Assembly (NCBI GenBank): GCA_014860455.1
Contig: JACZJQ010000277.1
Location: 1 to 45,678, forward strand
DNA length: 45,678 nucleotides
DNA from: Bryobacteraceae bacterium
Lineage (GTDB): Bacteria > Acidobacteriota > Terriglobia > Bryobacterales > Bryobacteraceae
Reading direction: 5' to 3'
In this document: in pieces, positions 1-45,678 of the stretch
Numbering within the stretch: the first letter of the stretch is position 1
Layout: the number at the start of each line of letters is the position of its first letter
The notes under the pieces: generated by a model
The model's input: the letters and a program-made list of their open reading frames with translations, nothing else
What the model was told of the DNA's origin: nothing
Databases searched by the model: none
Position numbers and translations under genes: made by a program

Positions 1-849
1 GACTATAGAAAGACAGGCACATCCCGCATCGCTACGCCGCTCGAAGCCGCCGCCTACGCCGCCTCCCGCATGCCCGCCACCTTCGCCGCGCTCTCCGCCG
101 CATTCCGGGAAATCGATGTCAAGATTGATTCTGTCCTCGACCTCGGCGCCGGAGCGGGCGCCGCCGGTTGGGCCGCCAAGGCCCACTTCGGCGACTCGGT
201 CCAGGTGACCGCCGTCGAACCAAACGACCTCCTTCGGCGCCTCGGCGCCAGCTTTTGCCCCAACTTCCATTGGCGCGGCGGCGATTACCGCAATCTCTCT
301 GGACTTCCAGGCCATGACCTCGTCGTCTTCGGCTACTCGCTCGGCGAGGCCGTGCCCGCCGTCGCCTTGGAAGTCCTCGAACGCTCCTATCTACTAGCAA
401 ACAAAGCGCTCGTCATCGTCGAACCGGGTACGCCCAGTTCGTTTGGCCAACTTCTTCCCGTCCGCCAGCGTCTCATCGACCTCGGCGCCACCATCGCGGC
501 TCCCTGCCCTCACCAAGGCCCCTGCCCACTCACCGGTGGCGACTGGTGCCACTTCGCCGTCCGGACGGACCGGTCCAAGATCCACAAGCTCCTCAAGGGC
601 GGCCAGGCCGGTTTCGAGGACGAAAAGTTCGCCTACATGGTCGCAATGCGCTCGCCGCCCGCCGCCGCGCCGCCGTTTGCCCGCATCCTGCGCCACCCGC
701 TGATCGAGCCGAAATCCATCAACCTGAAGCTGTGCGAACCCGCCGGCCTGGCAAATCTCCGCGTCCGCGCCAACGACAAGCGAGCCGCCAAGGCCGCCCG
801 CAAGGCCTCCTGGGGCGATAGATGGGCCGCACCCGGCACAGATGATTGA
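1..849 (+). CDS. Rsm22-like small-subunit rRNA methyltransferase family protein (5' end cut by window)
   Basis: The reading frame is open from the first base, so the start lies upstream of the window. The visible protein has a class I SAM-binding motif (VLDLGAGAGAAGWAA), followed by an acidic strand (VEPND), and then the cysteine/histidine-rich segment typical of the Rsm22 family (PCPHQGPCPL, then DWCHF). A charged stretch ending in EDEKFAYM follows, also typical of the family. Rsm22 homologues are tied to mitochondrial and bacterial small ribosomal subunit maturation and may carry an iron-sulfur cluster on these cysteines. The stop codon overlaps the start of the LolA-like gene (TGATG), so the two are probably co-translated. 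The family call rests on motif recognition only; the exact rRNA target is unknown. Confidence 0.8.
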   Translation, partial: DYRKTGTSRIATPLEAAAYAASRMPATFAALSAAFREIDVKIDSVLDLGAGAGAAGWAAKAHFGDSVQVTAVEPNDLLRRLGASFCPNFHWRGGDYRNLSGLPGHDLVVFGYSLGEAVPAVALEVLERSYLLANKALVIVEPGTPSSFGQLLPVRQRLIDLGATIAAPCPHQGPCPLTGGDWCHFAVRTDRSKIHKLLKGGQAGFEDEKFAYMVAMRSPPAAAPPFARILRHPLIEPKSINLKLCEPAGLANLRVRANDKRAAKAARKASWGDRWAAPGTDD

Positions 850-1529
850 TGCCGCGCCGGATTCTGCACGTTCCGGCCCGCCGCGTCGTCAACATTGTTG
901 TGAAGGTGTTGTGTCTGCTGGCTTTGCTATGCCCGTTGACCGCGGCCGATCTGAAGAGCTGGATCGGCACGGTCGAACGCCGCTACAACTCCGCACGGAC
1001 GATGGAAGCGGCCTTTGAGCAGACCTACCTCGCCCAGGGCCGCAAACGAGTCGAGCGCGGGCAACTGTCTTTGCGCAAATCCGGCCGGATGCGCTGGGAG
1101 TACACCGAACCGGCCGGCAAGTTGTTCATTGCAGACGGCAAATGGGTTTGGATGTACTCGCCGGCGACAGGCAAAGCCGAACGCGCCAAACTCAAAGCCA
1201 GCGACGACGAACGCGCCCCTCTCGCCTTCCTGCTCGGTAAACTCGACTTCAGCCGCCTGTTCCGTGACTTCGAACTCGCCGGCTCGGGCGAAACAACCGT
1301 CATTCGGGCGCTGCCGAAATCGGACAAAGTCCCCTACACCAGCGTCGAGTTTTCAGTCGGCCCCCAAGGCGAAATCCGGCGGCTGAAAGTGACCAACGGC
1401 GACGGTTCGATCACCGAATACAGCTTCACCAGCGAACGGCTGAACGGCGCGGTGGCCGACGCGAAGTTCAGGTTCACGCCGCCGCCGGGCGTGGCGGTGG
1501 AAGAGATCACCGAAGGCGGGGAGCGGTAG
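849..1529 (+). CDS. lolA: LolA-like outer-membrane lipoprotein carrier protein
   Basis: The protein of about 226 residues begins with a basic, hydrophobic signal peptide (hydrophobic core VLCLLALLCPL, likely cleavage after TAA near residue 32). The mature part matches LolA: an early segment with FEQTYL, then GRMRWEYTEPAGKLFIADGKW and WMYSP, the usual half-barrel strands that shield a lipoprotein acyl chain. LolA carries lipoproteins across the periplasm from the LolCDE transporter to the outer membrane. ATG at 849 overlaps the upstream stop; a TTG at 846 is an alternative start. A LolD-like ATPase lies 21 kb away (22922-23620), but no LolC/E permease is in the window. The next gene follows after 2 bases. 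Confidence 0.78.
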   Translation: MPRRILHVPARRVVNIVVKVLCLLALLCPLTAADLKSWIGTVERRYNSARTMEAAFEQTYLAQGRKRVERGQLSLRKSGRMRWEYTEPAGKLFIADGKWVWMYSPATGKAERAKLKASDDERAPLAFLLGKLDFSRLFRDFELAGSGETTVIRALPKSDKVPYTSVEFSVGPQGEIRRLKVTNGDGSITEYSFTSERLNGAVADAKFRFTPPPGVAVEEITEGGER

Positions 1530-1531
1530 CG

Positions 1532-2737
1532 ATGCCGGAATACACGCTCAAATATGCCGACGCCCGCGGTGAGATGCGGCAGCAGGTGGTGGAAGCCGGC
1601 AGCGAAGGCGAACTCCGCCAGCGCATGACCGAGCAAGGCTACCTCGTCTATTCGGTGAAGGAACGCACCGGCGTGGCTGCGCTGGGCGGCGGCGGGCGGC
1701 GCAAGAAGTTGGACATGGAGAAGTTCCTCATCTTCAACCAGCAGTTTGTCACGCTGTTCCGCGCCGGCCTGCCGATCCTCAAAGCCCTCGATCTGCTGGC
1801 CGACCGCCTCACCGACAAAAAACTCGGCCCGCACGTCAGGGAGATCCGCGACGACGTCAAGCGGGGCTCGCTGCTTTCCGATGCCTTCCGGCGCCAGGGC
1901 CTCTTCCCGGCCATCTACGTCACTTCGATCATGGCCGGCGAAAAGAGCGGCGCCCTGGGCGAGGTGATGGAGCGCTACATCAACTATCAGAAACTGGCGC
2001 TGGCGGTGCGCAAGAAGATCATGCTGTCGCTGATGTACCCGGCGATTCTGCTCGTCCTGGTTTCGCTGCTGGTCGTCTTCCTCATCACCTTCGTCGTGCC
2101 GCGCTTCGCCGAACTCTACGGGACGACCAACACGCAGTTGCCCATCATGACGCGCTGGCTGATCGCCATCGGCACCACGGCCCAAAGCTATGTCGTGATG
2201 GCCGCCCTGGCGCTGGTGGGCGGCGTCGTGGCGTTGCGGTTCTACCTGCGCACCGAAGCCGGGCAGACGGCCGCCGACCGGCTGAAAATGAGGACTCCCG
2301 TGCTGAGCGAGATCTGGACCAAATACCAGGTGGCGCAGATGTCGCGGCTGCTATCGACGCTGCTGAGCGGCGGCATCCCGCTGGTGCAGGGTCTTGAAAC
2401 GGCGGCCGAATCCATCGGCAGCCCGCTGCTGAGATCGGCGCTGGGCAAGGCGCAGAAGATGGTCCGCGAAGGGCAGTCTCTGTCAGCCGGGTTGCAGGCC
2501 ACCGGCATCTTCCCGCCTCTTTCGATCGACATGATCGAGGTGGGCGAATCCACTGGCGCGCTGCCGGCGATGTTGAATTCGGTGAGCGAGTTTTATGAGG
2601 ACGACGTGAACACGCGGATGCAGGCCACGCTGTCGCTGATCGAGCCGGCGATCATGATCTTCATGGGCGCCTTTGTGGCGTTCGTGCTGGTGAGCCTCTA
2701 CCTGCCGATCTTCTCGCTGGCCGACACGTTCGGGTAA
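1532..2737 (+). CDS. gspF: Type II secretion/type IV pilus inner-membrane platform protein (GspF/PilC family)
   Basis: At 401 residues this is full length for the family. Two homologous T2SSF domains are visible, roughly residues 64-190 and 266-392, each with the hallmark Gly-Glu motif (MAGEKSGALGEVM near 134 and EVGESTGALPAML near 336). Hydrophobic segments lie near 166-190, 218-236 and 370-392. The protein forms the inner-membrane platform on which the GspE/PilB ATPase acts. It starts 2 bases after the LolA-like stop and is followed 12 bases later by the ATPase gene, with an AAGGAC ribosome site in the gap. The neighbours are PilMNOP-like, so PilC is an equally fair name. Confidence 0.93.
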   Translation: MPEYTLKYADARGEMRQQVVEAGSEGELRQRMTEQGYLVYSVKERTGVAALGGGGRRKKLDMEKFLIFNQQFVTLFRAGLPILKALDLLADRLTDKKLGPHVREIRDDVKRGSLLSDAFRRQGLFPAIYVTSIMAGEKSGALGEVMERYINYQKLALAVRKKIMLSLMYPAILLVLVSLLVVFLITFVVPRFAELYGTTNTQLPIMTRWLIAIGTTAQSYVVMAALALVGGVVALRFYLRTEAGQTAADRLKMRTPVLSEIWTKYQVAQMSRLLSTLLSGGIPLVQGLETAAESIGSPLLRSALGKAQKMVREGQSLSAGLQATGIFPPLSIDMIEVGESTGALPAMLNSVSEFYEDDVNTRMQATLSLIEPAIMIFMGAFVAFVLVSLYLPIFSLADTFG

Positions 2738-2749
2738 AAAGGACAAGCG

Positions 2750-4372
<1,623 letters not shown>

Positions 4373-4376
4373 CGCG

Positions 4377-5294
4377 ATGAACCTGCTGTCACGCATCGTG
4401 AGACTGGCTGCGGATCCGCCGCCGGAACTGGTCTTCGAGATCACCCAATCCGGCATTAGCTGGGTGGCCACCGCACGGCCCGAAGAGATCCGGTTCGAAC
4501 CCCTGGAGCCGGGCGTTGTCGAAGTGAGCCCGCTCGAGACCAACGTGGCCGACCCGGTCGCTTTCGCAAGGGCAGTGGACCGGCTCGCGCCTGAAAACGG
4601 CGCCCGGCGCGGCAAGCCACGGCGCGCGGCCCTGCTGCTGCCGGATTACGCCGCGCGCATCAGCGTACTGGATTTCGACACCTTCCCCTCCGTGCCTGAA
4701 GAGCAAGTCGCGCTGGCCCGGTTCCGCGCCAAAAAGGCCGTGCCCTTTGACATCGACTCGGCCGTGGTCGGCTGTCACGCCCAGCCGCGCCCCGGCTCCA
4801 AGCGCATCGATGTCACCGCCGTTGTCCTCAATATGGACGTGGCGTCGCACTACGAAGCGCCGTTCCGCGCCGCCGGATTCCAGTGCGGTTTTGTCGGCGT
4901 CTCGGCGCTGTCGGCGTTGTCGCTGGAGATGGACGCGCCCATGCCCGATCCCGATCCCGTCATGGTGGCTAAGCGTAGTGAAGGCGCGATTGCCGTTGCC
5001 TTGATCGAGAAGGGTTCGCTGCGGATGTTCCGCTGCGTCGAGCTGCATGAGGTCAACGCCGGCGACATCGCCGACATCCTGATCCCGACGCTGGCCTACG
5101 CCGAGGACCACCTATCGTCGCGCCCGTCGGCATTGCTGCTGTGCGGTTTTGGCGTCCACGACAGCACCGAAATCGAACGCTGGAATCAGGAGGCCGGGCT
5201 TGCCGTCGGCAGGTTGCGGTCGCGCTACGCCGCGGTGACCGGCGTCAATGCCGGCTTGCTCGGCTATATGGAATCTCTGGAAGGGGGAATCTAG
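4377..5294 (+). CDS. pilM: PilM/GspL-like assembly protein
   Basis: The start is placed at ATG 4377, just after a GAAGGA ribosome site; an upstream in-frame TTG at 4362 overlaps the ATPase stop and is less likely. The 305-residue protein is poorly conserved. The pattern fits PilM-type actin-fold proteins: ALLLPDYAARISVLDF, then a KKAVPFDIDSAVV segment and a later GFVGVSALSALSLEM segment. PilM is a cytoplasmic protein that binds the N-terminal tail of PilN and links the ATPase/platform to the periplasmic PilNOP part. Position before PilN- and PilO-like genes supports the assignment. The nucleotide-binding loops are not obvious, so it may be a degenerate relative. Confidence 0.6.
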   Translation: MNLLSRIVRLAADPPPELVFEITQSGISWVATARPEEIRFEPLEPGVVEVSPLETNVADPVAFARAVDRLAPENGARRGKPRRAALLLPDYAARISVLDFDTFPSVPEEQVALARFRAKKAVPFDIDSAVVGCHAQPRPGSKRIDVTAVVLNMDVASHYEAPFRAAGFQCGFVGVSALSALSLEMDAPMPDPDPVMVAKRSEGAIAVALIEKGSLRMFRCVELHEVNAGDIADILIPTLAYAEDHLSSRPSALLLCGFGVHDSTEIERWNQEAGLAVGRLRSRYAAVTGVNAGLLGYMESLEGGI

Positions 5295-5299
5295 CAGCG

Positions 5300-5875
5300 A
5301 TGAGCCGGGTCAAAATTCCAGTCAATCTGGCCAGCGAGCCGTTCCGCAGGGACAGGCCGATCCTGGCGGCATCAGCCGTCACGGCCGTGCTGATGGTCGC
5401 CCTGCTGGCAATGTTGGTGTCCACCATCATGACCCAGCGCGAAGCGGCGCGCGAGAGCCGTGAAATGCTGGATACCCTCGACCGTCAGATCCGCCAGCTC
5501 GACACCGAACAGGCCCGCATCCAGGCCGAGCTTCGCCAGCCCGTCAACGCTGCCGTGCTCGACCGCAGCGTCTTCCTCAATCTCCTGCTGCAGCGCAAAG
5601 GCATCAGTTGGACGCGCCTGTTCGCTGACCTCGAAGGCGTCTTTCCCGGCAGCGTTCGCCTGGTCACCATCCGCCCCTATGTCACCGGCGACAACCGTGT
5701 CCAACTCGACATGATCGTCGGCGCGCAGCAACCCGAATATGTCATCGACCTGCTGAAACGGCTGGAAGGCTCGGCGCTGTTTGGCGAAACTTCGCTGGTC
5801 AACTCGCAGCCGCCCTCGCAAAACGAACCGCTGTATCGATACAGGTTGAGCGTGAACTATGCCCAGAAGCTTTAA
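5300..5875 (+). CDS. pilN: PilN-like fimbrial assembly membrane protein
   Basis: Starting at ATG 5300 gives a 191-residue protein beginning MSRVKIPVNLASEPFRRDRP. The short N-terminal NLASEPF motif resembles the PilM-binding tail of PilN. One membrane helix follows (about residues 22-46), then a coiled-coil (REAARESREMLDTLDRQIRQ onward) and a small alpha/beta domain (WTRLFADLEGVFPGSVRLVTI), all as in PilN. A longer upstream frame back to 5141 overlaps the previous gene and has no support. The 3' end overlaps the next gene by 17 bases, indicating translational coupling. Confidence 0.8.
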   Translation: MSRVKIPVNLASEPFRRDRPILAASAVTAVLMVALLAMLVSTIMTQREAARESREMLDTLDRQIRQLDTEQARIQAELRQPVNAAVLDRSVFLNLLLQRKGISWTRLFADLEGVFPGSVRLVTIRPYVTGDNRVQLDMIVGAQQPEYVIDLLKRLEGSALFGETSLVNSQPPSQNEPLYRYRLSVNYAQKL

Positions 5876-6446
5876 TTTCGACTGGAAATCGGTCGCCCGC
5901 GACCCGAAGCAGGCCGTCCGCGCCATGCTCGGTTTCCTGCTGCTGGCCAACCTCGTCGCGGCTTACTTCGTCTTCCAGCCGCTCGGCGGATCTGTTGAAT
6001 CGCTCGACGGCGACATCTCGCAGGCCCGCCGGGACCTGGCCGCGAAACAGCAGGCGCTCATCCGTCTGCGGGCCATCGCCGCCAAGTCGGCCGTGGCTCG
6101 CGATGCCGGCGACACCTTCATGCAAAGCCACTTCCTTGACCGCCAGTCGGCCTATTCCACCCTGGAAACCGACCTCGCTTCGGCGGCCAAAGCCTCCGGA
6201 GTCAAGGCCCGCGAACGCAGCTTCGCCTACGAACCCATCGAGGGCAGTGACACCCTTGGGATGGTCACCGTCACGGCCAACTATGAAGGCACCTACGCCG
6301 ACCTGGTCGAGTTCGTCTACGCCCTGGACCGCACCAAACGGCTGCTCATTATCGACTCCCTCGCCGCCCAGCCGCAGCAAGGCGGCGGCGTTCTCAACAT
6401 CACGCTGAAGCTGAACGCCTTCTTCCGCGATGGAGGGCTGGGCTGA
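5859..6446 (+). CDS. pilO: PilO-like assembly membrane protein
   Basis: The 195-residue protein has a short cytoplasmic start, one membrane helix (AMLGFLLLANLVAAYFVF, about 25-42), a coiled-coil stretch, and a C-terminal ferredoxin-like part (VTVTANYEGTYADLVEFVYA, then a final strand with LKLNAF) typical of PilO/GspM. PilO pairs with PilN in the periplasm to align the assembly machine. It overlaps the upstream pilN-like gene by 17 bases and shares TGATG with the downstream gene. Confidence 0.8.
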   Translation: MPRSFNFDWKSVARDPKQAVRAMLGFLLLANLVAAYFVFQPLGGSVESLDGDISQARRDLAAKQQALIRLRAIAAKSAVARDAGDTFMQSHFLDRQSAYSTLETDLASAAKASGVKARERSFAYEPIEGSDTLGMVTVTANYEGTYADLVEFVYALDRTKRLLIIDSLAAQPQQGGGVLNITLKLNAFFRDGGLG

Positions 6447-7192
6447 TGCCGAAACTGAAGATGGAACTCGGCGCCGAGCCTAAAAAGATGGTCTTCCTCG
6501 GCGGACTTCTGCTGCTGGCTGCCTATCTGTTCTACTCGAACGTCTTCAGCGACCCCGAAACCGGACCCGGTCCGGCGGCCTCCGCGCGCCCAGCCGCCAG
6601 TCAGTCAGCCGGAGCCGGTGCCGTTCAACAGGCCCGCCAGGCCCAGGATTCGCTGATCGCCACAGGCCCGCGCGTCCCGGACCGCCCGCGCGTGCCAGGA
6701 GGCAGAAGCGAGTTCAAGCCTACGCTCAAGCCGAAGGAAGGCGCCGACCCGATGGCAATCGATCCGTCGCTGCGGACCGATCTTCTGGACAGACTCGAAA
6801 AAGCTACCGTCTCCGGCAGCCAGCGCAGCCTGTTCGAATTCGGCGCCACTCCGCGCCCGGAAGACACCATCAAGAAGCAGCCGGAACCCAAAATCGTCGT
6901 CCAGCGGAAGATGATCGGGCCAGAGCCGCCGCCGCCGCCCGCGCCTCCGCCGGTGAAACCTCCGCCTCCGCCGATCAATCTAAAGTTCTACGGGAACATG
7001 GTGCCGGCCAATAGCGGCGCCAAGCGCGTTTTCTGCATCGACGGCGAGGACATCCTGGTCCCGGCGGAGGGCGAAGTGATCAAGAAGCGGTACAGAATCG
7101 TCCGCATCAACGCCACCTCCGTCGTGGTGGAAGACATGGACCATAAGAACCAGCAGACGCTGAAGATCGAGGAGCCTCCCAAGGCGGGATGA
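6446..7192 (+). CDS. PilP/GspC-like inner-membrane linker protein
   Basis: The 248-residue protein has one N-terminal membrane helix (MVFLGGLLLLAAYLFYSNVF, about 15-34), a long disordered Ala/Pro-rich part, a very proline-rich linker (two PPPPP runs near residues 155-175), and a small C-terminal beta domain (INLKFYGNMVPANSGAKRVF, then EDILVPAEGEVIKKRYRI). This is the layout of GspC homology-region or PilP proteins, which connect the PilN/O or GspL/M complex to the outer-membrane secretin. No signal-peptidase II lipobox is seen, so it is more like GspC than lipoprotein PilP. No secretin gene is present in the window. It overlaps the next gene by 4 bases (ATGA). Confidence 0.65.
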   Translation: MPKLKMELGAEPKKMVFLGGLLLLAAYLFYSNVFSDPETGPGPAASARPAASQSAGAGAVQQARQAQDSLIATGPRVPDRPRVPGGRSEFKPTLKPKEGADPMAIDPSLRTDLLDRLEKATVSGSQRSLFEFGATPRPEDTIKKQPEPKIVVQRKMIGPEPPPPPAPPPVKPPPPPINLKFYGNMVPANSGAKRVFCIDGEDILVPAEGEVIKKRYRIVRINATSVVVEDMDHKNQQTLKIEEPPKAG

Positions 7193-8592
7193 GACGTCGA
7201 AGACAGAACGAAGGCGGCTATGCGCTGCTGCTGGTGTTTGCACTGGCGGCGGCGGTGGCGGTGAAGTTCTATCTGGAAATCCCCCGCGTCGCCTTTGAAG
7301 CGCAACGCAATAAGGAAGGCATGCTGGTCGAGCGCGGCGAGCAGTTCATCCGCGCCATCCGGCTCTACTATCGCAAGAACCAGAAGTGGCCCCAAAACCT
7401 CGACGAACTGGAAAAGAGCCAGGAAACCCGCTACCTGCGCAAGCGTTACAAGGACCCCATGACCGGCGAGGACGAATGGCGCCTGGTGCATGTCGATGGC
7501 GCCGGCCAGTTCACTGACTCGCTGGTCCATAAGCGTCCTGGCGAAGGCGAGGGCGAGGAGAAAGGTCCGAGCCTGCTGGCATCACGCGTCCAGGGCATCG
7601 GTGCGTCGGCCACCATCATCGACCTGCCGGGCGAAGCCGGCTCGAACAATCCTGCCTTGCAGCGCCGCGCCAGTGACCGCCTGATCCCCGGCGCGCAAGG
7701 CGGTGAAGGTGGCCAGAACGCTTCAACGCAGGACGATGCCGAGCCCAGGCCGGCCGAAGGCGTCCCCGTCCCGCCCCAGGGTGCGCCGGGCCAACCGTCG
7801 GTTCCCGCCACCGGGCAATCAACTGATCCGCAGTCGCCCGGGCAAGCTCCGGTGAGGGCGCCTCAAACCGGAGCGGCAGGACAGCCCGGACAGCCCGGAC
7901 AACCCGGACAGCCGGGCCAGAGCGGATCCACCGGCGGTTTCGGCATGGGCGGCAGTTTCGGTTTCGGCTCCGGAGCGTCGCAACCCCAGGGGTCCTCGAA
8001 TACCTCCGCCCAGCAGGGCGCCCCATCCCAAGGCGGCTTCGCTGCAGCCGGATCGGGCAACCGCCAGGGCGCGCCCAACGAAGCGCTGCGCATGATCAAC
8101 CAGATCCTCACCGCGCCGCGTCAGGGCCAGCAGGGAGGAACGATGGGAGGAATGATGGGCGGCGCGCGCGGCACGGGCATGGCGGCCGGCATCGGCGGAC
8201 TGGCTGGCGTGGCGTCGAAAAAGGACATGGAAGGCATCCTGCTCTACAACGAGCAGTCCAACTACAAAAAGTGGGAGTTTGTCTACGACCTGACGAAGGA
8301 GATGGCGGCCCGCGGCATGACCGGAGCGCCCGGCTCGCCCCAGCAGGGCGGAGCGCAGGGGCAGGGGCAGGGTCAGCAGCAGCAGCGCCCAGGGACCAGC
8401 GGTTTCGGATCCGGCTTCGGCGGCCAGGGTTCACAGGGTGGAAGCGGATTCGGTTCCGGCTTTGGCAGCCAAGGCGGACAGCAGAGGCCCGGCGGCAGTT
8501 CGGGCTTCGGTTTCGGGTCCGGCTCACAAAGCGGCGGGACGGGTCAGCAGAGGCCCCCTGGCGGATCCGGCTTCGGTTCAGGAAAACAGTAG
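7189..8592 (+). CDS. Pseudopilin-like protein with long Gly/Gln/Pro and FG-repeat tail
   Basis: Residues 1-90 look like a pseudopilin: a basic leader ending in GG, then YALLLVFALAAAVAVKFYLE, a long amphipathic helix, and RGEQFIRAIRLYYRKNQKWP as in GspG/GspH-type proteins. There is no Glu at position +5 of the putative mature protein, as in GspK-type tip pseudopilins. From about residue 115 to the end (467) the protein is low complexity: GQPGQP repeats near 230, MGGMMGG runs near 320, a short ordered patch (KKDMEGILLYNEQSNYKKWE) near 345-364, and a C-terminal stretch with repeated GFGSGFG. The function of the tail is unknown. The gene is coupled to the PilP/GspC-like gene by ATGA. Confidence 0.8.
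   Translation: MRRRRQNEGGYALLLVFALAAAVAVKFYLEIPRVAFEAQRNKEGMLVERGEQFIRAIRLYYRKNQKWPQNLDELEKSQETRYLRKRYKDPMTGEDEWRLVHVDGAGQFTDSLVHKRPGEGEGEEKGPSLLASRVQGIGASATIIDLPGEAGSNNPALQRRASDRLIPGAQGGEGGQNASTQDDAEPRPAEGVPVPPQGAPGQPSVPATGQSTDPQSPGQAPVRAPQTGAAGQPGQPGQPGQPGQSGSTGGFGMGGSFGFGSGASQPQGSSNTSAQQGAPSQGGFAAAGSGNRQGAPNEALRMINQILTAPRQGQQGGTMGGMMGGARGTGMAAGIGGLAGVASKKDMEGILLYNEQSNYKKWEFVYDLTKEMAARGMTGAPGSPQQGGAQGQGQGQQQQRPGTSGFGSGFGGQGSQGGSGFGSGFGSQGGQQRPGGSSGFGFGSGSQSGGTGQQRPPGGSGFGSGKQ
7879..7920 (+). repeat. Tandem 9-bp repeat coding Gly-Gln-Pro
   Basis: Four consecutive 9-base units of the type GGACAGCCC (third unit GGACAACCC, fourth ending CCG) plus a partial fifth encode a GQPGQP run inside the pseudopilin-like protein. 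The units are nearly identical at base level, which points to recent slippage expansion. Confidence 0.85.
8397..8589 (+). repeat. Region coding degenerate FG/GFGSGFG repeats
   Basis: The last roughly 64 codons of the pseudopilin-like gene encode repeated GFGSGFG, GGQQRPGG and GQQRPPGG blocks. Seven Phe-Gly pairs occur here, and three more near codons 245-260. Units vary at base level, so this is an older or selected repeat rather than a fresh expansion. Confidence 0.75.
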
Positions 8593-8616
8593 CCGCGGCG
8601 GCGATACAGTGGAGTG

Positions 8617-11250
8617 ATGGGTCTTTTCTTTCTGCTGGCGGCGATCTCCGTCGGCGGAGTTGTCGTTGGTCCGACAGGCGAGCCAGTGGCCGGCGCGAAG
8701 GTCTCATTGCGCGATGCCAGTCAGGCCGAATTGCGATCCACGCTCAGCGGACCCGACGGCCGCTTCGCCCTCGAATCCGCCCCGCCGGGCGTCTTTCTGC
8801 TGAAAGTCGAACTGCCTCCGTTCGCTCCTTGGGAGGGGCGTGTTCGCGTCATTGGTGGCCGCCAACTGGAGAAGGCGGTGCGTCTGGACATGAGCCCCGT
8901 ACGATCCGAGATCACCGTCATGGCTGAACCGGGCCGCGCCGTCGATCTTGTCGACTCGCCCGTCCAGGTCAACGCGATCGCGTCCAGCCAGATCGGCGAA
9001 CGCGCCAAAACCGTCCTGTCCGAAGCCCTGGCCGGCGAACCCGGCGTCGCCGAGCAGAGGACCTCCGCGGGCATGGGCGGCGTCTTCGTGCGCGGACTGA
9101 CGGGCAAGAACGTCGCCGTCTACCGCGATGGCTTCCGTGCCACAACCAGCGTCCAGCGCGGCGGCGTAAGCACCTTCTTCAACCTCGCCGACGCCTCCCG
9201 CCTCGACCGTATCGAAATCGTCCGCGGACCCTCGGCCTCCGAATACGGCTCGGACGCCGTCGGCGGCACCGTTAATCTCGTCTCCCAGGCGCCTGCCCTG
9301 GCCGTGAAGGGCCGCGAAACGCATATGGAGGGATCGTCGTTCTTCCGCAGCGCCGACAACTCCTTCGGCAGCGACGCCCTCATCCGCTATGCCGGCGAAA
9401 GGACCTCTGCCGGCCTCTCGGCGTCGGGCCGCCGCGTCAACCGCCTCCGCACCGGGCAGGGCATCGACAGCCGCGGCGCCCTCACACGTTTCTTCGGCCT
9501 GCCCGCGGAAACCGCGGACGGCCGTCTCCCGGACACCGGCTTCACCCAATTCGGCGGCGCCATCCATGCCCAGTGGATGCCCACGCCCGACCGCCACCTC
9601 GCCGCCCGCTACGAACGAGCCCAGCAGGACGGCGGCAAACGCTACGACCAACTCATGGGCGGCGACGGCAACCTGATCGCCGATCTGCGCAACCTCATGG
9701 GCGACTTCGGCTGGCTCCGCTACCAGCAGTTCGGCCGCGGCCCCATTCAGAACTGGTCCGCCGGCGTCTCCTACAACGCCCAGCGCGAGGAACGCGTCAA
9801 CCAGGGCGGCCAGGGCAACCCGCTCGGCCGCATCACCCACCAATACGAAAAGCTGCGCTCCTGGGGCGGTCAGGGCCGCGTTTCAGGCCAGGCCGCCCGG
9901 CATAGCTATTCCGCCGGCGCAGAGAGCTACTGGGAAGGCGTCCGCGCCCCCGCCTTCACCTTCGATCCATCGACCGGCGCCGTGGCGCTTTCCCGCCCCA
10001 GGGTCCCGGACCGCGCCCGTTATGCCAGCCACGGCATCCACGCCCAGGATGCCTGGGAGGACAGTGGACGCCGGCTCAGGCTGACCGGCGCCATCCGCTA
10101 TTCCGCCGCCCAATACCGTTCCCGCGCAGCCGATAACCCAGCCGGCATCGCCCCGCTGTGGCCCGACGACAAATGGTCCGGCGGCGCCTGGAGCGGTCGC
10201 GCCGGCGCTGTCGCCAAACTCGGCGAAACGGCCAGCGTCACGGCCAACTATAGCCGCGGCTTTCGCGCCCCCAACATGACCGACCTCGGAACGCTCGGCC
10301 TCCAGGGCAACGGCTTTTTTGAAACGTCGGCCACAATGATCGCCGGACTCGGCGGCATCGTGGGCGACCGGTCAGACGACCAGGCCGCGCCCTCGGGAAA
10401 GCCTGTCAGCCAGTTGCGCCCGGAAACCTCCGACAGCTTCGAAACTGGACTCCGCCTGCGCCGCGGCGGCGTTCAGGCCGACGTCTCTGTCTTCCACCTG
10501 CGCATGAACGCCACCATCGTCTCGCGGACCCTGCTGCTCCCCCAGGGCGCCACCGGCTCTTCGCTCGGCGGACAACTTATCACCTCACAACTGAGTTCCG
10601 GCGCCGTCTACGTCGCCGAGGCGGCCAACCCTGGGCTTGTGCGCGCCAACTCAGGCGGCGCCAGGCTGAACGGCGTCGAGCAACGCATCCAGGCCAAACT
10701 CGCCTGGGGCTTCCTCGTGTCGCAGAACTTCACCTGGGTCCGCGCCGCCGATCCCGAAACCGGTCTGCCGCCTGACATCGAGCCCGGCGTCCCCGCTCCC
10801 ACCGGCCATGCCGCGCTTCTTTGGGCGCCCGCCTCCCGCCGCGTGTGGGTGGAATTGTTCGCCGAAGCCGCCATGCGGCAGTCCCGGCTCTCTTCGCTGG
10901 CTTTGGCCGACCGCCGCATCGGCGCCGCCCGGTCGCGCTCCAACATCGCATCGTTTTTCCGCAACGGCGCCACCGCCCGCGGACTGGTGGCGAATGGAGT
11001 CCTGCTGGCAACCGGCGAGACGCTCTCCCAGGTCCAGGCGCGTGTCCTCGGCGCCAGCGATTCAGCGCTCCTGTTTACCGCCATTCCCGGATACACTGCG
11101 TTAGGCATCCGCGCCGGCATACCCCTGGGCAAGGCTGTGGACCTGATGGCCGAGGCTTCAAATTTGGGTGACCGCAACTACCGCGGCTTGGGGTGGGGTG
11201 TCGACGCGCCGGGCCGCGCCGTTAGTCTGCGGTTGAAGTACCGGTTCTAA
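8617..11250 (+). CDS. TonB-dependent outer-membrane receptor with N-terminal regulatory-like domain
   Basis: About 877 residues. A short hydrophobic N-terminus is followed by a carboxypeptidase-regulatory-like beta domain (GVVVGPTGEPVAGAKVSLRD, about 14-95), a plug domain (about 105-235, with VFVRGLTGKNVAVYRDG and IEIVRGPSASEYGSDAVGG) and a 22-strand-type barrel ending in SLRLKYRF. The plug resembles siderophore/vitamin receptors rather than the giant Oar-like type found elsewhere in this window. The substrate cannot be told. ATG 8617 is preferred over GTG 8614; the weak signal-peptide charge leaves the start uncertain. It follows the pseudopilin gene after 24 bases in the same frame, and its 3' end overlaps the opposing dedA-like gene by 29 bases. 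Confidence 0.88.
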   Translation: MGLFFLLAAISVGGVVVGPTGEPVAGAKVSLRDASQAELRSTLSGPDGRFALESAPPGVFLLKVELPPFAPWEGRVRVIGGRQLEKAVRLDMSPVRSEITVMAEPGRAVDLVDSPVQVNAIASSQIGERAKTVLSEALAGEPGVAEQRTSAGMGGVFVRGLTGKNVAVYRDGFRATTSVQRGGVSTFFNLADASRLDRIEIVRGPSASEYGSDAVGGTVNLVSQAPALAVKGRETHMEGSSFFRSADNSFGSDALIRYAGERTSAGLSASGRRVNRLRTGQGIDSRGALTRFFGLPAETADGRLPDTGFTQFGGAIHAQWMPTPDRHLAARYERAQQDGGKRYDQLMGGDGNLIADLRNLMGDFGWLRYQQFGRGPIQNWSAGVSYNAQREERVNQGGQGNPLGRITHQYEKLRSWGGQGRVSGQAARHSYSAGAESYWEGVRAPAFTFDPSTGAVALSRPRVPDRARYASHGIHAQDAWEDSGRRLRLTGAIRYSAAQYRSRAADNPAGIAPLWPDDKWSGGAWSGRAGAVAKLGETASVTANYSRGFRAPNMTDLGTLGLQGNGFFETSATMIAGLGGIVGDRSDDQAAPSGKPVSQLRPETSDSFETGLRLRRGGVQADVSVFHLRMNATIVSRTLLLPQGATGSSLGGQLITSQLSSGAVYVAEAANPGLVRANSGGARLNGVEQRIQAKLAWGFLVSQNFTWVRAADPETGLPPDIEPGVPAPTGHAALLWAPASRRVWVELFAEAAMRQSRLSSLALADRRIGAARSRSNIASFFRNGATARGLVANGVLLATGETLSQVQARVLGASDSALLFTAIPGYTALGIRAGIPLGKAVDLMAEASNLGDRNYRGLGWGVDAPGRAVSLRLKYRF

Positions 11251-11896
11251 CAGGTTTGGCCCGCGCAGACTTGATCAGTTCAAACGCAACCGGCAGCACC
11301 GATACGAAAATGATGCCGACAATCACCTTCTCGAAGTGCTCTCTCACCACTGCCACATTGCCCAGCGAGTAGCCCAGCATGGTGAGGCTGAAGACCCAGC
11401 CGATGCCGCCGAAAATATTGAACGAAAGGAACCTCGGATAGCTCATCCCGGCAACCCCGGCGACGAAGGGGGCGAAGGTCCGGATGATGGGGATAAAGCG
11501 GGCGTAGATGATCGTCTTGCCGCCGTGCTTCTCGTAGAACTCATGCGTCCGGATCAGGTGCTCGCGCTTGAAGAAACGCGAGTCGGGACGGTCGAAGATG
11601 CGGGCCCCGGTGCTGCGCCCCAGCATGTATCCGACGGCATCACCGACAATCGCCGCTACCATCAACGCGATGTTGATGGTGACGATGTTCAGCCCTCCCG
11701 CGCCGGCCACCACCCCCACCGTAAACAGCAGTGAATCGCCTGGCAGGAAAAACCCCACCAGCAGCCCGGTCTCCGCGAAGACGATGGCGAACAGCAGAGC
11801 ATAGCCCCACCATCCTGCAAACACGGTTGTTAACAGAGCGAGCAGCCGCTCCGGGGTGGTCAGGATCCGGAGGAAGTCGATAACAGATTCAATCAT
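11222..11896 (-). CDS. DedA-family membrane protein
   Basis: The 224-residue protein has several hydrophobic segments and the DedA/SNARE-associated motifs: an acidic residue E42 in FAETGLLVGFFLPGDSLLF with D54, GDAVGYMLGR near 85, and the paired arginines R133 and R139 in IYARFIPIIRTFAPFVAG. In characterised DedA proteins these residues support proton-coupled lipid (undecaprenyl phosphate or phosphatidylethanolamine) translocation across the inner membrane. Its last codons lie antisense to the end of the TonB receptor gene. It starts 24 bases downstream of the ppiD-like stop, so both may share one transcript. Confidence 0.9.
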   Translation of the reverse strand: MIESVIDFLRILTTPERLLALLTTVFAGWWGYALLFAIVFAETGLLVGFFLPGDSLLFTVGVVAGAGGLNIVTINIALMVAAIVGDAVGYMLGRSTGARIFDRPDSRFFKREHLIRTHEFYEKHGGKTIIYARFIPIIRTFAPFVAGVAGMSYPRFLSFNIFGGIGWVFSLTMLGYSLGNVAVVREHFEKVIVGIIFVSVLPVAFELIKSARAKPVRTGTSTAD

Positions 11897-11920
11897 GAGG
11901 AGTGAGAGCCGGCTGCCGGG

Positions 11921-13858
11921 TTAGCTGCGGTAGCTCTCCACCAGTTTCTGGATGTTCTCCTCGTAGATCTTCACTTTCTTGTCTTTGATCAGCTTGTTGA
12001 CGATCCCGTCGGTGAACATCTCGCGGCGCTCCTGGGCGCGGCGGGCTTTGATGCTATTGGTCAACTCCGCCCGCGACGCCGCAAGCTGCGTAAGGTCTGC
12101 CGGGATCCTCTCGATCACTTTGACGAAGGCCACGCCGCTGGGCAGGCGTAGCGGCGGCAGCATCGTGCCCACCGGCTTCCTGAAGGCTTCCTCGATCTGA
12201 ATGGCCGGGCCGATCGTCTCGATCTGGCCCCCGCGGGCCACGGCTTCCGAAGTAGTGACTGTGACGCCGGCCAGCTTGGCGGCGGCGGCCAGGTCGGGGT
12301 TTTCCTTCAGCCGGGCTTCGAGCTCATTCATCTTGTCCTGCATCAGGTTCTGGGCACGCATCTCGGTCAGTTGTGCACGGATCTGAGGGCTCATCTCCTC
12401 AAACGTCGACTGGCGCGGAGCGATGATCGCCGTCACCTGCGCGATCACCAGTTTGTTGTCGCCGATCGGGACGATGCTCGACACGCCACCCTGGGGCAGG
12501 TTCCTCACGGCATCTTCGAAATCGGCCGAGACGCCGACCTCCGGCATCGGATCGCCTTGTCCGGCGGCCTCGACGCGAGCCACGGCGATCCCGTTGTCGC
12601 GGGCGATCTTCTCGGCCTCGGCGGCCGAACGGATCAGCGCCGTGCGGATCTCGGTGGCCAAGCTCTGCATCCGGTTGTAGATCTGGTCGCGGGCGATGTC
12701 CTGGCGGATCTCATCCTTCACTTCCTCGAACGGACGCAGCCGCGCCTGTTCCTTCTTCGTCACCTGGATGATGTGGAAGCCATACTGCGTCGTCACGACG
12801 TCGCTGATCTGGCCAGGCTGAATCGAGAACGCGGTTTTCTCGAACTCCGGTACCGTCTGGCCGCGAACCAGCCAGCCCAGGTCGCCGCCCTTCACCGAAC
12901 TGCCCGGATCGTCGGAATTGTCCTTGGCAAGCTGGGCGAAATCGCCGCCCGAACGGAGCTTCTTCAGCAGATCCTGGGCCTTCACCTTCAACTTCTCCAC
13001 CTCGGCGGCGGGCTTGTCGGTGGTCATCAGTAGGATGTGGCGCGCCTCAACGCGATCCGGCGTCTTGAACCGCTCCTGCTGCTGCATGTAGGCGGCCTGG
13101 AGCGTCGAGTCAGGCACTGTGAACGACCGGGCGATGGTGGGCTCGTCGATGCCAAAGATCAGGTAGCCGCGCTTTTCGGGGGACTTGTAAGCGCTCTTGC
13201 CGCGCTCGTAGAACTCCCGCATCTCCTGCTCGCTGGGTGCGGCCTGCGCCCGGAACTTGTCGGGGCCAAGCACAAAGAAGCTCACCTTCACCTTTTCGTT
13301 GCCCTGGCGAAACTCCTCTTCCACCTCGGCGGGCGTCACCACAACGCCTTCAATCGCTAGTGAGATCAGCTTCGTCGCCAGCGCCTGCTTCTCCACCGAA
13401 CTTTCGAACTCGGGGATCGAAATGTTCTGCTGGGCGAGGAAAGCCCCGTAAGTCTCCTTACCGACGAACTTGCCGCTGGCGTCAAACAGCTGCGGGATCA
13501 GGCTGGCGATCGTCTTGCTCAGTTCCTGTTCGGAGAGCTTGAAGCCCATCTGCTTGGCCTGGAAGGCCAGAGCCCGGTCGGCCACGATCTGCTTCACGAA
13601 CATCGGGATGTAGATGCTCTCCATGCCCCGCTGAATGCTGCCGCCGCGCATCTCGCGGTCGACGATGCGGCGGATGTCGAGCACAGTCAGAGCTTCATCG
13701 CCGATTTCGGCCACGATCTGCGGATTCGATTCGCCCCCGCCCACTAGGCCGCTATAGCCCGGCACCAGTGTAATCACCATGGACAGCGCGACGAGGCCGA
13801 GGAGGAAGCCGAGGACGTATCGGACAGACTTCTCCCGGCTGCGGAACAGGTCAAACAT
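11921..13858 (-). CDS. PpiD/SurA-type membrane-anchored peptidyl-prolyl isomerase
   Basis: The 645-residue protein has a single N-terminal membrane helix (about 13-33), a SurA_N-like chaperone domain (about 45-190), a parvulin domain (about 269-368, EARHILLM and GDLGWLVRGQTVPEFE, ending YGFHIIQV) and a second chaperone-like part. This is the PpiD layout: a periplasmic folding factor at the Sec exit. An AGGAGA ribosome site lies 9 bases before the ATG. A promoter with a perfect TATAAT lies just upstream (13908-13935), and an IS1380-type element begins less than 100 bases from the start codon. Confidence 0.9.
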   Translation of the reverse strand: MFDLFRSREKSVRYVLGFLLGLVALSMVITLVPGYSGLVGGGESNPQIVAEIGDEALTVLDIRRIVDREMRGGSIQRGMESIYIPMFVKQIVADRALAFQAKQMGFKLSEQELSKTIASLIPQLFDASGKFVGKETYGAFLAQQNISIPEFESSVEKQALATKLISLAIEGVVVTPAEVEEEFRQGNEKVKVSFFVLGPDKFRAQAAPSEQEMREFYERGKSAYKSPEKRGYLIFGIDEPTIARSFTVPDSTLQAAYMQQQERFKTPDRVEARHILLMTTDKPAAEVEKLKVKAQDLLKKLRSGGDFAQLAKDNSDDPGSSVKGGDLGWLVRGQTVPEFEKTAFSIQPGQISDVVTTQYGFHIIQVTKKEQARLRPFEEVKDEIRQDIARDQIYNRMQSLATEIRTALIRSAAEAEKIARDNGIAVARVEAAGQGDPMPEVGVSADFEDAVRNLPQGGVSSIVPIGDNKLVIAQVTAIIAPRQSTFEEMSPQIRAQLTEMRAQNLMQDKMNELEARLKENPDLAAAAKLAGVTVTTSEAVARGGQIETIGPAIQIEEAFRKPVGTMLPPLRLPSGVAFVKVIERIPADLTQLAASRAELTNSIKARRAQERREMFTDGIVNKLIKDKKVKIYEENIQKLVESYRS

Positions 13859-13907
13859 TGAAACAGTCTCCTAGCGCGTGCGTCGAACGCGATTGCACGC
13901 AATTACC

Positions 13908-13935
13908 ATTATATCCAGCCCGGACGCCCCGTCAG
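13908..13935 (-). promoter_or_regulatory. Candidate sigma-70 promoter of the ppiD-like gene
   Basis: On the minus strand CTGACG (13930-13935) is followed by a 16-base spacer and a perfect TATAAT (13908-13913). The predicted start point is about 40 bases before the ppiD ATG. The left end of the insertion sequence lies about 17 bases upstream of the -35 box, leaving the promoter intact. Confidence 0.55.
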
Positions 13936-13951
13936 CAAGCGGGCGGGGCGG

Positions 13952-13972
13952 CCCCTAATCCGTCCGTAAGGG
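13952..13972 (+). repeat. Left terminal inverted repeat of the IS1380-type element
   Basis: It begins CCCCTAATCCG and ends GTAAGGG. Compared with the reverse complement of the right repeat it differs at three positions (4, 12 and 14). Confidence 0.8.
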
Positions 13973-14062
13973 ATTTCGGAGTGCCGGCGGGAGGCCGATG
14001 GAATGGGGCCGAGATGGGGGCTGCGAGTTTCACCCAGTGGGTGCGTAATTGCTACAGGGTAG

Positions 14063-15494
14063 ATGATGAGTCTGTCGAACAAGTCAAAGCGTTCTCCCGC
14101 CGCGGGCGAACTGCCCTTCCAGTACGACTGGGAGCCGGCTGAGCAAGTGCTGTCGGCCTATGCGGGAATCCCGCTTTTTGTGCGGGCGGCTCGCTCGTTC
14201 GGAGTGCCTGAAAGCGTGGCGCGGAATCTGTCTCTGAAGCAGCGCCAGCGCGGCTTCGACGAAGCGACCTATGTGGAGAGCTTCCTGGCTCTGAACGCCC
14301 TGGGCGGCGACTGCCTGGAGGACTTCGACCGATTGCGCGAAGATGTTGGCCTGGCCGAGATGCTTGGGCACGAGGTGCCGAGTCCGGAAGAGGCACGGAA
14401 ATTTCTGTACCGGTTTCATGACGAGAGCCGGATCGGCACGGCGCAGCAGGAACTGCCCGTGGGACAGGTGAGCTATATTCCCACTGAGGGCGAAGCGTTG
14501 CGTGCTCTGGCGCAGGTGAATCAGGATCTGGTGCAAGCGTTGGGGCGGCGGTGTGCGGAGCACAAGATCGCCACCATCGACCTGGATTCGACGGTGATCG
14601 AAAGCTGGAAGCGGGAAGCCAAGCCGGTCTACCAAGGTGGGACTGGCTCCCAGTCGGTGCTGGCGCTGTGGGCGGAGATGGATTTGGCGGTGGCCGATGA
14701 GTTTCGGGACGGCAACGTGGCGGCGCATACGGAGTTGCTGGGTGGGACCAAGCGGGCTTTTAGGGCGCTGTCGGAGACGGTCGAACAGCGCTACTTCCGG
14801 GGGCGATTCGGCCTGCTACGACCAGCAGTTGTTGATGTGGCTGAGGAACCGGAGCAGGCAGGGTGCGCCGGAGGGCTATATCGGATTTGCCGTTAGTGCG
14901 CGCATGAGCGAGTCGCTGCAGAGCAAGATCCGAATGCTGCCGGAGGCGGGCTGGCGGCCATACCGTGAAGATGCCGAGGTGATTTGCGAGTGTGCGGAGT
15001 TGCCGTGGGATCCGGTGGAGCGAACAGTGGGGAATGTGCTTGATGAGGTGCGCTATCTGGTTATCCGGGTGCGGCGCCGGCAGGGCACGCTGTTCAACGA
15101 TGGAGCACTGACCAAGCACTACGCGGTGGTCACCAACCGATTCGATTTTGACGGCAAGCGCCTGCTGGAGTGGCATCGGGAGAAGGCTGGTTCGATCGAA
15201 GCGCTGCACCACGGGTTGAAGAACGAGTTGGCGGTCGGCGTGATGCCCTGCGCACGCTTCGGGGCCAATGCGGCGTGGCTGCGCCTGGCGGTGATCGCGC
15301 ACAATGTGCTGACGGCATTGAAGCGGGTGGCACTGAACGAGAAGTGGTTGCACGCACGGCCCAAACGGCTGAGATTTCACTTTTTCTGCTCGCCTGGCAA
15401 GTTGATCCACCATGCGCGGAGCATCATCGCAACCGTGCAACGCAGGGCGGCCGTACTGGCCGAAGCCTGGGCTCTGCTGCCAAGCCCGGCGTAA
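14063..15494 (+). pseudogene. IS1380-family transposase, frameshifted
   Basis: The first part (from ATG 14063) holds the N-terminal region and first catalytic Asp (ATIDLDSTVIESW). It then runs into a five-G tract at 14809-14813, after which the family motif RGDSACY with the second catalytic Asp continues in the +1 frame. The catalytic Glu follows in EWHREKAGSIEALHHG, and the frame ends at 15494. Reading four Gs instead of five restores YFRGDSACYDQQLL and a full protein of about 476 residues. IS1380 transposases are normally one uninterrupted frame, so this is either a real inactivating one-base insertion or a homopolymer sequencing error. Confidence 0.85.
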
Positions 15495-15701
15495 GTGTTA
15501 TTGGGCATGCTCAACAAGAAATGATGGTTGGCGGAATCGCCATTTTCCAGCCGGGACGAAGTGTCAATCGGTTACGGGAAAAACCTCAAGTAACCGCGAC
15601 GTCACGCCAACCCCAACCGTTCCGTCTCCACGGACACAGCACATCCTACGGCTCCGTCGTGCAAAACGCGCACTGCCCCACCCAACCAACACCCACGTTC
15701 T

Positions 15702-15722
15702 CCCTTACAGGCGGATTACGGG
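15702..15722 (-). repeat. Right terminal inverted repeat of the IS1380-type element
   Basis: Read on the minus strand it begins CCCGTAATCCG and ends GTAAGGG, matching the left repeat at 18 of 21 positions. About 208 bases separate it from the transposase stop; that stretch shows no gene. Confidence 0.8.
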
Positions 15723-15751
15723 CGGCGCGGCGGAGGAGTTGCGCGCCGCCC
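15720..15751. other. Perfect GC hairpin at the IS right border; rest of the gap to rapZ without a gene
   Basis: GGGCGGCGCG (15720-15729) and CGCGCCGCCC (15742-15751) form a perfect 10-base stem with a 12-base loop. The left arm overlaps the IS end. No T-tract follows on either strand, so it is not a standard terminator. Between here and the rapZ stop at 15942 I see no convincing gene, only further small GC-rich inverted repeats (for example GCTGCCCCC against GGGG with GCAGC at about 15819-15850). Confidence 0.5.
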
Positions 15752-15941
15752 CTTGAGCCAGCATTCAGGTATGACCGCAAGACCACTGGCCGCGGTTGCA
15801 GGACCCAGCCAGACGGCGCTGCCCCCTTTTCTCCGAGGGGCACGCAGCACCATCCCTGGAAGATGCACCGACCGCGGGACAACCTCGCGGCTCAACCTCT
15901 TCTCCCTTATCGAACGCAAACGAGCGTGTTTGAGAGAATTT

Positions 15942-16895
15942 CTAGCTTTTTTCGATGTCCCGGTGCGAGATCCTGGCATGGTAGCCGGACTTCTGCAGCC
16001 GCTTGCCGATCTCCTCGGCCATCATCACCGAGCGGTGGCGGCCGCCGGTGCAACCGAAGGCGATGGTCAGATAGCTCTTGCCTTCGTGGATGTAGTGCGG
16101 CATCAGAAACAGCAGCATCGATGCCACGCGTTCGATGAACTCCTGCGTCTGCGGGTAGCTGCGGACGAATCGCGCCACGCGCGCATTGCGCCCGCTCAGG
16201 CTCTTGAACTCCGGGATGTAGTTCGGATTGGGCAGAAACCGGACGTCAAAGACCAGGTCGGCGTCGGTGGGCACGCCATGGCGGAAGCCGAAGCTCATCG
16301 ACGAGACCATCAGCCGGATATCGGTGGGCGAGCCGAAAGCCTCGACGATCCGCCGGCGCAACTGGTGGACGTTCATCTCCGACGTCATCAGCACATGGTC
16401 AGCCAGGGCGCGGATCGGCGCCAGCAGTTCGCGCTCGGTCAGCACGTTGCCCAGAACCGACCGGTCGTGGCCGAGCGGATGCGGCCGCCGGGTTTCGCTG
16501 AACCTGCGGACCAGCGTGTCGTCGCCGGCGTCGAGAAAGAGAAGGCGGGTGCGGATGTCGCGCTTGATCGCCGAATAGATGGCCGGAAAGCGCTTCAGCG
16601 ACTCACCCTCGCGGATATCCACCACCAGCGCCGCCCGCCGGATGTTCGGCGAATCCTTGGTGAGCTTGGCGAAGGTCGGGATCAGGTCGACCGGCAGATT
16701 GTCGACGGCGTAGTAGCCATTGTCTTCAAATGCCTTCAGGACGGTCGCCTTTCCCGACCCGCTCAAACCGGTGATCACGACCAGTTCGGGCGCCTGCTCA
16801 GAGACCGGCTTGGTTACGGGCTTTGTGACGGACTTCGGGGCGGGCGGCTCCGCCTTTCCTGCGCCCCCCGCCCCCGATTTCCTCGCTTTGGCCAT
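15942..16895 (-). CDS. rapZ: RapZ-family nucleotide-binding RNase adapter protein
   Basis: The 317-residue protein has a P-loop (GLSGSGKA, 43-50), the family segment GYYAVDNLPVDLIP, and the C-terminal GCTGGRHRS motif linked to ligand and RNA binding. In E. coli RapZ directs RNase E to the GlmZ small RNA to control glucosamine-6-phosphate synthesis; elsewhere its role is less clear. Two oddities are visible. The Walker A Ser/Thr after the lysine is Ala (codon GCG), and there is a 35-residue Lys/Pro/Ala-rich N-terminal extension. It starts 3 bases after hpf and ends the rpoN-hpf-rapZ cluster; no ptsN or hprK gene follows, unlike many relatives. Confidence 0.92.
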   Translation of the reverse strand: MAKARKSGAGGAGKAEPPAPKSVTKPVTKPVSEQAPELVVITGLSGSGKATVLKAFEDNGYYAVDNLPVDLIPTFAKLTKDSPNIRRAALVVDIREGESLKRFPAIYSAIKRDIRTRLLFLDAGDDTLVRRFSETRRPHPLGHDRSVLGNVLTERELLAPIRALADHVLMTSEMNVHQLRRRIVEAFGSPTDIRLMVSSMSFGFRHGVPTDADLVFDVRFLPNPNYIPEFKSLSGRNARVARFVRSYPQTQEFIERVASMLLFLMPHYIHEGKSYLTIAFGCTGGRHRSVMMAEEIGKRLQKSGYHARISHRDIEKS

Positions 16896-16898
16896 GGA

Positions 16899-17462
16899 TC
16901 AGGACTCGATCAGATCGACTTTGCCATCGCGTCGGCGCACCAGCACGCCCGTGCGGCCGGTTTCCGAGTCGGTGAACACAACATAGTCGCTGTCGCCGGG
17001 CATGGTCATCATGGCTTCCTCGGCGGTCATCGGTTTGCGGGACCCCCCGGCCTTCACCACCTTGGACGGCTTGGCGGCCTTCGCCGGCTTCTCCTTCTTT
17101 GCCGCTGCCCTGGTCTTGGCGGGCGCCGGCTTGGCGGCAGGCTCGGGGGTCTTGCGAACCGTTTCGCGATTCGTATCGCGGTATTTGGAGAGCATCTTGA
17201 TCGCCTGCTTCTCCACCTTGGCGACGGCATCCATGACGGCCGTGTACTGATCGGGTGCGCTGGCAACTCCAACCAGGGCCTGATCATAGAAGTTGATCCG
17301 CACCTCGGCGTGCTGCTGGTGGCGGACGGTCTGCAAGGCGACCTGCGCGACCTTCTCACCCCGCTTCTCGAGTAGTTTGGAGAGCTTGGCGAACTGCGTC
17401 GCCAGCTTCCGCTCCTGTGATGGGGTCAGTTTGTCTTGCTTTCCTGTGAAGGTGATGTTCAT
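16899..17462 (-). CDS. hpf: Long-form ribosome hibernation promoting factor
   Basis: The N-terminal domain (MNITFTGKQDKLTPSQERKL to about residue 100) matches HPF/RaiA, which binds the 30S decoding region. A linker rich in Lys, Ala and Pro (about 105-140) leads to a C-terminal domain (MTAEEAMMTMPGDSDYVVF, then RTGVLVRRRDGKVDLIE) found in long HPF proteins that dimerise to join two 70S ribosomes into 100S particles. The 187-residue length fits the long form. The gene lies 60 bases after rpoN and 3 bases before rapZ, the usual sigma-54 cluster order. Confidence 0.95.
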   Translation of the reverse strand: MNITFTGKQDKLTPSQERKLATQFAKLSKLLEKRGEKVAQVALQTVRHQQHAEVRINFYDQALVGVASAPDQYTAVMDAVAKVEKQAIKMLSKYRDTNRETVRKTPEPAAKPAPAKTRAAAKKEKPAKAAKPSKVVKAGGSRKPMTAEEAMMTMPGDSDYVVFTDSETGRTGVLVRRRDGKVDLIES

Positions 17463-17522
17463 AGCAGTGCCTTTCTGTCGGATTGTAGACGAACAGGCGC
17501 CGCCGCCGGGTGGCGTTAAGGA

Positions 17523-19040
17523 CTAGTCCTTCACCCTGCGGTGGTGCGTGGAGGGTATTTTCATGTCCTCCCTGTATTTGGCCACGGTGCGCCGGGTGAC
17601 CTTGATGCCCTGCTGCTTCAGCATGCCGGCAATGTGGTCGTCGGTGAGCGGACGTTTGGGATCTTCATCCTCTATCATCTTCTTCACCATGCGCTTGAGG
17701 TTTACCAGGGAGAGGTTGCCGCCTGTGGGGCCCTGAACGGCTTCGGTAAAGAAAAACCGGAGCTCAAAGACGCCGCGGGGGGTATGGGCGTATTTGCCGG
17801 CGACGGCGCGGCTGACCGTGGAGGCGTGGACGCCGATCTCCTCGGCCACCTCCTTGATCATCATCGGCCGTAATTCGTCGATGCCGGATTCGAGGAAACC
17901 CCTCTGGCGGGTGATAATCACTTCGCAGACCTTCAGGATGGTCTGCTTGCGTTGTTCAATATTGCGGATCAACTGAAGGGCCGACGCGTAGCGGTCCTTG
18001 ATATAGTTGCGCGTCTCTTTGTCGGCGCCCTCGCCGCGTTCAAGCAGATGGCGGTAGCTGCCATTGATCCGCAGCACGGGCAGCCCTTCGTCGGTCAGGC
18101 TGACGATGTAATCCTCGCCATCCTTTGAGATGTAAACGTCGGGTTCCACGGCCCTTGCGCCCGGGCCAGAGTATTTCAGCCCCGGCTTGGGATCGAGGTG
18201 GAGGATGACGTCGATGGCGATCTCGATATGCGATACCGGCCGCTTCAACAGCCGGGCCAACTCCTTCACGCTCTTTGACTCCACCAGCTTCAGGTGGTTT
18301 TGGACAATCTGCCAGGCCACGCTGCCCTGCGCCCCGCGGTCTTCGAGTTGCAGCAACAGGCACTCCTGCAAACTGCGCGCCCCGACGCCCGCCGGATCGA
18401 GCGACTGAACCTCTTCAAGCGCCTTATCGAGCACCTCTACCGAATGCCCCTCGGCGGCGGCGATGTTTTCGAGCGTGTCCTCGAGGTAGCCGGATTCATC
18501 CAGATTGCCGAGAATCGCCTCGGTGGCATCACGGATCTCAGGCGGCACCACGATGAGGCTCAACTGTTGGCGCAGGTGATCGGTCAGCGTGACCGGCGAC
18601 GAAAGGAACGCCTCGAACCCTGGCTTGTCAGGATCATACTCGGCGGGCGAATGGACCGGCGGGTCCATGAAATCCTCGAAGTAGCTGCCGAAGTCGATCT
18701 CTTCGAAGGCATCGGGCGCTTTCTGCGCCTCAGCTGCCGCGCCTGCTTCTCCCGCATGGGCGTCGCCATAGGCCTGGGCTGTGACGTCCCTGACCTCGGC
18801 GTCGGCCGGGTGCGGGTCGGGGTCGCCGCGTTCGAGCATCGATTGGACCTCAGCCGGCGTCAACTCCTCAGCACCCTCGACAACCTCTTCCAGAACCGGG
18901 TTTTCCGAGATCTCCTGGTTGATCAGTTCCTTCAGCTCCAACTTGTTCAGTTGCAGCACGGTGACCATCTGAACCAGACCCGGCGTGAGGATCTGCTTCT
19001 GTTTCACCGCGATCTGCAATCTGGGCGAGAGGAAGCTCAT
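17523..19040 (-). CDS. rpoN: RNA polymerase sigma-54 factor
   Basis: The 505-residue protein has the glutamine-rich activator-responsive region I (SPRLQIAVKQKQILTP onward), an acidic region II (about 60-120), the core-binding domain, a helix-turn-helix (EVAEEIGVHASTVSRAVAGK) and a near-canonical RpoN box (TRRTVAKYRE, the usual first Ala being Thr) close to the C-terminus. It directs polymerase to -24/-12 promoters with AAA+ activators. No activator gene is in the window. The ATG is preceded by GGAG. A LysM-amidase gene ends 54 bases upstream on the same strand, and a possible promoter lies in that gap. Confidence 0.97.
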   Translation of the reverse strand: MSFLSPRLQIAVKQKQILTPGLVQMVTVLQLNKLELKELINQEISENPVLEEVVEGAEELTPAEVQSMLERGDPDPHPADAEVRDVTAQAYGDAHAGEAGAAAEAQKAPDAFEEIDFGSYFEDFMDPPVHSPAEYDPDKPGFEAFLSSPVTLTDHLRQQLSLIVVPPEIRDATEAILGNLDESGYLEDTLENIAAAEGHSVEVLDKALEEVQSLDPAGVGARSLQECLLLQLEDRGAQGSVAWQIVQNHLKLVESKSVKELARLLKRPVSHIEIAIDVILHLDPKPGLKYSGPGARAVEPDVYISKDGEDYIVSLTDEGLPVLRINGSYRHLLERGEGADKETRNYIKDRYASALQLIRNIEQRKQTILKVCEVIITRQRGFLESGIDELRPMMIKEVAEEIGVHASTVSRAVAGKYAHTPRGVFELRFFFTEAVQGPTGGNLSLVNLKRMVKKMIEDEDPKRPLTDDHIAGMLKQQGIKVTRRTVAKYREDMKIPSTHHRRVKD

Positions 19041-19069
19041 CTGGCTCCATTTTACCAGTTATGACAGAA

Positions 19070-19098
19070 ATACAAGCCTAAAACGCTTTGCCCGTCAA
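19070..19098 (-). promoter_or_regulatory. Possible promoter for rpoN-hpf-rapZ
   Basis: On the minus strand TTGACG (19093-19098) overlaps the end of the amidase gene and is followed by 17 bases and TTGTAT (19070-19075). A better -10-like TAAAAT lies further on at 19049-19054. This is a sequence-pattern guess only. Confidence 0.35.
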
Positions 19099-19955
19099 AG
19101 AGTTATGCGTTCCCAGGGAAACGCCGGCCCGACGTCAAACTTATCGGCACGGAAGTTCTGATGACTAGCAATACCAGCGAACGTCTTGAAGTAGCCGCCT
19201 GGCTCGGCAACGGTCCGCTTGGCCATCGAGGGCAGGCGCTTTGGGATGGCGAACCGCTCGCGTAGGGTCAGGATGAGCGGTGTAAGAGCTTGAATCTGCG
19301 CCTCGGTGTAGGCCGCATAATAGTTGAATCCGCGGTAGGCGCTCTTCACGTATCGATCGGTCTGGGCCGTCGTGCACCAGACGGTGGAAAAGCGGTTGGC
19401 CGGGTACCACCAGCAGAGTTCGCCGGCCGCGTTGGGTTTCAGCGGCCCCGGATTGACGATCTCGATTCCGATGCTGCGCTTGTCATGCAGGTGGTTGGCC
19501 GAGTCAGCACCTTTGATCCCGAGGTGGTAGGCCCAATAAGACGGGTCAAAGAGCTCGTAGATCTTGCCATCAACATCCAGGATGTAGGCCGTGGCCACAC
19601 GCGCCGAGGCCGCCACCCAGGTATTGTAGGCCGAACGGGCCGACATCCCGGCGGTGAAGTGGAGGACGATGAGGTCCTTCCTGTGCTCTTCGGGGATAAA
19701 GCCGGACTGCGGCAGACGGAACGTCCTCTGGTCGATGACGATCGGCGCCGTAGTGGGTGGACGCGGCGGGACAGCCTCGTTGTCGCTGAGTTCAGATGAG
19801 TCTGTCGTCACCGATGGGATCTTCAGCATTTGGCCCACTTTGATCCTGTTGGGATCGGTGATCGAATTCACCTCAATGAGCAGGTGCAGCGGTATGCCAA
19901 ACCGGCGGCAGATGATGGAGAGCGTGTCTCCGGAGCGGACCTTGTATTCGTTCAT
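19095..19955 (-). CDS. LysM-domain N-acetylmuramoyl-L-alanine amidase (Amidase_2 type) without signal peptide
   Basis: Residues 3-48 form one LysM peptidoglycan-binding repeat (YKVRSGDTLSIICRRFGIPL, then IKVGQMLKIP). A linker with prolines leads to an Amidase_2/PGRP-like domain (about 90-282). Likely zinc ligands are H99 (LIVLHFTAG), H265 and D274 (GIASHQNFRADKFDVGPAFP), with E165 as a catalytic acid (SIGIEIVNPG). It would cleave the bond between muramic acid and the stem peptide. There is no signal peptide or membrane helix, so it is either cytoplasmic, exported by an unusual route, or released by lysis like a phage endolysin. No phage genes are nearby. Confidence 0.85.
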   Translation of the reverse strand: MNEYKVRSGDTLSIICRRFGIPLHLLIEVNSITDPNRIKVGQMLKIPSVTTDSSELSDNEAVPPRPPTTAPIVIDQRTFRLPQSGFIPEEHRKDLIVLHFTAGMSARSAYNTWVAASARVATAYILDVDGKIYELFDPSYWAYHLGIKGADSANHLHDKRSIGIEIVNPGPLKPNAAGELCWWYPANRFSTVWCTTAQTDRYVKSAYRGFNYYAAYTEAQIQALTPLILTLRERFAIPKRLPSMAKRTVAEPGGYFKTFAGIASHQNFRADKFDVGPAFPWERITL

Positions 19956-20048
19956 TTCTCAGTTCCCGGGGGGTTGTGCCGGCTCGGGGGCGCGAGGTCG
20001 GATTCTGACTTCAATCCGATCCCCCCGGCTTCGGCCCTCTGTCGCTTG

Positions 20049-20081
20049 ATCTTCGCATCATGTTGAACTGAGGGCGAAGAT
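20049..20081. promoter_or_regulatory. Inverted repeat upstream of the LysM-amidase gene
   Basis: ATCTTCGC (20049-20056) and GCGAAGAT (20074-20081) form a perfect 8-base inverted repeat with a 17-base centre, roughly 94-126 bases before the amidase start. It could be an operator or a leader hairpin; no matching known binding site was recognised. Confidence 0.35.
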
Positions 20082-20123
20082 TTTCTTCTCGGTACTATGA
20101 CTCGGAGTTTGACAAAACGAACG

Positions 20124-20153
20124 ATGGGGCCTCCTCAAGTGAGCAAGCCCCAT
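20124..20153 (-). terminator. Intrinsic terminator after clpC
   Basis: On the minus strand ATGGGGC and GCCCCAT (20147-20153 and 20124-20130) pair around a loop that itself can fold (CTCACTTGAG). The sequence CGTTCGTTTTGTC follows. It lies 25 bases after the clpC stop. Confidence 0.65.
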
Positions 20154-20178
20154 CCTTGATCCCAACCACGCGTGCTCG

Positions 20179-22653
<2,475 letters not shown>

Positions 22654-22755
22654 CTGCTTCTCGCGCCTCTCTTCTTCCCCACGCCGGGCGACTCGGCCGG
22701 CATGACTCGACATCCCCTCACCGGACTCAGCTTCAACCTTAGGCTTGCCTGCCGG

Positions 22756-22784
22756 ATTCAACGCGGTCCGGCCGCCCGTTTCAA
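22756..22784 (-). promoter_or_regulatory. Possible clpC promoter
   Basis: On the minus strand TTGAAA (22779-22784), a 17-base spacer and TTGAAT (22756-22761) lie about 100 bases before the clpC ATG. The -35 is good and the -10 only fair. The rest of the 268-base gap between clpC and the lolD-like gene shows no small gene. Confidence 0.35.
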
Positions 22785-22886
22785 CCGTGCCACGGCAGGC
22801 GCGGTTTCAGTTGCCTCATCGTGCGCCTCTGAACTAGCGCGCGTGACCTCAAACTGAAGAAGCGCGATGGTACAGCGCGGCTTCTC

Positions 22887-22915
22887 AAAAAACCCTGCGC
22901 GCTCGTTCAGCGCGC
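22887..22915 (-). terminator. Intrinsic terminator of the LolD-like gene
   Basis: On the minus strand GCGCGCT, a 5-base loop and AGCGCGC (22897-22915) are followed by AGGG and six Ts (22887-22892). It lies 7 bases after the stop codon and is built from the second copy of a tandem repeat whose first copy is the end of the coding region. Confidence 0.8.
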
Positions 22916-22962
22916 CCTGTCTTAATTCCCTGCGCGCTCGCAGAGCGCGCCCTCTCTTAATT
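22893..22962 (-). repeat. Tandem 35-bp duplication spanning the lolD-like stop codon
   Basis: Two adjacent 35-base units (22893-22927 and 22928-22962) match at 31 of 35 positions. The upstream unit on the minus strand encodes the protein's last residues (LREGALCERAG) and contains a perfect hairpin (GCGCGCTC, 3-base loop, GAGCGCGC at 22932-22950). The downstream unit carries the stop and the terminator hairpin. Confidence 0.85.
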
Positions 22963-23620
22963 CTAAGATGCGCGGGGCCCTGGCGGCGAACGCAGGATTG
23001 TGCGTGACGTAGATGGAAGTGAGCGTATAGTCCTGATGCAATCGTTCCAAGAGATCGATCACCTTCATCCCCGTGCGTTCGTCCAGATTGCCCGTGGGTT
23101 CGTCGGCGAGCAGCATCGACGGCCCTCCCACAAGAGCCCGGGCCAACACGGCCCGCTGTTGTTCGCCGCCGGAAAGTTCCCCGGCGCGATGGTGGCCGCG
23201 GCCGGCCAGGCCGACCTTTCCCAGTTGCGCCGCCGCCGAATCGGCGGCCTCGGCACGGGCCACGCCCCGGATCAGCAGCGGCATCATCACGTTTTCCAGC
23301 GCCGTGAACTCCGGCAGCAGCGTGTTCATCTGCCAGACGAACCCGACTTCCCGGTTGCGCCACTCGGCGATCTCATCGGGCTTCCGGCCCAGCATCGGCT
23401 GGCCGCGGAAGTAGATCTGCCCCGACGACGGCGCGTCCAGCAGGCCCAACAGGTGCAGCAGCGTAGACTTGCCCGCGCCCGACGAGCCGATCAGCGCCAC
23501 GCGGTCGCCCTGATTGATGGTCAGATCGACGCCCGCGAAGACGGTAAGCGGGTTGTCGCCCGAGCGGTAGGTTTTGGTGAGCGCTTCGGCCCTGAGGATC
23601 GGCACTGCCACTATACTCAT
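22922..23620 (-). CDS. lolD: LolD-like ABC transporter ATP-binding protein
   Basis: Starting at MSIVAVPILRAEALTKTY (ATG 23618-23620) gives 232 residues, the family's usual length. Walker A is GSSGAGKST (45-53), the Q-loop is in GFVWQMNTLLPEFTALEN (Q97), the signature is LSGGEQQR (149-156), Walker B is MLLADEP (169-175), and the switch His is H207. LLPEFTALENVMMPLL is typical of the LolD/MacB group that drives lipoprotein release or other mechanotransmission transporters. No LolC/E-like permease is next to it, so the partner must be elsewhere. The last 12 codons belong to a tandem 35-bp repeat. Confidence 0.85.
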   Translation of the reverse strand: MSIVAVPILRAEALTKTYRSGDNPLTVFAGVDLTINQGDRVALIGSSGAGKSTLLHLLGLLDAPSSGQIYFRGQPMLGRKPDEIAEWRNREVGFVWQMNTLLPEFTALENVMMPLLIRGVARAEAADSAAAQLGKVGLAGRGHHRAGELSGGEQQRAVLARALVGGPSMLLADEPTGNLDERTGMKVIDLLERLHQDYTLTSIYVTHNPAFAARAPRILELREGALCERAGN

Positions 23621-23696
23621 TATCGGCGAAGCGATCGCAAGGTTGAAGCCTTCGGCGAGCGATCCGGGCCACATGGTCCGGCCGGATAGAGGAAGA

Positions 23697-23722
23697 GCCC
23701 TGCCTCCGGAAGGAGACAGGGC
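23697..23722 (-). terminator. Terminator after the minus-strand TonB receptor gene
   Basis: GCCCTGCCTCC (23697-23707) pairs with GGAGACAGGGC (23712-23722), 10 of 11 bases, around a GGAA loop on the plus strand (TTCC on the minus). It lies about 25 bases after the receptor stop. Only a weak T-rich tail (TCTTCC) follows. Confidence 0.6.
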
Positions 23723-23746
23723 CCTGGATAACCGCGCCGAAACCGG

Positions 23747-26700
23747 TTAGAAAGTGAACCGGGCGCCCAATTGAATGATGCGGGCGTTCTGGCCGACCGC
23801 CGTGTACTGGCCGAAGTCCTGCGCAGTGATGGTGCGGCTGGCCTCCTGGAACGACGTGTTGTTGAAGATGTTGTAGAACTCCGCGCGAATCTGGATCCGG
23901 GTCTGTTCCGTCAGGTTGAAGTTCTTATAAACGTTCCAGTCAAAGTTGCGTTCGCCGTTCAGGCGAAGCACGTTGCGGCCCATCCCGCCGAAGTTGCCAA
24001 GCAGGGGCTGAGACAACCCGAGGCTTTGCGCATACGCGGAGATGTTCTGCACCTGTCCGGTGGTCAATCCGGACGGAGCACCGGCCGAACCCGCCGGCCG
24101 CGGATCGAAGTTGACCGGGCCGGTAACGTTTGGCCTCACCTGCCCACCGCCGCCGATCACGGTGAGCGGAGTAAGGCCGCGGCGTGCGCCCGCATCGAGG
24201 GTTGTCGGGAAGCCTGTCCGGATCGAAGTGATCCCGGTGAATCCCCAGTTGCCTGCGAGGTTCCGCATGGCCCAACTGCTCGAGCCCTGGAACCACTGCG
24301 GCTCCCACACGTGGCTGACCACCAGACGATGCCGCAGGTCAAACTGCGCGGCAGCGCGGTTGTCGCGATTGTTCCGCGGATCCTGCTGCGCGGAGGAGTC
24401 ATTGATCAGGACGCCGAGTACGTCGGAGCCGTCGTCAATGGTCTTCGACCATGTCCAGTTCATATTCATCATCAGGCTGTTGCTGAAGCGTTTCTGCGCT
24501 TCGAACTGCATGGCGTGATAGTTGGAGTCGGCCGAGTTGTCCACATAGACGATTGCGTTGTAGCGGCCGTCAATGCGGTTGCTGCGGCGGGCGACGTTGC
24601 CGTTTTGGAGTCCGAAGACGGACTGCCATTCGGCCAGCCGTGCGGTTTCATCGGCCACGCTCGCCGCCGGCGTGGGCGGGGCGGCGATGAAGTTGAGGTC
24701 GCGCGACCTCAACAGGAAGTTGCCCTTCGTGCCAACGTAGCTGGCCTTCCAGACAACGCCGAACTGCTCGCGCTGGATGCCGAAGTTCCACTGGTGAACC
24801 AGCGGATTGTTCAGTCCCTGGTCGATGGCGGGCGAAATGCCGCCGAAGTTCAGGGCGGTTTGGGAGAACGAGCCGGCGGTGGCTGCCGTCGAGGTCTGAA
24901 TGGTCGAGGTGCCGGCCAGGATCTGCTGCAGGCTGTTGTTGCCGGCAAAGTTTGCCTGACCGCTCAATACGCCAGCCACGATGAAGGGCGGCAGGAACCG
25001 CTGATTCGTGATCGGGTTCAGGAAGATGAAGTCGTAGGAAATCCCATAGCCGCCGCGGATCACCGTGCGGCCATCCTGACCCGGGTTCCAGGCGAAGCCG
25101 AACCGCGGCGCCCAGTTGGTGTTGCTCTGGAACGACGGCTGACCGGTTTCGAGTGCGCCAAGCGGACCCGGACCCGCACCGGCGAAGTTGCCCGTGTTGT
25201 TCAGGTTGAGGTTCGAGATCGTGCCCTTGAGTTCATAAGGGCCGCCGGCATACTCCATGCGGATTCCGAGGTTCAGCGTCAGTTTCCGTGAGACCTTCCA
25301 ATCGTCCTGCGCGAAGGCGAAGAAGTTCTTGACGCGGTTCTCGCGGACAGAGTTGCCGAATCGCTGTTGGAACACCGCCGGCACGCCGCGCTGGAAGTCG
25401 GCGAAGTTGGCGAACTGCAGCAGCGGACGGAACAGCGCGTCGAACACGCTGTCGGCCTGCAGGAAGTAGTACTCGCCGCCGAACTTCAGGTAGTGGCTGC
25501 CCTTCACCATGCTCAGGTTGTTGTTGAACTGATAGGTCTTCTGCTCGCGACCCTGCGGCAGGCCTTCCCACACGCCAAAGCTATTCACCGAGGCGTCTGC
25601 GAACGTGATGCGAGGTCCAAGCGGATAGGGAGTGTCGATCGGGAAGCCCGCATCGCTCTGGCCGAAGCCGAACCGGAACTCGTTCACCACGCTGTTGCCG
25701 AACAGCCGGGTGTGCGCCGCGGTGGACTGGCGTGGCTTGCCCAGGCTGTTGGCGCCGAATCCCGGCAGGTTCGAGCCGATGAAGGTCAAGCTGTCGGCGG
25801 CCGTCACGTTATCGACCTCGCTGTAGCGGAACCACAAGCTATCCCGACTCGTCAGATTGGCGTCAAACCGGAAAGCATACTGCCAGAAGTCTGTACGGTT
25901 TGCGGCCGACGTTCCGATCTGGCCCGTTGGCGAGGTCGGCACGGCGTACTGATCAAACAGGGCACGTGCGCTCGGATCAGTGATGGCGGCGGCCTGTTCC
26001 GGCGTCGGAACCCGGGCGATGCGCGTCGCGCCCGCGCCACGCTGCTTCAGGCCCTGGTAATCCGAGTACCAGAAGGCCTTGTTGCGTAGGTCAAGGAGCT
26101 TCGGAATCACCACCGGCCCGCCCAGCGACCAGCCATACTCGTTGCGCCTCAGGATGTTCGTCCTGCCGGTTCTATCAAAGAATGGCCGCGCGTTGAGTTT
26201 GTCGTTGCGGAAATACTCAAACAGCTCACCGTGGAGTTCGTTTGTGCCGTTCTTCGTCAGGTAGAGCACCTGCGAGCTGGAATTTCGGCCATACTCGGCG
26301 CTGAAGTTGTTGGTGATGACCTTCACTTCCTTGATCGAGCTGAAGTTCAGCGGACCCAGCGTACCGCCCGTGCCGGTCACCGACACGTCGGTCGCCGTAA
26401 TGCCGTCCACGGTAATGTTGTTGCCGCGGCCTCGGCCTCCATTGGAGTTGAAACTGCCTGAGCCGAGGAACGGATTGTTCGACGAAACCGGCGCCACCCC
26501 CGGCGCGGTCAGAGCGAACAGATTCGGATTGCGCCCCACAGGCAACTCCTGGATGGTCTCGCCCACCACGGATGTCTGAATCTGTGCGTTCTCGGTATCG
26601 AGTTGCTGTACTGCGTCGGTTACCGTGACGGTCTCCGAGATCGAGCCAACTTCAAGCACGAATCGGACGCTCGTCACTTCGCCTGTCTTCACCTCGCCCT

Positions 26701-26968
26701 GAGCCGAGGAGACCCGGAAGCCCGGAGCTTCCGCTCGCACTTCATAGCGGCCAATACGGAGCAGCGCGAAGTTGAACCCTCCGTCGCTGCTGACCGTCGT
26801 CGTGCGCGATTCGCCGGTCTCGAGGTTGATCAGGGTGATCTTCGAAGCCGTAACGGCGCCTCCGGAACTATCCGACACAGTGCCTCGCAGATCGCCCGTG
26901 ATCTGTCCGAAGAGCACCCCGGACGCCAGAAACAACGTAAACAAGAGTAAATGCAATGTGCGTTGCAT
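23747..26968 (-). CDS. Oar-like giant TonB-dependent receptor
   Basis: The start is ATG 26966-26968 with an AAGGGG ribosome site 5-6 bases upstream; the frame extends further but without a signal peptide. The 1073-residue protein has a signal peptide (MQRTLHLLLFTLFLASGVLF), a carboxypeptidase-regulatory-like domain (GDLRGTVSDSSGGAVTASKI onward, about 24-105), a plug (ELPVGRNPNLFALTAPGV; GRGRGNNITVDGI) and a large barrel ending in LGARFTF. Such proteins are multiplied in Acidobacteria and are thought to import polymers or other large substrates. No SusD-like partner is adjacent. It is divergent from a second receptor of the same type. Confidence 0.92.
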   Translation of the reverse strand: MQRTLHLLLFTLFLASGVLFGQITGDLRGTVSDSSGGAVTASKITLINLETGESRTTTVSSDGGFNFALLRIGRYEVRAEAPGFRVSSAQGEVKTGEVTSVRFVLEVGSISETVTVTDAVQQLDTENAQIQTSVVGETIQELPVGRNPNLFALTAPGVAPVSSNNPFLGSGSFNSNGGRGRGNNITVDGITATDVSVTGTGGTLGPLNFSSIKEVKVITNNFSAEYGRNSSSQVLYLTKNGTNELHGELFEYFRNDKLNARPFFDRTGRTNILRRNEYGWSLGGPVVIPKLLDLRNKAFWYSDYQGLKQRGAGATRIARVPTPEQAAAITDPSARALFDQYAVPTSPTGQIGTSAANRTDFWQYAFRFDANLTSRDSLWFRYSEVDNVTAADSLTFIGSNLPGFGANSLGKPRQSTAAHTRLFGNSVVNEFRFGFGQSDAGFPIDTPYPLGPRITFADASVNSFGVWEGLPQGREQKTYQFNNNLSMVKGSHYLKFGGEYYFLQADSVFDALFRPLLQFANFADFQRGVPAVFQQRFGNSVRENRVKNFFAFAQDDWKVSRKLTLNLGIRMEYAGGPYELKGTISNLNLNNTGNFAGAGPGPLGALETGQPSFQSNTNWAPRFGFAWNPGQDGRTVIRGGYGISYDFIFLNPITNQRFLPPFIVAGVLSGQANFAGNNSLQQILAGTSTIQTSTAATAGSFSQTALNFGGISPAIDQGLNNPLVHQWNFGIQREQFGVVWKASYVGTKGNFLLRSRDLNFIAAPPTPAASVADETARLAEWQSVFGLQNGNVARRSNRIDGRYNAIVYVDNSADSNYHAMQFEAQKRFSNSLMMNMNWTWSKTIDDGSDVLGVLINDSSAQQDPRNNRDNRAAAQFDLRHRLVVSHVWEPQWFQGSSSWAMRNLAGNWGFTGITSIRTGFPTTLDAGARRGLTPLTVIGGGGQVRPNVTGPVNFDPRPAGSAGAPSGLTTGQVQNISAYAQSLGLSQPLLGNFGGMGRNVLRLNGERNFDWNVYKNFNLTEQTRIQIRAEFYNIFNNTSFQEASRTITAQDFGQYTAVGQNARIIQLGARFTF

Positions 26969-27809
26969 ACAGACCCCTTTCGTCTGGTCATTTGAGTAGT
27001 CCCGTTGAGCAGGCACGTGCAATCCGTCGCTACACAGGTCACGTGTTTTGGGTCGGGCGATGGGCGCTCGCGCGCCTGTACGGGATGAGTAAAGAACTGG
27101 TGTTGGCCCGCACGGATTCCGTCGAGCCGCTCTAACTAGCCTCAATTACACAGGTTGATGCACCTCAGAGCCGGATGGTTGCACCAGAGCACCATCTCTC
27201 TGCCTCCGAAGCGCATCGGCAACTCGGTCTATTATTGCGGAGGATGTTTGTGCTTTTTGTAACATTTCGTGCAGATTCAATAGGTTGGAGACCGTACGAC
27301 CCACAGTGAACGGCGTTCTTGCCCGCACGGTCATTGCAACAAACCTTCAACCTGGCGAGACTGCGGCGCCACCTTGCTCCACCCACCACTTCCGAAGAGA
27401 AGCCGGCGTATGCACTCGGTCAGAGACACAACCCCCTATACATCGAGATCTTTAGATAGATCAATCCTGCAATCCTGCGACCGAACTGGCGGCTGCGCCG
27501 GCCGACGCCAACTGACTCGCGGCAATGTCCTGGACAGCGCCGAATGAAACGCCCCGTGCCCGGAAACGCTAACGGGAGAGCATCTTGCGGGTGAGATACG
27601 AAAACGTGCGGATCCCAGCAGCAAACTGGGCTGCCGTTTCTGCCTTCCAACTCGCCTCCAGGCAGGTGGCATGCAGGAGTCGACGAATCCCTACCCCGGG
27701 GACGGGAATTGCTTGACGCAAGAGTCCAAGGCAGCTATCCTTTATCTCATTAGTTCGCAAGGGCGTTACACAAGTTAATTCCTGTGTGCGTCGAAGGGAG
27801 TATTTCCTC
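26969..27809. promoter_or_regulatory. Divergent intergenic region between two giant TonB receptors, with three YTACACARGTY motifs
   Basis: No convincing gene is found in this 841-base stretch. A similar 11-base motif occurs three times in the same orientation: CTACACAGGTC (27030-27040), TTACACAGGTT (27146-27156) and TTACACAAGTT (27766-27776). Two CACGTG palindromes lie at 27014-27019 and 27040-27045. The motif copies sit near both gene starts and could bind a shared regulator; this is inference. Confidence 0.4.
27713..27741 (+). promoter_or_regulatory. Candidate promoter of the plus-strand TonB receptor
   Basis: TTGACG (27713-27718), a 17-base spacer and TATCCT (27736-27741) give a good sigma-70 match. 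The predicted start is about 60 bases before the receptor ATG, and one copy of the TTACACAAGTT motif lies just downstream. Confidence 0.55.
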
Positions 27810-30800
27810 ATGAGCAGTGTGATCCGATCCATCGCGATCAGTGTCTTTCTTTTGGCCCTCGGGTTCGCCCAGGTCTCCACTTCCCGGTTGGACGGCATTG
27901 TCGAGGACCAGTCCGGAGCAATCGTCCCGGATGCAAAGGTCGTTGCCGTCAACGACAGAACCCAGGCCAGAGCCGAGATGACCACCGGGCCGGAGGGCCT
28001 GTTCGTCTTCCCGTCGCTTCAGCCCGGCATGTATACAGTCTCAGTGGAGGCCGCTGGTTTCCGGAAGGCGGTCATCAGCAATGTCGAGTTGAACGTCTCG
28101 GTTTCGACAACCCAGCGCGTCAAGCTCGAGGTCGGCCAAGTGACTGAGAGCGTTGTGGTTGAAGCCGAAGCCGTCCGTGTTCAGACCGCTGATGCCCAGT
28201 TGGGCCGGTCGGTGACGATGCGCGACATCGACACGCTGCCCCAATTGAGCCGCAGCCCGATCACGCTGGCCGTGTTTCAGCCTGGCGTCGTCTCCAACGC
28301 CGGCGACACCTCGTTCGCCTACGTGAATGGCACCCGCCAGGGCAGCAACAATACCACGCTGGACGGCATCGACGTCAACGACGCCGTCGCCCCCCGCCTC
28401 GGTCTGGCCATGAATGCCAACAATACTGACTCGGTCGGCGAGTTCCGCATGGTCACCAATGGCGGAAAAGCCGAATACGGCCGCAACGCCGGCGGCCAGG
28501 TGGAACTGATCACCCGCTCAGGCACCAACCAGTTCCACGGCAACCTGTTCGACTACCACCGCAACACGGTATTGAACGCCAACAACTTCTTCAACAACGC
28601 ATCGGGCGTCAAACGTCCCAAGTACATCCAGAACCTCTTTGGCGGCTCCATCGGCGGCCCTGTGATCAAGAACAAGACCTTCTTCTTCTTTAACTACCAG
28701 GCCAGCCGCGTCGCCCAGGAAGTGGTCCGGAACCGCACGGTCCCGACAGTCGAGATGAAGCAGGGCCTCTACCGCTGGCGCTCGCCCGGTTCCACGGCCA
28801 TCTCCACCTTCAACATCGCCCAGAACGATCCTCGCGGGAAAGGCCAGGACGCCGAAGTTGCCAAGATCTGGGCACTCTACCCGAATCCGAACAACTTCGA
28901 CGTCGGCGACGGCCTGAACTACGCCGGCTTCCGCTTCAACAACCCCGCCGGCAGCGAGAACGACCAGTACACCCTCAAGGCCGATCACAACCTGAAAGAT
29001 GGCCACCACCTGTTCTTCCGCTATAGCTGGTTCGAGACCTTTTCGATCGACTCTCTCAACAGCGCTGACGCCACATTCCCCGGCCAACCCCAGGGCAACC
29101 AGGGCGGCATCCGCTCAGGCTTCTCCACCGGGTCTAACTGGGTCATCACCCCCTCCCTGGTGAATGAACTCCGCGTCGGCACGCAGAGCGCCAACAGCGC
29201 ATTCAACCGCCCCGGCCGCCTGCCCGGCCCGATGGTCATCACCAACTATTTCACTGACCCGCTGAATCCCGCGTTCCCCCAGGCACGCAATTCACCGGTC
29301 TGGGAAGTCACCGACAACCTGACCAAGCTCAAGGGAGCCCATACCATTAAAGTCGGCGGCCAGTTCCGCTACACCAAGCAGTATGGCGTGAACGAGGCCG
29401 GCATCTACCCCAACGTCACCACCGGCATCACGTTCGGAAACAATGTCCCGACCTCCATCGGACCGACCGGCGCGTCCGTCATCTCCTCGGCCAACCGCCA
29501 GGTCTTCGAAGGTCTCTATAACGATTACCTCGGCCGCATCAACCAGGTCACCCAGACCTTCTATAGCGACCTGGAGACGTGGCAGGCGCCCGGCACTCCT
29601 CGCGTCCGCAACTTCAAGGTTCGCGAACAGGCCTTCTTTATCCAGGACGACTGGAAGCTCCGCCGCAACCTCACCATGAACCTCGGCCTGCGCTGGGAAT
29701 TCAACGGCATCCCGACCGAACAGGACGGACTGCAAGGGACGCTCGACCGCGCCGATCTCATGAGCCCGGCCGTCGGCTTCACCGACCTCAAGATCCAGAA
29801 GTCCAACCAGTGGTACAAGAAGGACTGGAACAACTTCGCCCCCCGTTTTGGCTTCGCCTGGGACATCAACGGCGACGGCAAAATGGCCGTTCGCGGCGGT
29901 TACGGCATCTACTTCGACCGCCTGATCGGCGCCACCATCAGCCTCGCCGACGGCAACACCCCCGGTTTTGCCCAGGCCAACCAGGCCTTCCCCAACCAGG
30001 CCGGCGGCGATGTCCGAATCGCCGATGGCATCCCGATGCCGGTGCAGCCCGCGGCCCCGGTGATGCAGTTGCCGCTCACCCGAGCCACCAGCATCGTCAT
30101 CTTCAATCCGGACCTGGCCACCCCCTACGTCCAGCAGTTCAACCTCAATTTCCAGCGCGAGATCGCGAAAAACACCGTGGTTGAGATCGGCTACGTTGGC
30201 AGCCGCGGCGTGAAGCTGTTCTTCAACACCGACCTGAACCGACAGCGGATCGAAGCCGACCTGCTGCCCGCGTTCAAGGAGCTGCGCGCTTATCAACTGA
30301 ACACCGCCACTCCGGTGTCGCCCAGCAACACCCTGGTCCGGTTGTTCGGCTCCGCCGCGGCCGCCGTCTCCGGCATCGGCGCCACCAACCTCGCCAACGG
30401 CGCCGTCGGCACCGTGGCCACCAACATCGACCGCACCTCGTCGATCTATAATCGCTACGCCTCGGCCGGCCTGTCCAACCACTACCTGCGCAACTATCCG
30501 CAGTTCAACCAGGTGATCCAGGGCGGCAACCACGGCCGGTCGTACTACAATTCGGCCCAGATCAGCGTCCGCCGTAACATGGCCTCGCTGCAGATCTTCG
30601 CCAACTACACCTTCAGCAAGAGCATCGACATCGGCTCGGCCGAAGGTAACGGCTACTCCGCGCCCGTCGATCCCCTCAACATGATCCTCGGCCGCGCCCG
30701 CAGCGATTGGAACCGTCCCCATGCCTTCAACGCTTCCATCATCTATGTCCTGCCAATCGGCAGGGGCAAGGCTCTCGGCGGCGACATGCCTGCATGGCTC

Positions 30801-31268
30801 GATTCCGCCATCGGCGGTTGGGAACTCGGCGGCCTCACGCAATGGCAGAGCGGCAGTAACTTCACAACCGCCTCAGGCCGAGTCACCACCTGGGGCGGTA
30901 TCACCACTTGGGCCAACTACTCCGGCGACCGCAACATCGGCGGCGTCCAGCGCCGTGACGGCGGGATCTGGTTCTATGATCCCAATACCGTCAACAACTT
31001 CTCGTTCCCGGGCGCCGGCGAACTCGGCAACTCCGGCCGTAACGCCTTCCGTGGTCCGCGGTACTTCAACGCCGACGTTTCCATCGTGAAGCGCTTCCGG
31101 ATCTACGAAGACCACCGCATCACCTTCCGCGCCGAAGGCTACAACATCTTCAACCACACCAACTTCGGCAACCCGACCGTCGGCATCACCACTCCCGCCA
31201 CCTTCGGCAGGATCAGCAGCGCGATCGGCCCTCGAATCTTCCAGTTGGCTCTCCGGTACGATTTCTAA
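27810..31268 (+). CDS. Oar-like giant TonB-dependent receptor
   Basis: ATG 27810 follows a GAAGGGAG ribosome site; a GTG at 27786 is less likely. The 1152-residue protein has a signal peptide (SIAISVFLLALGFAQ), a regulatory-like beta domain (LDGIVEDQSGAIVPDAKVVA, about 20-100), a plug (MRDIDTLPQLSRSPITLAVF; NNTTLDGIDVNDAVAP) and a long barrel ending FQLALRYDF. It shares overall plan with the divergent receptor but differs clearly in sequence, so the pair is not a recent duplication. The substrate is unknown. A strong intrinsic terminator follows. Confidence 0.93.
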   Translation: MSSVIRSIAISVFLLALGFAQVSTSRLDGIVEDQSGAIVPDAKVVAVNDRTQARAEMTTGPEGLFVFPSLQPGMYTVSVEAAGFRKAVISNVELNVSVSTTQRVKLEVGQVTESVVVEAEAVRVQTADAQLGRSVTMRDIDTLPQLSRSPITLAVFQPGVVSNAGDTSFAYVNGTRQGSNNTTLDGIDVNDAVAPRLGLAMNANNTDSVGEFRMVTNGGKAEYGRNAGGQVELITRSGTNQFHGNLFDYHRNTVLNANNFFNNASGVKRPKYIQNLFGGSIGGPVIKNKTFFFFNYQASRVAQEVVRNRTVPTVEMKQGLYRWRSPGSTAISTFNIAQNDPRGKGQDAEVAKIWALYPNPNNFDVGDGLNYAGFRFNNPAGSENDQYTLKADHNLKDGHHLFFRYSWFETFSIDSLNSADATFPGQPQGNQGGIRSGFSTGSNWVITPSLVNELRVGTQSANSAFNRPGRLPGPMVITNYFTDPLNPAFPQARNSPVWEVTDNLTKLKGAHTIKVGGQFRYTKQYGVNEAGIYPNVTTGITFGNNVPTSIGPTGASVISSANRQVFEGLYNDYLGRINQVTQTFYSDLETWQAPGTPRVRNFKVREQAFFIQDDWKLRRNLTMNLGLRWEFNGIPTEQDGLQGTLDRADLMSPAVGFTDLKIQKSNQWYKKDWNNFAPRFGFAWDINGDGKMAVRGGYGIYFDRLIGATISLADGNTPGFAQANQAFPNQAGGDVRIADGIPMPVQPAAPVMQLPLTRATSIVIFNPDLATPYVQQFNLNFQREIAKNTVVEIGYVGSRGVKLFFNTDLNRQRIEADLLPAFKELRAYQLNTATPVSPSNTLVRLFGSAAAAVSGIGATNLANGAVGTVATNIDRTSSIYNRYASAGLSNHYLRNYPQFNQVIQGGNHGRSYYNSAQISVRRNMASLQIFANYTFSKSIDIGSAEGNGYSAPVDPLNMILGRARSDWNRPHAFNASIIYVLPIGRGKALGGDMPAWLDSAIGGWELGGLTQWQSGSNFTTASGRVTTWGGITTWANYSGDRNIGGVQRRDGGIWFYDPNTVNNFSFPGAGELGNSGRNAFRGPRYFNADVSIVKRFRIYEDHRITFRAEGYNIFNHTNFGNPTVGITTPATFGRISSAIGPRIFQLALRYDF

Positions 31269-31295
31269 CCGGTCCGGCCTTCTTTTCGATACCTC

Positions 31296-31336
31296 AAACG
31301 GGCGGCTCTTCCCCAGGGCCGCCCGTTTTCTTTGCT
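31296..31336 (+). terminator. Intrinsic terminator after the plus-strand TonB receptor
   Basis: AAACGGGCGGC (31296-31306) and GCCGCCCGTTT (31318-31328) form a perfect 11-base stem with an 11-base loop. A T-rich tail (TTTTCTTTG from 31326) follows, 27 bases after the stop codon. Confidence 0.9.
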
Positions 31337-31468
31337 CCTCATCGCTGCCCCAGCGCCCCAACCGCCCCGATTGCGTATATTCCCCCAGAGCCCCGCTACA
31401 TGGCTCACGTGATTTCAATAACTTAGATGCTTGGATACTGTGGCGTCAAGATTGCATACACCAGTCAT

Positions 31469-32617
31469 ATGAATCCTGCGGGCGCCACCTCCGGCTACCG
31501 TCCTCGCCTGGTCTTCTGGGAATTGACAACAGGATGCAATCTCAGGTGCATACACTGTCGCGCCTCGGCCACCGAGTTGATGAGTCCCGATGATCTTTCC
31601 ACCGCTGAATGCCTGGCGATTGTCGATCAGATTGCGTTATATGCCCCACTCATCCTGGTGCTCAGCGGCGGCGAACCGCTCTGGCGCCGGGATGTCTTCG
31701 ACATCGCCAGTCACGCCGTATCCAAGGGACTCCGCGTCGCCTTGGCCACCAACGGCACCCTCATCGATGAAGCAATGGCGATGCGCATCAAGGATGCCGG
31801 CATCGTCCGCGTCTCCATCAGCCTCGACGGCGCCGATAAACAGACCCACGACGCCTTCCGCGGCCACGACGGCGCCTTCGATTCCGCCATCCGAGGCATC
31901 CGCCTCCTCCAGGACCTCGGCATCTCCACCCAGATCAATACCACCGTCTCCAAGCACAACGCCCACCAACTCCAAGAGACCCTGGAACTGGCCAAGTCTC
32001 TGAAAGTGGACGCCTTCCACCTTTTCCTCCTCGTCCCCGTCGGCTGTGGCCTCACCATCGCTGAAGACCAGTCCATCGGCGGCGCCGAGGCCGAAGAGAT
32101 TCTCAACTGGTTCTACGACCGCAGCATCGATTCCGGTATGGAACTGAAGGCCACCTGCGCGCCGCATTACTACCGCATCGTCCGCCAGCGCCGCGCCGAC
32201 GACCGCCGCGCCGGCCGCGAAGTTGCCGGGATGATGCCCCATCCGCGCCACTCGCACCACCCCGGCGCCCAGGATCCGACCGCGCTTAACCAGATGACCC
32301 GCGGCTGCCTGGCCGGTTCCGGCGTCTGTTTCATCTCCCACAGGGGCGTCGTCCAGGCCTGCGGCTATCTGCCCGTCGAGGCCGGCGACCTCCGTAAGCA
32401 ACCGTTCTCAGAGGTCTGGGAAAGCTCGCCGCTGTTCACCGAACTGCGAGACCTCTCGCTGCTCGAGGGCAAGTGCGGTTGTTGCGAGTTCGTGCAGGTT
32501 TGCATGGGCTGCCGCGCCCGCGCCTACGGCATTACCGGTAACTATATGGAAGAAGAGCCGTTCTGCATCTACGAACCGCGGAACGCTGCCGCTCGGCCTG
32601 GGGAGGTCCAGCCATGA
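31469..32617 (+). CDS. AhbD-like radical SAM/SPASM enzyme
   Basis: From MNPAGATSGYRP (ATG 31469) the protein is 382 residues; an in-frame ATG at 31427 is possible, and neither has a clear ribosome site. The radical SAM cluster motif is C23-x3-C27-x2-C30 (TTGCNLRCIHC) and the SAM-binding motif is SGGEP (66-70). The C-terminal SPASM-type cysteine region includes TRGCLAGSGVCFIS, VQACGYLPV, GKCGCCEFVQVCMGCRARAY and EEPFCIYEP. TCAPHYYRI near 229-237 and the SPASM region strongly recall AhbD/NirJ enzymes that oxidise porphyrin propionates in alternative heme synthesis. An unusual His-rich patch (HPRHSHHP) lies near 258-265. It overlaps the ferredoxin gene by 4 bases. The substrate here is unproven. 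Confidence 0.85.
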   Translation: MNPAGATSGYRPRLVFWELTTGCNLRCIHCRASATELMSPDDLSTAECLAIVDQIALYAPLILVLSGGEPLWRRDVFDIASHAVSKGLRVALATNGTLIDEAMAMRIKDAGIVRVSISLDGADKQTHDAFRGHDGAFDSAIRGIRLLQDLGISTQINTTVSKHNAHQLQETLELAKSLKVDAFHLFLLVPVGCGLTIAEDQSIGGAEAEEILNWFYDRSIDSGMELKATCAPHYYRIVRQRRADDRRAGREVAGMMPHPRHSHHPGAQDPTALNQMTRGCLAGSGVCFISHRGVVQACGYLPVEAGDLRKQPFSEVWESSPLFTELRDLSLLEGKCGCCEFVQVCMGCRARAYGITGNYMEEEPFCIYEPRNAAARPGEVQP

Positions 32618-32901
32618 AGGCCTGCCGCTGTAGCGACGGCTCCGTCTACGTCAAGCGCGACCGCCACGTCTTTGTCGTCTGTGGCGGTGAGCACTGCCGC
32701 TGCGCAGGGTCGAAGGAACTTCTCGACTACCTCAAGCAGGCGCCCGTTTCAGGCGATGTGGATGTCCGGATCGCCGAATCGAGGGCTTGTATAGGCCATT
32801 GCGCCGCCGCCCCGGCCATGGTTGAGGACGGCCAGATCCTGCGTTGGGTCAGCCCGCGCCGGCTCAAGATCGAGCTTCTGCGCTTGGGTATCACTGGATG
32901 A
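32614..32901 (+). CDS. Thioredoxin-like [2Fe-2S] ferredoxin
   Basis: The 95-residue protein carries the four-cysteine pattern of NuoE-type and Aquifex-type ferredoxins: VCGGEHCRC (C23 and C28) and ACIGHCAAAP (C59 and C63). Three further cysteines (C4, C6, C30) are also present. Such proteins hold one [2Fe-2S] cluster in a thioredoxin fold. Because its ATG overlaps the stop of the radical SAM gene and its stop overlaps the start of the peptidase gene (ATGA at both joints), it is probably made in step with both. A role as electron carrier to the radical SAM enzyme is a reasonable inference. Confidence 0.82.
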   Translation: MKACRCSDGSVYVKRDRHVFVVCGGEHCRCAGSKELLDYLKQAPVSGDVDVRIAESRACIGHCAAAPAMVEDGQILRWVSPRRLKIELLRLGITG

Positions 32902-33362
32902 CGTTGCTGTTCGCAATCGGCAACTCTCAGCGCGGCGATGATGGCGTCGCCTCCGAAGTCTGCGCAATGGTCGGCAAGGGCGACTGGAAGATCATTGAAA
33001 CCATGGAACTGATGCCCGAGATGGCAGACCATGTTGCCGGCGCTGAACGGTTGGTCTTCATCGACGCTGATTACCGCGGCGGTGAACCGTCCATCTCCCC
33101 GCTTTCGCCGGTCGCCTGCCATCCCGGCCCGATGACGCACTCCATGCGGCCTTGCGACCTTGTCGCCGTCGCCCGCCGGCTTTATGGTTTCAAGGGTCCG
33201 GCCTGGCAGCTTCGCGTTCCCGGAACCGACTTCGGCCTGGGGAGTCCGCTGTCCGGCACCGCGCGCACCAACGCGCGTCTGGCGGCCGGGTTACTCAGCG
33301 GCCTTCTCTTGCGTGACAAGTCCGTGGAGCCCTCTTGCCAGGGTAACGACGGAGCCGCCTAG
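32898..33362 (+). CDS. Hydrogenase-maturation-type endopeptidase (M52 family) homologue
   Basis: ATG 32898 gives a 154-residue protein. The family start (LLFAIGNSQRGDDGVASEV), the second acidic site (LVFIDADYRGGE, D56) and the His site (GPMTHSMRP, H81) match the nickel-binding residues of HybD/HycI-type peptidases, where D15, D56 and H81 correspond to the ligands. Known members clip the C-terminus of the [NiFe]-hydrogenase large subunit after nickel insertion. No hydrogenase subunit or Hyp gene is in the window, so its target is unknown. It is the third gene of a coupled trio. Confidence 0.85.
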   Translation: MTLLFAIGNSQRGDDGVASEVCAMVGKGDWKIIETMELMPEMADHVAGAERLVFIDADYRGGEPSISPLSPVACHPGPMTHSMRPCDLVAVARRLYGFKGPAWQLRVPGTDFGLGSPLSGTARTNARLAAGLLSGLLLRDKSVEPSCQGNDGAA

Positions 33363-33368
33363 CCTCAG

Positions 33369-33788
33369 CTACAGTTTCGCCGCGATCTCCAGTTTCATCG
33401 GGCTGCCTTGGTCGCGTAGAGGCGGTTTCTTGCGGTCGATCCTTGAGTCGGGAACCTCGGCCAGGTGCGTTGCCGCCTCGTGCGGATCGGGATAGAGGTC
33501 CACCGTCGCCGGATGATCGCTTTCAAGGGCCTGCAGATCGGCTTCTGTCAGGTAGCCGAGATAGACCGTTTCGCCGCCCCGAAGCTTGTGCACTTCAAAA
33601 CTGCGGAAGACCGGCTTGTCGAACATGGCCACTTCAGAGGTTGCGGCCGAGGTCGTGAAACCGTAGACCCCCTCCGGCAGATTGGCCAGCGGACAGCCAG
33701 TCTCCTCGGCATTGAGTGCGCGCAAGTTCCACTTGGCGCGGACCTGTTCTCTCTCTGGACTCAGTGCGGGATGCTGCTCAATCGGCAT
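33369..33788 (-). CDS. Hypothetical protein, 139 residues
   Basis: I do not recognise the family. The protein is soluble, with no signal peptide or membrane helix. The segment EETGCPLANLPEGVYGF near 28-44 and a mixed alpha/beta pattern (FEVHKLRGGETVYLGYLTEA) suggest a folded domain. The C-terminus (RIDRKKPPLRDQGSPMKLEI) is basic. It lies convergent to the M52-type gene with only 6 bases between the stops, and the start has only a weak GAAG ribosome site. Gene reality is supported by length and position, not by known homology. Confidence 0.6.
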   Translation of the reverse strand: MPIEQHPALSPEREQVRAKWNLRALNAEETGCPLANLPEGVYGFTTSAATSEVAMFDKPVFRSFEVHKLRGGETVYLGYLTEADLQALESDHPATVDLYPDPHEAATHLAEVPDSRIDRKKPPLRDQGSPMKLEIAAKL

Positions 33789-33849
33789 ACATCTTCAATT
33801 TAGCAGCCCACGCTGGTCCGTTCACGCCGCCGCACCCCACGGCACCGCC

Positions 33850-34707
33850 TCAATGGCTGGTGGCCTTCTTCGTCTCCCCCGGCTTCGCGCCGTGCTCGGA
33901 CTGGTGAGCGTCTGCGTCTTTGCCCGCAGCCTCGCCCGCAGCCTTGCCCGTAGCATCCTTGCCGACCTTCGACGCGCCTTCGGAGTACTGAACTATCACC
34001 GAAACGCGCCGGTTGGCCGGGTCCAGGGCGTCAGCCTTGTTCCTCAGCACCACATCGGCGAACCCTCTCACCTGTGCCACCCTGCCGGGTTGGATGCCCG
34101 CCTCCTCCAGCAGCCGGCGGGCGGTGTTGGCTCTGTCGGCCGAAAGCTCCCAGTTCGTGTAGTGGCCGGAAGTCGCATACGGCTTGGCGTCGGTGTGTCC
34201 TTCCACCACCAGTTTGTTCGGTAGCGACTTCAACTGCGCGCCGAGCAACGTCATCATCTCCCGTCCGCTATCCTTCAGCGATGAACTCCCGCTCTCAAAC
34301 CACAGTCCGCCTTCGTTCTCCAGCAACTCGATCCGCAGCCCCTCTTGCGTGATCGTCATCTGGACGTTTTTTTCCAACTTTTTCAGTTCCGGCAACTCTC
34401 TAACCGCTTGCTCCAGTTTTTCCAGCAGCTTGTCCAGATCTTCCTTCGCCACCGACAGCGAGTCCCCTGAACCCGACATCGTCGAACCCATCAGGTTGCC
34501 TTGGCCGGAGGGATCGGTGAAGTACCCGCCGACGGCTTTTTTCACCTCTTCATCCGAGGCCAGAAGCCACAAGACAATGAACAGCGCCATCATTGCCGTG
34601 ACGAAGTCGGCGTAAGCCACCTTCCAGGCGCCGCCGTGATGGCCGCCATGGCCCTTCTTCTTTCTGATTACGATGATCGGCGGATGGTTCGGCGTTCCAG
34701 TGGCCAT
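33850..34707 (-). CDS. motB: Flagellar motor stator protein MotB
   Basis: The 285-residue protein begins with a basic His/Gly-rich stretch, then the MotB helix AWKVAYADFVTAMMALFIVL with the proton-carrying Asp (D34). A plug/linker follows, and then an OmpA-like peptidoglycan-binding domain (about 135-245, LWFESGSSSLKDSG, VVEGHTDAKPYAT, NRRVSVIVQY). The tail after 250 is Ala/Lys/Asp-rich. MotB anchors the stator to the cell wall and with MotA couples proton flow to rotation. It starts 12 bases after motA with an AAGGAG ribosome site. No other flagellar gene is in the window. Confidence 0.95.
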   Translation of the reverse strand: MATGTPNHPPIIVIRKKKGHGGHHGGAWKVAYADFVTAMMALFIVLWLLASDEEVKKAVGGYFTDPSGQGNLMGSTMSGSGDSLSVAKEDLDKLLEKLEQAVRELPELKKLEKNVQMTITQEGLRIELLENEGGLWFESGSSSLKDSGREMMTLLGAQLKSLPNKLVVEGHTDAKPYATSGHYTNWELSADRANTARRLLEEAGIQPGRVAQVRGFADVVLRNKADALDPANRRVSVIVQYSEGASKVGKDATGKAAGEAAGKDADAHQSEHGAKPGETKKATSH

Positions 34708-34719
34708 GACTGTCTCTCC

Positions 34720-35601
34720 TTACGCTGCCTTGGCCTGGGCCTGCGGAGCCGCAGCGCCCTTGATCGACGCCTCGGTTTCCTTGAACGTCGGCCGGACATG
34801 CATCGGGATTCCGCGCCGTGCAAATTCCACCGAAAGCGATGGCGCCAGCCCTTTCAGAAATCCAAGCACGCCCAACCTGAGGAACTGCATATATTCGGCC
34901 CGGTCCTGCACCTGCTTCGTCATCAGCGACGCCACCGGCCCCAGTAGCCCGTAACACATCAGAATGCCCAGGAAGGTTCCAACCAATGCTGCCGCCACCT
35001 TCTGTCCGATCTCCTCCGGCGGCCCGCCCAGCGAACCCATCGTGATCACCACGCCCAGCACAGCCGCTACAATGCCCAGCCCCGGCAGCGCATCTGCAAC
35101 CGTCGACAGAGCCGATACCGGCACCGTCTCTTCATGGTGTTGAACCTCCATGTCCAACTCCATCAGTTGGTCGAGTTCAAACGGCCCGACGCCGCCAGAG
35201 ATCGACATCCGCACCGTGTCGCAGAAGAATTCCAGTGCATGATGGTCTGCCAGGAACTTCGGATAGTTCTGGAACAGCGGACTCTTGTCAGGTTCATCGA
35301 TGTCGGCCTCCAGCTTCGCCGCGCCGTTCTTGCGCGCATAGACGAAGATCTCGTTCAGCATCTTCAGCTGTTCGAGGTAGAACGCCTTGGAGTACTTGCT
35401 GCCCTTCAGCGAGCCCAACGTGCCGGAGATGACCGCCTTCAGAACATGCAGGGGATTCGCAATGATCAACGATCCCAACGCCGCCCCGCCGATGATAATG
35501 AACTCCGAAGGCTGATACAACACCAGCAGGTTGCCGTGGTGCATCACGTAACCGCCGGCCACTGAACCAAATACGACGATGATCCCGATGATTACGAACA
35601 T
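34720..35601 (-). CDS. motA: Flagellar motor stator protein MotA
   Basis: The 293-residue protein has the MotA pattern: two N-terminal membrane helices (MFVIIGIIVVFGSVAGGYVM and SEFIIIGGAALGSLIIAN), a large charged cytoplasmic loop (LEQLKMLNEIFVYARKNG), and two later helices (LPGLGIVAAVLGVVITMGSL and VAAALVGTFLGILMCYGLLG). Conserved prolines near the later helices are present. It forms the stator channel with MotB, directly downstream. The 162 bases between its start and the divergent M20 peptidase gene should hold promoters for both, but none is clear. Confidence 0.95.
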   Translation of the reverse strand: MFVIIGIIVVFGSVAGGYVMHHGNLLVLYQPSEFIIIGGAALGSLIIANPLHVLKAVISGTLGSLKGSKYSKAFYLEQLKMLNEIFVYARKNGAAKLEADIDEPDKSPLFQNYPKFLADHHALEFFCDTVRMSISGGVGPFELDQLMELDMEVQHHEETVPVSALSTVADALPGLGIVAAVLGVVITMGSLGGPPEEIGQKVAAALVGTFLGILMCYGLLGPVASLMTKQVQDRAEYMQFLRLGVLGFLKGLAPSLSVEFARRGIPMHVRPTFKETEASIKGAAAPQAQAKAA

Positions 35602-35763
35602 TCAGGTTTACTCAAAGGCTTGTGTGCCCAAGCCTCCTCCAGTTTCCGTATCGGCCGCCCGCGCCATTCCTTGAGCCACTTCGGCCTTTTCGGCCGCGAT
35701 GCAGCGGCGGCGGCCCGATAGGGCTGGCGCTGCGTTTGGTCCAGGTTGGTAAGATACCTCTAA

Positions 35764-37014
35764 GTGCCTGTTCCTTCAAGCAAAACAGCCGACTGCGCGC
35801 TGCCGGGCGGCATCGGGGTGCTCGACGGCCTTGTCGCCTCGGCGCCGGTCCGGGACGCCTTCCGCTTCTTTGACCACAACGCACGCTGGATCGACGAGCG
35901 ACACCTCACCATTTGCCGGATCCCGGCCCCCACCTTCCATGAGCGCACCCGGGCTGAATGGTTTCTGGAGCAGTTCTCCTCGTTCGGCCTCTCGGCCCGG
36001 CTCGACCGCGCCGGCAACGTGCTGGCCCACCGCTCCGACGCTCCGCGGTCGGCGCCCCTGGTTGCCGTTACCGCCCACCTCGACACCGTCCTGGCCCCTT
36101 CGAACCCGGCCCAGATTGAGTTCGCCCGCGGCAAGTTTCACGGCCCCGGCGTCTCGGACAACGGCGCCGGACTGGCCGCACTGCTCGCCCTGGCGCGCGC
36201 ATATGCCGAACTCCCACTTTCAGCAGGCTCCGCGACGCCGCTGTTCGTTGCCAACGTCGGCGAGGAAGGCGAGGGCAACCTCTCCGGCATGAGGTTCCTT
36301 TGCCGCCCGTCGCCTCTGCTGAACCGCATCCGGGCGTTCGTCGTCCTCGATGGCCCGTCGGTGGAACATATCACCTCCGAAGCTCTCGCCTGCCGGCGTT
36401 TCGAAATCTCCATGACCGGCCCCGGCGGCCACTCCTGGGCCGACCATGGTACCGCCAATCCGGTACATGCCCTTTCCCGGTTGATTACTACATTTATAGA
36501 CATGAGGTCAGCCGTAAGGACTGCCGAACGATGCTCCTACAACTTCGGCGTCATCGACGGCGGCTCGACGGTGAATGCCATTCCCTCATCGGCGCGGGCG
36601 AAGGCCGATCTGCGCTCAGCCGATCCGCTCACCTTGGACGGCCTTGTGGACGACCTTTCGGCAGCATCCGAGTCGGCCGAATTAGCCGAGAATCAGATTG
36701 CGACGGCTGGACGTGTAACCGCCTCCATCCGCGAAACCGGTTCGCGGCCCGGTGGAAAGCTGAGAGACTCGGCTAGTATTCTCAGTTACATACGAGCCGT
36801 GGATCAGTATCTCGGCATCCGCTCCTGGCCCGATTGCGCCTCCACTGACGCCAATGTTCCGCTGAGCCTCGGCCTGGATGCTATCTCCATCGGAGCCGGC
36901 GGCGCAGGCGGCGGCGCGCACACGCCCGGCGAGTGGTATTCCTGCGAGGGCCGCGCCCTCGGCCTGCGTCGAATCACGCTTCTGCTTTGCCTGCTGCTCG
37001 CGGAACAGGACTGA
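35764..37014 (+). CDS. M20-family metallopeptidase
   Basis: The metal-site pattern of M20 peptidases is visible: H105 and D107 in VTAHLDTV, bridging D132 in GPGVSDNGAG, E167/E168 in NVGEEGEGN, and a final His in GAHTPGEWY near residue 396. A dimerisation insert (TGPGGHSWADHGTANPVHAL) sits in the middle. PepT-like aminopeptidases and related hydrolases look like this; the substrate is not clear. GTG 35764 gives 416 residues without a good ribosome site; GTG 35818 is an alternative. A transporter gene follows after 2 bases, so the pair may handle the same compound. Confidence 0.85.
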   Translation: MPVPSSKTADCALPGGIGVLDGLVASAPVRDAFRFFDHNARWIDERHLTICRIPAPTFHERTRAEWFLEQFSSFGLSARLDRAGNVLAHRSDAPRSAPLVAVTAHLDTVLAPSNPAQIEFARGKFHGPGVSDNGAGLAALLALARAYAELPLSAGSATPLFVANVGEEGEGNLSGMRFLCRPSPLLNRIRAFVVLDGPSVEHITSEALACRRFEISMTGPGGHSWADHGTANPVHALSRLITTFIDMRSAVRTAERCSYNFGVIDGGSTVNAIPSSARAKADLRSADPLTLDGLVDDLSAASESAELAENQIATAGRVTASIRETGSRPGGKLRDSASILSYIRAVDQYLGIRSWPDCASTDANVPLSLGLDAISIGAGGAGGGAHTPGEWYSCEGRALGLRRITLLLCLLLAEQD

Positions 37015-37016
37015 GG

Positions 37017-37898
37017 ATGAGCCTCCGTCTGCGGGCCGAACTGGTCCTTATTTTGATCGCCCTCATCTGGGGTGCGATGTTTGTAGTAGTAAAGTCCGCC
37101 CTCGCCGACGCCTCAACGCTCACCTTCCTCGCCATTCGCTTCTCGTTGGCGACTCTGTTCCTGTTTCTGGTCTACCGCACCCGGCTCACATCGGCTATTC
37201 CGCGCGGTAGGGCCTGGCTCGGCGGCGCCGTGTGCGGGATGTTTCTCTTCGTCGGCTTTGCGTTACAAACCGCCGGCCTGCGGTCCACTTCAGCCTCCAA
37301 TTCCGCTTTCCTCACTGGCCTCTATGTTGTTCTTGTGCCTGTGTTTGCGTCGATCTACGAGCGCAAGCGGGTGGGCAGGGTGGAGTGGAGCGCCTGCGCC
37401 CTGGCCTTCGCCGGCACTGCCCTGATGACGGGCCTGGGCTTGGCTCCGCTAAACCACGGCGACCTGCTCACTATCGGCTGCGCCGCCGCCTTCTCCGCCC
37501 ACATCGTCGCCGTCGCCCACTGGTCCGGACGCATCAACTACGAGTGGTTGACCATGCTCCAGGTGGCAGGTGTCGCCCTCCTCTCGCTCTCCAGCTTCTG
37601 GTGGGCCGAGACGCCTGCAATCAACTGGACCCCACGCCTCATCGCCGCCCTGCTTGTTACCTCCGCGCTTGCCACCGCCCTGTGCTTTGCCCTCTACACT
37701 TGGGCGCAGCGGCACACGACGGCCACTCGCGCCGCCCTTCTTTTCGCTCTCGAACCCGTCTTTGCCGGCCTTGTCGCCTGGGCCTTCGCTGGCGAACGCT
37801 GGACGATTTTCTCCCTCGCCGGCGCCGGCCTCATCCTCGCATCCATCGTCATGGCCGAACTCAAACCTCCGCCCATAAGTGAAAAGCCCGGACCCTGA
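37017..37898 (+). CDS. EamA/DMT-family transporter
   Basis: ATG 37017 lies two bases after the peptidase stop and gives 293 residues. About ten hydrophobic helices form two EamA repeats, with the usual starts (ALIWGAMFVVVKSAL in the first, and HTTATRAALLFALEPVFAGL near the end of the second). The family moves small metabolites such as amino acids out of or into the cell; the substrate cannot be given. The 3' end overlaps the terminator shared with rpoD. Confidence 0.9.
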   Translation: MSLRLRAELVLILIALIWGAMFVVVKSALADASTLTFLAIRFSLATLFLFLVYRTRLTSAIPRGRAWLGGAVCGMFLFVGFALQTAGLRSTSASNSAFLTGLYVVLVPVFASIYERKRVGRVEWSACALAFAGTALMTGLGLAPLNHGDLLTIGCAAAFSAHIVAVAHWSGRINYEWLTMLQVAGVALLSLSSFWWAETPAINWTPRLIAALLVTSALATALCFALYTWAQRHTTATRAALLFALEPVFAGLVAWAFAGERWTIFSLAGAGLILASIVMAELKPPPISEKPGP

Positions 37899-37911
37899 CG
37901 GGCCCGGACTT
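37884..37911. terminator. Hairpin terminator between the EamA transporter and rpoD
   Basis: AAGCCCGGACCC (37884-37895) and GGGCCCGGACTT (37900-37911) pair at 10 of 12 bases with a 4-base loop. On the minus strand TTTTC closes the structure, so it most likely ends rpoD transcripts. It overlaps the last codons of the opposing transporter gene. Confidence 0.7.
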
Positions 37912-37932
37912 CTATCCAACCTATTGATTCTA

Positions 37933-39465
37933 TTACCGTGCGGCGAGCAGAGCGCGCAAATGCCTGGCCCGTTCGGGCGACCGCAACTGGCGCAATGCCT
38001 TGGCCTCGATCTGCCGGATACGCTCACGCGTCACGTCAAACTGCTGGCCGATCTCTTCGAGCGTATGCTCACGGTCACAGCCAATGCCGAAACGAAGCCG
38101 GATCACCTTTTCTTCCTTCGGAGACAGCGTCTTGAGGATCGCCGCCGTCTCATCGCGGACGTTCGAGTCGATAACCGTCTCCACGGGTGAACTCACCCAG
38201 CGGTCCTCGATCAGGTCGCCCAAAGCCGACTCGCCATCGCGCCCGACAGGCGTCTCAAGCGAAACCGGGTCGCGGCTGATCGTTTTCAGCTTCTGGACTT
38301 TCTCAACCGGGATGTCCATCCGCCGGCTGATTTCCTCATTTGTAGGAGCTCGGCCAAGCTCCTTCTCCAGTTCGCGGGTAGCGCGCAGGAACTTGTTCAT
38401 CGACTCGTTCATGTGCACCGGGATGCGGATCGTCCGCGACTGGTCCGCAATGGCCCGCGTGATCGCCTGACGGATCCACCACGTGGCGTAGGTCGAGAAC
38501 TTGTAGCCGCGGCGGTACTCGAACTTGTCGGCCGCGCGCATCAGGCCGATGTTTCCTTCCTGAATCAAATCAAGAAGATGCAAGCCGCGATTGACATACT
38601 TTTTGGCGACGGAAACCACCAGCCGGAGGTTGGCCTCCACCAGGTCCTTTTTCGCCCGCTCAGCTTCGAGTTCGCCTTGGCGGATGACGGCCAACGTATG
38701 GCGCAAGTCGCCCAACGGCGCTCCGGCCTGCTGCTCTCGGCGCTTGATTTCGCGTTTCAGTTCGCGGATCTTGGCCTGGTTGTCGGACTTGCGGATTTCG
38801 AGGCGGCGAATCTCCTGGTCGAGATGGGCCATCTCCTCGGCCGCCTTCTCGATGGCAAGTGAGAACTGCCTCCACTTTGGCAGCAACCATGGGACGCGGC
38901 GAATATGGAGGGCGGTTTCGACCAGCGAGCGGTAGAACTTCTGCTGGGCCTTCCTCTTGAGCTTCCTGTTAGACGCCGGGACGGCGCCCAGTTTCTCCTC
39001 CGCCTGGTGCTGGCGCTTGAGGTGGCCAGCAAAGTCGGCGAACAGTCTTCGAATGTCGGCCTGGCGCTTCAGATGGATGGTGGTGCCTTCCTCGATATCG
39101 CCGGTGTCCACCCAGGCGCCGAGGTCTGAGTCCTCCAGTTTCATCTGCTCGGCAACGTGGAGCACCTGCAAATGGACCAGCACCGAACGGCTGATGGCCT
39201 TTTGCATCTTCAACTTGCCACGTTCCATGCGGCGCGCCAGATCCACTTCGCCGTCGCGCGTCAACAGGGGTACGGCGCCCATTTCGCGTAGATAAACGCG
39301 AACCGGATCGTCGGTGTAGATCGACTCCTCGACGTGCTGGGCCGCATGAAAGTCCTCCTCCTGCACATCGCCAGGGTGGAAGAAGTTGGCGTCCTCGTCG
39401 AATGAGGTCGGCAACTGGAGGCTCTCATGCGAATCGGCTAAAAAGTGATCGTCGTAATTGTCCAC
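37933..39465 (-). CDS. rpoD: Primary sigma-70 factor
   Basis: The 510-residue protein starts at GTG 39463-39465 after a GAGGTGA ribosome site. Region 1.2 ([12 protein letters not shown], about 52-80) is followed by a non-conserved region of about 190 residues. Next come region 2 ([17 protein letters not shown], then [18 protein letters not shown] near 322-339), region 3, and region 4 with [20 protein letters not shown] (470-489). The first 50 residues are acidic and lack a recognisable region 1.1. The strength of region 2 marks it as the housekeeping factor rather than a stress sigma. Confidence 0.97.
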
Positions 39466-39827
39466 TGGTGGCTCACCTCACAATGCAATCACGAGACGCC
39501 ACAAGGACGCTCGGGAAAAATGCGAATTGCTTTACTTTGTTCTTTGTTTTGTTGATCTTGCCAGAAAACGAGAGCGGCTGGCTGGCCGGATCGCCGGTGC
39601 TTCCGCTGGGAGCTACCCCAGGAGGGGTAGACAGGGATAGCGTGATTACGGCAAGGTCGTCGTAGATGGCGCAGCGCTCCGCATAAGGGTACCATGAAAC
39701 GGCCCCTATTGTTAAGGTTCTATTTAAATAAGATGCACTCGAACGGGTACAGTTTCACCCAGGCAGGTTAAAAAGTCTTCCTTCCACGCCAGGCCGCCCG
39801 GCGACAACCCGCTGATCCACCGCCGGA
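39466..39827. other. Intergenic region upstream of rpoD, with a perfect small hairpin
   Basis: No gene was recognised in these 362 bases, which separate nrdR and rpoD on the same strand. CTACCCC (39613-39619) and GGGGTAG (39624-39630) form a perfect 7-base stem with an AGGA loop on the plus strand. The AT-rich stretch at about 39525-39560 and another at 39710-39735 are the likely places for rpoD promoters, but no box pair is convincing. Confidence 0.4.
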
Positions 39828-39832
39828 TCAGC
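39811..39832. terminator. Hairpin at the 3' end of nrdR
   Basis: GCTGATCC (39811-39818) and GGATCAGC (39825-39832) form a perfect 8-base stem with a 6-base loop that includes the nrdR stop codon. No strong T-tract follows on the minus strand, so termination would be weak or factor-assisted. Confidence 0.4.
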
Positions 39833-40289
39833 GCCGCTTTTTGCGCATCAACTCCTTCAGCTCGCTCAGAAAAGCCTCGACATCCTGAAAGTCACGGTAG
39901 ACCGAGGCAAACCTCACATAGGCGATCTTGTCGAACTGGGCGAGCTTGCCCATCAGGAATTCTCCTATTTCAGTAGTAGATATCTCGCGTTCAGGTTTTT
40001 CGGCCAGCAACCCGTCGACTTCATCGACCAGATTGGCGAGTACAGACATGCTGATCGGCCGTTTTTCGCAGGCCTTGAGCAATCCCGACAGGACTTTTTG
40101 GCGGTCGAACTTCTCGCGCCGGCCGTCCTTCTTAATAACGAGGTAGGGGATCTCGTCAATTCTTTCATATGTAGTAAAACGACGGAGGCACTGGAGGCAC
40201 TCCCGCCGCCGGCGGATGGATTCGCCTTCGCGGCTTTCGCGCGAATCGATCACCCGGTCTTCCCTGTAGCCGCAAAATGGACAGTTCAT
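39828..40289 (-). CDS. nrdR: Transcriptional repressor NrdR
   Basis: The 153-residue protein matches NrdR along its length. A zinc ribbon is formed by C3, C6, C31 and C34 (MNCPFCGYREDRVIDSRES and ECLQCLRRFTTYERI), and an ATP-cone follows (about 46-136, LVIKKDGRREKFDRQKV). NrdR senses (d)ATP and represses ribonucleotide reductase genes. No nrd gene is in the window. Its ATG overlaps the stop of the upstream flippase-like gene (ATGA), an unusual partner. Confidence 0.97.
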   Translation of the reverse strand: MNCPFCGYREDRVIDSRESREGESIRRRRECLQCLRRFTTYERIDEIPYLVIKKDGRREKFDRQKVLSGLLKACEKRPISMSVLANLVDEVDGLLAEKPEREISTTEIGEFLMGKLAQFDKIAYVRFASVYRDFQDVEAFLSELKELMRKKRR

Positions 40290-41341
40290 GGTTCAATCTC
40301 GGACGCGATCGACTTCAATTTGGCCAATTTCAGCCCGCCGTGGAGGGCGAGCGCCAGACCGATGGGCACCACCAGAAGCATGGCGACGGCCCAGACCAGG
40401 ATCGAGATGCCGGTGGCGCTGGCCAGGCTGACGCCGAAGAATTCCACCAGGACAACGGTGGAGACCACTTGAATCCCGCCGCCGATGCCCGGTATCTGAA
40501 TGATACTGCCGAAGGCGACGAATCCGACATAGACCAGAGTTTGGGCGAGCGTCAGGTCAGCGGTTTCCGGGAAGGCGCGGAAGAAGGCGGCGTAGCCGGC
40601 CGAGATCACCGCCCACTCCAGCACCGACCAGACGAGCAGGCGCAGCACGCTAGAGATGGTCCGGGTGGCGTGCAACCCGTTGCTGAGCGCTTGGAGTTTC
40701 GCCTCCAACGCCGGCGGCACCTCGGCGCCAAAGGCCCGGATGACATCGGAGAGCCGGGTATGCAGGTCGCAGGAATAGCGGTGGAGTCCGAAAAGTACCA
40801 TCAGGCAGATGATGGCGCCGAGGCCGGCCACCCAGCCGCCGGTCTCCATAGCCAGTTGGGCGGCGCGGGGGATATCGGAGGTGCTTCCGATATAGGCCAG
40901 GGCGAAGCCGAACAGGCCGACGACCATGAGGATGTCGTAGACGCGCTCAATGAACCAGGCGGCGAGTTGCGAGGGGAATGGGACGCATTCGGTTTGGGCG
41001 ATCAGGTAGGGACGGACGATCTCGCCCGGCCGGCCCAGCAGCACCACGGCTGTGAACCCGATGGCGGTGGCTTTGAAAAGGTTCCAATGGCTGGGCCGGG
41101 GCTTCAACGGTTCGATCATCACCGCCCAGCGCAGGGCGCGACCGTAGTAGGAGAGGATCATCAGAAAGGCCGTCAGCAGCATCCAGCGCCAGTCTGCCCG
41201 GCCCATGGTGGCCCAGAACTCGGCCGACTCGAATCCTTCCTTGCGGGCCTCCCAAACGAACCACGCCACGCCGGCCGTCGCCGCCAGGGCGGCCAGCAGC
41301 ATACTGAGATGGATGAACCGGCGGTGTTTTGTAAACTGCAT
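40286..41341 (-). CDS. Lysylphosphatidylglycerol-synthase-TM/flippase-like membrane protein
   Basis: The protein of 351 residues starts MQFTKHRRFIHLSMLL (ATG 41339-41341); the frame is open much further upstream, but that part runs antisense to the sigma-factor operon and is not coding. Eight or so hydrophobic segments and the motifs SYYGRALRWAVMIEPLKP, LLGRPGEIVRPYLIA and an IIQIPGIGGGIQ segment mark the UPF0104/MprF transmembrane domain family. Relatives flip or bind lipids or are linked to glycosylation; there is no catalytic synthase domain here. It is translationally coupled to nrdR. Confidence 0.88.
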   Translation of the reverse strand: MQFTKHRRFIHLSMLLAALAATAGVAWFVWEARKEGFESAEFWATMGRADWRWMLLTAFLMILSYYGRALRWAVMIEPLKPRPSHWNLFKATAIGFTAVVLLGRPGEIVRPYLIAQTECVPFPSQLAAWFIERVYDILMVVGLFGFALAYIGSTSDIPRAAQLAMETGGWVAGLGAIICLMVLFGLHRYSCDLHTRLSDVIRAFGAEVPPALEAKLQALSNGLHATRTISSVLRLLVWSVLEWAVISAGYAAFFRAFPETADLTLAQTLVYVGFVAFGSIIQIPGIGGGIQVVSTVVLVEFFGVSLASATGISILVWAVAMLLVVPIGLALALHGGLKLAKLKSIASEIEP

Positions 41342-41635
41342 CGGCTGCGCGCGCCGCGGGAGCCCCCAATTGGAATAAAATGGGAGGCCGCGGCGGTTGC
41401 TCTCTACATCGATTGAACTTTTAATGATAAAGCCTCGTTCCTCTAAGCGGAAGGCGAGATTGGCCAGCAATGAGCGGGCCGAGACGCCGGAGATGATCGC
41501 AAGAGGGATGAGGACATGGCTACGCCCCACATTTTGGGCTATACCGCAATCGCCGCCGGCGGCGGCACAGCTGCTTACCAGGCAGCTGGATCGCCGAATG
41601 CACGGCGAGCGGCTGGAGGAGCCGGTCCGTTTCCC

Positions 41636-42211
41636 ATGAGCGCTTTCGACCTGGACACAGAACTCGTGGAAAGGTGTACGGCTGGCGAGGAGTCGGCGTG
41701 GGAGGATCTTGTTAAGATCCACACGCGGCGCGTGTATTCCATCTGCCTGCGGTTCACAGGCCGGGAGTCCGAAGCGCAGGACCTGACGCAGGATGTCTTC
41801 CTGCGTGTGTTCCGTTCGTTGAAGAGTTTCCGCGCCGGCGAAGGGTCTTTCGTGGTTTGGCTGACGCGGCTGACGCGCAACCTGCTGATCGATCACTACC
41901 GCAGGACGAAGCTCGAACGGGCAACCGATTCGATTGAAGACCAACTGCCGGTGCTTGAACAACGCAACGGCATGCAGGCGCGGCCCGACGGCATCCTGGC
42001 CGGGCGCGAGGCGAGCGAATTGATCCAGGCGGGTTTGGCAAGGCTTTCGCCGGACCTGCGTGAAACGGTGATCCTGCGCGATTTGGAGGAGTTGGAGTAC
42101 CGCGAGATCGCGGAGGTGCTGAATATCCCCGAGGGGACGGTGAAGTCCAGGCTGAACCGGGGGCGGGCCGAGCTGGCTCGCGTGCTGCGCAAGCACAAGG
42201 TAGCGATATGA
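41636..42211 (+). CDS. ECF-type RNA polymerase sigma factor
   Basis: From MSAFDLDTELVERC (ATG 41636) the protein has 191 residues. Region 2 (FTGRESEAQDLTQDVFLRVF and VVWLTRLTRNLLIDHYRR) and region 4 (LSPDLRETVILRDLEELEY, then NIPEGTVKSRLNRGRAEL) are clear, and regions 1 and 3 are missing, as in ECF sigmas. An upstream in-frame ATG at 41516 with GAGG close by would add 40 low-complexity residues and cannot be excluded. A possible promoter (TTGCTC, 17 bases, TTTAAT, 41397-41425) lies upstream. The stop overlaps the start of the anti-sigma gene (ATGA). Confidence 0.92.
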   Translation: MSAFDLDTELVERCTAGEESAWEDLVKIHTRRVYSICLRFTGRESEAQDLTQDVFLRVFRSLKSFRAGEGSFVVWLTRLTRNLLIDHYRRTKLERATDSIEDQLPVLEQRNGMQARPDGILAGREASELIQAGLARLSPDLRETVILRDLEELEYREIAEVLNIPEGTVKSRLNRGRAELARVLRKHKVAI

Positions 42212-42846
42212 AGTGCGTCGACCTGGAAATCCTGCTTTGCGATTACGTCGACGGCGTGTTGTCGCCTGCCGAGAAGGCCACGGTTGAACTGCATCTGAAC
42301 TCCTGCGCGGCGTGCCGGGAGTTGGTGGCCGACGCCAAGGCGGCAGTCGCGCTGATGGAGAGCGCGGCCGAGGTGGAAGTGCCGCCGGCGCTGGTGAACG
42401 GAATTCTGTTCGAGCTGCGCAACGAAGCCAAGGGCCCGGTGCTGAAAAAGAAGGCCGGCGGATGGGTGGCGAAGCTGTTCGAGCCGGTGCTGCAACCCAA
42501 GTTTGCCATGGGCATGGCGATGACGATCCTCTCGTTCTCAATGATCGGGCGGTTTGCGGGGGTGCCGATCCGGCAGTTGAAGCCCGCCGATCTGGAACCG
42601 GCCCGCATTTGGGCGACGCTCGAGGACAAGGCCTACCGGACTTACGACCGGGCGAAGAAATATTACGAAAGCCTGCGTGTGGTCTATGAGATCCAGCAGA
42701 CGATGAACGACTGGAGCGGGTCGAATGAAGATCCGCTACCGCCGGGCTCTGCCCAGCAGGGCGGCGCGCACGACGAAGGGCCCATCGAAAAGAGGCCCGG
42801 ACAAAACGACCGGAATGGAACCCAAGAGGGAGGGAAGGCGCAATGA
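42208..42846 (+). CDS. Zinc-finger (ZAS/zf-HC2) anti-sigma factor with membrane helix
   Basis: The 212-residue protein has an N-terminal anti-sigma zinc domain with H29-x3-C33-x2-C36 (ELHLNSCAACREL) after CDYVDG, then one membrane helix near 99-118 (FAMGMAMTILSFSMIGRFAG). A C-terminal part follows that ends in a charged, disordered tail (EKRPGQNDRNGTQEGG). It would hold the ECF sigma at the membrane until a signal arrives. Only 4-base overlaps separate it from the sigma gene and from the downstream membrane-protein gene. Confidence 0.88.
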   Translation: MKCVDLEILLCDYVDGVLSPAEKATVELHLNSCAACRELVADAKAAVALMESAAEVEVPPALVNGILFELRNEAKGPVLKKKAGGWVAKLFEPVLQPKFAMGMAMTILSFSMIGRFAGVPIRQLKPADLEPARIWATLEDKAYRTYDRAKKYYESLRVVYEIQQTMNDWSGSNEDPLPPGSAQQGGAHDEGPIEKRPGQNDRNGTQEGGKAQ

Positions 42847-43511
42847 CAACAGCAAGTGAGAATCCGAAACCTGTCACCGCCTACTGCCGCGTCTGCGGGA
42901 AGGCGCTGACGGAAGACACCGTGAAGCTGGCACAGGGTACGGTCTATTGCGAGGACCATGTGCCCGCAGCCGAGCCGCCTCGCTATGAGGCAGCCGCGGC
43001 GGCGGCGACCCCAATGGCCAATCCCGGAGTCTCGCCTGGCCTGGCATTCGTGCTCGGGTTGATCCCGGGCGTCGGCGCCATCTACAACGGGCAGTATGCC
43101 AAGGGCGTCGTTCATGTGCTGATTCTGGGCCTGCTGATCAGCATCATGAACACCAACTCCGCCGGCGGACTGGAACCGCTGTTCGGCATGTTGATGGCGG
43201 TCTTCTATTTCTACATGGCCTTCGAGGCTTACCACACGGCGCGCAAGCGCTTGGCTGGGGAACCGGTGGACGAGTTCAGTTCGCTGGTGCAGATGGATGC
43301 CCGTGCGGGCCGGTTGCCGGTGCTGCCTCTGGTTCTCATCGCGCTGGGCGTGCTGTTCCTGCTCAACAACCTGGAAGTGTTGTACCTGGCGCAGTTGCTC
43401 AAGTACTGGCCGGTGGCGCTGATCCTGGCAGGCGCGTACATGCTGTGGGTCCGGACGCGGCCCGAGAACGGCGACAGGCAGGGCGGAGACGAAGCCGGAG
43501 GTGAGCTGTGA
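42843..43511 (+). CDS. Membrane protein with B-box-like zinc site, TM2-like helices and a LiaF/DUF5668-like module
   Basis: Residues 13-40 hold a small zinc site (C15, C18, C36, H39; AYCRVCGKALTEDT, VYCEDH). Two hydrophobic helices with PGVGAIYNGQYAKGVVH (about 65-128) resemble TM2-type proteins. The C-terminal part (LPLVLIALGVLFLLNNLE, then YWPVALILAGAYMLW, about 161-202) is a DUF5668/LiaF-type two-helix module, which recurs in the next three genes. Function is unknown; position after an anti-sigma factor suggests an envelope-stress role. 4-base overlaps join it to both neighbours. Confidence 0.75.
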   Translation: MTTASENPKPVTAYCRVCGKALTEDTVKLAQGTVYCEDHVPAAEPPRYEAAAAAATPMANPGVSPGLAFVLGLIPGVGAIYNGQYAKGVVHVLILGLLISIMNTNSAGGLEPLFGMLMAVFYFYMAFEAYHTARKRLAGEPVDEFSSLVQMDARAGRLPVLPLVLIALGVLFLLNNLEVLYLAQLLKYWPVALILAGAYMLWVRTRPENGDRQGGDEAGGEL

Positions 43512-43729
43512 ACACCGGGACGGCGGCATTGCTCGGGGCGCTGCGCGGGCCTGTGATGCTGATGACGCTGGGCGGGCTTCTGACCGCGCACCGTTTCAGC
43601 GAGGTAACGTTCAGCAAGACCTGGCCTGTGCTTCTGATCGTCTTTGGGCTGATGAAGCTTTTCCATCGGATGGCTTCGTCGACGGCTGGCGAAGTGCAAC
43701 CGCCTGGGATGGCGGGAGGCGCGCAGTGA
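43508..43729 (+). CDS. Small membrane protein with a LiaF/DUF5668-like module
   Basis: The 73-residue protein is almost entirely two hydrophobic helices (LRGPVMLMTLGGLLTAHRF and TWPVLLIVFGLMKLFHRM) joined by a short polar turn, followed by a Gly/Pro/Ala tail. The conserved WPVLLI after the turn links it to its neighbours. The stop overlaps a GTG start (GTGA) of the next gene. Confidence 0.75.
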   Translation: MNTGTAALLGALRGPVMLMTLGGLLTAHRFSEVTFSKTWPVLLIVFGLMKLFHRMASSTAGEVQPPGMAGGAQ

Positions 43730-43908
43730 GGCGCGCGAGCTTGGCCGGACCGCTGATCCTGATCGGCATCGGCAGTTTTTTCCTGATGAGGAAGTGGGTG
43801 GACATTCCGCCGTTGTGGCGGCTGGTATCGGACTGGTGGCCGCTGATTCTGGTTGCGATCGGCGTGTGGCAGTTGGTTGACCGGACCGCGGGCCGCGGCC
43901 GGAGCTAG
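43726..43908 (+). CDS. Small membrane protein with a LiaF/DUF5668-like module
   Basis: Starting at GTG 43726, with GGGAGG 6-8 bases upstream, the protein has 60 residues: SLAGPLILIGIGSFFLMRKW, a short loop (VDIPPLWRLVSD), then WWPLILVAIGVWQLVD. The longer frame back to 43501 is an artefact of overlap with the previous gene. It has the same two-helix plan and WWP motif as its neighbours. Confidence 0.75.
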   Translation: MRRASLAGPLILIGIGSFFLMRKWVDIPPLWRLVSDWWPLILVAIGVWQLVDRTAGRGRS

Positions 43909-43924
43909 GGGTAGGAGGTGTGAG

Positions 43925-45346
43925 ATGAGAAGAGGTTCCGTGATTGCTCCGCTCCTGCTGATCCTGATCGGCGGGGTCTTCCTGGTGAGGAATATCCGGC
44001 CCGAGTGGCCGCTGTTCGAGACGCTGTTCACGTGGTGGCCAGTGCTGTTGATTGGCTGGGGCGTGTTGCGCGTGATCGAGATCCTGGTTGCGCACTTCGC
44101 CGGGCGGCCTTTGCCGGCGCGCGGGCTATCGGGAGGCGAATGGGCGCTGGTGGTGATCATCACGATCATGGGCGCGGGTGTGTGGAGCGCGCAGCACTTC
44201 GCCCAGGAGGGTCTTGGACGCATCCGGATCGGCGGCGTCGAGGTGTTCGGCGAGAGCTTTGAATACCCAGTTGAGGCCAAGAGCCTGAAGGCCGGCAAAA
44301 CGCCGCAGGTGACGGTCGACATCGGCCGCGGCTCGGCGCGAGTGGTCGGCGCCGATACCGACGAGGTGAAGATCACCGCCCGCAAGAGCATCCGCGCGCT
44401 GAACAAGAGAGTTGCCGACGGCGCCGACAAGGACACGCCCCTTACCGCCACGGCGACGGGCGAAACGGTGGTGATCCGGGCCGGCATGAACCAGCCGGAT
44501 AACATCCGCGTCACCTATGACGTTGAGATCACGGTGCCCAAGGGCGCTTCAGTGACCTGTCAGGGCCAGAATGTGGATTTGGACCTGTCCGAAGTGGACG
44601 GGCGCGTACTGGTGGATTCCGAGCGCAGCGGCGTGCGCATCCAGAACGTGGGCGGCAAGGTGACCATCGATACACGATCGAGCGACCTGATCAGGGCCGT
44701 CAACGTCCGCAACGATGTGGAGTTGCGGGGCCGCGGCCGCGACATTGAACTGGAGAACGTCACCGGGCAGGTGATGGTGGAGGGCGGCTATTCCGGCGAG
44801 ACCATCATGCGGAACATAGGAAGCCAGGTGCGCTTCGACAGCTCGGTGACCGAGCTCCGCGCCGGCAAGATTCCAGGCACGTTGAATCTGACGCTGTCGG
44901 CGCTCACCGGCAACGGCATCACAGGACCGGTTCTGGTGAAGGCGCGGTCGAAAGATGTGCGCCTGGCCGACGTGACCGGGCAGATCCAGATCGAGCTTGA
45001 TCGGGGCGATGTGGATCTGGTCCAGAGCCGGCCGGACGTGGCAAAGATCGACGTCAAGGTCCGGTCGGGCGCCATCGAGGTGGCCCTGCCCGAAGCAGCC
45101 CGTTTTTCGCTCGATGCCGAGACTGAGCGGGGCGAGGTGATGAACGACTTCGGCGGCCAAGTGAAGGAAGAAAGTTCCGGCCGGGGCGGGAAGTTGACCG
45201 CCAACACGCCGGGCGCGCCAGTGGTGACTTTGAAGACTGAGCGCGGGTCGCTCACTGTTCGAAAGGCTGTGCCGGCGCCACCCACTCCGCCGGCCCCGCC
45301 GAAGACCGGAACGCCGGCCCCGCCACCGCGGGCCGACAACCTGTAA
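43925..45346 (+). CDS. LiaF-like membrane module fused to a DUF4097-type beta-repeat domain
   Basis: ATG 43925 follows an excellent AGGAGGTG ribosome site and gives 473 residues. The first 50 residues are the two-helix module (SVIAPLLLILIGGVFLVRNI and WWPVLLIGWGVLRVIEILV). A third helix lies at about 70-88 (EWALVVIITIMGAGVW). The rest is a long repetitive beta structure (DVELRGRGRDIELENVTG, KARSKDVRLADVTGQIQIEL) of the DUF4097/putative-adhesin type, ending in a Pro-rich tail. The beta part probably faces the periplasm. It is the last gene of the ECF operon and is followed by a terminator. Confidence 0.82.
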   Translation: MRRGSVIAPLLLILIGGVFLVRNIRPEWPLFETLFTWWPVLLIGWGVLRVIEILVAHFAGRPLPARGLSGGEWALVVIITIMGAGVWSAQHFAQEGLGRIRIGGVEVFGESFEYPVEAKSLKAGKTPQVTVDIGRGSARVVGADTDEVKITARKSIRALNKRVADGADKDTPLTATATGETVVIRAGMNQPDNIRVTYDVEITVPKGASVTCQGQNVDLDLSEVDGRVLVDSERSGVRIQNVGGKVTIDTRSSDLIRAVNVRNDVELRGRGRDIELENVTGQVMVEGGYSGETIMRNIGSQVRFDSSVTELRAGKIPGTLNLTLSALTGNGITGPVLVKARSKDVRLADVTGQIQIELDRGDVDLVQSRPDVAKIDVKVRSGAIEVALPEAARFSLDAETERGEVMNDFGGQVKEESSGRGGKLTANTPGAPVVTLKTERGSLTVRKAVPAPPTPPAPPKTGTPAPPPRADNL

Positions 45347-45374
45347 ACTCCCGCCTTCAGCCGGAATGAACCAG

Positions 45375-45405
45375 CCCCGGACCCGCTCAGGCAGCGGATC
45401 CGGGG
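45375..45405 (+). terminator. Terminator after the ECF-controlled operon
   Basis: CCCCGGACCCGCT (45375-45387) and AGCGGATCCGGGG (45393-45405) pair at 12 of 13 bases with a 5-base loop. GGTTTTC follows at 45411-45417. It separates this operon from the convergent TonB receptor. Confidence 0.75.
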
Positions 45406-45435
45406 CCGTTGGTTTTCAGGCGCTCCGTTCTTTTG

Positions 45436-45678
45436 TCAGAACTTCAGGCGGATGCCGATTTCGATGCGCCGGTTGTCGAGCACTGAGGTGACGTTCTGGT
45501 GGCCGACGCCGCCGCGGTATTGGTTGTATTTCTCCGCCGCGGTTGCATTCGGCGAGGCCGCGAGCAGATTGGTGACAAGCTGCTCTGGCGAATTGAACAG
45601 GTAGTGGCCGTTGGAGAGCTGGGCGCCTTTCATCTTGAAGGTGAAGCCGGTGTTCAGATCCTGGCGGCGAACCTGGTT
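45436..45678 (-). CDS. TonB-dependent receptor, C-terminal end (cut by window)
   Basis: The frame is open to the window end and ends with a typical outer-membrane barrel terminus (RRIEIGIRLKF, final Phe). The visible 80 residues include GFTFKMKGAQLSNGHYLFN and a loop with NQYRGGVGHQNVTSV. This matches the last strands of Oar-like TonB receptors, but only the end is seen. Confidence 0.65.
   Translation of the reverse strand, partial: NQVRRQDLNTGFTFKMKGAQLSNGHYLFNSPEQLVTNLLAASPNATAAEKYNQYRGGVGHQNVTSVLDNRRIEIGIRLKF

Follow-up and report, generated by a model that had tools for sequence, protein, structure and literature searches.

The closest described counterparts of the locus treated here are the AhbD radical SAM proteins (TIGR04545), the thioredoxin-like [2Fe-2S] ferredoxins of the NuoE/HoxE type (PF01257), the M52 maturation proteases HycI, HybD and HoxW and, as a gene arrangement, the bidirectional (group 3d type) hoxEFUYH-hoxW hydrogenase operon. 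The excerpted text of PMC10452713 gives the SPASM motif of AhbD of the methanogen and sulfate-reducer type as CX20-33CX17CX36-37CX2CX5CX2CX17-35C, and proposes an external electron acceptor of the enzyme without naming it. In the excerpted text of PMC10965808, the enzyme that would replace ChdC without oxygen in Bacillaceae using the coproporphyrin-dependent route is described as ‘yet unknown’. For AhbD clusters, potentials in the range of -340 to -400 mV are reported. Searches of one open-access library gave no paper combining HoxE, a radical SAM protein and a hydrogenase operon, none on a Bryobacter group 3d hydrogenase, and none on an acidobacterial radical SAM protein with a hydrogenase maturation protease and a ferredoxin.

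The window, the whole stretch of 45,678 nucleotides of a Bryobacteraceae contig that was analysed, carries three genes on its forward strand. An AhbD-like radical SAM/SPASM protein of 382 aa (31469..32617; ATG at 31469, TGA stop at 32615-32617, with an in-frame ATG at 31427 as a possible alternative start) is followed by a [2Fe-2S] protein of 95 aa (32614..32901; ATG at 32614, stop at 32899-32901) and by an M52 (HycI/HybD/HoxW-type) maturation peptidase of 154 aa, P0003 (32898..33362; ATG at 32898, stop at 33360-33362). The genes are joined by ATGA overlaps at 32614..32617 and 32898..32901, both on the + strand, the latter being the site occupied by hoxF-U-Y-H in the full operons described below. 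The preliminary description had reported these coordinates and overlaps as well as named active-site and cluster residues in all three proteins, and each of these observations was borne out. The gene order is repeated in genomes G299, G298 and G297, with overlapping genes in the window and in G299 and closely spaced ones in G298 and G297. Between G000 and G299 dN/dS is 0.069 for the radical SAM gene, 0.105 for the ferredoxin gene and 0.227 for the peptidase gene, and between G298 and G297 it is 0.043, 0.160 and 0.185, respectively. Because the order recurs and these close-pair ratios are well below one, the arrangement of open reading frames is not due to chance, and by the same ratios the remaining trio genes are evidently under purifying selection. 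No Rfam match was found in positions 26000-40000 of the window.

AhbD is the closest family of the radical SAM protein, as had been proposed. Its best NCBIfam model, TIGR04545, scores 447.9 bits, below the cut-off of 500 and 104.7 bits above TIGR04053, and several related families match too. The cut-off is strict for Acidobacteriota, since the proteins of G060 (acidobacterial, beside an AhbC-type gene), G120 and G185 also score below 500, at 496.5, 490.6 and 499.9 bits; the radical SAM protein of the full operon in G330 scores 474.9. The window protein groups with AhbD-like proteins, including that of G060, and apart from TIGR04053 (90/90). Its CX3CX2C motif (C23, C27, C30; 31535..31558, + strand) is invariant in alignment A1, from which three proteins were dropped, those of G301 and G314 for a single internal TGA apiece and that of G334 for being cut. 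The C-terminal SPASM region (32156..32566, + strand) reads C230-X49-C280-X17-C298-X37-C336-X2-C339-X5-C345-X2-C348-X17-C366, with all eight AhbD cysteines and six of the seven spacings fitting the AhbD motif. The first spacer, or linker, counts 49 residues here and 36 in full-operon proteins, as against the 20-33 given for AhbD in the excerpt of PMC10452713. Besides this longer linker and the score under the cut-off, the locus differs from the AhbD heme synthase in its coupled ferredoxin gene and in that AhbA/B (PF17805) was found in none of 61 genomes, own genome included, while 4 of 14 controls were positive.

The linker, variable in length among homologues, holds a His-rich patch, HPRHSHHPG (32240..32266, + strand; codons 258-266). 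In the linker scan, which covered 80 loci, all 15 reduced loci have 43-58 residues here with at least three His, whereas in all five full-operon proteins the linker is 36 residues long and the patch is absent. Most of the more distant orthologues have linkers of 42-103 residues, many with a GHPG-HP stretch. Given its recurrence in the reduced loci, metal binding by the patch is possible.

The [2Fe-2S] protein is, as judged from sequence, an isolated C-terminal HoxE domain without the N-terminal half. It matches PF01257 at 29.5 bits (threshold 24.8), its cysteines 23, 28, 59 and 63 are conserved in every one of 18 sequences aligned, and its C-terminus, ‘EL-RLG’, is similar to the ‘ELDRIGVK’ of full-operon HoxE. 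The structure model (mean pLDDT 78, with residues 1-13 below 50) returned FdsG, HydC and NuoE chains in a fold search. The four cysteines and the fold are shared with NuoE/HoxE ferredoxins, but here the domain stands alone and is not part of a diaphorase subunit.

The third gene product conserves D14, D15, D56 and H81 in all nine aligned sequences. We take the Asp/Asp/His set of M52 peptidases to be nickel ligands. The protein scores 38 bits against TIGR00072, below the cut-off of 47.45, and has no Pfam match at E 1; its relative adjacent to HoxH in G330 also falls below the TIGR00072 cut-off, with 43.3 bits. The first nine PDB matches of its structure model (mean pLDDT 86, with a low-scoring tail from residue 141) are HycI/HybD-type proteases, so that fold and residue set agree with the M52 assignment made at the outset. 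A neighbouring HoxH in the full operons is a further likeness to HycI, HybD and HoxW, but the window peptidase is an orphan with no adjoining large-subunit gene. By its sequence and operon position it is best described as the HoxW-type protease of an ancestral hox operon.

In five related loci the same radical SAM gene heads a complete rSAM-hoxEFUYH-protease operon. The operon of G330 (L092/L228) runs on a single strand with overlapping or touching genes, and the order E, F, U, Y, H, protease is the same in L229, L232, L234 and L244. NCBIfam scores for the full operon are 222.1 bits for HoxE (cut-off 224) and 401.9 for HoxU (cut-off 333); from the subunits we infer that these operons encode a bidirectional (group 3d type) [NiFe]-hydrogenase. 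None of hoxF, U, Y and H is present in the window, and its hoxE has no N-terminal half; the same is true of 15 other loci. These 16 reduced loci comprise four trios and 12 radical SAM-ferredoxin pairs without an adjoining peptidase, and a search of the 2.5 kb that follow each of these pairs gave no M52 remnant under E 0.1. The coupling of radical SAM and ferredoxin genes noted earlier extends to all 16, the two genes lying on one strand and either overlapping, by up to about 31 bases, or standing up to about 65 bases apart. In each, the HoxE N-terminal helical domain and the adjoining HoxF are absent. In comparison with the hoxEFUYH-hoxW operon, the ferredoxin corresponds to the HoxE C-terminal domain, the peptidase corresponds to the operon protease, and the trio keeps the gene order found at either end; the differences are the missing hoxF, U, Y, H and HoxE N-terminal domain and the radical SAM gene in front. 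The trio thus looks like what remains of a longer hydrogenase operon.

In a radical SAM tree of 43 rows, which took in 22 of 60 partnerless loci, the window, the three other trios and the 12 pairs form one clade (100/99). It branches from among full and solo loci, and its nearest neighbour is a full locus (90/81). Because the 16 reduced loci form one clade, a single reduction followed by loss of the peptidase would account for them. The 16 ferredoxins likewise form one clade (100/99) in a HoxE/ferredoxin tree, nested inside the HoxE of full radical SAM operons (90/81 and 84/82) and set apart from the HoxE of the second hox operon (100/100). That tree has a long ferredoxin stem (1.58), only 86 columns and an unsettled bootstrap, and an AU test on the ferredoxin placement merely did not reject it (p = 0.384). 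The tree includes the ferredoxins of L222 and L225 and the HoxE of L232, all absent from alignment A5. It leaves out the HoxE of L087, L090 and L092, which coincide in position with L170, L171 and L228, respectively. Behind the radical SAM gene, 60 of the 80 closest loci have neither a ferredoxin nor a hox gene (some end at contig ends), so the ferredoxin is not universally needed by the enzyme.

The preliminary description had stated that no hydrogenase or heme pathway lies beside the trio. This holds locally but not for the genome, where no fewer than three genes for [NiFe] large subunits (contigs C178, C230 and C85) are present together with HypF, ferrochelatase and ChdC. A complete hoxEFUYH set is present elsewhere in all four trio genomes. 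The HoxH on C178 has a C-terminal tail like that of full-operon HoxH and no M52 nearby. A possible rule that HoxH retains its C-terminal extension only near a protease was rejected: the Hox-type HoxH proteins inspected have the extension whether or not an M52 gene adjoins them. In five genomes (G304, G310, G313, G317 and G323) the second HoxH is kept although no gene similar to P0003 was found at E 1e-4, so that P0003 cannot be a general requirement for that HoxH.

Ferrochelatase was found in 57 and ChdC in 51 of the 61 genomes. In G299 (98% complete) both ferrochelatase and the radical SAM gene are present and ChdC gave no match, for which an assembly gap is possible, while G304, G322 and G332 (84, 92 and 81% complete) have the radical SAM gene and match neither ChdC nor ferrochelatase. 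ChdC absence was not significantly linked to the radical SAM gene (5/15 with it vs 5/46, p = 0.10; 2/10 vs 3/39, p = 0.27, among genomes with a completeness of 90% or more and a contamination of 5% or less). The direction is the one expected if the enzyme replaces ChdC, a reading that we infer mainly from G299. Genes for multiheme cytochromes and CRP/FNR-type regulators are neighbours of the radical SAM orthologues of Acidobacteriaceae (L093-L098), and FeoB is a neighbour of those of L102 and L104; such surroundings are in keeping with anaerobic heme supply.

Taken as a whole, the trio is probably a selected remnant of an rSAM-hoxE-F-U-Y-H-W operon, in which the radical SAM protein and the ferredoxin serve heme synthesis and the peptidase acts in trans. 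The radical SAM protein would make heme b from coproheme in an oxygen-independent reaction. It would thereby complement, under anaerobic conditions, ChdC, which needs O2 or H2O2 for this last step of the coproporphyrin-dependent pathway. Electron transfer between the two proteins is a natural reading of their conserved pairing: the small ferredoxin would exchange single electrons with the enzyme, supplying them for the reductive cleavage of SAM, taking up the one that remains after each oxidative decarboxylation, or both. In the trio genomes the peptidase would trim the C-terminal extension of the second operon's HoxH in trans; here this is the operon on C178, which lacks a dedicated protease. 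The most specific form of this account, a hydrogenase operon whittled down once so that the HoxE [2Fe-2S] domain became the private redox partner, as physiological electron donor or acceptor, of an AhbD-type enzyme that operates with no siroheme pathway and replaces ChdC, independently of O2, in coproporphyrin-dependent heme synthesis, is a tentative one that we regard as slightly more doubtful than not. The enzyme could instead modify a peptide or another tetrapyrrole, like NirJ2, TIGR04053 or mycofactocin proteins, with the ferredoxin as redox partner and no heme synthase involved. The score below the AhbD cut-off, the matches to related families and the lack of AhbA/B speak for this, but the 104.7-bit lead of AhbD over TIGR04053, the eight SPASM cysteines and the orthologue neighbours (L093-L098, L102, L104) make it unlikely, though the most credible of the alternatives. 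Rather less probable is an ancestral role in hydrogenase assembly, with all three proteins still serving the second hydrogenase and not heme. Hox-type HoxH (E <=1e-150) occurs in 6/6 ferredoxin genomes vs 14/31 other family members among the 61 (Fisher p = 0.022, kinship not corrected for), and the second hox operon starts about 7.5 kb (G298) and 5 kb (G313) from the radical SAM gene. However, orthologues of that gene are also present where such a HoxH is missing (G322, G326, G332, G334 and G352, two of them less than 85% complete), and HoxEFUYH-protease operons occur without it in front (G314, G269 and G054).

That the trio is decaying debris of the lost operon, with only the radical SAM gene still functional, is improbable. 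The ferredoxin and M52 genes do diverge faster than the radical SAM gene, and in 12 of 16 loci no peptidase gene adjoins the pair and no remnant of one follows it; yet the ferredoxin is an open frame with four cysteines in all 16 reduced loci, and close-pair dN/dS stays at 0.11 and 0.16 for it and at 0.23 and 0.19 for M52. Least probable of all is the preliminary proposal of a new, self-contained maturation unit, taken here as one in which the three proteins share a single target, be it a protein or a tetrapyrrole. The close or overlapping genes would suit it, and its standing is slightly raised by the His-rich linker and by P0004. This convergent gene (33369-33788, strand opposite to the trio) lies near the radical SAM gene at 10 of the 16 reduced loci but at none of the 65 others scanned, and its sequence matches nothing in Pfam, NCBIfam or the PDB. 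It is encoded opposite to the trio, however, and may be a mere marker of shared chromosomal position. Further points against the proposal are the match of the trio to both ends of a hox operon complete in five relatives, the lack of an adjoining peptidase in 12 of 16 loci, where the genes had been expected to stay together, and the complete hydrogenase elsewhere in all four trio genomes, which the preliminary description had itself named as counter-evidence. With the remnant reading, one family would show an electron-transfer module cut from a hydrogenase and then retained beside another enzyme, and a coupled radical SAM-ferredoxin pair in mostly ChdC-bearing bacteria makes the questions of the AhbD partner and the ChdC counterpart directly testable.

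Orphan maturation proteases are poor evidence of new systems, and caution is advised with them. A phylum-wide search with the peptidase matched 32 of 297 genomes at E 1e-5, own genome included, and tblastn found neither the radical SAM protein nor the ferredoxin within 1.5 kb on each side of the 29 peptidase loci examined outside the own genome, so a search led by the peptidase was misleading. The arrangement was found only by a search in close relatives, which matched in 14 of 61 genomes, the weaker matches probably being other HoxE/NuoE proteins. Apart from the trio M52, every M52 found in G298, G299 and G297 lies next to a large subunit, which favours the proposed action in trans; the further unpaired M52 that G000 carries on contig C289 speaks against it.

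The window ORFs confirm three plus-strand genes with an ATGA overlap at each joint: an AhbD-like radical SAM gene (rSAM, 31469-32617, 382 aa; best model TIGR04545, AhbD), a [2Fe-2S] protein of the HoxE/NuoE family PF01257 (Fd, 32614-32901, 95 aa) and an M52 peptidase (32898-33362, 154 aa; TIGR00072). Fd scores 29.5 bits against PF01257 (cut-off 24.8), spanning only positions 63-138 of 145, and the peptidase scores 38 bits, below the TIGR00072 cut-off of 47.45. Upstream of this trio lie two large divergent genes (23747-31268) for outer-membrane proteins of the OMP_b-brl_4 / CarboxypepD_reg type, with a carboxypeptidase-regulatory-like domain; downstream are the convergent gene P0004, MotB, MotA, an M20-type peptidase and an EamA transporter. 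No flanking gene belongs to hydrogen or heme metabolism, and the preliminary description was correct, within the window, that neither a hydrogenase nor a heme pathway adjoins the trio.

With Fd as query, 14 of 61 genomes matched at E 0.001. Fd orthologues were found in G299 (92%), G298, G297, G304 and G313, and full-length HoxE was matched in G314 and G330. The rSAM-Fd-M52 order is identical in G299, G298 and G297. In G304 and G313 no M52 gene adjoins rSAM-Fd, nor was a gene like the window peptidase (P0003) found elsewhere in either genome. In G330 (L092) the rSAM gene (7840-8952) heads a run of genes on one strand: HoxE (8921-9430), HoxF (9427-11046), HoxU (11043-11759), HoxY (11747-12289), HoxH (12292-13713) and an M52 protease (13710-14144), neighbours overlapping or almost touching. 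Against the NCBIfam bidirectional-hydrogenase models, this HoxE reaches 222.1 bits (cut-off 224) and HoxU 401.9 bits (cut-off 333).

The rSAM alignment was scanned over 84,980 species genomes, and the best 80 of 261 confirmed loci were analysed, with partners sought by tblastn. Five of the 80 carry the full operon, E, F, U, Y and H plus the protease (L228, which is G330, L229, L232, L234 and L244), three carry the trio (L212, L218 and L221, from G299, G297 and G298) and 12 have rSAM-Fd without an adjoining M52 gene (L213-L217, L219, L220 in G304, L222 in G313, L223-L225 and L240); at the other 60, some truncated by contig ends, rSAM has none of these partners behind it. Together with the window there are 16 reduced loci, and in all of them Fd lies on the same strand directly behind rSAM, the spacing ranging from an overlap of ~31 bases to a gap of ~65 (some start sites are uncertain). 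The Bryobacteraceae-type pair at L223 (76% identity) comes from a record titled 'Arcobacter sp. isolate SulCav_AS07-7_66_22', which may be a wrong title or a mixed bin.

An rSAM tree was built from 43 rows, namely the window, every locus with partners (20) and 22 of the 60 without, with Acidobacteriaceae rSAMs as root. All 16 reduced loci fall into one clade (100/99) whose sister is a full-operon locus (90/81), the remaining full and solo loci falling outside. This reads as one reduction, after which M52 would have been lost in some lines; the number of those losses is unsure because the two trio groups stand apart within the clade and its forks are weakly resolved. A second tree, of the [2Fe-2S] domain, has 36 rows and 86 columns, and its bootstrap did not settle. 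All 16 Fd group there as one clade (100/99) on a long stem (1.58), nested in the HoxE of full operons (90/81, 84/82), and HoxE of the same genomes' second hox operon makes a separate clade (100/100). An AU test (p 0.384) does not reject Fd and full-operon HoxE as one clade, and says no more than that. Fd is missing the N-terminal ~85 residues of HoxE, and its C-terminus, EL-RLG, resembles the ELDRIGVK that ends full-operon HoxE. The hoxE/hoxF and hoxH/protease joints of G330 are 4-base overlaps, like the window Fd/M52 ATGA, so that loss of F, U, Y and H would have left a clean joint. Derivation of the trio from a hox operon is, in our judgement, very probable.

The genes are evidently still under selection. 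By the Nei-Gojobori method, dN/dS in the close pairs G000-G299 (G000 being the window's own genome) and G298-G297 is 0.069 and 0.043 for rSAM, 0.105 and 0.160 for Fd, and 0.227 and 0.185 for M52; ratios rise in farther pairs, to as much as 0.55 for Fd and 0.53 for M52, with dS mostly ~1 or above. The alignments show no variation at Fd Cys 23/28/59/63 or at M52 D14/D15/D56/H81. The Fd model (pLDDT 78) matches FdsG, HydC and NuoE chains at TM ~0.65 over Fd, and the top matches of the M52 model (pLDDT 86) are HycI and HybD.

We do not file the rSAM as AhbD, since its 447.9 bits fall below the TIGR04545 cut-off of 500; TIGR04053 follows (343.2, cut-off 395), then NirJ2, NirJ and AhbC. The tree check (39 rows, long branches) groups it with AhbD-like proteins, apart from TIGR04053 (90/90). 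That group includes a protein of G060 whose neighbour best fits the AhbC model (600.7 bits, cut-off 650). Methanosarcina barkeri AhbD has a CX3CX2C motif and the SPASM motif CX20-33CX17CX36-37CX2CX5CX2CX17-35C (PMC10452713). The window rSAM has the same eight SPASM cysteines with six of seven spacings agreeing, but its first spacer is 49 rather than 20-33 residues. The motif is retained in all of the best 80 of 261 loci, its first spacer ranging from 36 to 103 residues. The His-rich patch (32240-32266) sits inside this spacer, which has 43-58 residues and at least three His in 15/15 reduced loci of the scan, and exactly 36 residues in 5/5 full-operon rSAMs and 9/60 solo ones. Across L212-L291 the linker before the SPASM domain is His/Gly/Pro-rich; reduced loci and distant orthologues have a long one, its length thus varying with the gene neighbourhood.

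AhbA/B (PF17805) was matched in none of the 61 genomes and in 4 of 14 controls. Ferrochelatase is present in 57/61 and ChdC in 51/61; in G299 (98% complete), which carries ferrochelatase and the trio, ChdC was not matched, and in G304, G322 and G332 neither enzyme was matched. Lack of ChdC shows no significant association with rSAM (p 0.10; 0.27 among near-complete genomes). Haloferax volcanii uses ChdC-type PitA for aerobic and AhbD for anaerobic growth (PMC5746218); for Bacillaceae, PMC10965808 describes the counterpart of ChdC that needs no oxygen as unknown. In Acidobacteriaceae (L093-L098; one representative per neighbour protein cluster scanned here and at L102), the neighbourhood of the rSAM orthologues includes multiheme cytochromes (NapC/NirT, cytochrome c7), cytochrome b561-like proteins, CRP/FNR-type regulators and YwiC, not every one per locus; G269 (L102) has FeoB nearby, and also a hydrogenase with NrfD. 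Judged by gene content, these settings are anaerobic. The rSAM would decarboxylate coproheme without oxygen, a chemistry to which we give an even chance, and Fd would be its one-electron partner, a transfer we consider rather likely. AhbD clusters have reported potentials of -340 to -400 mV, and an external electron acceptor is only proposed (PMC10452713).

The peptidase would process HoxH in trans. The window's own genome (5.29 Mb, 356 contigs, 95% complete) has three large-subunit genes, on C178, C230 and C85, and four M52 genes, near the C230 and C85 hydrogenases, on C289 and in the window. C178 holds a complete hoxEFUYH set with no M52 nearby, and its HoxH tail after DPCLSCSTH closely resembles that of full-operon HoxH. 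HoxF of this second operon (L106:10913-14071, 1052 aa) joins a NuoF-type part to a GltD/NfnB-like part (Fer4_20, Pyr_redox_2). Similar long HoxF proteins occur in relatives' second operons (cluster of 14, some from overlapping loci or cut), pointing to a [NiFe] hydrogenase that is NAD(P)-linked and may be electron-bifurcating. On C289 an orphan M52 gene lies beside HypF (L109:9593-12261) with no large subunit seen nearby; its counterpart in G299 (L192) follows a HoxY-HoxH-like hydrogenase, and C289 looks like another case of a hydrogenase removed from between its helper genes. Large subunits above the search cut-off (weaker ones may be missed) and M52 genes number 3 and 3 in G298, 2 and 2 in G299, and 1 and 1 in G297 (84% complete). 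In these three the trio peptidase is the sole M52 found away from large subunits, and the C178-type HoxH the sole large subunit without one; this match of leftovers suggests the trans role, which we hold to be evenly balanced. The pairing is not general, since no spare M52 was found in G310 and G313, both of which carry this HoxH. Among the 61 genomes, Hox-type HoxH (E <=1e-150) occurs in 6/6 Fd genomes versus 14/31 other family members (Fisher p 0.022, without correction for kinship).

The first proposal for the trio, a maturation system complete in itself that acts on a hidden protein or tetrapyrrole target, is not borne out; the locus appears instead to be a pair carved out of a hydrogenase operon. 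The counterpart operon, the single clade of reduced loci and their retention are established at the sequence level, and on this evidence the pair would be a stable rSAM-ferredoxin unit, more than an ordinary fragment. A limited open-access literature search found no published description of such a pair.

P0004 (33369-33788, minus strand, 139 aa) had no match in Pfam, NCBIfam or PDB sequences. It lies near rSAM in 10 of the 16 reduced loci (window, L212, L218-L223, L225 and L240) and in 0 of the 65 remaining loci of the scan (best 80 of 261). This distribution fits one chromosomal place common to reduced loci, and P0004 may also be tied functionally to rSAM-Fd.
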